A stretch of DNA of 64,000 nucleotides from positions 41,478,001-41,542,000 of the forward strand of contig OX485806.1 in assembly GCA_950295325.1 (NCBI GenBank), in the 5' to 3' direction. The notes beneath the pieces are model-generated. The model was not told the origin of the DNA and did not search any database. It worked only from the letters and a program-made list of their open reading frames with translations. Within the stretch, counting starts at the first letter, position 1, and every line of letters begins with the position of its first letter. Shown here in pieces: positions 1 through 64,000 of this stretch. The position numbers and the translations under genes are program-made. Origin of the DNA: Polytrichum commune (Eukaryota > Streptophyta > Polytrichopsida > Polytrichales > Polytrichaceae).

Positions 1-710
1 GGGAAATCTGCCACTCGCCGAAGGAGACTCTGAGGAACACCGGGGTTGGAGGGAATTGGCCAAGACAAGAGCAAGGCGCTTACGGGAGAGAGTTCATGAG
101 CTTAGATGAATTGAGTGACGAGTGAGCATCTGGGTGCGGCTAGCTCAGTAAGAAGCGACACTGTGAGGGTGTTCGAATCCACAGTCAGAAAGCAATAGGC
201 CACCTTGCACACTGAAATTGTGGACTTGGGTCGAAGGGCGAAGGAATCTAGCAAAGGAGGTTGGTGAGCAAAGGGGATGGTACAATGTGGAGGTTGGGTT
301 CAGTCTGTAATGTGGCTAGGTGAGAGTTGATGGGTGCTGTGGGATTTGATTCAACCAGGTCCACAACAATGAGGAGACAACCGGTGACCAGGGGGATTAA
401 GGTGATGGCCAGCAAGGTCGCAATGTGGGATCTGAAGCTGAAAGATGGAGAAGGTTGGAACTAGGCTGCCGAGGACCCCCCCTGGAGCGGCAGGGACGGG
501 GATGGCCTGGGCCGGGTCGAGATCGTGAAGGCAGAGGTTGCTGGAACCCAGTGACAAGTTGCTCAGTAGCTCGGATTAAGGAAGGCCTTTGGAGGTTGAG
601 CCCATGCCACTCTCGGGTTAGAGCACGTTAGATCCTTCAGAAGGGAATTAGTGAATCATGGGTGGTGCACATAACCTTGTGTGGTTGAACTTTTTAAGGG
701 GATGTGTAGG
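1..710. other. No gene identified; flank of the 3-kb solo LTR
   Basis: Short open frames occur on both strands around 351-631 but none resembles a known family and they overlap each other antisense. The only recognisable feature is a tRNA-like stretch near 139-181, listed separately. The last five bases before 716 (CTAAG) are the left target-site duplication of the next element. Confidence 0.5.
138..182 (+). repeat. tRNA-like A/B box pair, possible SINE head
   Basis: GCTAGCTCAGTAAG resembles a pol III A box and GGTGTTCGAATCC a B box. The two lie about 28 bases apart, too close for a functional tRNA (the anticodon arm is missing) but within the spacing seen in tRNA-derived SINEs. No poly(A) tail or TSD was found, so this may be a decayed SINE or chance. 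Confidence 0.25.
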
Positions 711-715
711 CTAAG

Positions 716-3700
716 TGTGGTACTTTTGGGCCACCCCCTTTCGAGGGAGCCTAAAAGTATCACACAAGCCCTTTAGTGAAGGTGGCCTGCATTTGCAGGC
801 GCCCAAGCCGAACCCGGATGATAGGTGTATAACGTGAGTAGTTAGATTTTTAAGGGAGATTAAATATGCGTCGTAGTACCTCCGGAGGTTGGGCCTTAGT
901 TTTTTACTAGTGTGGCTTTAAACTCCACTAACCAATTTCATATCTAATTCTAACCTTAACCTACAACCTATTCTACGCACAGACGCACCAGCCTTGAAAC
1001 CAAGGCAATCCTAATTTGTGAATTAGGATGGTTCTGATACACACCAACCGGGTGTGACTCATACCACCCTAGCTCAATGAACGAAATAACGACAATTTGA
1101 TGGACCATTCAATTCTTCCTAGTTTTTTACTTAGTTCTATTTAGTTTTCTAAGCGGGGGAACTTGGCCTAAGTCCCACCCTTCACACAAATTCCTTCTTA
1201 ATTACTTACTTTCGTTTGCACCTCTTACTTCACTACATTAACATATTAGGCATCACCCCTTACCTGGTTGGTGCACCTCTTATCTCGGAACCTTCTAAGG
1301 CCTCGTGCAGGTCCTTTGAAGGTTGAGTGACATCTCAAACCCATTCGAACATCAATGGTTCGAAGGGTGGTATCACTTTACCGAGTTACGTTTCCGATTC
1401 GGGTCTCTTGCCAACAAGGGTTCACGATTTATTTTGTATGTTTTAATTCTAAGGTGTGTTTACACTGGATAGACCACGAAATGCAACTCAATGGGACCAG
1501 GGTTACGGGCAACCTGTTGCGCAATCTTCATAAATTGGGGCCATTACTCCCAATCTATGGGGCAACAACATAATAGTGGATTCGCGGGTCATTAACCCCA
1601 CCTTTCCACCAACAACATTCAGAGTGGTCGTGTCGGTGATTAACCCGACTTACCACACACGAAACTTGCTAATAAATGAAGCTACTACCACAAAACATAC
1701 CAAGGGCCCCGAAAACAATGGAGTTGGGTATTCCCTTGGCGGTTAAGTGGGCAAGCCACTTGACCTTACGAGATAGGTGAGTGGGTTGATAGATGCGTAT
1801 GTTAGCCGCGCTCCCTCCAACCCTCAATGGAAGGCTAGCGTTAGTAAATTTACCTCAATTCTCCTCGGTTGATTTGGGCTCGATGTAGGCCGAGCCGCTA
1901 CCTCCTTCCTTGCTCCACTTCCCTAGCGTCGACCTTGCCTCCTTTTTTGTAACTAGTTTGGTAGTAAGCGTACCTTAGTTAACAATTAAAATATAAAGTA
2001 TTTATTCTGCACTGTAATTTAATCCTAAGAATAATATTTATACTTAGTGCACCTAATTATCTTTCCAATGATCTAAAAATCACTTGAATCGGATAAGAAA
2101 TGCAAAAGTTATGAGGGTTGGAAGTGTGAGGTCGATTCAACCGACCCTTCCAACCCACCTATCTAACTTCTAACTTCAAAAATTCATAGCACATTCCTTA
2201 CTATTTGGGTCTAGGCTTTCCTTATACCATTGGAAAGCTATGAATATGTTCTAACTAGGAAAATTATGACATTAGCAGGTTAAGCTAATAGAAATTCAGC
2301 AGACTCTTTGTAACACAGCAGTCAATCAAGAAGGCTTAAACTATGTATCTTGCCTTCAACAATTCATATCTAATTCAAATCTTATTCAAATCAAACGTTT
2401 TATATGACCCTGGAGAGATATTAAAAATATGTATTTGATCAAAATATGTGATTAGAAAGGTAAGCCGAAGTGAACCTAGCAGATCCTTTGTAATGCAGCA
2501 GTCAACCAAAAGTTCTCAAACTATGTGTCCCATCTTGCACAATTCATATCTAATTCAAATCATGCTCAAATCAAATGTTCTAAGTCATTTTGGAAAGCTA
2601 CACAAAAGTTCTACTTGGGAAAATTATAACTTCTTGGAATCAAAATTCCTATTGGGCTTGCAGGTCTGATCCAGCAGCCGCTACCCACAAGACCACCCAG
2701 TTTTTCTACTCCATCTTTGAAAATCCATAACTAATTGTCATCTTAACCAAATCACAAATAGGAAACGGCTATGGATAGCTATAGGAAATCTCTCTAAGAG
2801 AAAAATGATAAGTATCTTGTTCTAGCTTTTGAACCAAGCCTTTTGGGCATTGGCAGATGAGGTCTACAATGCCTCCACAAAAAACTCTACCATCCAACCT
2901 ACCTCTACAAAAGAAGGAATAATTTTGTTGGTGTGTTAATAAACACACATTCTAACTAGGAGAGAGAGTAGAGGAGGTTCTCAAGCCTTTCTTTTAGGCC
3001 ATTGAGAATGCATACTGAAGAATTTTTTCCTAACTACATTGAAGCAGGGCTTCGCCCAAGCATTACAGGAAGAGAGAGTAGAGGAGTTTCTCAAGCCCTT
3101 GTCTTAAGCCATTGAGAATACATGCTAAAGGATTTTTTCCTAATTACATTGAAGCAGGGCTTCACCCAAAAACTAGAGAAAGAGAGAGAGCTACAAGGTG
3201 GAAAGAGGGGTTTTTAAACCCTCTCACAAAAAGGTTGGACCCCTCCTCCACCGGATCCATTTTTCAAACCCTTTCCCGAAATTTTGGCTCGGGGGTTTTT
3301 CTGGTTGAGGTTGCCACCCTCTCGCCGAGGTGGCTCCGACAAAAAACCTTTAGAAATCTTTCTAATTTTTCCGCCATCGAGTTGGCAAGGGGCAGGTGGG
3401 CAAGTAGCCCCCTTGCTCTCTTTCTAATTTTCTTCAAAAGTCTTCAAGCCGATTTTGTCTTCTTACGTAAAACACCTCCAATAGTCTTGTGTGCCTCACA
3501 CTAACTAATAAACTAACACTTGCTTAGCTAGCATTTACTAACATTTGCTTAATAGCTAGTATCTACTAATATTTGCTTAGCTAGTTGTTTTTACTAGCTA
3601 GCATATGTTCTCTACTTTGCTATCTTCTAGCACTACTCAGTTTCATTTTGACCTTCCTTCTTCTAGGCTAAATGCTAAATGAACTAATTTTCTCTAAATT

Positions 3701-3781
3701 CCCTATCAATTCTAACTTTTAATGCGAACATTCTAACTAAAAGTGATCCCGCAGAGTGGTGGACCACTCAAAGAGTTCACA
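716..3781 (-). mobile_element. 3.07-kb solo LTR, copy 1 (TG...CA, 5-bp TSD)
   Basis: The unit begins TGTGGTAC and ends GTTCACA and is flanked by a perfect 5-bp duplication, CTAAG at 711-715 and 3782-3786. A second inverted copy lies at 31328-34166 with its own different TSD, which fixes both boundaries. TG...CA ends plus a 5-bp TSD and no internal domain are the hallmarks of a solo LTR from a large LTR retrotransposon. No credible protein is encoded; the 130-codon frame at 3112-3504 has no counterpart of that length in copy 2. Compared with copy 2, this copy carries a tandem duplication of about 120 bp near 2960-3180 and an extra segment of about 135 bp near 1265-1400. The strand is assigned relative to copy 2, which reads in the same sense as the related leader hairpins at 8303-8391. 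Confidence 0.85.
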
Positions 3782-3965
3782 CTAAGCATTGGGATACCCT
3801 TAGTGTGGTGTGGAGTGTGACTAGTGTAGGAAAAAACATTTCTTAATGCTTGTAATAGGTTGATTTTGGATAAAAATTGAATAAAGAATAATCACTGTGA
3901 AGGCTCATTGGACTGAGTGTGGAGGCAAGGTCACTTCTATTGGTCATATGTGAGGCACTGACTTC

Positions 3966-4001
3966 CACCCGGATTACGACGCTTAAGGGTGGGGGTTTGT
4001 G
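3966..4001 (-). repeat. Short dispersed repeat (CCCACCCTTAAGCGTCGTA type)
   Basis: The reverse complement contains CCCACCCTTAAGCGTCGTA followed by ATCCGGGTG. Near-identical stretches occur on the plus strand at 36968-37003 and 41325-41360. It lies in otherwise unassigned sequence just downstream of the solo LTR. Confidence 0.5.
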
Positions 4002-4099
4002 TCTGACAGCAGCAGTGGGTTTTCCATGCCTAATAACCAACAACTTGCATTTGGCTTGCATGTGTTTTTGAATGGCGTGACATTGTACACCCTCCCAGG

Positions 4100-4540
4100 A
4101 AGATTAGGGAAGGAGGACTGAGGGGCCATGAAACCAAGTGCAGGAGAGTGCTAAAGGGCTGGGAAGCAGCGGATCACCAAAGGAGCGGCGACAGAGAGCG
4201 GCCGGGAAGCAACGGATCGCCGAAGGAGCGACGAGAGAGGGAGCGGGCCTGCAGCAGGCAGGTATCGGCGAGAGGGAGAACCGGCCACATGTGGATATGA
4301 GCAGGCAGCGGGAAGAAGGGACAGCTGGCGAACGAGGAGCACGCCAACAAGGGGGGGGCCGAGGACAGGTGAACGGCCGAGGACCGGCCTCCCGATTATG
4401 TAGCGGCCCGGGAACGATATCGGGAACGCACGGGAACGCACGGGAACGCACCAAGGCGGCTCGGGAACGCACCGGGAACTCACTGAGAGCCGAGAACACC
4501 GTCACCATACCCGAGAATGGACGAGCAACTAAGTAGGATA
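4100..4540. other. GC-rich block with overlapping antisense frames, no gene supported
   Basis: Open frames exist on both strands (155 codons minus, 132 codons plus). The translations are low-complexity Arg/Pro/Gly/Ala-rich, as expected from a GC-rich tract without stops. Internal near-repeats occur, for example GGAGCGGCGA versus GGAGCGACGA, and CGGGAACGCA in tandem near 4409-4475. I treat the frames as composition artefacts. Confidence 0.5.
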
Positions 4541-4902
4541 GATAGTTAGTTGCTAGTGAACACCTAAGCAAGGGTAGATGAAGGACATACCTAAAAGGGA
4601 TGAAAGTCCTTTTTAGATGAACATAAATTATTCCCTTTAAATGAATAGTTGCATTCCGGATGAAGGAGGCCCATGGATGATAACCGAACCACGAAGCACA
4701 TCTAGGTTAAGCCAAGAAATCCAACGAATGAACCTCATAAGTACATTTTACATTCGAGTATCATAACTACTGTAAATAGATCCGGACAAATTAAAATTAG
4801 ACTGTAACCGGATGTAGGGCTAAAAATAGCCAAAAATGAACATGTGGCATTAGGGGAAGTTAGGCCTAACCGCCACATCTAATTAAAGATAGATGTTGAA
4901 CA

Positions 4903-4911
4903 CTATATAAG
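4903..4911 (+). promoter_or_regulatory. TATA-like box upstream of 53-bp repeats
   Basis: CTATATAAG lies about 100 bp upstream of the tandem repeat at 5006. The context is typical of a plant pol II core promoter or an LTR U3/R boundary, but I could not find LTR ends around it. Confidence 0.35.
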
Positions 4912-5005
4912 AAGCCAACTTAAGGCACATAATACACTTCATTTGAACACGCAAACTCTACATGAGTGTCAGAGCCTCTAGCACTCTCTCTCAAGCTAGT
5001 ATATT

Positions 5006-5257
5006 TAGCCGAGGTTTTCGTGCCCTAACTCGGAGGGCATTAGAGCTAGCATTGCGATTAGCCGAGGTATTCGTGCCCTAACTCGGAGGGCAATCGAGCT
5101 AGCATTGCGATTAGCCGAGGTATACTCGAGCCCTAACTCGGAGGGCATTATAAAATAATGCGAGTAGCCGAGGCATGTACGAGCTCTAACTCGGAGAGCA
5201 ATATAAGTTAATGCGAGTAGCCGAGGTATAAATTATCCTAACTCGGGGGATATTGGA
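5006..5257 (+). repeat. Tandem repeat, exact 53-bp period, about 5 units
   Basis: The word TAGCCGAGG starts at 5006, 5059, 5112, 5165 and 5218, spaced exactly 53 bases apart despite substitutions within units. Each unit contains CCGAG followed about 15 bases later by CTCGG, and an overlapping GCCCT/AGGGC pair, so each can fold into a short hairpin. No protein coding is apparent. Confidence 0.85.
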
Positions 5258-5259
5258 AA

Positions 5260-7150
5260 TACATATACATCAAAGCAAAAATAGAAAGAGGACTTTGAAT
5301 TTGGCTTACCTCCGGTAACTAAAGGCTTCATCAAAAAGGAAACTAACCGAGCATCAAAGATCCGAATCAACATAAGGAAGGAGGAATTTGAGCCTAGAGG
5401 AATAAAGGACCCGAAGGGAGATAATTACAGAGGGGAGGTAAAGTTACCCTGGCGGTACACTCAAGTAAATCTCCGACCTCAAGCCGGCCAAGTAAGATAG
5501 ATCATTACAGTAAAAGCACAAGTCACTCCTATTTGAGGAAGGTAAGTTGCGGGCTTACCGGCTTACCATCACGTCATACCGGGTATGACTAGATACTTAA
5601 TTATTACACGGTGTCAAGGCCAAATCAAGGGAATTAGCACTTGGGAATTTTAAGACAACTAAGGGGAACACTTGGGAATTTAGGCAATGAGTTTAATACC
5701 TCATAAATGAGAGTGATATTAAACAAACATCTTTGAATGGGAATCGGTTTATCATAGACATTAGAAATCAACAAAGATTCTAATCCCTCAAATATTCTCA
5801 AGTGAATTTGGAATGTTGAAGGACCAAGGATACCATCAATACAATATAATCAAGGCTAAAGAGACACGAAGATTCTCAAGATTTTCATAATGTTAAAGAA
5901 TATGTTTTGAACTAGAAACTCTTTATGAAGACATTCTCGGAATATTCTTAGAAAGTAATGAAGATTAGATGCATTCAAACCATGAAAGATATTGGATGCA
6001 ACATTTAGAGTTTCCTTTGAAACACTTAACCTCGACATTAGGATTTCGGGGAACATAACCTTGAAAACCTAAGGCACTTTCTCCTTGGAGATTTATAAAA
6101 GGGATCTTAAAATACAATATTCCGGATTTGAAGAAATAAGATTATTTTGCGAGATCTTTCAAACCATGAAAGATGCAAGAGCGAATAGATGATTAAGAAC
6201 TAGGGAAAGTAGTTTCTTAGAGAGCACTTTAATATTAGATTTCGGGGAACATAAACTTGTGACCTCAGGTCAACGATTCCAAGAGGATTCAAGAGCAGTA
6301 AATTAAAAATTACAAGAATTAGTCAACAAAGAGTTAACAGACACCTTCACAAGTATTGGAATCCAAGAGGATCTAATTTTGGTGGGAGTAACTTCCATGT
6401 AAACCGGTCAGCAACGGGTTACACCGTCTAAGTTTGCTGAGGGTTTGAAGGTGACCTCGACAGACATCGTTTCTTTGATTTGTGTAAGATTCTTGCTATG
6501 TGCCATTCCGATGTATTGCGTTCTGTTTCCACCATAGTTTTAAGACCTTCATAATCATTGGATGATAACTCTATTAGAAGTTCTAGGGACTCACGTTTAA
6601 TACCTTGGAGATTGATGATCATCATATTATCAGAACGGGCATTGGATGGAGACTTCACTTGTACAGGACGTAACAATGGGTATTTAACACTAGACATATG
6701 AGAAACGGAAGTTAGTATTTTGGTCAAAGTTGCAAAGAGCTATGAGGAGATACCATAAAAACTATAGCATCATGCATGAAGAAGCAAGTAAAAGCCTTCA
6801 TGATCGTTTTATCTTGATTGGAAGATATATTCTTTGGGAACACCAGAGTGACCTGACACTTCATCCTCTACAACAATAGAAGGAGGAGAGAATCCAAAAT
6901 GAACATGAAAGACATGGGCATGCACATATACAAAGCCTCTGGCACCTAATGGTAAAACAAATGGGACCTCATGACCTATTGCAACAATAGTAACCCTAGG
7001 GAAAGGTTTAGAAGAGATAACAAAAAATAATGGACAAGCCACAAAAACACAAAGATATGAGAAGAAGCAAATGATAATATTGGCGAATGGAAAGGTTGTG
7101 AATATAAAGAATGAGAAATTAGAGGGGTTGAACTAAACAAAAGGAAATTA
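5260..7150. other. AT-rich sequence without supported genes
   Basis: Short minus-strand frames occur at 6428-6727 and 6809-7042, but I recognise no domain in them and see no splice structure joining them. No LTR ends, TSDs or RNA genes were seen. Confidence 0.4.
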
Positions 7151-7359
7151 TATAATATTATATAATATATAATATTTGGTATAGAAAATATTGTAATATC
7201 ATCTAGAAATAGAAGTTATGCAGCGTGAAGAGATATTAACAAAATATAATGGTTGTAATCAACACAGTATATAACCTTTTTATTTGCAAGTAATGGGCCA
7301 AACGAGGGGTGTGACATAATTCATATATTATGGTAGTTATTAATTTATGCAAGATTTAC

Positions 7360-7630
7360 AATTGGCACTGACAACTATTATAAGTAGCATTACCTCAACT
7401 GCAAATATTGCAAATGGCAATATTACAACTAACGCCATTATAAATGGAAATATTATAAATGACACTATTAAAACGGGTACCATTAGAACTAACAACTAGC
7501 AATACTACAACTAGTAATATTAGGACTAATTTAATTAGAATTGGCACTATCACAATTGGCATTATTATAACTGGCAATATTAAAAGAAGCATTATTACAA
7601 CTTGTACTATTACAACTGGCACTAACAATC
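7360..7630. repeat. Degenerate AT-rich minisatellite, period about 18 bp
   Basis: Variants of the word GGCAATATTACAACT recur along the stretch with strong drift. The minus-strand translation (7395-7667) is a run of Val/Ile/Leu, which reflects the repeat rather than a membrane protein. Confidence 0.55.
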
Positions 7631-8302
7631 TATGATGCACATTGACCCAATATGTACATGTATACATGCATGTAACTTAAGAATATTAAATAAAATAAGT
7701 GTAGCCCTTATCGGCTATATTTTTATAATTATTAATCATGCAATGAAGTGGGCTAGTGATGAAAACCATCATGTAATATAAAAGTTTACAAATGAAAGTA
7801 AAGTAGTATAGAGAAATGCACATTGTTGAAAATGGGCGATGTAGTGGAGACTCGGAGGGGTCACTCCCCCTTGTCGTGTAAATAGCGATCGTGTGTCAGT
7901 GCAGCTCGAGTACCAACCACCACTAACAAACAACACTAAAACATAGCAAAGTCACACATAAACAACACACCTCGACACAAAATGCTCTATTCCTGCCATT
8001 GTTGTGAGGAGAGATTCTTAGGTAGTGGTAGGAAAATGAGAGATGTGCATTTTATTTTATTTTCTTAAGCAACAGGGCCTCTTCATTTTGACCACCAACC
8101 GCAGGCGGGTGCCGGTTGGTCGCGGTTGCTTTCAATTTTTGTTTAAGTGTTGTTTTGGGGAAGAGGATCCAGTGTTGTTCTTGCATTGTTCCTTGTATTT
8201 TGTTTTGGTACCTTCCCCTGTGGCGGGCTGTAGTGCTGGAGTGTTCTAGCAATGCCCCATTTTGTATAGTCCTAGATTGTGATAGGGTACTGTGGAGGTA
8301 AG

Positions 8303-8391
8303 GTCGGATTAATAACCGACGGGACCTTTGTTTGTGCACCAAGTGGGCGGTGCTTGTTTTCACTTGTGGTGAGGCTGGGTTAATGACCAGC
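8303..8391 (+). promoter_or_regulatory. Twin TTAAT-loop hairpins in the leader of the DNMT-gypsy element
   Basis: Hairpin I (8303-8320) has stem GTCGG/CCGAC with loop ATTAATAA. Hairpin II (8374-8391) has stem GCTGG/CCAGC with loop GTTAATGA. They lie 118-206 bases upstream of the Gag start. The same pair, in the same order, occurs in the 3-kb solo LTRs (33354-33371 and 33402-33419, and inverted at 1584-1649), where the second stem is GTGGG/CCCGC. This suggests a selected RNA structure such as a packaging, dimerisation or translation element. The role is inference. Confidence 0.5.
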
Positions 8392-8508
8392 AGACCATAA
8401 GTTTTGGTGGTGGTTGCAGGTGCAGGTTGCCTTTGACCCTTTTTGTCTTTGTACCTCGATACTAATTCATTTGGGTTGTTGATTCGGTGACCATCCCATT
8501 GTGGGTTT

Positions 8509-10950
8509 ATGGTTACAACTCGTACTCAACACTATCGTTCTCCGTCCCCAGGAGCATCGGAAGGTCATCCCTCGGACCTCTCGGACGTTGAACCAGTGGT
8601 AGCACCCAACGAGGCTTTTCAACCTACTTCGGCGTGGGGGATTATCGCTCGGTCTCACGTCCTGTGGGTGGGAACCTTTGACGATATGGAGGAGGAGACT
8701 ATGGGAGGGATACGAGACCGGTTTTCCGGTCGAGCAGGGACCATTTCTCTGCAAGACTGGAAAACCCGGTTTCGTACGTGGATGCGAGAGAAACGCCAAC
8801 GCAATACCAATTTTAACGATTGGTATGTGTTCGAGCTTCTGCCTCAGCATTTGGAGCATGAAACTCTCCAAACTTATGAGCAGTGGACGGAGGCTCATTG
8901 GATGGACCTGCGCCAGGTGGAGCGATACTGGGAGACTCGGGTTGAGTTGGTATCCGCATTGAAGGAAGGCGCAACTTCCAGTTTCATGGCCGTCCCTGAG
9001 GTTAAGTCGGAGGTGCCGGAGGGAGTATTTGTGGTGGACGTGGAGGGAGCTTCTCCTGGTGAACCCAAGGATAAGGGTTCTGCTCCTGCTGTGGCGAGTA
9101 TGTCGAGCCCCATTCTTCCACTCTCCCATTATGCCCAGACTACACAGGCGGCTATTGCCTCTTTGGGGGCTCCGCCAGTTTTTGAGCCGTTGCGGGCATT
9201 TGAGCTGCATCTACATGAGGAGTACGGAGGTTTCCGTCGGGACCAGATGCAGCGGATACAAGATTTTAGACGGGAGAAGGACGATACACCTCGTACCATG
9301 TATACGAGGTTGGCGAGGTTTGCCAGAGAATCTGGAGGTGTGTTTGCGGAAAGTCAATTGGTGAAGGTGTTTTTGTCCAAGATTGACAAACGCCTCCTTG
9401 ATTTGGCACTGCCCAGGATCATCATGGATTATGGTGGTCGGGCGACAGTCGCAGAGGCATTCGCCGTGGTAGAGCAGTGTGATCGTGCATTATGTCAGCA
9501 CGATGCCACTGATTTGGTGTCCTTGCTAGTGGATTCTAACAAGTCCAGGAAGGCTCCAATCGCGACTGCGGGGTTGGCGGAGGCCGAGGTAGACAAGACC
9601 ATGTATTGTTGGTCTTGTGGGCAGGCTGGCCACGCTAAGAAGGACTATCCTTCAAAGGAAAAGCAAGCCCAGACTGTCACTACTCCGAAGCGGAAACCAT
9701 TTGTTCCCACAAAGGGCTCGGCGAAGGGGACGACGGGTAATCAGTTACCCAAGCAGTTGAAGTGTTCCCATTGTGGGCGGAACAATCACGCGGTAGAGAA
9801 CTGCTTTGCTCTCCATCCTGAGAAACGTCCTTCTTCCGACCGGGAAAAGACGTTGGAGGCGAAGATTGGAGCCATGGAGGAGAGGTTCAAAAGCTTGGCG
9901 TCATCCGGCCAAATTTTGGCCAGACCGTCTTCCTCCGGAGCTCAGGCTAGTTCTTCCACTCCGGATTACTATATGTTCGGAGCCTCGGGCGAGGTGGTGA
10001 GTTTCGCGGCCGTGACACGTGCTCAAGCTGTATCACAATCCATACCTTCGATCACAAATGAATATGTGGCAAGCTCGCGAGCTCGGGACAATGCACCCGC
10101 GGACCAAATTGGTCAGGCACGACTACCATTATCTTTTGGATTGGCCGATGCCGTCCAATCTGTCAGTGGTCGTCATCCGAACGATGAGGTTTCACATTCA
10201 GCGACCAATGTGGCGCACACGTTGGCATCCAAGGTGTTGCACACACCTTTGTTTACGGCCATGGAGTGGTCATCGCCAAAGTTCCAACCTGCTAAGGTTT
10301 TTCACTTAGTAGGTAGGATTTTGGAAGGGAAGGCATCCTTACCTTCTTTGACCGTGGTTCAAGCCACTACGGACATCCCTGCTTTTGAAGATCCTGAGGA
10401 TGTGGCCAAACGGCGAGCGAGACTTGCGGCAGAGACCATTGCGTCTTTTGACGCACACGCCTCAGATGACAAGGCACCGACCACGTTTTATGACTCACCA
10501 GTATCCTCGGGTGCAGCCTATCTGTCTGATGTCGCTGCTAGACCTGTCCGCGAGCGCCGCGGTATTCGACCCGGCGTTGTGCGTATGGTGAATGATACTG
10601 GAATTTTGGTGGTCAGTCGCACTGGGAGCAATGCTACTCGGGTTGCTCCCCGTTGTGTGATGATGGATTCAGGGGCACAGCCAGTTATGATCGGCAAGAG
10701 GCTTGCCCAAGAGTTGAGATTGACGGCCGAGGATTTGGCTCCCTGTCCATTCACCATTGTCACATCCATTGGTCACGTGGAGCGGGCCATGGGTTATACT
10801 CGAGAGCCATTACAGCTTAGCTTCCGTGTGAAGCCTGGAGATTCATCCGCACCTCTTCTTCTTAGGTGTGCGGTGACGGATGCGACCAACTATGACATTT
10901 TAGTTGGTCAGCAAGCACTTTACCCTCTTGGTTTTGGTTTGGACAACTAG
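8509..10950 (+). CDS. gag-pro: Gag-protease part of the gypsy polyprotein
   Basis: 813 codons from an ATG that follows the leader hairpins. The N-terminal half is an acidic, Trp-containing retrotransposon Gag. Residues 367-380 form a CCHC knuckle (CWSC...H) whose last Cys is Tyr (TAT for TGT), so it is probably defective. Residues 419-432 form an intact CCHC knuckle (CSHCGRNNHAVENC). The retroviral-type aspartic protease site is DSG at residues 720-722, with preceding hydrophobic residues as in the family. Gag packages element RNA and the protease matures the polyprotein. The TAG at 10948 is followed in the same frame by sequence leading straight into the methyltransferase. It is therefore probably a nonsense mutation of TGG, although read-through of a genuine stop cannot be excluded. 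Confidence 0.85.
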   Translation: MVTTRTQHYRSPSPGASEGHPSDLSDVEPVVAPNEAFQPTSAWGIIARSHVLWVGTFDDMEEETMGGIRDRFSGRAGTISLQDWKTRFRTWMREKRQRNTNFNDWYVFELLPQHLEHETLQTYEQWTEAHWMDLRQVERYWETRVELVSALKEGATSSFMAVPEVKSEVPEGVFVVDVEGASPGEPKDKGSAPAVASMSSPILPLSHYAQTTQAAIASLGAPPVFEPLRAFELHLHEEYGGFRRDQMQRIQDFRREKDDTPRTMYTRLARFARESGGVFAESQLVKVFLSKIDKRLLDLALPRIIMDYGGRATVAEAFAVVEQCDRALCQHDATDLVSLLVDSNKSRKAPIATAGLAEAEVDKTMYCWSCGQAGHAKKDYPSKEKQAQTVTTPKRKPFVPTKGSAKGTTGNQLPKQLKCSHCGRNNHAVENCFALHPEKRPSSDREKTLEAKIGAMEERFKSLASSGQILARPSSSGAQASSSTPDYYMFGASGEVVSFAAVTRAQAVSQSIPSITNEYVASSRARDNAPADQIGQARLPLSFGLADAVQSVSGRHPNDEVSHSATNVAHTLASKVLHTPLFTAMEWSSPKFQPAKVFHLVGRILEGKASLPSLTVVQATTDIPAFEDPEDVAKRRARLAAETIASFDAHASDDKAPTTFYDSPVSSGAAYLSDVAARPVRERRGIRPGVVRMVNDTGILVVSRTGSNATRVAPRCVMMDSGAQPVMIGKRLAQELRLTAEDLAPCPFTIVTSIGHVERAMGYTREPLQLSFRVKPGDSSAPLLLRCAVTDATNYDILVGQQALYPLGFGLDN

Positions 10951-12273
10951 ACTGAGGAGGCGTGGATCCAACCAGGTTGGTCGGCTGGGGATGGCCGCAG
11001 GGAACTTATTCCCGTGGCTTTCGCGGTGGCCGCGACCATAGCACCATTATCTATGGTTTTTGGATGTGGTGCTATGGTGGACACATTGCCTTATGGTTCC
11101 GCACTGTTGGAGGAGTCATTGGCATTCATGGAAAGTACAGACGATCAACGGGATATGGCACCTAAGGGTGCATTGGTGCGCCATCCCAAGGATCCCCTTC
11201 CTCCTTGGCGTGATTCCACCGAGCTATTTCGGAGGTGCGAGGATATTGCTCACTCTCTCACTCCTAGGACACCGGTCATACCGGGTGTCCTCTCGGCATT
11301 GGCACATCCCATTTTATGGCAGCCGCCAGAGGTGGGGATTACTTTGGTGGAACTGTTTGGGGGCATCGGCACAGGCTTAGCGGCCGTATTGGAGGTTGGC
11401 CTCACGGTTAGACGGTATGTCTATGTGGACAACTCTCAAGTGTCCACCCGTGTGGCTCGTCACCATCTTCACCAATTGATGGTATTGTATCCCCAGCAGT
11501 TACCTCCAACTACCATTCGTGGGTGTTTTTCACGTCTCCCTTGTGATGTCACACTCATCAGTGAGGCCGACTTACGACACTTAGGTCCGGTGGATATGGT
11601 GATTGCGGGATGGCCATGCCAGGGCCATTCACGTGCTGGAGCAGGCGGAGGACTAGAGGATCCCAGGTCTACTCTATTTTGGGACCTCATCCGCCTCATG
11701 CAGTGGTGGTATTCCCACCAACCTTTCCCTCCAGGGTATATTTTTGAGAATGTACCTTTGTTGGGAGACTCTCGGGACAAGGTGTTGGAAGGCGATTATT
11801 ATGTTTGTCAACACCTTGGAAATCCCATTTTTGTGGATGCCGCGAGCATTGGTTCTTATGCCCACCGGCCTCGGTGGATTTGGATCAACCTCGCACCGTC
11901 ATCTACTTTAGCTGTAGCATTTTCTGCAGTGCCTCCACCTTTTGATCAAAAGGTGGATGACATCTTGGATCCAAACCGGACTTCTATGCCAGTTGTTCGA
12001 GATGATTTACCCCCGTTGGCATTGGTCAACAAAATGAGGGCACCACGGAGAGCCTTTCCCACGTTTATGACGTTTCCACAATCATTCGCTTTCCACGATA
12101 GGGGGCCGGGTATGGTGTGGGATGTTCACACCAAAACCCACACCGAACCATTGGCTGACGAATGGGAGCGTGCCATGGGATTCCTCACTGGCACCACCGC
12201 AGCTCCCGGCCTTTCTGAGGGCCAACGACGTTTCGTGTTGGGCCAAGCTATGGATCTTCATACTATGGTGTGA
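10951..12273 (+). CDS. DNMT3-like C5-cytosine DNA methyltransferase domain of a retrotransposon
   Basis: 440 uninterrupted codons in the Gag frame; numbering here is from the first internal ATG at 11014 (419 residues). C5-methyltransferase motifs occur in the unpermuted order: motif I ELFGGIGTG (113-121, S-adenosylmethionine binding); motif II region YVYVDN (135-140); motif IV WPCQGHS with the catalytic Cys at 202; motif VI ENV (245-247); motif VIII AHRPRW (283-288); motif X EWERAMGF...LGQAMD (about 383-413). GLTVRRY after motif I and AHRxRW...NL resemble the DNMT3 class. DRM enzymes are ruled out by motif order, and I see no chromodomain or BAH domain of the CMT/MET1 type. The predicted activity is transfer of a methyl group to cytosine C5 in DNA. 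No key catalytic residue is visibly lost. It lies between protease and RT, and its role in the element's life cycle is unknown. Confidence 0.9.
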   Translation, partial: TEEAWIQPGWSAGDGRRELIPVAFAVAATIAPLSMVFGCGAMVDTLPYGSALLEESLAFMESTDDQRDMAPKGALVRHPKDPLPPWRDSTELFRRCEDIAHSLTPRTPVIPGVLSALAHPILWQPPEVGITLVELFGGIGTGLAAVLEVGLTVRRYVYVDNSQVSTRVARHHLHQLMVLYPQQLPPTTIRGCFSRLPCDVTLISEADLRHLGPVDMVIAGWPCQGHSRAGAGGGLEDPRSTLFWDLIRLMQWWYSHQPFPPGYIFENVPLLGDSRDKVLEGDYYVCQHLGNPIFVDAASIGSYAHRPRWIWINLAPSSTLAVAFSAVPPPFDQKVDDILDPNRTSMPVVRDDLPPLALVNKMRAPRRAFPTFMTFPQSFAFHDRGPGMVWDVHTKTHTEPLADEWERAMGFLTGTTAAPGLSEGQRRFVLGQAMDLHTMV

Positions 12274-12606
12274 ACTGTTGCTTTATGCCTTTCATTGCAA
12301 AGGCATCGTGGTGACCAGTGGTTGTCTCTGGGGGCAGAGGACTCTGGTCAGGGGGCACAGCGGTCCACACCCATGGAAGAGGGAATTCACGCCATGGTTG
12401 GAGAAGCCGAACGAATTTTTCAATTCGAGCAGCATGTAATGGAGGAGCTTCGAGCTCAACATTTTTACACTGCTTCGGTTTCTTCGCCTCCGGTGGTGGC
12501 TTCATCATCACATATAGGTGGTGATGAAGAAATGTCAGACTCTAGTACTAGCACCGAGACTGGGGGCATGGTTAATGCCCCCTCCTTTCATTAGCAATTA
12601 GAGTCT
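12274..12606 (+). pseudogene. Polyprotein linker between methyltransferase and RT
   Basis: The Gag/DNMT frame continues after the TGA at 12271 with an ATG at 12295 and runs to a TAG at 12592, then on into RT at 12607. About 100 residues rich in Ser/Glu/Thr are encoded, with no recognised domain. TGA could derive from CGA or TGG, and TAG between His and Gln from CAG. It may be a flexible spacer holding a cleavage site for the element protease. Confidence 0.6.
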
Positions 12607-13260
12607 GTGCCAACATCAGGTGGTTCTCCTTTGGTGGAGAGGGAGACTACAGAGTTTGATGATTGGCCACTTGAATTAGGCCCTCGTCTCACTGGTGCTG
12701 AGGCACGGAAGGTACGAGCATTTATTCGCTCGTACCGTAGATGTTTTGCTTTTAGCCTTCAAGATCTTGAAGGTTATAAAGGAAAACCCATCCACATTCA
12801 GTTGGAGGACGACCATCCCATTTTTCGGAGACCTTACAGGCTCAGTGTTTCCGAGCGGATTGGCGTTCAGGCTCGTTGCCGAGAGCTCTTGGCAGCAGGG
12901 CTAATCGAACTTTCCAACGGGGAGTATGCTTGTGCTACGGTTATGCCATCGAAGAAGGATATCTTTGGCAATTGGACGGAGAAGCGGATGTGTGGGGATT
13001 ACCGTCCAGTTAATCGGAAGACCAAGTCGGATCGATATCCCATGCCAATCCCGGAGGAGTTGTTCGATGCCCTCGGATTTGCTCGAGTCTTTAGCACGTT
13101 GGACTTGAGATCCGGCTATCACCAACTCCCATTACTTGTGGGAGACCGAGTGAAAACCGCATTCTGGGGAGTTGATCAAGATGGGAAGGATCAACTTTAC
13201 CATTGGAAGTTTCTTCCATTTGGCCTGAAAAATGCACCCGCTGAAAAATGCAGCGGTGAG
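12607..13260 (+). pseudogene. pol: Reverse transcriptase fingers/palm, catalytic YxDD deleted
   Basis: The N-terminal two thirds of a gypsy RT are clear: HIQLEDDHPIFRRPYR, CGDYRPVNRKT, the first catalytic Asp in FSTLDLRSGYHQ, and FLPFGLKNAPAE ending at about 13245. The next residues should lead to the YxDD box within about 25 positions. Instead the frame jumps after about 15 bases into sequence that aligns with the post-palm segment, continuing in another frame at 13263 as LRLHHGKCKFF. Roughly 45 codons, including both Asp of the second catalytic pair, are missing, so the enzyme cannot polymerise. Confidence 0.85.
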
Positions 13261-13262
13261 GA

Positions 13263-14825
13263 TTGCGCTTGCACCACGGCAAGTGCAAGTTTTTCCATGA
13301 CCGGTTGGCATATTTGGGGCATATGATTGTTCCAGGAGGTCTTGGGGTACAACAAGCTAAGGTGGACGCATTGCAGAAGATTCCGGCACCGGTAGATGTG
13401 CCGAGACTTCGTGCTTTCTTGGGCTTGGCGAATTACTATCGGCAATTCGTCAAGAACTTTAGCTTGATTGCCAAGCCGCTCACCATTCTCACGAGCAAGG
13501 ACCAACCTTGGACTTGGGGTCGTGAGCAGCAACAGGCATTTGAGACATTGAAGCAGAAACTGGGTACGGCTCCAGTGCTTCGACGTCCAGATGTCTCCAA
13601 ATCTTTCCAGTTGCATACAGACTGGAGCTCATTGGGTTTGGGAGCAGTTCTTACTCAGAAAGATGATGTTGGCCGGGAGTATGTTGTTGCTTATGTGTCG
13701 CAAAGCAACAACACGGCGGAGGCCAATTATTCGTCCTATGAGGGAGAAGCATTGGCGGCGGTGTGGGCTATTGCCCATTTCCGGCCATATCTTTATGGTC
13801 AACACTTTACTTTGGTGACTGACCATCAGCCGTTACGGTGGTTCATGGAGTCGGATAAGCTTACTGGCAAGCTTGCCAGGTGGGCTTTGTTGCTCCAGGA
13901 GTATGACTTTGAGGTGGTACACCGTGTTGGGATTACCAACATGGATGCAGATGGACTCTCACGCAATCCAAGTCCTTCAGATGAGGACTTGACCGGGGCC
14001 AGGTGGCATGGAGATTGTGATCGAGAGGCGGTTCCAGGTTGGCACGCCACTGCCTACCTCACTTTATTTTCTGGTGCATCTGTTGAGATTCCGATACAGG
14101 GCTTGGATGATGAGACTAAGCGGCCTCAAGCTATTGCAGATATATGGGAGGATCTTCCTGTATTGCATAAGCTTCAACAGGGTACATTTCCTTTGTCTAT
14201 TTCGGCAATGGAAAGGGATAGGATTGGACATCGAATAACAAGGTTCCGTTGGGAGAACGGTTTGTTATTTCGATTGTGGCCGGATGGGACAAGGCGTATT
14301 GTTCCTAGGCCGGATCAGAGGGCCTCCTTGGTGCGACAAATGCACGAGGAACTTGGCCATTTTGGTATACGCAGGACACATTCGATGTTGCGTGGCCAAT
14401 ATTGGTGGACTGGCATGTATCAGCAGGTGGCTGCATATGTCGGGAGGTGTGAAGTTTGTGACCGGGTCAGGTCTAGCTTTAACACCTTATCACCTCAGTT
14501 ACAGCCCTTACCTATCATGGGATTAGGCTACCGTTGGTCGCTGGACTTTGCAGGGCCGTTGGTGGTTACACCACGTGGAGCAAAGTACGTTTTGGTGATG
14601 GTGGAGCATTTTAGCAAATGGATTGAGCTTGTTGCTCTACCCCAGAACTCTGCAGAGTTGGCCGCGGCCGCCTTTTTGGATCGTGTGTTAGCACGTTTTG
14701 GAGCACCAGCTGAGGTGTTGACGGACCAAGGGAGGGAGTTCCTTGGTGTTTTTGAGGAGTTGTACACTAAGGCTCTCATAGATCACCGCACCACCTCTCG
14801 GGATCATCCGGAGGCAGATGGCTAG
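13263..14825 (+). pseudogene. pol: RT connection, RNase H and integrase
   Basis: 521 codons in frame 3 after the RT deletion. The RT thumb/connection is marked by FLGLANYYRQFVKNFS. RNase H follows with its acidic residues in LHTDWSSLGLGAVL, YEGEALAAVWA, LVTDHQPL and DADGLSR. Integrase begins with the HHCC zinc finger (HEELGHFGIRRTH ... CEVCDRV) and continues with the catalytic core: first Asp in WSLDFAGPL, second in LTDQGREF. The frame ends at a TAG (14823) inside the expected DGxAER box. Just beyond it the catalytic Glu reads Lys (AAA at 14829), so integrase is doubly inactivated. There is no in-frame ATG near the start; this was part of the polyprotein before the deletion. Confidence 0.9.
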
Positions 14826-15143
14826 GCTAAACGGGTTGTTCAGACAACCAAGCGTGGCTTGAGGAAGTATGGATTGCTTCGGAGAAGCCACCGGGATTGG
14901 GACCTTATGTTGCCATGGATTGCTATGGGTTATCGATTTAGTATGCAGGCCTCTTTGGCATCCTACAGCCCGTATCAATTATTGTATGGACGTGAGCCTA
15001 TACTCCCGAGTTCTATTCGGGAAAAACTAGCTCCTGTTGTGAACTTGGATGACCCAGACCTTTGGGCAGAGTGTTTACAGGAGCGGGCTCAATTTTTCCA
15101 GAGGGCCATGCCTATGGCCATGGAGAATTTGTCCATTGCTCAG
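14826..15143 (+). pseudogene. pol: Integrase C-terminal part, truncated at 15143
   Basis: The frame continues from the TAG with KRVVQTTKRGLRKYG, WIAMGYRFSMQAS, SPYQLLYGREPILPS and ends at ENLSIAQ. These are the normal integrase core end and post-core segments of gypsy elements. Similarity stops exactly before TGGATATC at 15144. The downstream continuation of the open frame to 15446 belongs to unrelated sequence. Confidence 0.8.
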
Positions 15144-15480
15144 TGGATATCTATTGTCTCATTGGCCATTGATAGAATTTGGATATCTATCCATTTAGAT
15201 ATCCAAATGCACACAACTAGTCAAGCTATCTTTCACTCCACCAAGGGAGAATCCAAGAGTGTAAATAGGGGAAGAAGAACTCAAGATTTATTGCAAAATC
15301 ATGCAATCTACACCTCACACAAGCTCTCTCCACACACTAACTCACAAAACTTGACTTGGCAAGAATGCCAAGCCAAGGAGGAGGCTCCTCACTTAGGAGC
15401 CTTCCTCTCCACATCTAGATTCATCCATCCAAATCTAGATGGATGAAACCCAACGGATAAGGTGCGGCCGTCGACGCCGC
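15144..15480. other. Foreign segment joined to the truncated integrase, hairpin at its start
   Basis: The segment opens with TGGATATCTAT. TGGATATCTA recurs at about 15180 and is followed by its inverse TAGATATCCA, giving a terminal hairpin. A second inverted pair, CATCCATC...GATGGATG, lies near 15422-15445. It may be the edge of another insertion, but I found neither TSD nor opposite end. Confidence 0.35.
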
Positions 15481-17100
15481 ATACCGTGACACCCTTGTGT
15501 TATGTAACCACGTGCGTACAAAGGATATTTTTATGGGGGCTATTTACCTCCTCATTTGGATTTTTTGGAATTCTTTAAGTAGAAAAAAATCTACTTCACC
15601 AAAGAGATATTGGTGATACAAAAAGGTAATTGTATCACCCTATATGTAATTATAAAGGAAAACCCAAACTATTTCAAGTGATGCTAAATTACTTATAAAA
15701 TTTTGATTTACTCGTTCCATATGAAGGCAAATTCAAAACTCCAATATGGCATGGTGTACATTCACGTTGTTATATATTGGTGAAAGAAAAGTCTACACAT
15801 CATAACTAAAGCATGCCATGCATCTAAGTTAAATGTCAGTTTAGGAATTTGTAATCTAAAAGTGAAATCTACAATCAATACAGTTGAAATGAAACCAATG
15901 ACATGAACAAGAACATAATCAATGAATGTGGCATAAAAACAACACACGCCAAGAAAACCGAGCCAAAAGTTCAATTGCAAAGCTGGATTTTTAGAAAACA
16001 CAAAGAAAAAATGCATTCCACTAAATTTTTAGCAACCCCATACTAGAATGCGAACTTCATGAGATTTAGATGCCAACTTCATAAGACTCAAAATTGAAGA
16101 ACAAGATGGAGCTCCTGTAGCCAAACATAACCACGTACAAGGGTCAAAATTGCAAAGGCCAACAACAAGTCTAGGTGCCAAGTGAGACAAAGGCACAGAG
16201 GCCAACAATAAACTTGCCAAATAAAGGTTTCAAATCATATGCAAGGGAATTACCTTGAACGAGAAGGAATTTGGGTTGTTGCACTGACGCACTAGAGATT
16301 TGAAGCTTGAGCTAGAAGAAGGTAACTACAACGAGCAATGATCTAGACACTCACAATGGTACAAATGAAGTTAAATCAAGTAACTCATTCTTCCCACACC
16401 TTCCCAAGTTCTCAATTTCGTGTACTAATAAATTTTGGGATTCAACATCGACAAAAGTAAAGTGTATACATTATGCGTAGGATTATATGACATAGTTACA
16501 GTCAAGATAATTGTATCCACATCTATCCACTTGCAATCTGCATGGTCATATTTAAATTTGAATTACCTAGGGACCTTTCTAAACCATTGCATGAACACCA
16601 TGAAGGAAGGAATGGAATTCTTCCGTGAATTCACTTGTCGGTTTTGAAGATCAACGGGTTGATGAGACGAACCCCACTTTGTACCCACTTTTCTTTTAAT
16701 TTTTTGCACTCTACCCACCCACCATGTTCCTTCATCCACACCATTTAGCACACAAGTGGCAGTGCCATTCTTTGAAGGCTGCCCCCTTTTCCGCTTTGCT
16801 ACAACTTTCACCGTGGATGAAATTGTTGTATTGCTCTACTCCAAAAAATAAACACCTGCATCCGAACCAAGACTCAAAAACATGGTAGAGGATGAAGAAG
16901 TAGCACAGAGGTATGCCTCACTATTATTAAAATAAATTGATTTTTTTTACTCTAATTAGTCTATCCTTGAACACAAAAATATTACCATTTAATTGAAAGA
17001 CTAAGGTTGACTTGAAGATTTGGTTCCCTTCATACTCTACATAAATAAGTATTTGGCTCAAAGTGGTCTTCCACTCCATTTAGAATCTCTGAGAACGCAT
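15481..17100. other. AT-rich sequence without supported genes
   Basis: Only short frames are present, with no recognisable domain, LTR, hairpin series or RNA gene. Small frames near 16435-16811 overlap antisense to each other. Confidence 0.4.
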
Positions 17101-17101
17101 C

Positions 17102-18319
17102 TCAAGTTTCAATTTCTAAGAAAGGGAAGGAGTCCAAAATATCATCATCCATGATTTCATCTTCTAGCAAAGTAGAAGCATTTACATAACCTGTTGGATT
17201 GGCATCAATTACGGTAATAGTGGAATCCAGTAAGTGCTTGCGAAGGACCTCAACATTACCATTTTTGCGTGCAATTGGACGTTTACCTACAACAAATGCC
17301 AGATGCTTCAAATTTGCCTTCTCTAGGATCTACGGAGTATGGAACCAAACTTTTGAACATGATGGAGCCATGCTAAGAATACGGAGTACTTTCTATGCCT
17401 CTTTGAAGCCTTAAGGGTTGAGACCACGTCATCGTTGGTAGAGACCAAATTAAAATCTCCTAAATCACACCTAACCTCTCCCAGTGCCAAAGGGTGCAAA
17501 GATTCCCACACGCACTCCATTTTATTATGGACACGCCCAAAGTTCAATCCATTCTCTTCATACTTGAGATCAGCTAAGCAATTTATAATATTCGTTGCAT
17601 TGACTAGTTCATGGGAGTCATAGGCACGTTCAAGCCCCACCATACCACCAATTTTTGCAATGAAGTTTTCACATGCATCAATCCTTGTTAGATGCAAGGG
17701 AACTGGAAGATTGGCATATTGGTCCCTAAAATGATAAATCAAAAGGACCACGAAGTGACACGAAAGTTGCACATCCACAAAACATTTTTGGCTCACAAAA
17801 TTCTCGGCTAGTGTCGGTTTCTTGGAATTTCCATCAATTGCATGGTTATTGTGTTCAAACTTGAGACGCCACAATCGAAAGGAAAAAAAGACCTTCAAAG
17901 CCAAAATAAACCTAGACCTTAGATCATGCTTGGGAAACAAGAAAATATCAATAGAATCTTCGCAAATTTGCAAATACATCTCGGTCCCAAGGGTACATTC
18001 CTGATGTACCTTAGGAGCGACTCGAAGAAGTGCCAAAGTGTTTCTCGTCTTTTGTTGACAAATTCTCTGTGCCAAAGCCCAATTTTGACAATCTAATCTT
18101 TGTACATGCTCAAGCTTAAGGCCATGTTGATCATACGTATACTTAGTATATATGAGTCCAAGGTGCTCCAAAGCACATATATCACCGCCTAATTGCAATA
18201 CACGTACAAGTGAATCAAGAGGATTTACAAGCTTCTTCCCATTATGGATGAAGTTTTGGTCGTGAAGGCCCGACGCATCTCCAACTTTATCCAGCCTCGC
18301 AGTCAACAACCAACCTGAT
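17102..18319 (-). pseudogene. Unknown TE-type protein with a possible SAP-like C-terminus (frameshifted)
   Basis: A stop-free minus-strand frame of about 330 codons (18309-17323, opening just below a TGA near 18320) is followed after a frameshift by a 69-codon frame (17311-17102). Recognisable-looking blocks are NGKKLVNPLDS, LGTEMYLQICEDSIDIFL, SCHFVVLLIYHFRDQY, FIAKIGGMVGLERAYD and GRVHNKMECVW. The second frame contains LKHLAFVVGKRPIARKNG followed by VEVLRKHLL, which resembles a SAP-type DNA-binding helix pair. The frame has no true ATG at its start, so the N-terminal part is missing or on an undetected exon. I cannot name the family with confidence. It looks like the C-terminal two thirds of a transposase-related or host protein, now broken. 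Confidence 0.5.
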
Positions 18320-18355
18320 CACTCAACTGAAAGCCTCCGGGAAACTTAGTATTGC

Positions 18356-18383
18356 GAGCGGAGAGCGGAGAGCGGAGAGCGGA
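18356..18383 (+). repeat. GAGAGCG microsatellite
   Basis: The 9-base word GAGAGCGGA is repeated about three times just upstream of the minus-strand pseudogene. Confidence 0.7.
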
Positions 18384-18747
18384 AAATTCAAATTATGGTG
18401 GGTGATTTTCATAGAAGGAGTGCGTATGACCGTGGATTTTGGAGGTACTTTAAATTCAATTTGCTGAAAAGGTACCCCATTCCCGTGGACTTTATAACAC
18501 AATGGAATTTGAGAAACAAATAGAACGTGAAGGAGTGGAAGAACGTATTTGTTATCAAGGATCTTGTAGTGTAGTTTTCAAAAGGTTAAGGGTTAAATTA
18601 GGGCTGACGCCAGCAATTGAAATCAAACAACAACATAAGATGAAGAAGGAGTTGAATGGGGTTTGCAAAAGGTACATGGAAATTCAACAAAATGAACTTA
18701 TAAAAAACTTAAACAAAAATAATACATATGAGATGGAGGTTCCAAAC

Positions 18748-19546
18748 CAGGGTTGTCTATTGTGTCGTGACGGAGGGTAATCCCGACATAATGTCGTGCC
18801 GTCACGACACGTATCCGTCACGACATTATGCCGGATGATGTCTTTATCCTGCCGGACTTGAATTTTACCGAATTTTTTGTGTATTTACATTACCCCATTG
18901 CGGACACGTAGGAGTTACGATGTCCACGTGTGATGACATGTCAGCAAAGTAGAGGTAAAGTGGGGAATAAAATTACTAGCGCCCGTCCGCCCTCCCGTCC
19001 GCCCCCGTTCCCCTCGTTCCCCGTACCCTAACCCCGCTCCTTTAGCCCATTAACATGTTCCCTAACCCGTTCCCTACGTTCCCTCCCGTTCGACCCCTCC
19101 CGTCCGACCTTTTCCCGTCCTCCTTTTTCCCGTCCGACCCTCCCACCCGACCCTCCCTCACACCCGACCCTCCCCCCGTCCGCCCCCCCCCCCCCCGCCC
19201 GATCCTCACCCCCGTCCGACCCCACGTTCCCCCGCGTTCCCACACGTCCGCCCGCGCTCCCCACCCGTTCCCCCCGTCCGACCCTCCCGTTCGACCTTCT
19301 CCCCCGTCCGACCTACACCCTCCTTAGTAATATTTTATTACTTTAACAAAATGATAAACACAATGGCAAAATGGTTTACATGCCAAGGGAAATATGCACA
19401 TCCACGTTGGCAAGAAGGTAAGTATTTTACCCACCCTACTAGGTTGACCCTACGAGGAGCCTATTGTGTCGTGATGGAGGGGTCCGACCCGACACGACGC
19501 GTCATGACGGCACGACCCCGTCATGACGTCGCGATAGACAACCCTG
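18748..19546. mobile_element. Non-autonomous hAT element, 799 bp, perfect 8-bp TSD
   Basis: The left end is CAGGGTTGTCTAT and the right end is its inverse (ATAGACAACCCTG). The flanks are a perfect 8-base duplication TTCCAAAC at 18740-18747 and 19547-19554. An 8-bp TSD with CAGGG-type termini is diagnostic of the hAT superfamily. Subterminal GTCGTGACGG-type words occur in both orientations near each end, as expected for transposase binding sites. No transposase is encoded, so the unit moved with enzyme supplied in trans. The perfect TSD suggests a fairly recent insertion. Confidence 0.93.
18975..19320 (+). repeat. Pyrimidine-rich CCCGTCCGACC/CCGTTCCC tract inside the hAT element
   Basis: The tract is almost purely C/T on this strand with G at CCG steps. 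It includes degenerate repeats of CCCGTCCGACCCTCC and a poly-C run near 19183-19196. The open frames over it are compositional. Such strand asymmetry could favour triplex or R-loop formation, which is inference. Confidence 0.75.
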
Positions 19547-19886
19547 TTCCAAACGCACGAGGCGTAGTCAAAAACTTGGACTACCATGTCTATCACTATC
19601 CTCGCCCTGCTCGGCCTCTATGTTTAGGAAATCCAATACTAGTTTGTTGAAAGGACGGGTGCGACTAGGAGGTGGGGACGGTGCTTCCGCCAAAAGATGG
19701 GCAAAGTCAGCAGCATACGAAGAATGCTCGAACGTCGTCGAAGGGGTTGTAAACATGTCCGCATTAAGGATACGAATCGGGCTCTCATTTTGAACTTTGA
19801 ACATAGAGGACGAGAAAACAAAAAAAATGAGCACATGCCAAAAATTCTGATCCGAGAAGATAGAAATGCAAGCAAGCAAGTTACAA

Positions 19887-20163
19887 TGTCGCAACCCTTG
19901 CTAGCCCTCCCCCCTTGACCATGTTCTCAATTTCCTTTTCTAGCAAAGGCTACGAACGCTAACCCTTCGCATACCGCCATGCTAATGGTTAGCTCCTCCT
20001 ACCCCAGACCTTATAGTTCATAGGAGGGAACCAACCTTCCTACTTTGCTATCGGGACCCAACCCTTAATCGGTAACCCATTCCTAGATGTGAACTTCCAT
20101 CCATGGAAGTCCAATCCCATGTTGATCATCGCATTGCCGGAGCAACACTACAACAACCCAAAG
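19887..20163 (-). mobile_element. Family-1 LTR, split copy, left part
   Basis: It begins TGTCGCAACCC, the family-1 LTR end read on the minus strand, and follows other family-1 copies until ACAACCCAAAG at 20163. There element A interrupts it. The remainder resumes at 25126/25131. The outer flanks TACAA (19882-19886) and TAGAA (25831-25835) match at four of five bases and are the likely TSD. Confidence 0.88.
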
Positions 20164-20421
20164 TGTGGGAGCCAAATATTCTACGGAAATACGGAAATAC
20201 GGATCCATTTTCCGTATTTGACCCTGCTCATATAGGGATAATAGGGTCTCTTAGGTTAAAATTAAATATACTAGGAAATAAGGCGTTCTAAATCTGCCTC
20301 GCACGATAAAAATGACAAAAAAGGGTATTATTACCGGTCCGGCAAATTGGACTAGGGGGGACCGTTTGATCAATGGTCCGGACCTAGTAACGGTTACGCC
20401 AAGATTAACCAACGGTCCGGA

Positions 20422-21396
20422 TGTCGCAACCCTTGATAGCCCCCCCTTGACCATCTTGCCAATTTTCAATCCTAGCAAAGGTTACGAGTGGCTAACCCTT
20501 CGCATACCGCCATGCTAATGGTTAGCTCCTCTAACCCCGGACCAATAGTTCATAGGAGGGAACCAACCCTCCTACTCTGCTTTCGGGACTCACCCCTTAA
20601 TCGGTAACCCATTTCCCAAATGTGGACTTCCATCCATGGAAGTCCAATCCTATGTTGATCATCGCGTTGCCGGAGCAACACTACAACAACCCGAACCATA
20701 CTAGGCAACTATGGCCTCACAATAGGCCAAAGCCCATGGAGGCCTTGCCGTTCGGCCTCGGGTGGGTGAGGCCACACCACCTCACCCATATAAGCCTCTA
20801 GGACTTCACACGGGGCCCCTACCCCACCCTCAACCAACCTCTTGTCTCTCTACCAAGAGTTGGGGCCAAGTGGACATTTTCCTTTAGCTGCTGGGCCTAG
20901 AACCCCCCAGCAGCTTCAGACCATCATAACTTCCTTGTATGATGTCTGATCATAACAACCAACAACTCCATCTTCATCTACGTTTCACGTAGATGCCGAT
21001 GGACTCCTCACTTGCCCCATTTGGGCAAGTTATGAGGACGTTATGCCTCTTTGAACCTTGGCAGTCCCGGGAGTCACTCCCAGGCACTGCTGCACCAGGG
21101 CGCTGTCCCGGGACAGCGCCCCACTCAAATGGCCATAACTCCTAGCTCACACCTCCGATTGAGGTGTTCTTGAGCATTCTAGAATCACCACGCTATGAGC
21201 TACGCATAGCTCATGGCCTTACCCTCATGCTTCCTAGTCTCAGTGGGTGGGAGGCGTTCCCAACGCCCGGGGCCCTCACCCACACTAGGATCACTTGGGC
21301 CCTCTCACCAATGGCGCCACAAGTCCCGGGTGTCACTCCGGGGTCCCCCTTGTGCCCATGGTGTTTCGGGCACTCCTCATGGAGAGGTGCGCGACA
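20422..21396 (-). mobile_element. Family-1 solo LTR (975 bp) nested in element A
   Basis: It runs TGTCGCAACCC to GGTGCGCGACA and is flanked by the perfect TSD CCGGA (20417-20421 and 21397-21401). It is read in reverse relative to the 5' LTR at 54409. No internal domain is present, so it is a solo LTR formed by LTR-LTR recombination after insertion into the 5' leader of element A. Confidence 0.95.
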
Positions 21397-21500
21397 CCGG
21401 AAGTGGCGGTTACAACAGACTTATGACGGTTGGGGGAAAACCGTCGAAAAACGGTTGGCAACCGTTTTCCGTTAAACACTAACGGTAACAGGGGGAAGGA

Positions 21501-21507
21501 TATTTAA
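21501..21507 (+). promoter_or_regulatory. TATA-like box of element A
   Basis: TATTTAA followed by GGG lies about 230 bases upstream of the gag-like ATG. Copy C has TACTTAAGGG at the equivalent place (minus strand, near 48565). Position and conservation support a core promoter, now separated from the upstream leader by the nested solo LTR. Confidence 0.5.
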
Positions 21508-21739
21508 GGGTCCCTTCCTTCTCCTCCCCACTTTTTGCAAGAAGAAAAAAATTGTTGAGAGAACGAGTGGTGAGGCTGTTTTTTTTTTCGAGCCGCTAGC
21601 AGTTGGATTGCTGGGATTCCATAATTTCCAGTCACCGGCAGTTGGCTTGCCGGGACTCCGTAGCAGTTGAGCGGAAGAGAGGGAATCTGGAGGGGAGAGA
21701 ATTTCCGTGGTTGAGACCGAAGTTGGGAGAAGTAGGAAA

Positions 21740-23377
21740 ATGCCGGAAGCACGGGAAGAGGATCGGAGGGAACCCATCCCGGTTCCGCTTAAAGCCCTCA
21801 TCCCTACAATTCCGAGGGAGGACGGGGAGCTGCAGGAGCTAGTGGAGGATCTCCGGGTTATGGGTTGCGTGGGGTTGCTCGCCAAACCCTGGAACCTCCG
21901 AGCGGAAAATACCCTCTGGGAGTTCAAGTTCGAGAGAGGTAATCAGTGGCTAGGGACCAAGAGGAGGGATCCGGATAGTTGGACTCCGGATGTTTGGAAT
22001 AGGGTCTACGAGTTTCCGAGGGGAATTGCAGAGGGATGGGCCGGCCATCGCGATGGCCTGTTCGCCGGAAAGTTTAGAAGGGACGCGGACCCGAAGGACG
22101 GCTTCCACCCCGGGAACTGCCGGAACCTTAGAGAGCGGAGAGTATTAGAGTTCTTCCTGCCCATCCTTAACCCGGACAAGCCTAAGCGGATTAGCCTTAC
22201 CATGGCTAACACCCTGTTTGGTGGTATGTCCGGAGTCCGGCCCGTGAATTGGGGGCTGATAATTCAAGAAATAGTAGGGCGGGCCCTCCCCCATATAGGC
22301 CGGAAACCCTCCTTCCTCTCCCCCTTCATTCTGCACCTCTATCAGCACTTTGACTGCATCACGGTCAAGGAGGAGGACCTGCTGACGATCGCGGCAGATG
22401 AGGTCACCTACAAGCTCCATCCGGAAGCCGGAGACCTCAAGACGGAAACTTCCAGCGACCCCATCATTCCGGAAGCACCTCCCTCTTCACCCGGAAGCCC
22501 GCCGCCGACCCTCCAGAGGCCAATCTCTCCTCCCCCTCATCATCATCCGGAACCCGGACCCAGCCGGGAGACCACTTGGCAGAATGTGGATCTTTTCGCT
22601 TGGGACTTTCCGGAAAATCCCTTCAAGCGGGTCCAGGAGGGGTTGGAGGATGTGCAGAACCAGTACTACCGGCTGGAACACATCGTCCGAGGAGCAAACC
22701 AGGCCCTGGACGACTGCGGACCCGGAAATATTCTCCGGGAGTTGGCAAAGAGGGCGGACAGGAAGGAGCTCGAGCAAGCCAAGACGGAGAATGCTCACCT
22801 CACCGCGCAGGTAGCGGCCATGACTCAAGAGTTGAGTAAAAAGAGCGAGGAGATCCGGAAGTACCACGCGGAGCAGGTAGTGGTCTTCAGTCGGATCCGG
22901 GAGCTGGTGGGGCATCCGGCAGAGATCGTCAACAAGGCGCATCTCTACGACCGGATGATGGCGTCCGGAGAACCCGCTTTTGCTAGGCAGACCCTCCCCA
23001 TCCTCGTGAAATACTCACGGACGATGAAGGATCTCCTGGCGGAAATCCAGAAGGTGGTTCCGCCAAGCGGAACACCCCGGCGGGTACTCTATCCAGGTCC
23101 GCCTGGGTCACCAACTGGAACCCTCTACGAGGTGGTTGGTGAAGTCGCCCTGGTCCAGAATCCGCCAATGTCTGCAGGACCCAGCCAGCAGGGAGGCGGC
23201 TCTCGGCCTGCTAGTTCCGAAAGAGCTTCGGAAAGGATCCGCTTTCCCCAGGTGAGGCGGAAGAGCACCGGGTCTGTTAAATCTGGACGAGGCCAGTCCC
23301 CTGTCCCGCGGACCTCGGATCGGTCCCGGACTCCGGACAGAGCTAGGACGCCGATAAGGCACCAGACTTCGGATTAA
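21740..23377 (+). CDS. Gag-like coiled-coil protein of element A, C-terminally truncated
   Basis: 545 residues from the ATG of MPEAREED, chosen because copies B and C share this start. The GTG-initiated extension from 21707 is not conserved as a start. An N-terminal globular region (about 1-230) contains KPWNLRAENTLWEF, KDGFHPGNCRNLRERRVLEFF, TMANTLFGG..GVRPVNWG and ILHLYQHFDC. It resembles plant-transposon/gag-like proteins of uncertain function. A Pro-rich linker (about 245-290) is followed by a predicted coiled coil (about 320-395, KRADRKELEQAKTENAHL) and a basic Ser/Arg-rich tail. No zinc knuckle, protease or pol domain is present. A role in RNA or nucleic-acid binding is inference. TAA at 23375 cuts off a tail conserved in the other copies. 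Confidence 0.75.
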   Translation: MPEAREEDRREPIPVPLKALIPTIPREDGELQELVEDLRVMGCVGLLAKPWNLRAENTLWEFKFERGNQWLGTKRRDPDSWTPDVWNRVYEFPRGIAEGWAGHRDGLFAGKFRRDADPKDGFHPGNCRNLRERRVLEFFLPILNPDKPKRISLTMANTLFGGMSGVRPVNWGLIIQEIVGRALPHIGRKPSFLSPFILHLYQHFDCITVKEEDLLTIAADEVTYKLHPEAGDLKTETSSDPIIPEAPPSSPGSPPPTLQRPISPPPHHHPEPGPSRETTWQNVDLFAWDFPENPFKRVQEGLEDVQNQYYRLEHIVRGANQALDDCGPGNILRELAKRADRKELEQAKTENAHLTAQVAAMTQELSKKSEEIRKYHAEQVVVFSRIRELVGHPAEIVNKAHLYDRMMASGEPAFARQTLPILVKYSRTMKDLLAEIQKVVPPSGTPRRVLYPGPPGSPTGTLYEVVGEVALVQNPPMSAGPSQQGGGSRPASSERASERIRFPQVRRKSTGSVKSGRGQSPVPRTSDRSRTPDRARTPIRHQTSD

Positions 23378-23775
23378 GAGGCAACTCCGAGTAGGGGTAA
23401 GGCCCCTATGACCCAAGCCTCGCCGTCGTCTCCTCCGGACTGCCAAATGGTTAGCCCATTCCCTCCGCCACCCTCGAGGGCGGCTTCCAATAGGAATCCA
23501 CGAACTGCCTCGATCTAGGGCGGACAAAATCCGGAACAGCGCACCGGAAGCGATCCTTCCCCGATCTGGAGCGTCCGGAAGGGAAGTACACTTTCCGGAA
23601 CACCAGGTTCCGGAACACCGCGGACTCGGAGGATGAGATCGCCCCTTCTCCAAACATGAGGAGGATGTTTACACGGCTACACAAGGCCTCGCTGGGAGGG
23701 GGTTCATCTGCCGTTAGTGGACTCGGCAGCCATTCGAAGGAGGGAGCAGCTCAGAAGAAGCACCACTCTTCTTAG
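23378..23775 (+). pseudogene. Detached C-terminal tail of the element A gag-like protein
   Basis: Immediately after the TAA the same frame reads SRGKAPMTQASPSSPPDC, matching TPDRGKAPMSHASPAPAPDC of copy C. After a TAG and frame changes the conserved end appears: EDEIAPSPNMRRMFTRL, then SSAVSG...SHSKEG and KKHHSS, followed by the stop near 23775. Copies B and C end alike, so the ancestral protein was probably around 700 residues. Confidence 0.7.
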
Positions 23776-24056
23776 CTTAGGATGGTAGTTAGATTAGTTA
23801 GGCAGAATAGAGGTAGGAAGATAGGACTTAGGAGTTTTTGAAGATGAGGAATAAAACTCTCCCTTAGGTTTTGTCAGCGGAAAATCCGGATCTTGATCCA
23901 GGAAATCCGGGAGGTCGGAAGCAGTTAGGGTTTTCTTAGCGGCGGCCGCCTGGGCCGCCGCCCTCAGGTTATGGATTTTGGGCCTCTACTTAAGGCTGAA
24001 TAAGGAGTTGGGGAAGGGTTCCTTCTCCATTGTTGTATTTTGATTGCTCCTACTCT

Positions 24057-24062
24057 AATAAA
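24057..24062 (+). terminator. AATAAA polyadenylation signal of element A
   Basis: AATAAA followed by CTCTTTGATCTCTC lies about 280 bases after the conserved gene end. Copies B (49597-49602) and C (46011-46016, minus) have the same signal at matching positions, which supports function. Confidence 0.6.
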
Positions 24063-24238
24063 CTCTTTGATCTCTCACTCCTTGATTGTCCTTGCTTGAT
24101 TTTGCGTACGAATGATTCTGAGATTGTTAACGGAGGAGAGAGAGCATGAGGGGATAGGAGTTCCGGATAGGGCATAGGAGAGGAAACGCGGATCAGAACT
24201 AGTTATTGCCTTGCGGATCCTCTCTGTGTGTAGTGGAA

Positions 24239-24780
24239 GGGAAACCTCACTATTCCGGATGGTTGAGTAACGTCTGGGTGGGATAGCCGCTGGGAGGATT
24301 GGGTGAGATCCGGACTTACGCCAATCTGATGTTCTGGAGAGGTCCCACCGCCCTTAGACGGACCAATCCGGAAAGTGGTACGGATCGCCCAGTTAGCTCA
24401 GATTGGGTAGAGTCCAAGGGAGTGGTAGCCGGATCGATCCGTCGGAAGGAGGCGGGAAGGATCGGAACAGCTAGGATTCCGGGTCGGAGGCCATCTCCGG
24501 AGAGTAGTGGGGAGGAGACCTCATTGTTCCGGATGTCTGGGTAACGTCTAGGTGAGATAGCCGTGGTAAGGACTGGGTAAAGATCCGGAAGGGATCCGAA
24601 CTTACGCCAATCTGATCTTCTGAAGAGGTCTCACCGCTTGTGGACGGGACAATCCGGAAAGTGGTACGGATCACCCACTTATCCCCTCGAGTCAGATCTC
24701 CGGGTGGAATCTGGAATACTCCGATCGTTGTAGCCCTAAGACATAACCCGGATCTCCCTATGTGACCTGCCAAAACGGAT
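24239..24780 (+). repeat. Two tandem ~270-bp units in the element A tail
   Basis: Unit 1 starts near GGAAACCTCACTATTCCGG (24239) and unit 2 near GGAGACCTCATTGTTCCGG (about 24510). Each carries a GTAACGTCT box, an ACTTACGCCAATCTGAT box and a CCGGAAAGTGGTACGGATC box. Related units are in the tails of B (about 49740 to 50100) and C (about 45690-45900, inverted). Confidence 0.75.
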
Positions 24781-25130
24781 TTGGCCATCCGGATTGGTTG
24801 TGAAGGAATATCCGGATCCTAACCTTATAAGGAACGCCTTCACCGGAAGAAACCACCTATTCTAGAGGGTAGAACGTAGAGGGATAAATCTGGATCATAG
24901 GGGTGAGTAAATATTATAATTAGGACCTAGAGATACAATCCGGAAAGGAAAATTCCGGGGGTTTCCGGAAATTCGGCTAAGGAGTGGGAAATAAGTGAGT
25001 ACGGGGAGTTCCCAACCTCCTACACTTCACAGAATCCCTGGACGACACTAGGTTCATCCGGGCAAAACCGGATTAGGCACTGAAAAACACCAATCCGGAT
25101 ATTTTGGTGTTCGTGTGTCCCCACACAAAG

Positions 25131-25830
25131 CATACTAGGCAAGTATGGCCTGACATTGGGCCAATGGCCATTGAGGCCGTGCCGTTCGGCCTCGGGTGGG
25201 TGAGGCCACACCACCTCACCCATATAAGCCTCTAGGACTCTACGCAGGGCCCCTACCCCACCGTCAAGAGACCTCTTGTCTTTCTACCAAGAGTTGGGGC
25301 CAAGTAGACATTTTCCCATAGTTGCTGGGCCTAGAATCCCCCAGCAGCTTCAGACCATCATAACTTCCTTGTATGGTATCTGATGCTAACAACCGACCAC
25401 TCCATCTTCATCTACGCTTCACGTAGATGCCGATGGACTCCTTACTTGCCCCATTCAGGCAAGTATTGAGGAAGTTATGCCTGTTTGAACCTTGGCAGTC
25501 CCGGGAATGATTCCCAGGCTTTGCTGTACCAGGGTGCTGTCCCAGGACAGCGCCCCACTCAAATGGCCATAACTCGTAGCTCACACCTCTGATTGAGGTG
25601 TTCTTGAGCGTTCTAGAATCACCACGCCATGAGCTACGCATAGCTCTTGGCTTTACCCTCATGCCTCCTAATCTCCGTGGGTGGGAGGCGTTCCCAACGC
25701 TCGGGGCCCTCACCCACACTAGGATCACTTGGGCCCTCTCACCAACGGCGCCACAAGTCTCGGGTGTCAATCCGGGGTCCTCCCTGTGACCATGGTGTTT
25801 CGGGCATTCCTCATGGAGAGGTGCGCGACA
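25131..25830 (-). mobile_element. Family-1 LTR, split copy, right part
   Basis: Sequence resumes at CATACTAGGCAAG, exactly where the left part stopped once one copy of the CAAAG duplication is discounted. It runs to GGTGCGCGACA at 25830. Together the two parts make one LTR of about 980 bp. Confidence 0.9.
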
Positions 25831-25848
25831 TAGAAGCCAAGAACAAAC

Positions 25849-28800
25849 TTACGTACACAACAAATCAAAATTGTGCCTCGCCATCTTCCGGGGAGGAGGA
25901 GCAAAAACCGACCCTCGTTGTGGGGCAACATGCTGAGAAGTGTGTTCTTGTTCAGGCTCCCGCATGGGAAGGAGGATGGACTTGAAGATGTTGATGTCCG
26001 ATTCAAGCGCCACAATATGGCGTTGAATGGAGCGGCATGCAATGACGGAACCTCCTAGAACAACGAAATTCGAGAAGGTGAGCAAAAGGAAAGGAACGGG
26101 AAATGAAACAAGTATAAAAGAAAGTAAAATATTAAAAAATAAAGACATGAAAAACAAACCAACGCCACATTGCCAATCCATGATAATGTCGTCTTTTTCT
26201 GTGAGGGCGGAAAAAAAATGGAGAAAAACTCGGGGCGCTTTTCACGAGACCCTCTCCAAGGCACCCCATCGTCCCTCATCAACTGGTTCATCGCATCGGT
26301 AAAGCTGTTGAGCCAAACATCTCTCTTGAGATTGTAATCCATGTCTTTGAAATCCGAGGTTCGGACATTCAAAACGGATTCATTACGCAAGAGCACCTCG
26401 ATGAAGAACTTACGAGTCTGTACGAATATGAATGGTAGAATTAGGAATCCAGAAATGAAAGGAAAAAAATGTAAGAATAAAAATGGATGAGGACACAAGG
26501 AATTTACCAACTTAGAAGGATTAGTGGACGGAGATCGAGGTCATTCATGCCAAACTAGTTTTCGGCAACGTAGAATTCCTCAGTGTGTGCATAGTTGTGA
26601 ATTGATCTAGAGACATCAGGATCAGTGGCGTGTGCGAAGACGAGGATGCCATCGTCATGGAGGTTGGCATTTGCGAAGGCAAACAAAACCTCAAAGTATG
26701 TGGAATATCGCTTGTTCCACTAAGGAACATCCAAGGATGAGGCCGAGATGCTCGGTACACGTAGGTTCTCGGGCATATCTGTAAAGAGTAGATCAATGGC
26801 CGTGTGAACCTTATGCTTGGTATTTGGACGAGTACGGCCCGCTCCAACCTAAAAAGCAAAAATGCAAAGAATTTTTTTAAAATAAAAACAATTCTTAAAC
26901 TCCATGAAATAAATGGATAAAACAATAGAATGGCATATAAACCTTTGTTAGGAATTCTTGTATGTGGCGGTAGGCCGGAGGGGGAACCTTGGTCTTCATG
27001 AGATCCTCAATGAATTCTCTCATGTCCACATTCTCAATAAATAAAAAAACTAGATGACTTCTCTGAGGAAGTCGCAAATGTATCCGGTGCAACAACCTTC
27101 CTCTTGCGAGGCACCGATGGTATGGTTGCACCGCTATGAAAAGGAGCAACAACAGGATCGGGGGCGGGAGCAGAAGGGATGGCAATTGGACTTCCAACCA
27201 CGGTGGTGGCTGGAGCAACATTGCGTTGAACGGAGGCCTTCGTGAAAGAACGAGTAGATACTTGAGAAGAAGCATGGGCGACAACCTTTCTACCCTTGCC
27301 CTTACCTTGGACCGAAACAACCTCCTTCTTAGTGGATGGAGCATGATTATCTTCTTCCGGCTCTTCTTCTAATTGAACCACCTTAAGGGCACAGCTTACA
27401 AGGGTGTTGTAAAGCTCTGCTTCCACCTCGAGCACGAATCCACGAGAGCAATCCAAGTACCAACCACCAGCCACCAAGTGCACGTGTGGAAACTTTGCAA
27501 CTTGAATGTCCGTATAGACACAGAGATTGGAGTTGACATCGACCCAATCTAAGAGGAAAGTGGGCAAGGACAAAAAAGGCAGAGCATTCTTCACAACAAG
27601 CTCACGGTGAATGTACCTGAAAAATGTTAAACATGAGAGAAGGTGGTGGAAAGAAAATGAAGATAGCATAGACCAAATGTGAACTCAAAATATTAACGGT
27701 AAGCGACGCGTTTGATTGCTATGGGGCCTTCTTCAAACTCCAAGAAATCAAAGCCTTTAACAAATTTCAAATCTTCTTTGTCGTCAAAATACACCCGGAA
27801 AAACACTGTCCCACAAAATGAGCCTCCAATGCTCAACATAATTGGATGGTTGCAAAATATCCTATGTAGAAATCCAGTCGATGTCGACGGAACACTCGTT
27901 TCCAAATGATGCGATCTCAACCTCAACCCCCTTCTCCAACTATGTCAAGAGAGAGCACGAGTTAGGAATGTCAAAGAATAAAAAAAAACAAATGAAAAAA
28001 AAAACTTAAAGATGTAGTTGTGCCCAGAAAGAAGCTTTGTTGAGCCAGTCGTAAAGGACTATCTCACAGACATGAAGAGCAGAGGGGAAATTGTTGCTGA
28101 TTTTGACATCGGTGAGAGAGTTCCACCACTGAAGCCACTTGGCTTTGAAGGAGGCATCGACATGTGAGGTTGCCACCTTTTGGAGTTTCTCTATTGTCAT
28201 ATCCGTAACGAGGAAGGTGGAAAAATAACGGTCAATTTGCAACATAGAATAATGTAATGTAAGAATTTATACATAAAGAACAAATGGAACATGTGGGTAT
28301 AAAGAAGAAGAAAAAACAGAGAGAAAAGAGCTGCACCTCGAGGAAGAAATCTTCGCCGTTATCCTTATGGGCGACGGAAATGAACTTTTCAAATTTGCGA
28401 GTTCGAATACTTTTGATCAGTCTATCTTGGGTATTTGTCATAGAGCAGATCTTAGTGCCTCGGGTGTGGCCTCACGGTACAACCTTGCTACAGTATCTGT
28501 TGCGCTGGATAACTCTGTCTAATACAAAGAAAACGGAATATAAGCGAATGGAAAAAAATGAGAAGAAAAAAACATAAGTATAAAGAAAGGGAGAATTACC
28601 TTATACAAGAATTTGACAAAGACGTCCAAGATAAGGGGATACCGAGTAGGATTTCTCTCCATTTTGGACTCGCACATCTTATAGTCAGCGACGGAAATGA
28701 GGTCTTTGAACTCCTCAAGCTTTATTTTCCCAAATGTTTGAATGCAAAGCAACTTGGTTGGGAGGTTGTCCTTGACATGGTCGTGCTCCGTGGACCTAAA

Positions 28801-29686
28801 AAGAAAAAAGTAAGACCAAAACAAATAAAAAACAACATAGCAAAAAAATAAAAAACAAAACACGAAAATAAAATTCACCAGTTGATGTCATTCATGGTAT
28901 TAAGAAAGATGGCGCGCGATGCAATTTCTCTGGTCAACGACAATATAGTTAACCAAGATATGCCAATCTTTGTCCAAGGAATGATGCTTGTTAATGTGCC
29001 TCCACCAAGCTGTCAACCGATGGTTTCCCTTCCAGACGAAGAACATCTTGCCAGCAAGATGAGCAAGGTCAGAGTCATTTCAGAGCATGGAATCAAACTC
29101 ATCATTGGTCTCTTGCGATAATGAACTCCAGGAAGCCCGAATGTCGTCGCACACATGCAGCACCTCGTCAAGGTTGTTATAAGAAGAGACATACATAGCT
29201 CGGTCACCGTCACGGTAACCCATGACGAACTCATTTTGCAACCGAGCGACATCAACCTCGCTGATGGGCCAAACAAGAGGAAGACATCGCAAACGGCACA
29301 AAGGAATTGAGAAACGCGACTTAATTAGAGGTTTGATTCGAACCAAGTGAATCACAATATTGGAATCTTCTTTTTGCGATCTCAGAATTAAGAGCTCAGG
29401 CTCCTCTGGGCTGGACTCATCAAGAGGACGAAAGGAGTCGGGTGGAACATGTGCGTCATTCTATAAGGATAAACATAAAACCATGAGATAGACCCCAAAA
29501 TAAAATGAAACACAAAGAACTCGAGGTGATGAATGAAAACCAAAAAAAAAGTTCCGTGAAAGCAATACCTCTCTCTGTAACACATCAACTAATGTCCCAA
29601 CTCCCACCAAGGGAAGCTCCAATTGAACATTCCAATCCTCCGTCGAGGGTTCCTCTGATAAAATAAGATCCATGGATTGAGATCCC
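25849..29686 (-). pseudogene. Decayed multi-exon gene: GNHR (ParB/sulfiredoxin-like) segment plus methyltransferase-like segment
   Basis: Read on the minus strand, exon-like blocks join through short T-rich introns with GT...AG ends. Exons: 29686-29569, 29460-28879, 28795-28600, 28518-28337, about 28240-28006, 27939-27698, 27616-26943, 26848-26508, 26417 to about 26255, and 26054-25849. The 29460-28879 exon encodes LAGKMFFVWKGNHRLTAWW and HILVNYIVVD. Its GNHR resembles the phosphate-binding loop of the ParB/sulfiredoxin fold. The 26848-26508 exon encodes AIDLLFTDMPENLRVP, WNKRYSTYFEVLFAFA, LHDDGILVFAH and ENWFGMNDLDL, like an amino-methyltransferase with DPPY replaced by DMPE. Stops (TGA near 29080, TAG near 26717), several frameshifts and a missing acceptor before 28240 mark it as a pseudogene. 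The first exon starts after a TTGTGCAG acceptor, so upstream exons are lost. Both fold assignments are inference. Confidence 0.55.
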
Positions 29687-30004
29687 TGCACAAATTCAAA
29701 ACAATTTAAAAAAAACCCAACCTATGTACTCAATCAAATCTGGTCTTAACCCCGAATCCATGTCTTCAATCAAAATCTGGTATGAACCATGAACCTATGT
29801 ACTCAATCAAAATCTTGTATGAACTTGGAAGCTATGTACTCAGTCAAAATCTGGTGTGAACCCCGAACCCTTGACCCTCTCGGACCCGAGAGGCCCGTAC
29901 TTGTTCAACCGTACTTATCCAACATACCTTCTAAACTTAGAATATGGCGTAATACACCAACAAAGATTAAACACAACAAACAAACCCTTAATCACAACCT
30001 ATGT

Positions 30005-30977
30005 TGTCGCGCACCTCTCCATGAGGAGTGCCCGAAACACCATGGGCACGAGGGGGACCCCGGAGTGACACCCGGGACTTGTGGCGCCATTGGTGAGAGG
30101 GCCCAAGTGATCCTAGTGTGGGTGAGGGCCCCGAGCGTTGGGAACGCCTCCCACCCACGGAGACTAGGAGGCATGAGGGCAAAGCCAAGAGCTACTCATA
30201 GCTCATGGCGTGGTGATTCTAGAACGCTCAAGAACACCTCAATCGGAGGTGTGAGCTAGGAGTTATGGCCATTTGAGTGGGTCGCTGTCCCGGGACATCG
30301 CCCTGGTACAGCAGTGCCTGGGTATGATTCCCGGGACTGCCAAGGTTCAAACAGGCATAACTTCCTCCATACTTGCCTGAAGGGGGCAAGTGAAGGGTGC
30401 ATTGGTATCAACATGAAGCGTAGATGAAGATGGAGTGGTCGCTTGTTAGCATCAGACATCATACAAGGAAGTTATGATGGTGTGAAGTTGCTGGGGGCTT
30501 CTAGGCCCAGCAGCTAAGGGAAAATGTCTACTTGGCCCCAGCTCTTGGTAGAGAGACAAGAGGTTGGTTGACGGTGGGGTAGGGGCCCCGCGTAGAGTCC
30601 TAGAGGCTTATATGGGTGAGGTGGTGTGGCCTCACCCACCCGAGGCCGAACGGCACGGCCTCCATGGGCTTTGGCCCATTGTGAGGCCATAGTTGCCTAG
30701 TATGCTTCGGGTTGTTGTAGTGTTGCTCCGGCAATGCGATGATCAACAAAGGTTTGGACTTCCATGGATGGAAGTCCACATGGAAGAAATGGGTTACCGA
30801 TTAAGGGGTGAGTCCCAAAAGCAAAGTAGGAGGGTTGGTTCCCTCCAATGAAGTATATGGTCCGGGGTAGGAGGAGCTAACCATTAGCATGGCGGTATGC
30901 GAAGGGTAAGCGCTCGTAACCTTTGCTAGAAAGGAAAATTGGCAAGATTGCTAAGGAGGCTAGCAAGGGTTGCGACA
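30005..30977 (+). mobile_element. Family-1 solo LTR (973 bp) in the satellite array
   Basis: It runs TGTCGCGCACC to GGGTTGCGACA with a perfect TSD TATGT (30000-30004 and 30978-30982). It has the same orientation as the 54409-55384 LTR. The satellite monomer reads through on both sides (CCTATGT / TATGTACACAG), confirming the insertion point. Confidence 0.95.
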
Positions 30978-31327
30978 TATGTACACAGTCAAATCAAGTG
31001 TAAACTAGAACCTATAAATTCAATCAAAATCTGGTCTCAAACCCCAAACCCCTTGACCTTCTCGGAACCGAGAGGATCACTAGATTATCAACACTTGACT
31101 TCAAATTATCAAACCAACCTTACAACTTAGAATGTGGCCTAATACACCAACAAAGATTCAACACAACAAGCAACCCCTTAAACGCAACCTATGTATACAA
31201 TCAAAATTTGGTATGAACTCAACCCTATGTACACAATCAAAATTTGGTGTGGAACCCCGAACCCCATGACCCTCTCGGAATCGAGAGGGTCCCCACATTA
31301 TCAACCCTAAACTTCAAATTATCAAAC

Positions 31328-34166
31328 TGTGAACCCTTTGAGTGGTCCACCACTCTGCGGGATCACTTTTAGTTAGAATGTTAGCATTAAAAGTTAGAAT
31401 TGATAGGGAATTTAGGGAAAATTAGTTCATTTAGCATTTAGCCTAGAAGAAGGAAGGTCAAAATGAAACTAAGTAGTGCTAGAAGATAGCAAAGTAGAAA
31501 AAATATGCTAGCTAGTAAAAACAACTAGCTAAGCAAATATTAGTAGATGCTAGCTATTAAGCAAATGTTAGTAAATGCTAGCTAAGCAAGTGTTAGTTTA
31601 TTAGTTAGTGTGAGGCACACAAGACTATTAGAGGTGGTTTAGGTAAGAAGATAAAATCGGCTTGAAGACTTTTGAAGACAAAAAAGAAAGAGAGCAAGGG
31701 GGATACTTGCCCACTTGCCCCCTTGCCAACTCGATGGCGGAAAAATTAGAAAGATTTCTAAAGGTTTTTTTGTCGGAGCCACCTCGGCGAGAGGGTGGCA
31801 ACCTCAACCGGGAAAACCCCCGAGCCAAAATTTCGGGAAAGGGTTTGAAAAATGGATCCGGTGGAGGAGGGGTCCAACCCTTTTGTGAGAGGGTTTAAAA
31901 ACCCCTCCTTCCACCTTGTAGCTCTCGCTCTTTCTCTAGTTTTTGGGCGAAGCCCTGCTTCAATGTAGTTAGGAAAAAATCCTTTAGCATGTATTCTCAA
32001 TGGTCTAAAAGAAAGGCTTGAGAACCTCCTCTACTCTCTCTCTCCTAGTTAGGTTGTGTGTTTATTAACACACCAACAAAATTATTCCTTCTTTTGTAGA
32101 GGTAGGTTGGATGGTAGAGTTTTGAGTAGAGGCATTATAGACCTCATCTGCCAATGCCCTGAAGGCTTAGTTCAAAAGCTAGAACAAGATACTTATCATT
32201 TTTCTCTTAGAGAGATTTCATATAGCTATCCATAGCCGTTTCCCATTTGTGATTTGGTTGAGATGACAATTAGTTATGGATTTTCAAAGATGGAGTAGAA
32301 AAACTGGGTGGTCTTGTGGGTAGCGGCTGCTGGATCAGACCTGCGAGCCCAATAGGAATTTTAATTCCAAGAAATTATATTTTTCCCAAGTAGAACTTTT
32401 GTGTAGCTTTCCAAAATGGCTTAGAACATTTGATTTGAGCATGATTTGAATGAGATATGAATTGTGCAAGATGGGACACATAGTTTGAGAACTTTTGGTT
32501 GACTGCTGCATTACAGAGGACCTGCTGGGTTCACTTCGGCTTACCTTTCTAATCACATATTTTTATCAAATACATCTTTTTAATATCTCTCCAGGGTCAT
32601 ATAGAACGTTTGATTTGACTAAGATTTGAATTAGATATGAATTGTTGAAGGCAAGATACATAGTTTAAGCCTTCTTGATTGACTGTTGTGTTACAAGGAG
32701 TCCGCTGAATTTCTATTAGCTTAACCTGTTGATGTCATAATTTTTCTAGTTAGAGCTTGTTCATAGCTTTCCAATGGTATAAGGAAAGCCTAGATCCAAG
32801 TAGTAAGGAATGTGCTATGAATTGTTGAAGTTAGAAGGTAGATAGGTGGGTTGGAAGGGTCGGTTGAATCGACCTCACACTTCCAACCCTCATAACTTTT
32901 GCATTTCTTATCCGATTAGAGTGATTTTTAGATCATTGGAAAGATAATTTGGTGCACTAAGTATAAATATTATGCTTAGGATTAAATTACAGGGCAGAAT
33001 AACACTTTATATTTTAATTGTTAACTAAGGTACGCTTACTACCAAACTAGTTACAAAGAAGGAGGCAAGGTCGACGCTCGGAAAGTGGAGCAAGGAAGGA
33101 GGTAGCGGCTCGGCCTACATCAAGCCCAAATCAACCGAGGAGAATTGAGGTAAATTTACTAACGCTAACCTTCCATTTAGGGTTGGAGGGAGCGCGGCTA
33201 AGGTACGCATCTCTAAACCCACTCACCTATCTCGTAAGGTCAAGTGGCTTGACCACTTGACCGCCAAGGGAGTACCCAATTCCATTGTTTTCGGGGCCCT
33301 TGGTATGTTTTGTGGTAGTAGCTTCATTTATTAGCAAGTTTCGTGTGTGGTAAGTCGGGTTAATCACCGACACGACCACTCTGAATGTTGTTGGTGGAAA
33401 GGTGGGGTTAATGACCCGCGAATCCACTATTATGTTGTTGGCCCCATAGATTGGGAGTAATGGCCCCAATTTATGAAGATTGCGCAACAGGTTGAACCTA
33501 CAGGTCGCCCGTCACCCTGGTCCCATTGAGTTGCATTTCGTGGTCTATCCAGTGTAAACACATTTAACAATCAAAACATACCAAATAAATCGTAAACCCT
33601 TGTTGGCAAGAGACCCGAGGTAAGGGGTAATGCCTAATATGTTAATGTAGTAAGTTAGGACGTGCAAACAAAAGTAAGTAATTAAGAAGGAATTTGTGTG
33701 AAGGGTGGGACTTAGGCCAAGTTTCCCCGCTTAGAAAACTAAATAGAACTAAATAAAGAAATAGGAAGAATTGAATGGTCCATCAAATTGTCGTTATTCC
33801 GTTCGTTGAGTTGGGGTGGTATCAGTCACACCCGGTTGGGTGTATCAGAACCATCCCAATTCACAAATTAGGATTGCCTTGGTTTCAAGGCTGGTGCGTC
33901 TGCGCGTAGAATAGGTTGTAGGTTAAGGTTAGAACTAGATATGAAATTGGTTAGTGGAGTTTAAAGCCACACTAGTAAAAAACTAAGGCCTAACCTCCGG
34001 AGGTACTACGACGCATATTTAATCTCCCTTAAAAATCTAACTACTCACGTTATACACCTATCATCCGGGTTCGGCTTGGGCGCCTGCAAATGCAGGCCAC
34101 CTTCACCGAAGGGCTTGTGTGATACTTTTAGGCTCCCTCGAAAGGGGGTGGCCCAAAAGTACCACA
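31328..34166 (+). mobile_element. 3-kb solo LTR, copy 2, in the satellite array
   Basis: The inverted homologue of 716-3781: it begins TGTGAACC, ends GTACCACA and is flanked by the perfect TSD CAAAC (31323-31327 and 34167-34171), which is part of the satellite monomer. It is 2,839 bp long; the shorter length is largely explained by absence of the ~120-bp duplication and the ~135-bp segment present in copy 1. It carries the twin hairpins at 33354-33371 and 33402-33419. No coding potential shared with copy 1 was found. Confidence 0.92.
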
Positions 34167-34582
34167 CAAACCAACCTTTCAACTTAGAATTTGGCCTAAT
34201 ACACCAACAGAGATTAAATACAACATGCAACCCCAAGACCTCGAACCTATGTACACAATCAAAATCTTGTGTGAACTTGACCCTATGTATACAATCAAAA
34301 TTTGTTGTGGAACCCCGAACCCCTTGACCCTCTTGGAATCGAGAGGATCCCCACATTATCAACCCTTGACTTCAAATTCTCAAACCAACCTTACAACTTA
34401 GAATGTGGCCTAATACACCAACAAACATTAAACACAACAAGCAACCCCTTAAACGCAACCTATATATACAATCAAATCAGGTGTGAACTCGCCCCTATGT
34501 ACATAGTCAAAATTTGGTGTGGAACCCCGAATCCGATGACCCTCTTGGAACCGAGAGGGTCCCCACATTATCAACCCTTGAC

Positions 34583-36340
34583 TTCAAATTATCAAACCAA
34601 CCTTAAAACTTAGAATGTGGCCTAATACACCAACAAAGATTAAACACAACAAACAACCCCTTGACCCCGAACCTATATATACAATCAAATCTGGTGTGAA
34701 CTCGCCCCTATGTACACAATCAAAATCAGGTGTGGAACCCCGAACCCCTTGACCCTCTTGGAACCGAGAGGATCCCCACATTATCAACCCTTAACTTCAA
34801 ATTATCAAACCAACCTTACAATCTTAGAATCTGGCCTAATACACCAACAAAGATTAAACACAACAAGCAACCCCTTAAACGCAACCTATGTACACTATCA
34901 ACCCCTTAAACTCAAACCTATGTACAAAGGGTTCAGTTGGTGTGAACTCAACCCTATGTACACAATCAAAATTTGGTGTGGAACCCCGAACCCCATGACC
35001 CTCTCGGAACCGAGAGGGTCCCCACATTATCAACCCTTGACTTCAAATTATCAAACCAACCTTAAAACTTAAAATCTGGCCTAATACACTGACAAAGATT
35101 AAACACAACAAGCAACCCCTTGACCCCGAACCTATATATACAATCAAATCTAGTGGGAACTCGCCCCTATGTACACAATCAAAATCTGGTCTCAAACCCC
35201 AAACCCCTTGACCTTCTCGGAACCGAGAGGATCACTAGATTATCGACTTCAAATTATCAAACCAACCTTACAACTTAGAATGTGGCCTAATACACCAACA
35301 AAGATTAAACACAACAAGCAACCCCTTAAACGCAACCTATGTATACAATCAAAATTTGGTGTGAACTCAACCCTATGTACACAATCAAAATTTGGTGTGG
35401 AACCCCGAACCCCATGACCCTCTCGGAATCGAAAGGGTCCCCACATTATCAACCCTTGACTTCAAATTATCAAACCAACCTTAAAACTTAGAATGTGGCC
35501 TAATACACCAACAAAGATTAAACACAACAAACAACCCCTTGACCCCGAACCTATATATACAATCAAATCTGGTGTGAACTCGCCCCTATGTACACAATCA
35601 AAATCAGGTGTGGAACCCCGAACCCCTTGACCCTCTTGGAACCGAGAGGATCCCCACATTATCAACCCTTAACTTCAAATTATCAAACCAACCTTACAAT
35701 CTTAGAATCTGGCCTAATACACCAACAAAGATTAAACACAACAAGCAACCCCTTAAACGCAACCTATGTACACTATCAACCCCTTAAACTCAAACCTATG
35801 TACAAAGGGTTCAGTTGGTGTGAACTCAACCCTATGTACACAATCAAAATTTGGTGTGGAACCCCGAACCCCATGACCCTCTCGGAACCGAGAGGGTCCC
35901 CACATTATCAACCCTTGACTTCAAATTATCAAACCAACCTTAAAACTTAAAATCTGGCCTAATACACTGACAAAGATTAAACACAACAAGCAACCCCTTG
36001 ACCCCGAACCTATATATACAATCAAATCTAGTGGGAACTCGCCCCTATGTACACAATCAAAATCTGGTCTCAAACCCCAAACCCCTTGACCTTCTCGAAA
36101 CCGAGAGGATCACTAGATTATCGACTTCAAATTATCAAACCAACCTTACAACTTAGAATGTGGCCTAATACACCAACAAAGATTAAACACAACAAGCAAC
36201 CCCTTAAACGCAACCTATGTATACAATCAAAATTTGGTGTGAACTCAACCCTATGTACACAATCAAAATTTGGTGTGGAACCCCGAACCCCATGACCCTC
36301 TCGGAATCGAAAGGGTCCCCACATTATCAACCCTTGACTT
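34583..36340 (+). repeat. 878-bp higher-order unit, two near-identical tandem copies
   Basis: 34583-35460 and 35461-36338 correspond base for base at an offset of exactly 878. I noticed only isolated differences, for example TTCTCGGAACC near 35213 versus TTCTCGAAACC near 36091. Each unit spans four diverged monomers, so the duplication is recent and arose by unequal exchange of a multi-monomer block. Confidence 0.9.
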
Positions 36341-37348
36341 CAAATTATCAAACCAACCTTTCAACTTAGAATCTGGCCTAATACACCAACAGAGATTAAA
36401 CACAACATGCAACCCCAAGACCCCGAACCTATGTACAGAATCAAAATCTTGTGTGAACTCGACCCAATGTATACAATCAAAATCTAGTGTGAATTTGACT
36501 CAATGTACACAATAAAGATTTGGTGTGGAACCCCGAATGCCTTGATCCTCTCGGAACCGAGAGGGTCCCCACATTATCAACACTTGACTTCAAATTATGA
36601 AACCAACCTTACAATCTTAGAATCTGGCCTCATACACCAACAAACATTAAACACAACAAGCAACCCCTTAAACCCAACCTATGTACACAATCAAAATCTG
36701 GCGTGGAACCCCGAACTCCTTGACCCTCTCGGAACCGATAGGGTCCCCACATTATCAACCCTTGACTTCAAATTATGAAACCAACCTTACAATCTTTGAA
36801 TGTCGCCTAATGCACCAATAAAGATTAAACAAAACAAACAACCCCTTAAACCCAACCTATGTACACAATCAAAATCGGGTGTGAACTCAACCCAATGTAA
36901 ACAATCCAAATCTGGTGTGAAACCCCAAACCCCTTGACCCTCTCGACCCCGAGAGGGTCTGTGAGGCCAAACCACCCACCCTTATGCGTCGTAGTCCGGG
37001 TGAGGGCATGGGGATCACATTCATGTTCACATAACTCCCTCTTCCCAACGCCAGTAAAATCCATTACATTTCCCATCAACTCTTGCACACCAGTTTATTC
37101 CATAATACGAGTACAAGCATTGAAAAATGCTCTTCTCTATTTATTCCCTTCTTCCTACACTAATTTACAACCAACCCTCAAATCCCTACAAAAAACTCAT
37201 CCCCTTAGGCCACCCTCTAATTTATATGAGGCCGAACCGCCCTAATTCACTAATGAGTTGAATTCCTAGTTTAATCTTCCTCCCCCCCTTTCCTAATTAG
37301 CTAGCCCACAATATGAGGTGACATTAGTAACCCTGGCCCTTCCCATAA

Positions 37349-37415
37349 CCGGCCTGGGCTCATAACCGGTCCCATAACCGGTCCCTAACCGGTCACATAT
37401 CCGGTCCCATAACCG
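37349..37415 (+). repeat. CCCATAACCGGT microrepeat
   Basis: Five to six imperfect copies of CATAACCGGTCC occur in about 65 bases, rich in CCGG sites. Confidence 0.75.
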
Positions 37416-37429
37416 GCAGCCCCCGAGCT

Positions 37430-38405
37430 CTCTTCACATCAGTAGCTCTTCATGCCGAACCCAAGCCTCAAACCAACAGCTCTTCATGCCGAGCCCAAAG
37501 CCTCAAATCAGTAGCTCCTAATGCCGAGCTCAAAATTTCAACCGCAACTCAATTCATGCCGAACCCAAGCCTCAAACCAGCAGCTCTTCATGCCGAGCTC
37601 AAAACTCAAATCAATAGTTTGAATGCCGAACCCAAAGCCTCAAATCAGTAGCTCCTAATGCCGAGCTCAAAACTCAAACCAGCAGCTCTTCATGCCGAGC
37701 CTAAGACTCAAATCAGTAGCTCCTAATGCCGAGTTCAAAACTCAAATCAGTAGCTCTGAATGCTGAACCCAAGCCTCAAACCGCAGCTCATCATGCCAAG
37801 CTCAAAACTCAAATCAGTAGCTCTGAAAGCCGAACCCAAGCCTCAAACCAGCAGTTCTTCATGCCAAGCCCAAAGCCTCAAATCAGTAGCTCCTAATGCC
37901 GAGTTCAAAACTCAAATCAGTAGCTCTGAATGCTGAACCCAAGCCTCAAACCGCAGCTCATCATGCCGAGCTCAAAACTCAAATCAGTAGCTCTGAAAGC
38001 CGAACCCAAGCCTCAAACCAGCAGTCCTTCATGCCAAGCCCAAAGCCTCAAATCAGTAGCTCCTAATGCCGAGTTCAAAACTCAAATCAGTAGCTCTGAA
38101 TGCTGAACCCAAGCCTCAAACCGCAGCTCATCATGCCGAGCTCAAAACTCAAATCAATAGCTCTGAATGCCGAACCCAAGCCTCAAACCAGCAGCTCTTC
38201 ATGCCAAGCCCAAAGCCTCAAATCAGTAGCTCCTAATGCCGAGTTCAAAAACTCAAATAAGTAGCTCTAAATGCCGAATCCAAGCCTCAAACCAGCAGCT
38301 CTTCATGTTGAGCCCAAAGCCTCAAATCAGTAGCTCCTAATGCCGAGTTCAAAACTCAAATCAGTAGCTCTGAATGCCGAACCCAAGCCTCAAACTGCAG
38401 CTCAT
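37430..38405 (+). repeat. Tandem array of CAGTAGCTC..ATGCCGA units, 170-bp higher-order period
   Basis: The basic unit is about 35 bases (TCAAATCAGTAGCTCCTAA then TGCCGAG). The variant TAGCTCTGAATGCTGAACCC recurs near 37751, 37921 and 38091, exactly 170 apart, marking a higher-order repeat of at least three copies. No open frame spans the array. Confidence 0.85.
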
Positions 38406-39105
38406 CCCAGCTACTCGAGCTCCTCCCTCGCTTAACTCAAAAAAGAAGGACCACACACAAACACCCGAGAGGGCTTAACCCCTTACCCCTCTCCTACATA
38501 ATAGGACCTCATCCTATCCACTAAACCCTCACCCCTTAAACCAACACGATAGGTCCCAATTCAAACACTTAAACCCCGAGGCCCTTCCCTTACGTAACCC
38601 ACAACCACTATGTTTTAAATTTCAACCCTTACTCACACTAATCCTTTAATTAACCAAACTAAATAAGCCTAAGGCCTAAAACATAAATCCACACCAAGCC
38701 TCACTCTTTTTAATCCTTTTTTAGGTTCCAATAATGACTTCAAATGCAATTCTAAGTAAATTCTAAACATAAAACAAATATGAGCAACCATTTTGCCCTT
38801 GATTTCAAATTATGAAACCAACCTTGCAATCTTAGAATGTGGCCTAATACACAAACAAAGATTAAACACAACAAGCAACCTTTTAAACCCAACCTATGTA
38901 CACAGTCAAAATTTGGTGTGAACTCGACCCTATGTATACAATCAAAATCTATTGTGGAACCCCGAACCCCTTGACCCTCTCGGAACCGAGAATGTCCCCA
39001 CATTATCAACCCTTGACTTTAAATTATCAAACCAACCTTACAATCTTAGAATGTGGCCTAATACACCAACAAAGATTAAACACAACAAGCAACCCCTTTG
39101 TAGGA

Positions 39106-39545
39106 GTTTGAAAATGCACGGAAGTCCGGATTACCGGCCAAACCGGTCTTTAGTGGAGAAATAGGTTAGGTGTTTTGATTATGTTAAGGGACTTTAGTGT
39201 GGCTTAGCCGTTCTAGGAAATAACTTTTGGTGCGTCCAACCAAACGCAATAAAATGGCTAAAAGGGTCATTTTAACCGACCTGGAACCGATCCAAAAATA
39301 CCGTTAGATAACTGCCAACCCCGAAGCAACCGGGATGATGGCAGTTACCATAAACGGTTACCATAGGCGGTTACAAGGCCGAACTCCCGGCGGATGCACC
39401 AAAAATGTGGTGACAATTATTACTCCAAGCGAAGTAACAACCCACAAGATTGGCCGGATGGGTGTACTACTCTAGTGCCTCCAAGTAATGACCTTCTAAT
39501 TCCTATAATGTAGGAGACCAATGTAGGGCCTGATACAGAGAATTA
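39106..39545. other. Unassigned sequence after the satellite array
   Basis: It contains GGTTACCATA-type near repeats around 39346-39374 and CCGGAT-like words but no gene, LTR boundary or RNA. The satellite array stops abruptly at CAACCCCTTTG just before it. Confidence 0.4.
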
Positions 39546-39549
39546 ATTC

Positions 39550-39990
39550 CGAACAATATTGCATGACACGCAGGACATTACTGCATGACACACATGACAT
39601 TACTACATGAAACGCAAGACATTACTGCATGATACGCATGACATTACTACATGAAACGCAGGACATTACTGCATGACACGTAGGACACTTGCGTGACACT
39701 ACTGCATGACATGCAGCATCACATAGCACGAATGCAAAATATTGATATAGAAGGCTAATGCCTAACACGAAACCTAATGCAGAGGAATAATACCGAACAT
39801 AATGCATAAGAGTAATGTAGAAGTTGATGCATGAAACTAATCCAGGGTCTAATGCAGAATCTACTGCATGGGACTAATATAGAGGGTTGATGCAGCGGAC
39901 TGATGTATAACGTAATACAAAAGTTTAATATAGGAGATTGATGCAGGAGACTAATACAAATTCCAATGCAAAACATAATGCATGAGACTA
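39550..39990 (+). repeat. Degenerate CATTACTGCATGA / TAATGCA repeats
   Basis: From 39562 to about 39715 the word GACATTACTGCATGACACG recurs with period about 22-24 bases. From 39750 to 39990 it decays into CTAATGCAGA-like words. There is no coding or boundary evidence. Confidence 0.65.
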
Positions 39991-40519
39991 GGATAGAATA
40001 TTATTGCATCTAGCAATAATGTAAAGGCTAACACATAAACTAGTGTATAGATTAAGGCAAAAACTACTGAAAAGAAGATTAAGTAACATCCAATAACTTT
40101 AGATATCAAGCTAATGTAACTAGAAAATAATACATATTTTCAATAAGATTCAAAACCATGTTATTCAACATTCATAGGGTTCAAAAACCCTGTTATTCAA
40201 CATTCATGGGGCTCATAAACCCCTTTGTCCATCATTCCTATTCCTATACTTCAACAACTAATTGCATCTACCTATATGGAGAGGGGGCAAGAAAAAAGTC
40301 GTGCTAACCACAAGAGTGTATGAGAGAGAGAGAGAAGTCTAGTCCTAACCACTAGAATGAGTGAGTGAGAATGAGCTTCCGCGCTCCCTTCGGGGGACTA
40401 CCCTTCCAACCACCAAGTCTTCTTGGCCATAGATGAGGTCATACCTACATCTAACGGTTGGCCTTCACGGCCGTCTTAACCCTAGCCGCCATTATCTAAA
40501 TCCCTACATCCAACAGTCT

Positions 40520-40805
40520 TGGTTTCCCATCCGGTTGATCCAACAGCCTTCATCCGCTCGCCATCTCATCCGTTGACGTCATCCTCCGTTCGTTGCTGTC
40601 ATACGTTTACACCTTCATCCGCTTGACTTCTCGTCCGTTTGATATCATACTTTGTTTGTTGATGTCGTACGTCCAATGTCGTCCTACGTTGTCATTCATC
40701 CCTTTGGCGTCGTCCTACGCTGTCCTTCATCCATTCGGTGTCGATCTATACTATCATCCATCCCTTTGACGTTGTCTTTCGCTGTTCTTCATCCATTGTC
40801 TAAAT
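40520..40805 (+). repeat. Degenerate CATCCGTTGACGTCGTCCT-type repeats
   Basis: Words such as TTCATCC, TTGACGTC, TTGGCGTCGTCCTACG and CGCTGTCCTTCATCCATT recur with a period of about 35-50 bases. The tract is T/C-rich and without a gene. Confidence 0.5.
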
Positions 40806-41316
40806 TTCTTCATACTAACTAATCAATCTAAATTTAATTTCTATGTACTGACTCCTTTCTATTTAGACCACGAATCTTAATCCAACCGCGAGCGATTTGA
40901 TTACTTCACGTGGATAGATAATAACATGTTTTTAAAAGATAAAACTACTTGAGAAGGTTCTACGCACACCCTTGTAGTAACATCTTCTTTGTATCCGCCT
41001 ATAGATTATTTCTGCTTTATCACTAGCTCAATTTGGAATAGCACCAGTCAATGTAATCAATCGGATTCGAACCCGGGTTGGTCCAGACTTAATACCAGTC
41101 TCTTACACAACTCGCATCCACAGGTCGATGTCTCGAAACCTAATAGCCACCCAAATATTGACTAACTCAAACCACTAACTTTTTTTTTTGTAGATTGTAG
41201 GCCTTAACTCAACCCGTGAGCGGTTTGAGTGGCTTACAAGGACACTTAAGGAAATTAACCCTCCCCTTGAGCCATTTGCATAGTGCAATAGTGCCGAGAG
41301 AAAAAATGGTGAGGTG

Positions 41317-41360
41317 TGTGAGGCCAAACCCCCCACCCTTAAGCGTCCGTAGTCCGAGTA
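41317..41360 (+). repeat. Short dispersed repeat, second plus-strand copy
   Basis: TGTGAGGCCAAACC, then CCCACCCTTAAGCGTCCGT and AGTCCGAG, closely match 36960-37003. The core also matches 3966-4001 inverted. It may be the edge of a TE whose remainder has diverged. Confidence 0.5.
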
Positions 41361-43440
41361 GTGGGTTTGGGCTCACATTCCTCCGCGGTATTGGATTTGG
41401 ACTTGAATGAGTCCATAGTGCAAGGTTCACCCTTCAAGTGGTCTTGGATTTAACTGGAATTTCACTTTTAACAACTCAATGTACGATTTCAATACGTATG
41501 TGGAGAATGCACAAGTTAACTATGTTATTTTAACCTCCTTATGCTCGGGTGCTATTTTGTCTTTGTTTGCTTCTAACGTCCATCCGGCTGCTTTAGCTAC
41601 ACAAGCCCTTAAGGATATCCCTCTCCTAAATGGAGTCCGTGCCGTTGACTCTATACTACCACTTGAACTATCACTTGTGTATTCCGTATCGCTACTATAA
41701 GAGGTCTCACTTGGTGTCTCCATACCGTACATAAGCCTTTAAGTATTAAGAAATACTTATGTGACTTATGTCAATCTCTCCCTCGCACCTTTGGTCTTTG
41801 CTTCCTTTGTCTTGCCATCGCGAGAGTGCTCCACATTCTCCATTAAGTTGTGCACGTGGTTTATTTTTAAAGAGAGGATGCAAGTGTTAAAAAAAACACT
41901 ATTCTCTATAGTCAATCTCAAATACATTTACTTGTGAAAGCCACACATAACACTAACTAGCATAATGTAACTAACTACTTGTCTATGAGCTAATTAGGTA
42001 GGCTATCTACTAAGCTCCTTCATGAACCCATCTCTTTACTTTCTAATTACATAAACCTAGCTCCTTCATAAACCCAGCTCCTTCATAAACCCAGCTTCTT
42101 AGCTTCTAACTAAACAAACCCAGCTCCTTCATAAACCCAGCTCCTTCATGAACCCAGCTCCTTAGCTTCTAACTAAACAAACCCAGGTCCTTCATAAACC
42201 CAGCTCTTTACTTTCTAACTAAACAAACCCAGCTCCTTCATGAACCCACAACTTTGTAGTTGTAATCCCCAACTACCTCACTAATTATTCAAGCCCTTAA
42301 CTAATCTTCCTACCTAATTTCCCTAATTCTACTAACAACCCCTTTCTAATCACACAATTCTTCTCTAATCCTAAAATCCTAAAATCCTAGAGAGGAGAGG
42401 GGGAGAGACAATTCCCTAACTTCACTAAGACTAACTAATCCACACAAGTATATTTTTGCACTCATCACAACATCAAGTGCTCAACTCTTAAACATGGAAC
42501 TTGCAACCACGTGTATTCAAAACATGAACTTTAAGTACCACAAATTGGAATCATGAATTAACTTTAAAATCCTTCACGTCAACACTAATTCTACCAAGAG
42601 GTCAAGCCCTCTTCAAGGCTAACAAGCCTTGGCTCTCATACTAAAAACTAAGCACACACATGTGCTCCAATATGGCTTCCCACACCCACACTTATAACTC
42701 GTGGGGTGCCTTGGAGCACAAAGGAAAGAGAGGATGAGTGAGGGAAGAATGAGGAATTATATAGTAAGCTTGAGGGGGTGAGCACCCTCAAGGCTCACGA
42801 TAAGCCCTTGAGATTTCCTCCTACTTAGCAGGCGCCAATCCTATCTTCTAAGCCTTCCTCCCTCAAATGATCAACAAGGATCCTAATTCGAACATTTAAC
42901 TAGCCTTGGCTTTCTACCTACCACACTTTACCAAACTTGGGATGCTTCAACCCAAACTTAGCCTCCTTCGCTTTCCGCCGCCATAACTTTCTCCCCTTAC
43001 CTTCCCAAATCGTCGCTCACCACTTAATTCAAACCACGATGCTTAACTCGTGATTTGATTGGTGCTTTGAGAATTTGCTTATCCTCCACCTTGCATTCTT
43101 CCTTGGGCCTTCCCCATTAAGTGGCCATGATGAGGTGGTCCACTTGTGCGCTCCATGTGATCCTCCATTCATCCCAATTCGAATGCACTTGCCTCTTGAG
43201 TCACTTTGGTTGTCTCCATCCATTTGTACTAGCCTACTCACTAACTACTCAATCCAAGTTCTCCTTACCTATCCTCATTCACTCAAATCCTTCCGAAGGT
43301 AAAAACACAATAACAACTCACATCCTAGCCTCTTACAACATGGTACTTCTAAGACTAACATTTCACTCTTTTTATATTTTTGTGAAGTAACATGCTACTT
43401 CAAAGTGCATCAACTAACGTTTCAAGGGTCTAAGACTAAA
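41361..43440. other. Low-complexity and unassigned sequence
   Basis: A small minus-strand frame (41520-41732, Ser/Thr-rich start) and its antisense partner (41479-41700) are open, but neither resembles a known family. An inverted pair TGTGCTCCAA (42660) / TTGGAGCACA (about 42712) encloses about 45 bases, and a TATATAG-like word lies near 42759. No gene can be supported. Confidence 0.4.
42055..42250 (+). repeat. AAACCCAGCTCCTTCAT tandem repeat
   Basis: The 17-base word AAACCCAGCTCCTTCAT occurs singly and in doublets separated by AGCTTCTAACTAAACA. Together they make a composite unit of about 50-70 bases repeated roughly four times. Confidence 0.8.
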
Positions 43441-43542
43441 TGTGGGCACCCTTTTGGGCTCACAAGGTGCTTTCTTTTTGTTGAATCATCAGCAGTTGGA
43501 TTGCTGAGATTCTGTTTTAAGACGGGCAGGGGTTAGTGCACA

Positions 43543-45213
43543 ATGCCGGAAATGCGATGATCTTGTTCCGATTCCCCTTAAGTATGTAGCGCCCGCCATT
43601 CCGAATCAGGAGTCGGAGTTGAAGGAGTTGATAGAGAACCTTACCCGGATGGGATAGGAGGGCCTCCTTGCGAAGCCCTGGAATTTACGAAGTGAGGCAA
43701 CATTGAGGGAGTTCCTGTCCAAAATAGAGAATCAGTGGGAGAGGACAATGCGGCAGGTTCCGGAATAATGGACCGCGGAGGTATGGGCAAATGTTTATGG
43801 GTTTGCTCCAAGGAGAGGCGAAGGGTGGGCGAACCGGAAGGACACCTATTCCGTAGGGAAATTCCGAACCGAGCACGATCCGAAGGATGGGTTCCATCCG
43901 GGTGATTGCAGGAACCCTAGGGAGTGTAGGGTAATAGAAATTCTCCTCCCCATTCTCTACCCGGAGAAACCCAAAAGGTTAAACATTACAATGGCCAATA
44001 CCATCTTCGGAGCCCTGTCCGAAACGCGGCCGGTCAATTGGGGGCGACTCATCCAGGAATTGGTGGAGAAGTCGATCCCCCACATCGGAAAGAAACCCTC
44101 TCCTCTCTCCCCCTACCTTCTTCATCTCTATCAACGGAATGGGTGTGTTAAGGAAGAGGAGGAGGATGCCTTAACAATTGCAGAGGACGAGGTCGTTTAC
44201 AAATTCGGGCTGGAGGTTGAGTTAACACAGGCCGGAACGGAAGAGTCACTGGTCGACCCCGCCGTCCCTAAGCCGCCTCCTACCGCACCCACTCCCGACT
44301 CAAGAAGAGCGGCCACTCCTCAGCCCCGAAACGAAGCCGGCCCAAGCAGAGAGCCGCACTGGAGGGACATTGACCTGTCCTCCTTCGAGTATCCGGAAAC
44401 CCTTTTCAAGCGAGTTCGGGAGGAGCTGACCCACCTCCAAAATCATTACTTCCGGATGGAGCATATCACCTGGGGAGTAAGCAAAACACTGGACAATTGA
44501 GGACTCGGAAACATTCTCCGAGAACTGGCCAAGAAGACGGACCCGGGTAAAAATGGACGCACTAGAGACCGAGAAGGTACAATTGGCCACGCAAGTAGCA
44601 GCAATGACCCTGGAGCTTGCACATAAGAGTGAGGAGGCCCGCCGTTATCAGGCCGAGCAGACAGTGGTACTAAACCGAGTCCGGGAACTGGTCGGACATC
44701 CGGGAGAGATTGTCAACAAAGCTGATCTGTATGACAAGCTCATAAAAACAACGGATCCCTCCTCAGCCCGGCAGACCCTACAGATCTTGGTTAAGTACTC
44801 CAGGTCAATGAAAGACCTGTTGAAAGAAATTCAGAAGCTCCTGCCCCCGCGCGGACCCCCAAGGCGGATGACAAATTCAAGCTTGCCCAGATCGCCCACG
44901 GCCGGGATTTACGAAGTAATAGGGGAGGTGGACCTTGCCCCAACTGCCCAGGCCATTGCCGGGCCCAGCCAAGCTGCAAGGACATCAAGTAGCAGGAATC
45001 CGGTAGAGTTCCGGATCGCGAGAAGACTCAAGAGCCGGAAAAAGCCTGGTCACCTTCGATTTGAAGGAATAGCACAAAGCGTTCGGCGAGGTCAGGGCGG
45101 GTCCAATCCCTAATGACGGAGAGGGCCAAGACGCCGGAAAGGGCTAAGACTCCAGTTAGGGCTCGGATTCCGAAACGACCAAAGACATTGGATTGGGGTA
45201 AAGCCCCTACGGT
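43543..45213 (+). pseudogene. Element B gag-like gene, N-terminal part
   Basis: The start MPEM at 43543 matches MPEA of A and C. Frames are broken early, then recognisable segments are open: 43991-44500 (MANTIFGAL, RPVNWGRLIQELVEKSIPH, LSPYLLHLYQRNG) and, after a TGA where A has Cys (near 44498) and a small frame change, 44553-45113 (coiled coil TEKVQLATQVAAMTLELAHK; GHPGEIVNKADLYDKL). The frame ends at WGKAPT, where element C is inserted. The function is unknown, as for A. Confidence 0.75.
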
Positions 45214-48200
45214 TGTGGGAGCACACAAACACAAAAAGTTTTCGGATAGGCGTTTCTCAATGCCTAATCCGGTTTGTCCGGATGATCCGAGTATCGTCCA
45301 AGGATTCTATGAAGTGTAGGATATCAAAGACCCTCTTTTCCTGCTTGAAAATCGATCACCGGCCGAATCGGCTTTCCGGATCCGGATGGTCCTTTGGAAG
45401 CCCTTGTTCCGGGACTTGCCTTCCGGATTGAACCTGTATATTTAAGTCTTACTCCTACGTGCATCTTTCCTCAATACCTACCTATCTATATCCTACCTCC
45501 AATGATGATTTGGTTCATCCGGTGAAGACGTCCCTGTATGGTCAGAATCCGGATTTCTCTCACAACCAGTCCAGATTGGCCTAATCTTTCATGGCAGGTC
45601 ACACAGAGAATCCAGATGGTTCCCTGGAACTACAACGACAAAAAGGTCAAAATTCGTCCGAAGATCTATTAATCCGGGATAACTGGGCGATTTGTGCAAC
45701 TTTCCGGATTGCCCCGTCCAAGGGCTGTGAGACCTCTTCAGAAGGTCGGATGGCGTAAGTCCGGCACCTCCCTGATCTTACCCAGTCCTAACGACGGCTA
45801 TCTCACATGGACGTTACCCAGACATTTGGAATAATGAGGTTTCCTTCCCACTACACTCAGAAAGGATCCATAGTACTGCAGTCGGATCCGATCCGGGTTT
45901 CCTCTCCTTTGTCCTATCCGTACTTCCTGCTCATTCATTCCCTCTAGAGCTGCAACATTCTCCTAACAGTCCGTGCACCAAACAAATTAGAATAGATTGA
46001 GAACTAGAGTTTTATTGAGTGGGGAGCGACAAAATACAACAATGGAGAAGAGAACCCTTCTCCTGCTCCTTATTCAGCTTTAAGTAGAGACTGTAATCCC
46101 TAACTACGGGTGGCGGCCCAGTTGGCCGCCCAGAAAACCCTAGCATCGAGAAATCCGGAAACTCGCCCTTCGCGGAATTTCTGGATCTCGATCCGCTTTT
46201 TGCGCTGACAAAAAAATTGAATTTACAGTTTTGCCAAAAACTCAAAAGTATCCTAAACCATGCCTGCCTAATTTTGATCTACTTACAGCCGCATGCTTAA
46301 GTCTAAACTAAGTGGTGCGATGCTTCTTCGAAGCCGTCCCGTCCTTGGAGTGACTCGTGGGCCCACTAATGGCAGAGGAGCCTCCTCCGAGGGTCAAAAG
46401 CTGACGCTCCTGCAGCTTTGTAAATACCCTCCTCATGTTTGGGGAGGGGGCGATTTCTTCCTCGGAGTCGCCGGCAACGGACGGATCCTCTCCAGGTCTG
46501 TCACCCGATCCGGACCGCGATGTTCCGGAAGCTTTTTTTTTTCCGGGAGCTCTGGATGGGTGAAGGGTCACTCCCAGTGGTCCGCTCCCTGTTTCGGCCA
46601 CAAGAAACTGAAGTCGCCCGAGGATCCCTAGCTGACATCGCGTGTGAGGGTGGGGGCGCCCATTGCTCCAATATCATACAATCCGGAGCAGGAGCTGGCG
46701 AGGCGTGCGACATCGGCGCCTTACCCCGATCTGGAGTCTTCGTCCGATCCTGTGTCCTCATCTTTTCCGGAGTTCTGTCCCTCTCCGGTGTTCTGGACGG
46801 CTCTGATGCCCTGCCCCGATCCGGATTTGGTGATTGCCCACGTCCGGCTCTGGCTGACCACTCTGTGCTCTTCCGTCGAACTTGGGATGAGCGGGTCCGT
46901 TCCGGGACATGAGTCTTCTCCCGATCCGGAAATCTTTCGGATTCCAGTGGCTTGGAAGTTCCTGCTAGCTGACTGGGCCCCGCACCCGCCTGAGAGGCCG
47001 GTACTAGTTCAACCTCCCCTATAACCTCCTACAGCGTGCCCATTGGAGATCCGGGTGGATTCGGATATAGCATCCGTCTGGGGGTACCACTCGGAGGCAG
47101 AAACTTTTGGATTTCCTTGAGCAGATCCTTCATTGAGCGGGAGTACTTCACCAGGATCTGGAGCGTTTGTCGGGCGGAAGACGGATTTGCTGACTCCATC
47201 AATTGGTCATAGAGGTGCGCCTTGTTGACGACTTCTCCCGGATGGCCCACTAATTCTCGGACCCGGCTTAGGACTACAGTTTGTTCCGCCTGGTACTTCC
47301 AGATCTCCTCGCTCTTTTGGGTGAGCTCCTGTGTCATAGCGGCCACCTGCACGGCGAGGTGCGCCTTCTCCGTCTCTAGGGTCTCTACCTGCTTCCGGTC
47401 CGTCCGCTTGGCCAACTCCCGGAGGATATTTCCGGGTCCACAGTTGTCTAAGGCCTGGTTCACCACGCGAGTGATATGTTCCATCCGGAAATATTGGTTC
47501 TGGAGTTCCGTCAACTCCTCCCGGACGCGCTTAAAAGGGGCTTCCGGAAACTCAAACGTCGATAGGTCGATGTCCCTCCAGGGAACTTCCCGATTGGTTC
47601 TGACTTCATGTCGTGGTGGTGGTGGTGAGGCTGGTTTCCGGACTTTCGGAGGGGACGGAGCGGGAGGTGGTTCCGGAATTGCGGTGTCACTAGAGTCTTC
47701 ACATCCGGTTTCCGCAGTCTCGACTTCCGGACCGAGCTTGTACACCACCTCGCCTTCCGCTATCGTCAGCATATCCTCTTCCGCTTCATTGATGCAGCCG
47801 TGGTGCTGGTAGAAATGGAGGATGTAGGGAGAGAGGTAGGAGGGTTTCCGACCAATGTGGGGGAGAGATTTCTCCACATACTCTTGAATTAACCTTCTCC
47901 AATTGACAGGCCGGACTCTGGACATCGCTCCGAACAGGGTGTTGGCCATGGTAATGCTAAGCCGCTTGAGGAGGATGAATTCTATTACCCTCCGTTCTCT
48001 AGGGTTCCGGCAATTCCCGGGATGGAATCCGTCTTTTTGATAAGGATCCGTTCGGAATTTTTCTACATAAAAATTAATCCCAGCGGCTAGCCCAGCCCTC
48101 GCCCTTTCTTCACGGAAATCCGTAAACTCCAACCCATACCTCTGCTGTCCATTTTTCCGGATCCTACCTAATCGTCCTAAACCACTGATTGCCTCTCTCG

Positions 48201-48902
48201 AATAGAAATTCGTGTAATGTGGCCTCCGCCCGGAGATTCCAGGGTTTGGCGAGTACTCCCTCGCAACCCATCCGGCTAAGATCCTCTATGAGCTCCTTCA
48301 ACTCAGATTCTCTCTTTGGGATGGCAGGCGATACGGGTTTCACTGGAATCGGGACCTGTTCTGTCTCATCTTCCTCTCGCGCTTCTGGCATTTTACTTCG
48401 CGACCTCAAACCTTCAACAACACCCGGATTCTCTCCTCCGTAATTTTACCCATTAATCACTACGGAATCCCAGCAAACCAACTGCTGGTGACTCGAAAAA
48501 ACAACTCACCACTCGTTCTCTCAACAATGCCGCTCGTGCAAATGGCTCGGAGAAGAGGAAAAATTCCCTTAAGTACTATCTCCCTCTTTCTTTCTCTCTT
48601 CTAACGGGTCTGGTTCTGTAACCGTTCCCCTGCAACCGTTCGGAATCCGTTGTAACCGTCTCCCGGTCCGGACGCTCCGGACCGGACCGATCCTAAACGG
48701 TCTTACTCGGTTAATATCTGGTCCGGCCAAAGTATCCGTTTTAACCATTTTAACGCGTAAGGCGGATGCCTAGAACCTTATTTCCTAAAACAACTAAATT
48801 ACCCTAGGAAATCCTACTTTAATAACAATCTCAGGGTATTATCCGGGTACTAATCTGGTTCGGATGTCAATCCAGACTTCCATGGATTTTTGGGCTCCCA
48901 CA
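45214..48902 (-). mobile_element. Element C: 3.69-kb relative of A, inserted antisense in element B
   Basis: Plus-strand ends are TGTGGGAGCACAC (left) and GGGCTCCCACA (right), so the element reads on the minus strand from 48902. Element B coding sequence stops at 45213 and resumes at 48903. B's WGKAP aligns with C's RGKAP and B's PPAPDCMI with C's APAPDCMI, confirming the insertion. The flanking pentamers ACGGT and ATGGG match at three of five, a plausible eroded TSD. TATA-like, gene, AATAAA (46011-46016) and tail occur in the same order as in A. There are no LTRs. Confidence 0.82.
46308..48391 (-). pseudogene. Element C gag-like gene, several breaks
   Basis: It starts at MPEAREEDETEQ (ATG at 48391). 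The first block ends near 48164 and a frame change leads into the 367-codon block 48132-47029. That block has KDGFHPGNCRNPRERRVIEF, TMANTLFGAMSRVRPVNW, LSPYILHFYQHHGC, a Pro-rich linker and the coiled coil (KRTDRKQVETLETEKAHL). TAG at 47029 replaces the Tyr codon seen in A (TLYEV). Beyond it lie a basic Arg/Thr/Pro repeat region (TPDRGKAP) and, in 46601-46308, the conserved end EEEIAPSPNMRRVFTKLQ ... KKHRTT. It is the most complete view of the C-terminal half. Confidence 0.78.
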
Positions 48903-49330
48903 ATGGGACAGGTTTTGCTGCCACCCGCACCCGACTGCATGATCGTGAAGCCTTGGGGACAGCCATCCCCTCTGGCGGTTAGGGAGCAAAGGATTATTCC
49001 AACCCCGAGTGGCCGGAACAAGGAACGGACAGCGGAGAGCGAGCATTCACCGCAGGTGAATTCCAGGAAGAAGAAGAAGAAGAAGAAGAAGGTTCCGACC
49101 CCGGAGCGTTCCGACTTGAACGACGGATCGTGGGAACAGACAGGTCCTTCAGCAGCAGAAGAGTCCAAAAAAGAGGTCACCCCTTCTCCCAGTATGCGCA
49201 AGATCTTCACCCGACTCCAAGAGAAGAGGCTCTTGACCCCATGTGGAAGGGCGTCCGGAATCAGTAGGCCAACAGGGACAGCCAGCTAGTCCAAGACAGG
49301 GACAGCACCGAAGAAGCACCAAACCACCTA
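48903..49330 (+). pseudogene. Element B gag-like gene, C-terminal part after element C
   Basis: The frame resumes with LPPAPDCMIVKPW and runs through a GAA/GAG microsatellite encoding eight or more Lys near 49060-49090. It reaches EVTPSPSMRKIFTRLQEKRLL, matching the conserved ends of A and C. A TAG at 49287 breaks the last stretch before KKHQTT and the TAA at 49328-49330. Confidence 0.75.
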
Positions 49331-50114
49331 AGATATGTAGTTAGACAGTTGGGTAGTCACGAGTAGGAGGTCGTGCAGGGACGTGATACTTCAAATTTTG
49401 TATCAGCGTAAAAGTAGGATCTGATATCCTGAATTTCCGCAAAGGCGTCAATTCCAGGGCACTCTTAGTTAGGGTAGGGTAAAGCGGCCAACGGCACCGC
49501 CCCTTCAGTTTGGGGTCAAAGACCACTATTTAGGAGGCTTGGAAGTTTGGAAAGGGGTATTTTTTTCCCTTTGTATTGTTTTGTGTTTTCTAACTCAATA
49601 AACATGTGATTTTCTATAGCCCTGGTGTGTTTATGCATGAGCAGTCCGGAGTGTGTCGAAGGATCAAGGAGAATAGGAGGCTAAGGAAGTCAGGATAGCA
49701 TGAGAGGGAAAGGCCTGGATCAGTTCCGGTTACAGGATTGGGTTGACCAATTCTGTGGTGTGGTGGGAGGTGAAGCCTCGCTGTTCCGTTTGCCTGTATA
49801 ATTTCTATGTGGGATAACCGCTCTTAGGAATGGATAAGGGGTGCGAGGGGTACTCGAACTTACGCCATCCGACCTTCTGATGAGGTCCCACAATACCTGG
49901 GAGGGGTAGTACAAAAAACGGTATGGGTTGCGCAATTATCCCGAATATATTGGACCCCAGTCACTTGTAGCCGGAAAGGTCTGTCGGAAGAGGGAGAGAA
50001 ACCGGATAGGTTAGGATGCCGGATCGGGTTGATCACTTCTGAGGTGTAGTGGGAGTGAAGCCTGGCTGGTTCGTTTGCCTGTATAACTTCTATGAGCCCA
50101 ATATGGTGCCCACA

Positions 50115-51320
50115 TGTGTTTTTAACACCAAAAAATTAGAGAAGACCTCAGTGTTGTGGTTACTTGTGTTGTCAAAGTGATAACAAACGTGAGGCATTAG
50201 AATTTGGACGTGATTTCAAGTTGTTGGATTTAGTTAAGTTAAGTGTAGGATCGAGGCATTCAAATTGAAAAGATAAAGAAAGAACAACTGATTAGTTAGT
50301 TAAGTTTTAGTTAGCATTTAAGCTTGAGTGATTTTGACTTGAATTATGGTTGGTTGTGAGTTGAGATATGGGTTGTTTTAGGCTTAGGAATTGTTTATTT
50401 TAGGGTGTGTTCACGGGCAGTGTGGGTTGCCTCCGTCTGGAGATGAAGGAGGGCTCCCGGCCTCACCGGGAACTTAGAGATTTCCGGGAGGAGGAGAGGC
50501 GGCACCAGAGGGGTCTGGGCAAGGGGGCTCTGCTTTTGACAGAGGCGGGCACTCTGGATATGGCAAAGAAGGGAGCGTGTCGGGCGGTGAAGCCCTGCGG
50601 GGATTTTTGGGCATGGGTGCAGCTCGAATGGACCTTGGGTTTCTAATTCGAAGTCAGCTCCTAGCAGCTGAATGAACCGCAGTCACAAGCAGGAATTATA
50701 TGGCCAGTGACACAAACAACCATTGAATTGGTTGCGGCGGTAGAAGAAGTAACCATGTTGGCCGAGGCTGCTTGGATTGCACACAGGGAGCACATAAAGG
50801 GGAAGCTGCAAAGATGTGCGAACTGGAAGTGGTTGCTCGCCCAGTGAGGGAGGGACGTTGAGCGTCAGGGGCCTGAAGAGGGAGAGGCATTTGGACAACG
50901 ACATGCCGAATCCAAAGGTGAATCCTGGCTATGACCTAGCAGCATTGCGGTGCTACTGAACGCTCTGTCCATTGAACACTGAGGTTGCAAGGATCACGAC
51001 TGGTTCCACTGCCATTTAGGGGAGAGTCAGGGAATGCGGGAGGATTGGAGGTGGTGGTGTGACGGAAGCATCTGAATGCCGACCGGTGAGAGCAACATGA
51101 GCATCAAAAGGCCATGCTGGGCGTTCAGGATGAATGTTGGTTTTTTTCATCCGGTGTTGAGAATTCCAGAGCATGAATGCAGAAGGGACTTACAATCGTG
51201 CAGGTCAAACCAGCACGGTGTCACCGAGGAGGCCTGAGGAGGAGGCAACACAAAATTAAGCTTGGGTGGCCGAAGGAAGACGACTGAGGCATCTGAAGTT
51301 GGAGAGCTTTCAGGGCGCAA
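50115..51320. other. Unassigned sequence between element B and the outer gypsy element
   Basis: A 79-codon plus frame (50407-50646) and small minus frames (50683-50904, 51147-51410) are open. None resembles a known family, and the last runs into the LTR. No LTR end, RNA gene or repeat array was seen. Confidence 0.4.
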
Positions 51321-52295
51321 TGTCGCAACCCTTGCTAGCCCCCCTTGACAATCTTGCCAATTTTCAATTCTAGCAAAGGTTACGAGCACTAACCATTCGC
51401 ATTCCGCCATGCTAATGATTAGCTCCTCCTACCCCGGACCTTATAGTTCATAGGAGGGAACCAACCCTCCTACTTTGCTTTCGGGACTCACCCCTTAATC
51501 GGTAACCCATTCCTAGATGTGGACTTCCATCCATGGAAGTCCAATCCCATGTTGATCATCGCGTTGCCGGAGCAACACTACAACAACCCGTACCATACTA
51601 GGCAACTATGGCCTCACATTGGGCCAATGCCCATGGAGGCCGTGCCGTTCGGCATCGGGTGGGTGAGGCCACACCACCTCACCCATATAAGCCTCTAGGA
51701 CTTTACACGGGGCCCCTTCCCCACCGTCAACCAACCTCTTGTCTCTCCACCAAGAGTTGGGGCCAAGTGGACATTCTCCCTTAGCCGCTGGGCCTAGAAC
51801 CCTCTAGCAGCTTCAGACCATCACAACTTCCTTTTATGATGTTTGATGCTAGCAACCAACCACTCCAACTTCATCTACGTTTCACATAGATGCCGATGGA
51901 CTCCTCACTTGCCCCATTCAGGCAAGTATTGAGGAAGTTATGCCTCTTTTGAATCTTGGCAGTCCCGGGAGTCACTCCCAGGGCACTGATGTACCAGGAC
52001 GCTGTCCCGGGACAGCACCCCACTCAAATGGCCATAACTCCTAGCTCACACCTCCGATTGAGGTGTTCTTGAGCATTCTAGAATCACCACGCCATGAGCT
52101 ACGCATAGCTGATGGCCTTACCCTCATGCCTCCTAGTTTTCGTGGGTGGGAGGCGTTCCCAACGCCCGGGGCCCTCACCCACACTAGGATCACTTGGGCC
52201 CTCTCCCCAACGGCGCCACAAGTCCCGGGTGTCACTCTGGGGCTACCCTTGTGCCCATGGTGTCTTAGGCACTCCTCATGGAGAGGTGCGCGACA
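51321..52295 (-). repeat. 3' LTR of the outer gypsy element
   Basis: 975 bp, TGTCGCAACCC to GGTGCGCGACA as read on the plus strand. The adjoining 52296-52309 reads GGTGCGGGTGAG on the minus strand, a purine-rich tract in the position expected for plus-strand priming. Confidence 0.92.
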
Positions 52296-52309
52296 CTCAC
52301 CCGCACCAA

Positions 52310-53105
52310 ATGGAGTTGATGCCCTCATCGAGTATACTCGTAGTCGGCACACCAATTCTCAAGTTGCCATCCTCTATGGTGCGGCATTGTGTTTACCTTA
52401 AGGCGCGACCCCTACAATGCATCTTCAAATTTGGCATAGTCCCAAAGGTGTCGTTCCTAGGTGGTCCGTTAGCGACCTTGGATCTCTCCTCCAAGGACCT
52501 AACCTACACTAGACCCACCTACTTTGGGACTCACTTGGGTTGCCCCTCCTTTGGGGCCTCCCCCGTTAGGCTCCACTAGCCTAACATGACACATCTAGGC
52601 GAGACCTCAACACTTCCACTAAGTTGTCTCGGTTGCAACTCCAAGATGGCTTTCCATTGTTAAGCCACGCCTCGATCGCACGGGGGTGATGCCAAGTCCC
52701 GCCCGACTCGGTTCCCACTTTGCTCTTTCAAGACATGGATTCATGACTCCCATGTGCCAACTCTCGTTAGCTCGCGGGTAGCACTTTTATGAGCACGCGC
52801 CATCACCTTGCCCCCGCCCGGACAAGCCCATGGCTAAGAGGTTTCTTGGTTTTATCCAAGGCCCGTCCAAGCCATGGCCCCCACTTACTCGGCTTACCCA
52901 ACCTAGTTTGGCATATCTATTCCTCCTCTTCCATTAACCAAGCACAAGTACAAGACTAGGACCTCATCTCATACTTTTCTCTTCGCACCACTAAAGTTTG
53001 GACTTTATTCCCTCAAGCCAAAGAACAAGTTAATGTTGTGGAGCAATTAGCCTCGAAGCTAAGTGTGTTACTGCGTCTCTCCCCCACTAAAGGAGATTGA
53101 TGTCC
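52310..53105 (-). other. 3' noncoding interior of the outer element
   Basis: About 800 bp between the chromodomain end and the purine tract has a close counterpart in the inner copy (59690-60470). No conserved open frame is shared, so it is treated as the 3' untranslated interior. Confidence 0.65.
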
Positions 53106-53109
53106 TCAT

Positions 53110-53310
53110 CAATGCCTACGCTTCATTTTATTGGAATGTCTAGCCTTAGTTTCTTCAAAGTGCTTTACCAATTCCTTGGCGTTCATCATGTCTCTTGCCG
53201 CTACCCAAACGGCTTCTTTCTCATGGTATCCTCACCATTTCACCAAGTACTCCTTTGTACATTTTCTTTCCTTTTCATTTGGGCTTCCTACACTAGAGGA
53301 TGCCCTCCTA
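53110..53310 (-). pseudogene. Chromodomain of the outer element
   Basis: The minus strand encodes KEYLVKW, a TGA, then GYHEKEAVWVAARDMMNAKE. EYLVKWxGY...W is the chromodomain signature, and the TGA fits a CGA (Arg) codon changed by C-to-T. A C-terminal chromodomain after integrase defines the chromovirus clade and targets integration to marked chromatin in known members. Confidence 0.75.
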
Positions 53311-54403
53311 CCTCATGTTCCAAATGACGTCCACAAGGTCGGGACGTGGCCTAATCACTTGCTTGTGATCGGGCCACAAGGTGTCGTCCTTAAATGGCTT
53401 TAGGAATGAGACATGAAATGTCGGATGCACTTTGATCTCGGGCGGTAATTCCAACTTATACATGTCCTTGAACACTTGTTCCACAATGGAAAACGAAGCT
53501 CCAATTTTAGACATGAACTTTGGAGTGAGGCCTTCCGGCTAAGTGAAGTTGTTCACATTCAACAACACCTTTTGGCCCACCTCATTCTCCACTTCGCGTC
53601 TTCCGGCATTGACTTGCACTTCGTAGCACCTTCGGGCTTTCTCCACCAACAACTTGGTCATCTCCAAGACTTGTTTACCATCCTTGGCCAAGTCCTCACC
53701 ATCTTGGTTGAACTCTAGTGTTGAATGTGCCCCCTTGAGAGCTAGGTTAATAGGTTGGAGCGCATCCACTCCATAAGCCACCACGAAAGACCACCCCTTG
53801 GTAGCCAAGTGCGTGGCTACATTGCAATTACACTCCGCTCGACCCACATAGTCCACCCAATCTCCTTGGTCCGCCCCCACCAAGTTCCTCAAGCATTGCT
53901 TCAAGACTCCATTCACACGCTCCGCTTTCCCATCAATTTGGGAATGTAAGGCCGTGCTAAACCTTAGTTTCATTCCGACCTCCTTAGATAAATGCATTGA
54001 AAATGCACTTGTGAACTTTGAATCTTGATCCGACACAATCACTCTCGGCAACCCGTAGTGCCTCAACCATGCTTTGAGAAAAGGCTATGCAGTCTCCAAC
54101 GGGGTGGCGGTTCCCATAATCGGCACCATGTGTGCCAACTTGGCAAACCGCTCTACCATCAACAAGATGGCATCATACCCATGTGACTCCCGCAAACTTG
54201 TGATCCAGTCCATGCACATACTATGTCATGGTCCCGGCGGGATAGGCAACGGTTGCAAGTAACCGCTTTGCTTTTGGTAAGAGGCTCAGGTCACTTGGCA
54301 CTTCATCCAAGCCTTCACAAAGTGGGTTATATCTTCCTTTATGCACCGCCAATGGTACCTCCTTGACACCATTCTACGGCGGTTTTTTCTTTCTCCTCTA
54401 TGG
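53308..54403 (-). pseudogene. pol: Integrase of the outer element, core and C-terminal part
   Basis: Two open blocks, 54066-53539 and 53514-53308. The core has VIVSDQDSKF (second catalytic Asp) and HSQIDGKAERVNG with the catalytic Glu. The first Asp segment lies upstream in broken sequence near 54210. The C-terminal block has IGASFSIVEQVFKD, YKLELPPEIKVHPTFHVSF, typical of gypsy integrases. The N-terminal zinc finger is cut by the nested element. Confidence 0.85.
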
Positions 54404-54408
54404 CCGGC

Positions 54409-55384
54409 TGTCGCGCACCTCTCCATGAGGAGTGGCCGAAACACCATGGGCACAAGGGGGACCCCGGAGTGACACCCGGGACTTGTGGCGCCATTGGTGA
54501 GAGGGCCCAAGTGATCCTAGTGTGGATGAGGTCCCCGGGCGTTGGGAACGCCTCCCATCCACGAAGACTAGGAGGCACAAGGCTAAGGCCATGAGCTATG
54601 CGTAGCTCATGGCGTGGTGATTCTAGAATGCTCAAGAACACCTCAATCGGAGGTGTGAGCTAGGAGTTATGGCCATTTGAGTGGGGCGCTGTCCCGGGAC
54701 AGCGCCCTGGTACAGCAGTGCCTGGGAGTGATTCCCGGGACTGCCAAGGTTCAAACAGGCATAACTTCCTCACCACTTGCCCGAATGGGGCAAGTGAGGA
54801 GTCCATCGGCATCTACGTGAAGCGTAGATGAAGATGAAGTGGTTGGTTGCTGGAATCAGACATCATACAAGGAAGTTATGATGGTCTGAAGCTGCAGGGG
54901 GGGTTCTAGGCCCAGCAGCTAAGGGAAAATGTCCACTTGGCCCCAACTCTTGGTAGAGAGACAAGAGGTTGGTTGACGGTGGGGTAGGGGCCCCGCGTAG
55001 AGTCCTAGAGGCTTATATGGGTGAGGTGGTGTGGCCTCACCCACCCGAGGCCGAACGGCAAGGCCTCCATGGGCTTTGGCCTATTGTGAGGCCATAGTTG
55101 CCTAGTATGCTTCGGGTTTTTGTAGTGTTGCTCCGGCAACGCGATGATCAACATAGGATTGGACTTCCATGGATGCAAGTCCACATTGGGGAAATGGGTT
55201 ACCGATTAAGGGGTGAGTCCCGAAAGCAAAGTAGGAGGGTTGGTTCCCTCCTATGAACTATTGGTCCGGGGTTAGAGGAGCTAACCATTAGCATGGCGGT
55301 ATGCGAAGGGTTAGCCACTCGTAACCTTTGCTAGAATTGAAAATTGGCAAGATGGTCAAGGGGGGGCTAGCAAGGGTTGCGACA
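54409..55384 (+). repeat. 5' LTR of the inner element
   Basis: TGTCGCGCACC to GGGTTGCGACA, 976 bp. A TTATATGGG word near 55012 (GGCTTATATGGGTGAGG) is a candidate TATA region. TGTCGC/GCGACA form the short inverted termini. Confidence 0.95.
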
Positions 55385-55386
55385 CT

Positions 55387-55398
55387 TGGTATCAGAGC
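55387..55398 (+). promoter_or_regulatory. Primer-binding site (Met-initiator tRNA type)
   Basis: TGGTATCAGAGC begins two bases after the LTR. It is the standard plant retrotransposon primer site complementary to the 3' end of initiator Met tRNA. The outer element has the same site inverted at 63916-63927. Confidence 0.95.
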
Positions 55399-56900
55399 AG
55401 GGTTCCAAGTTTTGAGCTCGCACTTTGAGGGAAACATGGGTATCAAAAATGCGGGTTATGATGGTGAGCCTGGGGTTTCCAAAAGGTTGTGAGGCTCAAA
55501 TTGGAAAAATGATCATGTGCAAATGGAGTTTGACCATACCATTGATTTTAATGGTAATGGTGGGCATGAGGGTGGATTCGGTGAGGAAAATGGAGGTGTC
55601 CTTTGAAAGGGCTCCCGCAAACCTCAAATAGTATTTGGGGCCTAGAATACCGAATGCACCCAAAACCTTGGAGGGTATTAATGTTGGATTGAAATTTCAA
55701 TTTGAGATGCTTCGAAGGTTCGGATGTTGAAATGAACTTGGTGCTAATGAGGCACCCGGGGCCTCTTAAGGCCTATGTGCGCTATTCAAACGCACAAATG
55801 AAGGATACACCTAAAACGGACGAGCTGTCTAAGAAATGCATCGTTTTAGGTGGGGTTTTAAAAGCGGGTGGTGGATGCCTTGTTTAAGTCCCCAAGGCTT
55901 CTTGAGGACATGGTGGGGATCATCAAGTTTGCAAGATCATTGAATCCGATGGTCCCGAAGAAAAGTTTGGCGGCGCATCACCACAAGTGGCTTTAGCCAA
56001 AGTTGGTCCCAAAGAAATGAGTGCAAATTGTTTGGTTCATTTTACTTAGGCAAAATATGTTGGTGCCGCTAACGGAATGTTGAAAGGTGGCTTTATGCTT
56101 CCAAAGCAAATCATACTTGTGCCACGGACGGAATGTTGGGAGGTGGGTTTGTCCTACCAAGGCAATTCATGTTCGTGCCGCGGACGGAGTGTGGGAATGT
56201 GGCTTTGTGCTACCAAGGCAAAACATGTTTGTTTTGTGGACAAACTATTAGAAATTGGTTTTGTGGCACCAAACCAATTTGTTCCGCGGACGAAATGTTT
56301 AAAGTTGGCTTTGCGGACCAAGCCAAGCCAAGTTGCCGAGGACCGAATGTAAGACGATGGCATTGTGGCCAAGGCTAGTAGCCTTAAGCCAAGGCCAAAT
56401 CTTTTGTACCTTGAGGCTCAATGAATGGGAGAAATGTCTCATGTGTTGACAAAGAGGCTACCACTCCTTCTTGAGCCCAAAATTCACAAGGGAGTTGGGG
56501 CTTGCCGATTGATAGAGAAAACAAGCCCACCAAGGTGCGGTTTGGAAAGGGCGAACCGCATGAGACAAAGGAGGTCGTGATGCATGTAACCTTTTGATGT
56601 GGGACATTAGATTTTTGTCAACATTTCACTCTATGTGAAATAAATGAGGTGCATGTCATTGGAAAGGTCACCTTCTTTGAAATTCACATGAGAGATGTGA
56701 GGTGCAAGCCGGTGTGCTTGCAGTGCATTATGATGTGTCATAATGGCAAAGAGATGAAGTTCAAATTGATAAGGACTCCTATGGTAGGAGGACCCAAGTT
56801 GAATTTGGTCTTAATGGACCAAATGAAAAATGGCCAACATAATAGTCGTGGTTCAATTGGAGCAACTCGATAGAACTTATGGGGAGGCTAGGAAAGATGG
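55399..56900 (+). pseudogene. Degenerate 5' interior where Gag-protease is expected
   Basis: An ATG at 55436 opens only 18 codons. All other frames are short and broken by stops. I recognise no Gag, zinc knuckle or protease DSG. A conserved-looking scrap (MKFKLIRTPMVGGPKLNLV near 56754-56810) is shared with the outer copy near 62480-62570. The middle of the stretch is a tandem repeat listed separately. Either Gag has decayed beyond recognition or the segment was replaced. Confidence 0.55.
56045..56350 (+). repeat. ~59-bp tandem repeat in the 5' interior (five units)
   Basis: Units are built on GTGCCGCGGACGGAATGTT followed by GGTGGCTTTGTGCTACCAAG, with period about 58-60. All three frames give Cys/Arg-rich repeats such as FVPRTEC. 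The same array is present inverted in the outer element at 62955-63260, so it is an old feature of this lineage. Confidence 0.8.
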
Positions 56901-56904
56901 GCCT

Positions 56905-57185
56905 CCCCTAAACCACTTTGGTGGGATGTTGGGGAGATACAATGATGTATTCACCAATGTGTTGCCCAAAAATTACCGCCAAGAAATGAAAATAACTTTG
57001 CTCAACAAGATATTGAGTTCTAGAGGTATGTGGTGACAAAGGAAGTTGGTGACAAACATGAAGAATATCAAGGCCATCCAAAAGGAGAATTGGTCCTTGA
57101 CTCAAGAAAATGGCTTAGGTCATTTGTTGGCCTAGCCAACTACTACCACCACTTCATTCGAGGTTTTTCTAAGGTTGCTAGGACC
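56905..57185 (+). pseudogene. pol: RT remnant with the catalytic core deleted
   Basis: The N-terminal edge (YNDVFTNVLPKN...) is followed almost at once by EFxRYVVTKE-like sequence near 57010-57040 and then FVGLANYYHHFIRGFSKVA. That normally lies some 180-200 residues downstream of the N-terminal edge. The fingers and palm, with all catalytic Asp, are absent. The outer copy has the same junction (62272-62306, minus). Confidence 0.8.
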
Positions 57186-57189
57186 TTAG

Positions 57190-57875
57190 TCAATTTGTTG
57201 AAAAAATGGCTATCCCAAGAGTGGGATGAGCCTTGTCACCAAGCCTTTGGGAAGCTCAAGAGCAAGTTCCCTTCACAAGATGTGGTTAAGTTTCCGGGTT
57301 TTCACAAGCATTTTGAGGTGCACATGGAGACGAAGGACTTTACCATTGGCGGATGTTGAGGCAAAATGGATGGCCATTGCATATAAGAGCATGAAGCTCG
57401 ATGGTTGTCCGACCTCGTCCAACTTGTGCAAGAAATGGCTATCCCAAGAGTGGGATGAGCCTTCCCACCAAGTCTTTGAGGAGCTTAAGACCAAGTTCTC
57501 TTCGCCGCCCGTGCTCAAGTTCGCGTAGCTTGACTATCCTTTTGAGGTCAATATGGGGGCGAGTAACTTTACCATTGGCAGATGCGATCCAAGATGGATG
57601 CCCATTGCATATGGGAGCATTAAGCTTAACGGTTGTCGAACCTTGTGCGACTTGTGAAAGAAAAGGCTATCCGAAGAGTGGGATGAGCCTTTTCACCAAG
57701 TCTTTGGGGAGCTTAAGAGCAAGTTCTCTTTGCCGCCCGTGCTCAAGTTCGTGGAGTTTGAGAAACCTTTTGAAGTGCATACGGGGGCGAGTGACTTTGC
57801 CAATGGTGGATTATGTGTAAGATGGATGGCCATTGCATATGGGAGCATGAAGCTCGATGGTTGTCAAAGAAGACA
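57190..57875 (+). repeat. 229-bp triplication within the RNase H region of the inner element
   Basis: The word ATGGCTATCCCAAGAGTGGG (third copy AGGCTATCCGAAGAGTGGG) starts near 57206, 57434 and 57663, about 228-229 apart. Each unit repeats EWDEPxHQxFxxLKxKF, VLKF, PFEVHxGAxDF and a MAIAYGSMKLDG-like segment, the tether and N-terminal part of RNase H. The outer copy has one shortened unit. Confidence 0.9.
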
Positions 57876-59470
57876 ACCAACTCATGACAAAGAACTTCTT
57901 TGCCGTAGTGCATTGTTTGAAGATGTGGCGACACTATTTGGGGTCGCACAAAGCAAAAGTCTACATGGACAATGTGTCCTAAAAGTATTTTGACATACAA
58001 GCGCAAGTGAGCGCCAAGTCATTGCGGTGGCATGATAGTTTGGCGCTTATGAAGGTGGATTTGATCCACAAACCGGACCGTGGAAATGTGGTGCCGGATG
58101 CGCGAAGTAGACCGGAAGAGTTCCAAGCAATGAGAACCATCCAAACTTTGTGGCTAATGTGTGCCGGCGAAGGAAACTTGTGATGCAAGATACGGGAGGG
58201 GTAAATTCACTACCCCAAAGCACAAAAGCTTTTAGGTGAGCTTCACAAGAGCAAGGTGCTCAAAGAGGTTAAGTTGGTGGACGGATTGTTCAAGTGCAAG
58301 CAAAGTTGGGTATATGTGCCACAAGGCAAGTTGAGGCTATCGGTTTTGAAGAAGGAATATGATAGCCACATTGCCGGCCTTAGAGGAGAAAGAAAAAACC
58401 GCCATAGAATGGTGTCTTGGAGGTACCATTGGCGGTGCATAAAGGAGGATATAGCCCACTTTGTGAAGGTTTGGATGAAGTGCCAAGTGAACCGAGCCTC
58501 TAACCAAAACTAAGGTGGTTTCTTGCAACCGTTGCCTATCCCGTTGGCGCCATGGCATGGTATGTGCATGGACTTGATCACAAGTTTGCCGGAGTCACAT
58601 GGGTATGATGCCATCTTGTTGATGGTAGAGTGGTTTGCCAAGTGGGCACACATGGTGCCGATTGTGGGAACCGCCACCGCGTTGGAGACCGCATAGCCTT
58701 TTCTCAAAGGATGGTTGAGGCACCACGGGTTGCCAAGACTGATTGTGTGGGATCAAGATCCAAAGTTCACAAGTGCATTTTCAATGCATTTCTCTAAGGA
58801 GGTCGGAATGAAACTAAGGTTTAGCATGACCTTGCATTCCCAAATGGATGGGGAAGCGGAGCGTATGAATGGAGTCTTGAAGCAATACTTGAGGAACTTG
58901 GTGGGGGCGGACCAAGGAAATTGGGCGGACTATGTGGGTCGAGCGGAGTGTAATTGCAATGTAGCCACGCACTTGGCTACCATGGGGTGGTCTTTCGTGG
59001 TGGCTTATGGAGTGGATGCGCTCCAACCTATTAACCTAGCTCTCGAGGAGGCACATTCAACACTAGAGTTCAACCAAGATGGTGAGGACTTGGCCAAGGA
59101 GCAAAAAAAAACAAATCTTGGAGATGACCAAGTTGTTGGTGGAGAAAGCCCGAAGGTGGTACGAAGTGCGAATCAATGCCGGAAGACGCAAAGTGGAGAA
59201 TGAGGTGGGCCAAAAGGTGTTGTTGAATGTGAACAACTTCACTTACCCGAAAGGCCTCACTCCAAAGTTTATGTCCAAAATTGGAGCTCCGTTTTCCATT
59301 GTGGAACAAGTGTTCAGGGACATATATAAGTTGGAATTACCGCCCAAGATCAAAGTGCATCCGACATTTCATGTCTTATTCCTAAAACCATTTAAGGACG
59401 ACACCTTGTGGCCCGATCACAAACAAGTGATTAGGCCACCTCCCCACCTTGTGGACGTCATTTGGAACAT
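57876..59470 (+). pseudogene. pol: RNase H end and integrase of the inner element
   Basis: RNase H ends with HDKELL and broken HDSLALMKVDLIHKPDRGN (58030-58090). The integrase zinc finger region is near 58300-58500 (KEYDSHIAGLRGERK, FVKVWMKCQVNRAS). The core has CMDLITSLPES (first Asp), LIVWDQDPKF (second Asp) and HSQMDGEAERMNG (Glu). The C-terminal part is in 59079-59477 (GAPFSIVEQVFRDIYK, KVHPTFHVLF). Stops and frame changes occur throughout, for example TAA at 58511 and TAG near 58695. The catalytic triad is visible but no complete enzyme can be made. Confidence 0.85.
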
Positions 59471-59474
59471 GAGG

Positions 59475-59670
59475 TAGGAGGGCATCCTCAAGTGTAGGAA
59501 GCCCAAGTAAAAATGAAAGAAAATGTACAAATGACTACTTGGAGAAATGGTGAGGATAGAATGAAGCCGTTTGGGTAGCAGCAAGAGACATGATGAACGC
59601 CAAGGAATTGGTGAAGCACTTTGAAGAAAGTAAGGCTAGACATTCCAATAAAATGAAGCGTAGGCATTGA
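59475..59670 (+). pseudogene. Chromodomain remnant of the inner element
   Basis: The segment matches the outer element's chromodomain DNA (ATGATGAACGCCAAGGAATT near 59590) but with further stops and a small deletion in the YLVKW-GY region. Confidence 0.55.
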
Positions 59671-60469
59671 TGAGGACATCAATCTCCTTTAGTGGGGGAG
59701 AGACGCTAGTAGCACACTTAGCTTCGAGGCTAATTACTCCACAACATGAACTTGTTCTTTGGCTTGAGGGAATAAAGTCCAAACTTTAGTGGTGCAAAGA
59801 GAAAAGTATGAGATGAGGTCCTAGTCTTGTACTTGTGCTTGGTTAGTGGAAGAGGGGGAATAGACATGCCAAACTAGGTTGGGTAAGCCGAGTAATTGGG
59901 GGCCATGGCTTGGAGGGGCCTTGGATAAAACCAAGAAACTTCTTAGTTGTGGGCTTGTCCGGGCGGGGACAAGGTGATGGTGCGTGCTCATAAAAGTGCT
60001 ACCCGCGAGCTAACGAGAGTTGGCGCATGGGAGTCATGAACCCATGTCTCGAAAGAGCAAAGTGGGAACCGAGTCAGGCGGGACTTGGCATCACCCCCGT
60101 GCGATCGAGGCGTGGCTTAACAATGGAAAGCCATCTCGGAGTTGCAACCGAGACAACTTAGTGGAAGCGTTGAGGTCTCGCCTAGATGTGTCACGTTAGG
60201 CTAGTGGAGCCTAACGGGGGAGGCCCCAAAGGAGGGGCAACCCAAGTGAGTCCCAAAGTAGGTTGGTCTAGTATAGGTTAGGTCCTTGGATGAAAGATCC
60301 AAGGTCGCTAACGGACCACCTAGGAACGACACCTTTGGGACTATGCCAAATTTGAAGATGCATTGTGGGGGTCGCGCCCTAAGGTAAACACAATGCCGCA
60401 CCATAGAGGATGGCAACTTGAGAATTGGTGTGCCGACTACGAGTATAGTCGATGAGGGCATCGACTCCG

Positions 60470-60484
60470 TTTGGTGGGGGTGAG
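60470..60484 (+). promoter_or_regulatory. Polypurine tract of the inner element
   Basis: GGTGGGGGTGAG directly precedes the 3' LTR. Position and composition fit the plus-strand primer site. Confidence 0.75.
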
Positions 60485-61460
60485 TGTCGCGCACCTCTCC
60501 ATGAGGAGTGGCCGAAACACCATGGGCACAAGGGGGACCCCGGAGTGACACCCGGGACTTGTGGCGCCATTGGTGAGAGGGCCCAAGTGATCCTAGTGTG
60601 GATGAGGTCCCCGGGCGTTGGGAACGCCTCCCATCCACGAAGACTAGGAGGCACAAGGGTAGGGCCATGAGCTATGCGTAGCTCATGGCGTGGTGATTCT
60701 AGAATGCTCAAGAACACCTCAATCGGAGGTGTGAGCTAGGAGTTATGGCCATTTGAGTGGGGCGCTGTCCCGGGACAGCGCCCTGGTACAGCAGTGCCTG
60801 GGAGTGATTCCCGGGACTGCCAAGGTTCAAACAGGCATTACTTCCTCACCACTTGCCCGAATGGGGCAAGTGAGGAGTCCATCGGCATCTACGTGAAGCG
60901 TAGATGAAGATGGAGTGGTTGGTTGCTGGAATCAGACATCATACAAGGAAGTTATGATGGTCTGAAGCTGCAGGGGGGGTTCTAGGCCCAGCAGCTAAGG
61001 GAAAATGTCCACTTGGCCCCAACTCTTGGTAGAGAGACAAGAGGTTGGTTGACGGTGGGGTAGGGGCCCCGCGTAGAGTCCTAGAGGCTTATATGGGTGA
61101 GGTGGTGTGGCCTCACCCACCCGAGGCCGAACGGCAAGGCCTCCATGGGCTTTGGCCTATTGTGAGGCCATAGTTGCCTAGTATGCTTCGGGTTTTTGTA
61201 GTGTTGCTCCGGCAACGCGATGATCAACATAGGATTGGACTTCCATGGATGCAAGTCCACATTGGGGAAATGGGTTACCGATTAAGGGGTGAGTCCCGAA
61301 AGCAAAGTAGGAGGGTTGGTTCCCTCCTATGAACTATTGGTCCGGGGTTAGAGGAGCTAACCATTAGCATGGCGGTATGCGAAGGGTTAGCCACTCGTAA
61401 CCTTTGCTAGAATTGAAAATTGGCAAGATGGTCAAGGGGGGGCTAGCAAGGGTTGCGACA
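60485..61460 (+). repeat. 3' LTR of the inner element
   Basis: 976 bp, same ends and nearly the same sequence as 54409-55384, followed by the right TSD CCGGC at 61461-61465. Confidence 0.95.
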
Positions 61461-63915
61461 CCGGCAATAGGACTATCATATTCCTCCTTCAAAACCGATA
61501 GCCTCAACTTGCTTTGTGGCACATATACCCGACTTTGCTTGCACTTGAACAATCCGTCCACCAACTTAACCTCTTTGAGCACCTTGTTCTTGCCAAGCTC
61601 ACCTAAAAGCATTTGTGCTTTGGGGTAGTAAATTTACCCCTCCCATATCTTGCATCACAAGTTTCCTTCACCGGCACACATTAGCCACAAGGTTTGGATG
61701 GTTCTCATTGCTTGGAACTCTTCCGGTCTACTTTGCGCATCCGGCACCACATTTCCACGGTCCGGTTTGTGGATCAGATCCACCTTCATAAGCGCCAAGC
61801 TATCATGCCAACGCAATGACTTGGCGCTCACTTGCACTTGTATGTCAAAATACTTTTAGGACACATTGTCCTTGTAGACCTTTACTTTGTGCGACTCCAA
61901 CTAGTGTCGCCACATCTTCAAGCAATGCACTACCGCAAAGAAGTTCTTTGTCATGAGTTGGTTGTCTTCTTTGACAACCATCGAGCTTCATGCTCGCATA
62001 TGCAATGGTCATCCATCTTACATGACCAATCCACCATTGGCTAAGTCACTCACTCCCCAAAGGCTTGGTTGCAAGGCTCATCCCACTCTTCGGATAGCCA
62101 TTTTTTTCAACAAGTTGACTAAGGTCCTAGCAACCTTAGAAAAATCTCGAATGAAGTGGTTAATGTAGTTGGCTAGGCCATCCGATGAACTAAGTTTTTT
62201 TTTGAGTCAAGGGCCAATTCTCCTCTTGGATTGCCTTGACATTTTTCATGTTCGTCCACCAACTTCATTTGTCACCACATACCTCAAGAACTCAATATCT
62301 CATTGAGCGAAGTTGCTTTCCACTCCTTGGCGGTAACATTTTGAGCAACACATTGGTGAATACCTCCTTGTATCTCACCAACATCCCATTAAAGTGGTTT
62401 GGGGGAGGCCCATCTTTCCTAGCCTCCCCATACATTCCTTGGAGTTGTTCCAATTGAACCACGACCATTATGTTTTTTATTTTTCATTTGCTCCATTAAG
62501 ACCAAATTCAACTTGGGTCCTCCTACCATAGGAGTCCTTGTCAATTTGAACTTCAATTCTTTGCCATTTTGACACGTCATAATGCACCGCAAGCACACCG
62601 TCTTGCACCTCACATCTATCATGTGAGTTTCAAAGAAGGCGACCTTCACAATGACATGCATTTCATCTATTTCACATGATGTGAAATTTTGAAAAAAAAT
62701 CTAATGTTCCACATTGAAAGATTACATGCATCACAGCCTCCTTTGTCTCATGCGGTTCGCCCTTTCCAAACCGCACCTTGGTGGGCTTCACCACTCTACC
62801 AATCGGCAAGCCCCAACTCCCTTGTGAGCTTTGGGGTCATGAAAGAATGCCTTAACTCTTTGTCAACCCATGAGACAAGTCTCCCATTCATTTGAGCCTC
62901 AAGGTACAAAATACTTGGCCTCGGCTTAAGGCTACTAGCCTTGGCCACAAAGCCATCGTCCAACATTTGGTCCTCGGCAACTTGGCTTGGCTTGGTCCGC
63001 AAAGCCAACTTTAAACATTTCGTCCGCGGGAGAAATTGGTTTGGTGCCACAAAACCAATTTCTCATAGTTTGTCTGCAAAACAAACATGTTTTGCCTTGG
63101 TAGCACAAAGCCACCTTCCCACACTCCGTCCACGGCACGAACATGAATTGCCTTGGTAGGACAAATCCACCTCCCAACATTCTGTCCGCGGCACAAGTAT
63201 GATTTGCTTTGGAAGCATAAAGCCACCTTTCAACGTTCCGTCCGCGGCACCAACATGTTTTGCCTAAGTAAAATGGACCAAACAATTTGCACTCATTTCT
63301 TTGGGACCTACTTTGGCTAAAGCCACTTGTGGTGATGCACTGCCAAACTTCTCTTTGGGACCATCGGCTTCAATGCTCTTGCAAACTTGATGGTCCCCAC
63401 CATGTCCTCAAGAAGCCTTGGGGACTTAAACAAGGCATCCACCACCTGCTTTTAAAACCCCACCTAAAAGGATGCATTTCTTAGAAAGCTCGTCCGTTTT
63501 AGGTGTATCCTTCATTTGTGCGTTTGAATAGCGCACATAGGCCTTATGAGGCCCCGGGTGCCTCATTAGCACCAAATTCATTCCAACATCAATACCTTCC
63601 AAGCATTTCGAATTGGAATTTCAATCCAACATTAATGCCCTCCAAGGTTTTGGGTGCTTTCGGTATTCTAGGCCCCAAATGTTTTTTGAGGTTTGCGGGA
63701 GCCCTTTTCAAAGCACTCCTCCATTTTCCTTACCGAATCCACCCTCATGCCCACCATTGTCATTAGAACCAATGGTATGGTCAAATTCAACTTGCACATG
63801 ATCCTTGTTCCAATTTGAGCCTCACAACCTTTTGGAAACCCCGGGCTCACCGTCATAACCCGCATTTTTGATAGCCATGTTTCCCTCAAAGTGGGAGCTC
63901 AAAACTTGGAACCCT
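61461..63915 (-). pseudogene. pol: 5' interior and RNase H part of the outer element
   Basis: From the minus-strand 5' end: no recognisable Gag, the ~59-bp array (63260-62955), scraps matching the inner copy, and the shared RT deletion junction (about 62290). These are followed by an RT connection/RNase H segment with a single shortened copy of the 229-bp unit (about 62110-61985) and the link to the integrase zinc finger (61640-61466), where the inner element inserted. All frames are broken. Confidence 0.75.
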
Positions 63916-63927
63916 GCTCTGATACCA
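63916..63927 (-). promoter_or_regulatory. Primer-binding site of the outer element
   Basis: GCTCTGATACCA is the inverse of TGGTATCAGAGC, two bases from the LTR edge at 63930. Confidence 0.92.
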
Positions 63928-63929
63928 CG

Positions 63930-64000
63930 TGTCGCAACCCTTGCTAGCCCCCCTTGACAATCTTGCCAATTTTCAATTCTAGCAAAGGTTACGAGCACTA
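63930..64000 (-). repeat. 5' LTR of the outer element, cut by the window end
   Basis: TGTCGCAACCCTTGC onwards. All 71 bases equal the start of 51321-52295, consistent with the two LTRs of one element. Confidence 0.9.

Follow-up and report, generated by a model that had tools for sequence, protein, structure and literature searches.

The closest described system is KnitGypsy-Dnmt3 of the alga Klebsormidium nitens, an LTR Gypsy element of a streptophyte host that encodes an intronless Dnmt3-type cytosine methyltransferase (MTase), evolves under purifying selection and has its repeats arranged as A-coding-B-A-B (de Mendoza et al., 2018; PMC5890265). The same study describes SymbioDIRS-Dnmt3 of Symbiodinium, in which a Dnmt3-type MTase is combined with A-B-A-B repeats, a tyrosine recombinase and a DIRS-type pol; this DIRS-borne enzyme produced de novo CG methylation in yeast; for the KnitGypsy MTase, yeast showed no activity, a result that the authors themselves call inconclusive (PMC5890265). 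In DIRS elements with Dam, in SymbioDIRS with Dnmt3 and in KnitGypsy, split or DIRS-type repeats occur together with a methyltransferase (PMC5890265). The finding of retroelement MTases is repeated for streptophytes and dinoflagellates in PMC12344493, and a 2019 paper states that land plants such as tracheophytes lack transposons with DNA methylases (PMC6338049). The preliminary description of the present locus pointed to the work of de Mendoza et al. (2018), and rightly so: the principle was already known from KnitGypsy-Dnmt3 (PMC5890265).

So how does a moss locus compare with these systems? The window, that is, the whole stretch of 64,000 nucleotides of Polytrichum commune DNA that was analysed, contains a copy of a Ty3/gypsy element, and its segment 11014-12273 is the DNMT3-type cytosine methyltransferase of that element, located between the protease (PR) and the reverse transcriptase (RT). 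The copy consists of the following features:

7868-7871, no strand: left target-site duplication CCCT; the same 4 bases occur at 15492-15495
7872-7977, minus strand: B repeat, outer end TGTCG (CGACA on the minus strand), 98.1% identical to the B copies of L040
8006-15143, plus strand: element core with part of the 5' UTR, gag, PR, MTase, RT, RNase H (RH) and part of the integrase (INT), 91-98% identical to L039/L040 by blastn
8509-10950, plus strand: ORF1 segment for gag and the aspartic protease, interrupted by a premature stop at 10948
11014-12273, plus strand: linker and DNMT3-type MTase domain, with a premature stop at 12271
12592-12594, plus strand: conserved in-frame UAG at the ORF1/ORF2 boundary, from alignment across loci
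12595-12600, plus strand: putative CARYYA readthrough motif, here CAATTA, from alignment (motif as in PMC3542737)
12607-12618, plus strand: 5' arm of a predicted 12-bp RNA stem, 11 of the 12 pairs of which form in the window copy (L009)
12693-12706, plus strand: 3' arm of the predicted stem, with a 2-nt bulge inside
12607-13326, plus strand: RT part of ORF2, in the same frame as ORF1 (PF00078, 3.2e-8)
13263-14825, plus strand: RH and integrase part of ORF2, in a different frame (PF17917, PF17919, PF17921, PF00665)
15204-15491, minus strand: partial A repeat, outer end TGACA (TGTCA on the minus strand), 97.6% identical to the A repeats of L039/L040
15492-15495, no strand: right target-site duplication CCCT

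Gag, protease, MTase and RT all lie in a single frame that begins at 8509 and is interrupted by stops at 10948, 12271, 12592 and 13324; the first two of these are premature by comparison with the copy L039. The protease motif MDSGAQ lies at 10663; in L039, a zinc knuckle (PF00098, 0.0038) and Asp_protease_2 (0.0026) are both matched under their Pfam cut-offs. The RT is broken near 13245, with about 124 bp gone relative to L039, and the C-terminus of the integrase and the PHD finger are missing. Furthermore, the core is oriented opposite to its own end repeats. The combination of minus-strand end repeats, a plus-strand core and CCCT on both sides implies a single insertion with an inverted and trimmed inside; the inversion and trimming took place either before or after integration, and autointegration or strand switching could have been the route to the internal inversion and losses (7868-15495). 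With its premature stops, lost ends and rearranged insertion, the window copy is dead.

Several other features of the window were recorded. By eye, ORFs of one repeated protein family (MANTLFG..VRPVNWG..) are found at 21707-23377 (plus), 43991-45113 (plus) and 47029-48132 (minus); 52112-52579 (plus) and 60201-60668 (minus) form a repeated pair in inverted arrangement, as do 53539-54066 (minus) and 58715-59203 (plus), which look like integrase pieces of another gypsy element. A strong GC skew of about -0.37 to -0.38 extends over several kb (34001-38000).

The window copy has numerous siblings. In the genome (407.8 Mb; 64 contigs, of which seven are large, a number reminiscent of the n=7 of Polytrichaceae mosses), a protein search found at least 100 family copies on seven contigs (the best 101 rows, including the window, of 654 candidates), and 11 of the 101 listed rows match without a stop in a frame exceeding 1300 codons; the family is high-copy, and other copies look intact. 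The A5 and A3 repeats diverge by 0 to 2.1% in the seven copies measured and are identical in L039/L040, which indicates recent transposition. Copies have the order A-interior-B-A-B, where A measures about 334 bp (440 in L041) and B about 108 bp. Instead of two full LTRs at the ends, the split arrangement A-interior-B-A-B was found in 9 of 11 copies and A-interior-B in the other 2, in a sample that, the window apart, was picked for long frames and over-represents young copies. Target duplications of 4 bp flank 12 of the 12 copies examined (nine, plus L039, L041 and the window copy), and the ends are TGTCAC...CGACA. The two A-interior-B copies (L057/L058 and L069/L070) have a single B and no second A, yet their 4-bp target duplications are perfect; perhaps the second A was lost by recombination between Bs. 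As judged by eye, the inner B/A junction CGACA-GC-TGTCAC holds the palindrome GACAGCTGTC and a G-tract lies ahead of the first B; inspection by eye only, in L039 and L041, revealed no shared TGG-type primer-binding site after A. Ordinary LTR logic gives BA-interior-BA, and the integrated form of this family would be that arrangement permuted by B, as if the integrase had opened a two-LTR circle at the B/A junction. The split A-B-A-B arrangement is described for KnitGypsy-Dnmt3 as well (de Mendoza et al., 2018; PMC5890265). The three hallmarks of that element, a Dnmt3-type MTase, a gypsy pol and A-B-A-B repeats, are all found in the Polytrichum family, which also shares with it the lack of introns in the MTase, purifying selection and a streptophyte host. 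The union of split or DIRS-type repeats with a methyltransferase, in the three published cases and in the Polytrichum family, may be more than chance.

The MTase domain occupies residues about 105-419 of the ORF at 11014-12273 (11326-12270). Its core has the motif order I-IV-VI-VIII-X, and DNMT3 is its best solved relative, in a structural ranking where VIA-align re-ranks Foldseek hits only. The central claim of the preliminary description, a DNMT3-like MTase of a gypsy element between protease and RT, is borne out by the family, structure and copy evidence. The catalytic fold and motif order are those of animal DNMT3A/DNMT3B, with about 30% identity to a partial DNMT3A over 192 aligned positions, but the element MTase has PCQ rather than PCN, and neither PWWP nor ADD was detected in the scanned ORFs (Pfam). 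ADD is PHD-like, and the PHD finger of the element resides on another part of the polyprotein than the MTase, in contrast to the ADD of DNMT3A/DNMT3B. Plant DRM belongs to the same wider MTase family; its motifs are rearranged, whereas the motif order of the element MTase is ordinary. A DRM-like host gene at C2:4.70 Mb (L085, C2:4698500-4708400) is split into exons, one of which matches DNA_methylase (3.1e-13, Pfam) and four other pieces of which match no family; UBA-like pieces and the rearranged DRM motif order were read by eye. The element MTase shares 22% identity over 128 residues with the motif I-V exon of this gene, which was rejected as the source of the MTase because the motif order, by eye, differs. 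A canonical host DNMT3 was not seen among the best 150 of 299 candidates. DRM is said to be restricted to streptophytes (PMC12344493). This gene and the bryophyte-labelled relatives of the element speak for a bryophyte host, although in the tree described below the named bryophyte rows stand outside the group of the window copy.

The order of pol domains is PR-RT-RH-INT with a DDE integrase (Pfam; D, D and E in the L050 integrase by eye). The presence of the rve integrase and the absence of the tyrosine recombinase PF00589 from the scanned ORFs show that the element is not DIRS-type; it combines a DDE integrase with a gypsy RT, unlike the tyrosine recombinase and DIRS-type pol of SymbioDIRS. 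A PHD finger closes ORF2 behind the integrase (L040, 1e-11; L042, 1.6e-11; L050, 4.3e-10) and is also present in the environmental proteins P0157 and P0158. The element thus appears, from its predicted domains, to combine a chromatin reader (PHD) with a writer of DNA methylation (MTase). Neither the main text of a survey of plant LTR elements (PMC6317226) nor that of de Mendoza et al. (2018) contains the term 'PHD'; the main text of the latter also lacks 'readthrough' and uses 'stop codon' only for Symbiodinium (PMC5890265).

A clear difference from KnitGypsy-Dnmt3, the MTase of which is part of the Pol polyprotein ORF (PMC5890265), is that in the Polytrichum family the MTase closes the gag-protease ORF ahead of an apparently leaky UAG. 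ORF1 encodes gag-PR-MTase and ORF2 encodes RT-RH-INT-PHD, in the same frame, with one UAG codon between them. When placed by alignment, with the motif unused, TAG is present in 39 of the 39 spanned loci out of 40 (L017 being unspanned; 37 distinct copies, as L005=L014 and L031=L039) and is followed by CAATTA in 34, CAATCA in 4 and CAGTTA in 1, all of which are CARYYA; the change from CAATTA to CAATCA alters the amino acid and retains the motif. In a wider set, again by alignment only, TAG was found in 49 of the 49 spanned loci out of 51 (L008 and L017 unspanned), with CARYYA behind it in 48, the sole exception being L080 with CAGTTG; this set amounts to 45 distinct copies of the genome (L075, L076 and L083 repeat L023, L038 and L009) plus L050, an element from elsewhere with 66-78% DNA identity to L041. 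A stem is predicted from 12 nt behind the stop, with z scores of -3.0 in L039, -2.5 in L041 and -4.3 in L050, and of the 588 cells for its 12 pairs in the 49 loci, 574 (97.6%) are paired. In a covariation test on 31 sequences chosen with a motif filter, two stem pairs show double changes (C-G to U-A and A-U to G-C); the covariation score or the number of double-changed cells was reached by 0 of 500 shuffles, the number of double-changed pairs by 126 and the number of pair types by 362. The RNAalifold covariation term for the stem is small (-1.07), and the double changes represent two or three events only in a region that also codes for protein. UAG-CARYYA is the readthrough context of tobamoviruses (PMC3542737), and in murine leukaemia virus, UAG readthrough occurs between gag and pol, in one frame (PMC5009743). 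The likeness to both is limited in that the element has its MTase on the gag side and in that its readthrough is predicted from sequence. Programmed readthrough of the UAG is, on this prediction, very likely. Given that the MTase ends the gag-protease ORF and the UAG precedes the RT, the MTase should be made at the abundant Gag level rather than at the RT level. Synthesis at the Gag level would not be universal, because in the related protein P0124 the MTase and RT share one ORF with no stop between them.

These observations can be accommodated by a scenario under which the window holds a dead copy of a recently active, split-repeat gypsy family that makes its MTase at the Gag level and marks its cDNA in advance. 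We put the probability of this reading as a whole at roughly 50%; its anatomical part is practically certain, and the proposal that the element's own cDNA is the main target of the MTase is tentative, at a little under even odds. Ribosomes would stop at the UAG most of the time, yielding the MTase as the C-terminal part of a Gag-protease-MTase product, with occasional readthrough adding RT-integrase-PHD. Inside the particle, the MTase would be released by the protease and would there meet newly made double-stranded DNA, methylating it de novo before integration, and the PHD finger might steer the integrase to a particular chromatin state. The gain for the element would be that a new copy already bears a mark of self or of repression on arrival, with damage sensing and cost to the host kept limited.

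Alternatively, the MTase could methylate the inserted copies of the element itself, keeping transposition and host damage low, as proposed in the Discussion of de Mendoza et al. (2018) (PMC5890265). Synthesis at the Gag level would provide dose-dependent control, which is compatible with such self-restraint, and so is the high copy number. Heavy heritable self-methylation is expected to leave CpG depletion, and no such trace is seen in the element copies: CpG observed/expected is 0.73 in L039 (0.61 in its 3' part), 0.66 in L041, 0.72 in the window copy, 0.82 in L050 and 0.755 on average for 28 loci, compared to 0.61 and 0.65 in the rest of the window. These values are not lowered and accordingly do not point to heavy heritable self-methylation. 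In theory, moreover, an element is under weak selection to restrain itself, and we consider this explanation unlikely. The roles proposed in the preliminary description, namely pre-methylation of the cDNA, mimicry or recruitment of host silencing and shielding from other elements, keep the standing of hypotheses, to which the CpG test lent no support.

Another possibility is action in trans, whereby the MTase would methylate host or rival DNA and silence competitors or foreign DNA, with an indirect gain for the element. A leaky stop is expected to give a separate, abundant product, as this explanation requires, and an antiviral role of transposon methylases has been a matter of speculation (PMC6338049). 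Nothing in the data points to a target in trans, however, and fusion to Gag would probably hold the enzyme in particles, which makes this role improbable.

About equally improbable is the idea that the stop is a mere ORF boundary, with ORF2 expressed via reinitiation, a spliced RNA or internal entry. The early Met of ORF2 in L041, at residue 14, would suit such a route, but the first Met comes as late as residue 117 in L039 and L050, as well as in the window copy; the shared frame, the UAG in 49 of 49 loci, CARYYA in 48 of 49 and the stem behind it all argue for readthrough.

Could the MTase simply contribute DNA or RNA binding to the particle, with catalysis irrelevant? Here the pattern of selection is pertinent. 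For the 28 loci of equal length among 30 (two were dropped for length; 21 have no stop in the MTase stretch), the median pairwise dN/dS is 0.22 in the MTase domain and 0.33 in the linker ahead of it, compared to 0.13 (sum ratio 0.12) in the RT of 12 open copies and 0.79 in the tail between the MTase and the UAG (14 copies). For the 8 copies in which MTase and RT are both open, dN/dS is 0.21 and 0.08, respectively; between the lineages L039, L041 and L050, MTase dN is 0.20-0.27, with dS of about 2.5, 3.0 or saturated, and pol dN is 0.08-0.09. Ungapped estimates for the upstream stretch (17 open copies; medians 0.68 and 0.29, one sum undefined) are blurred by indels and were set aside. Purifying selection keeps the MTase, less tightly than the RT and far more tightly than the adjoining tail. 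The weaker constraint compared to the RT would be compatible with a structural use, as would L022, which has lost the catalytic Cys (PYQ) and yet has no stop in the MTase, and L020 and L035, which lack the Glu of motif VI. Against this stands the retention of motif IV in 27, motif VI in 25 and motif VIII in 28 of 28 copies, with all four motifs examined intact together in 23, and the presence of GWPCQ at motif IV in 62 of 77 element rows (4 have GWECQ, 1 has GFPCQ, and the other 10 are unmatched by the regular expression). A purely structural use is therefore very unlikely, and the sequence makes it probable that the MTase of intact copies is an active DNA methyltransferase. In P0124, P0157, P0158, P0168 and P0090, GWECQ replaces GWPCQ, placing Glu instead of Pro beside the catalytic Cys.

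Finally, there is next to no chance that a host DNMT gene or retrocopy landed by accident in or beside a retroelement at this place only, an objection raised in the preliminary description and already refuted by the at least 100 copies on seven contigs, many of them matching residues 1-419 of the ORF unbroken, by the proteins shared with other species, by the sole host methyltransferase gene seen being exon-split and, by eye, DRM-like, and by the MTase being carried by 21 of the best 22 places found with an RT query. That query lacked the MTase, and the best 22 of its 2626 candidates, mostly L041-like, were scored: at 15 of these, an MTase match lies some 1.23 kb upstream in the same orientation, and 6 others align with L041 over the whole MTase. 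Siblings devoid of the MTase, which the preliminary description had named as counter-evidence, were hence not found among those 22 places, save for L087, which keeps just the last part before the UAG and looks truncated.

Beyond Polytrichum, three protein searches returned 115, 89 and 16 hits (the last two including query rows), most of them unnamed and none named Klebsormidium. The labelled relatives are attributed to Marchantia polymorpha, Calypogeia fissa, Sphagnum troendelagicum, Closterium sp. NIES-53 and Mesvir1, a label that we read as Mesostigma viride; these are represented by gag-protease-MTase or MTase models only, which do not include pol. The protease match is under the cut-off in P0110 (5.3e-5) and weak in P0168 (0.034; both Pfam), and in the remaining relatives it was assigned by eye. 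P0110, from Closterium, has no Pfam MTase match, the motif IV stretch being absent from the gene model, and its kinship is that of a protein search (1.1e-28). MTase identity to the window copy is 66% for L050, 64% for L041, 50% for Calypogeia, 49% for Marchantia, 46% for P0124 and 37% for Mesostigma. Pol identity to the moss-type elements is 56-58% for P0124, 46-47% for P0157 (RT-RH), 42-44% for P0163, in which no MTase was seen, and 27% for P0167. The domain order is PR-MTase-RT in L039, L041 and L050, MTase-RT in P0124, RH-MTase-INT in P0157, RH-MTase in P0097 and MTase-INT in P0081; P0157, with its MTase between RNase H and integrase and a PHD finger plus a further tail, represents a second architecture of the same family. 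L050 (CADCWO010000201.1) is filed under a cyanobacterial MAG yet encodes the element, and its ends overlap by 127 bp, as in a circularised repeat contig; P0008, filed under an Obscuribacterales MAG, belongs to the retroelement family. Both are likely contamination of bacterial bins, and L050 was taken as eukaryotic. Seven loci on viral contigs, with short matches at 26-58% identity, and four of the five genome_contigs loci, all Streptomyces, were taken for ordinary phage-type MTases and dropped; the fifth is L050. A1 was too divergent to serve as a locus query.

A quick tree was built from 152 matched proteins, of which 77 passed a length filter; 2 DNMT3 rows were added and 9 of the 79 dropped by hand, leaving 70. 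Its outside rows are DNMT3A/B fragments only, with no host DNMT3, and given the long branches, the deeper joins are unsure. The window copy groups with L039, P0002, P0003 and P0005 (98) inside a group of 20 (99) that carries no eukaryote names, and the 7 named bryophyte rows fall in its sister group of 13 (100). These data fit one old lineage with a moved domain, and independent captures are also possible; the shared A-B-A-B repeats and the related pol proteins favour the old element lineage.

Members of this family in bryophytes, Closterium or Mesostigma, a putatively leaky UAG behind the MTase, an integrase ending in a PHD finger and a DDE integrase with permuted ends are all unreported in the literature that was searched. 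Few retroelements encode the enzyme that normally serves to silence them, and their existence is unexplained; the published cases that we found come from an alga and from dinoflagellates, and the setting that is new here is a land plant. If the source labels hold, the bryophyte proteins limit the statement on land plants in PMC6338049. The leaky stop yields a concrete prediction, an MTase made at the Gag level, and the PHD finger hints at a joint evolution of targeting and marking. It is conceivable, although we regard it as rather doubtful, that an ancient retroelement lineage near the base of the streptophytes joined a DNMT3-type writer to a PHD reader, with repeats hinting at circle-like DNA in need of methylation. 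If so, a reader-writer pair like that of host DNMT3 would have been rebuilt on a mobile polyprotein, and the A-B-A-B repeats would be its tie to a circle-like DNA intermediate integrated by the DDE enzyme at permuted ends. Marchantia is a genetic model, and with a family that is abundant, recently active and has bryophyte-labelled relatives, the benefit that an element draws from a DNMT of its own can be put to the test in a land plant.
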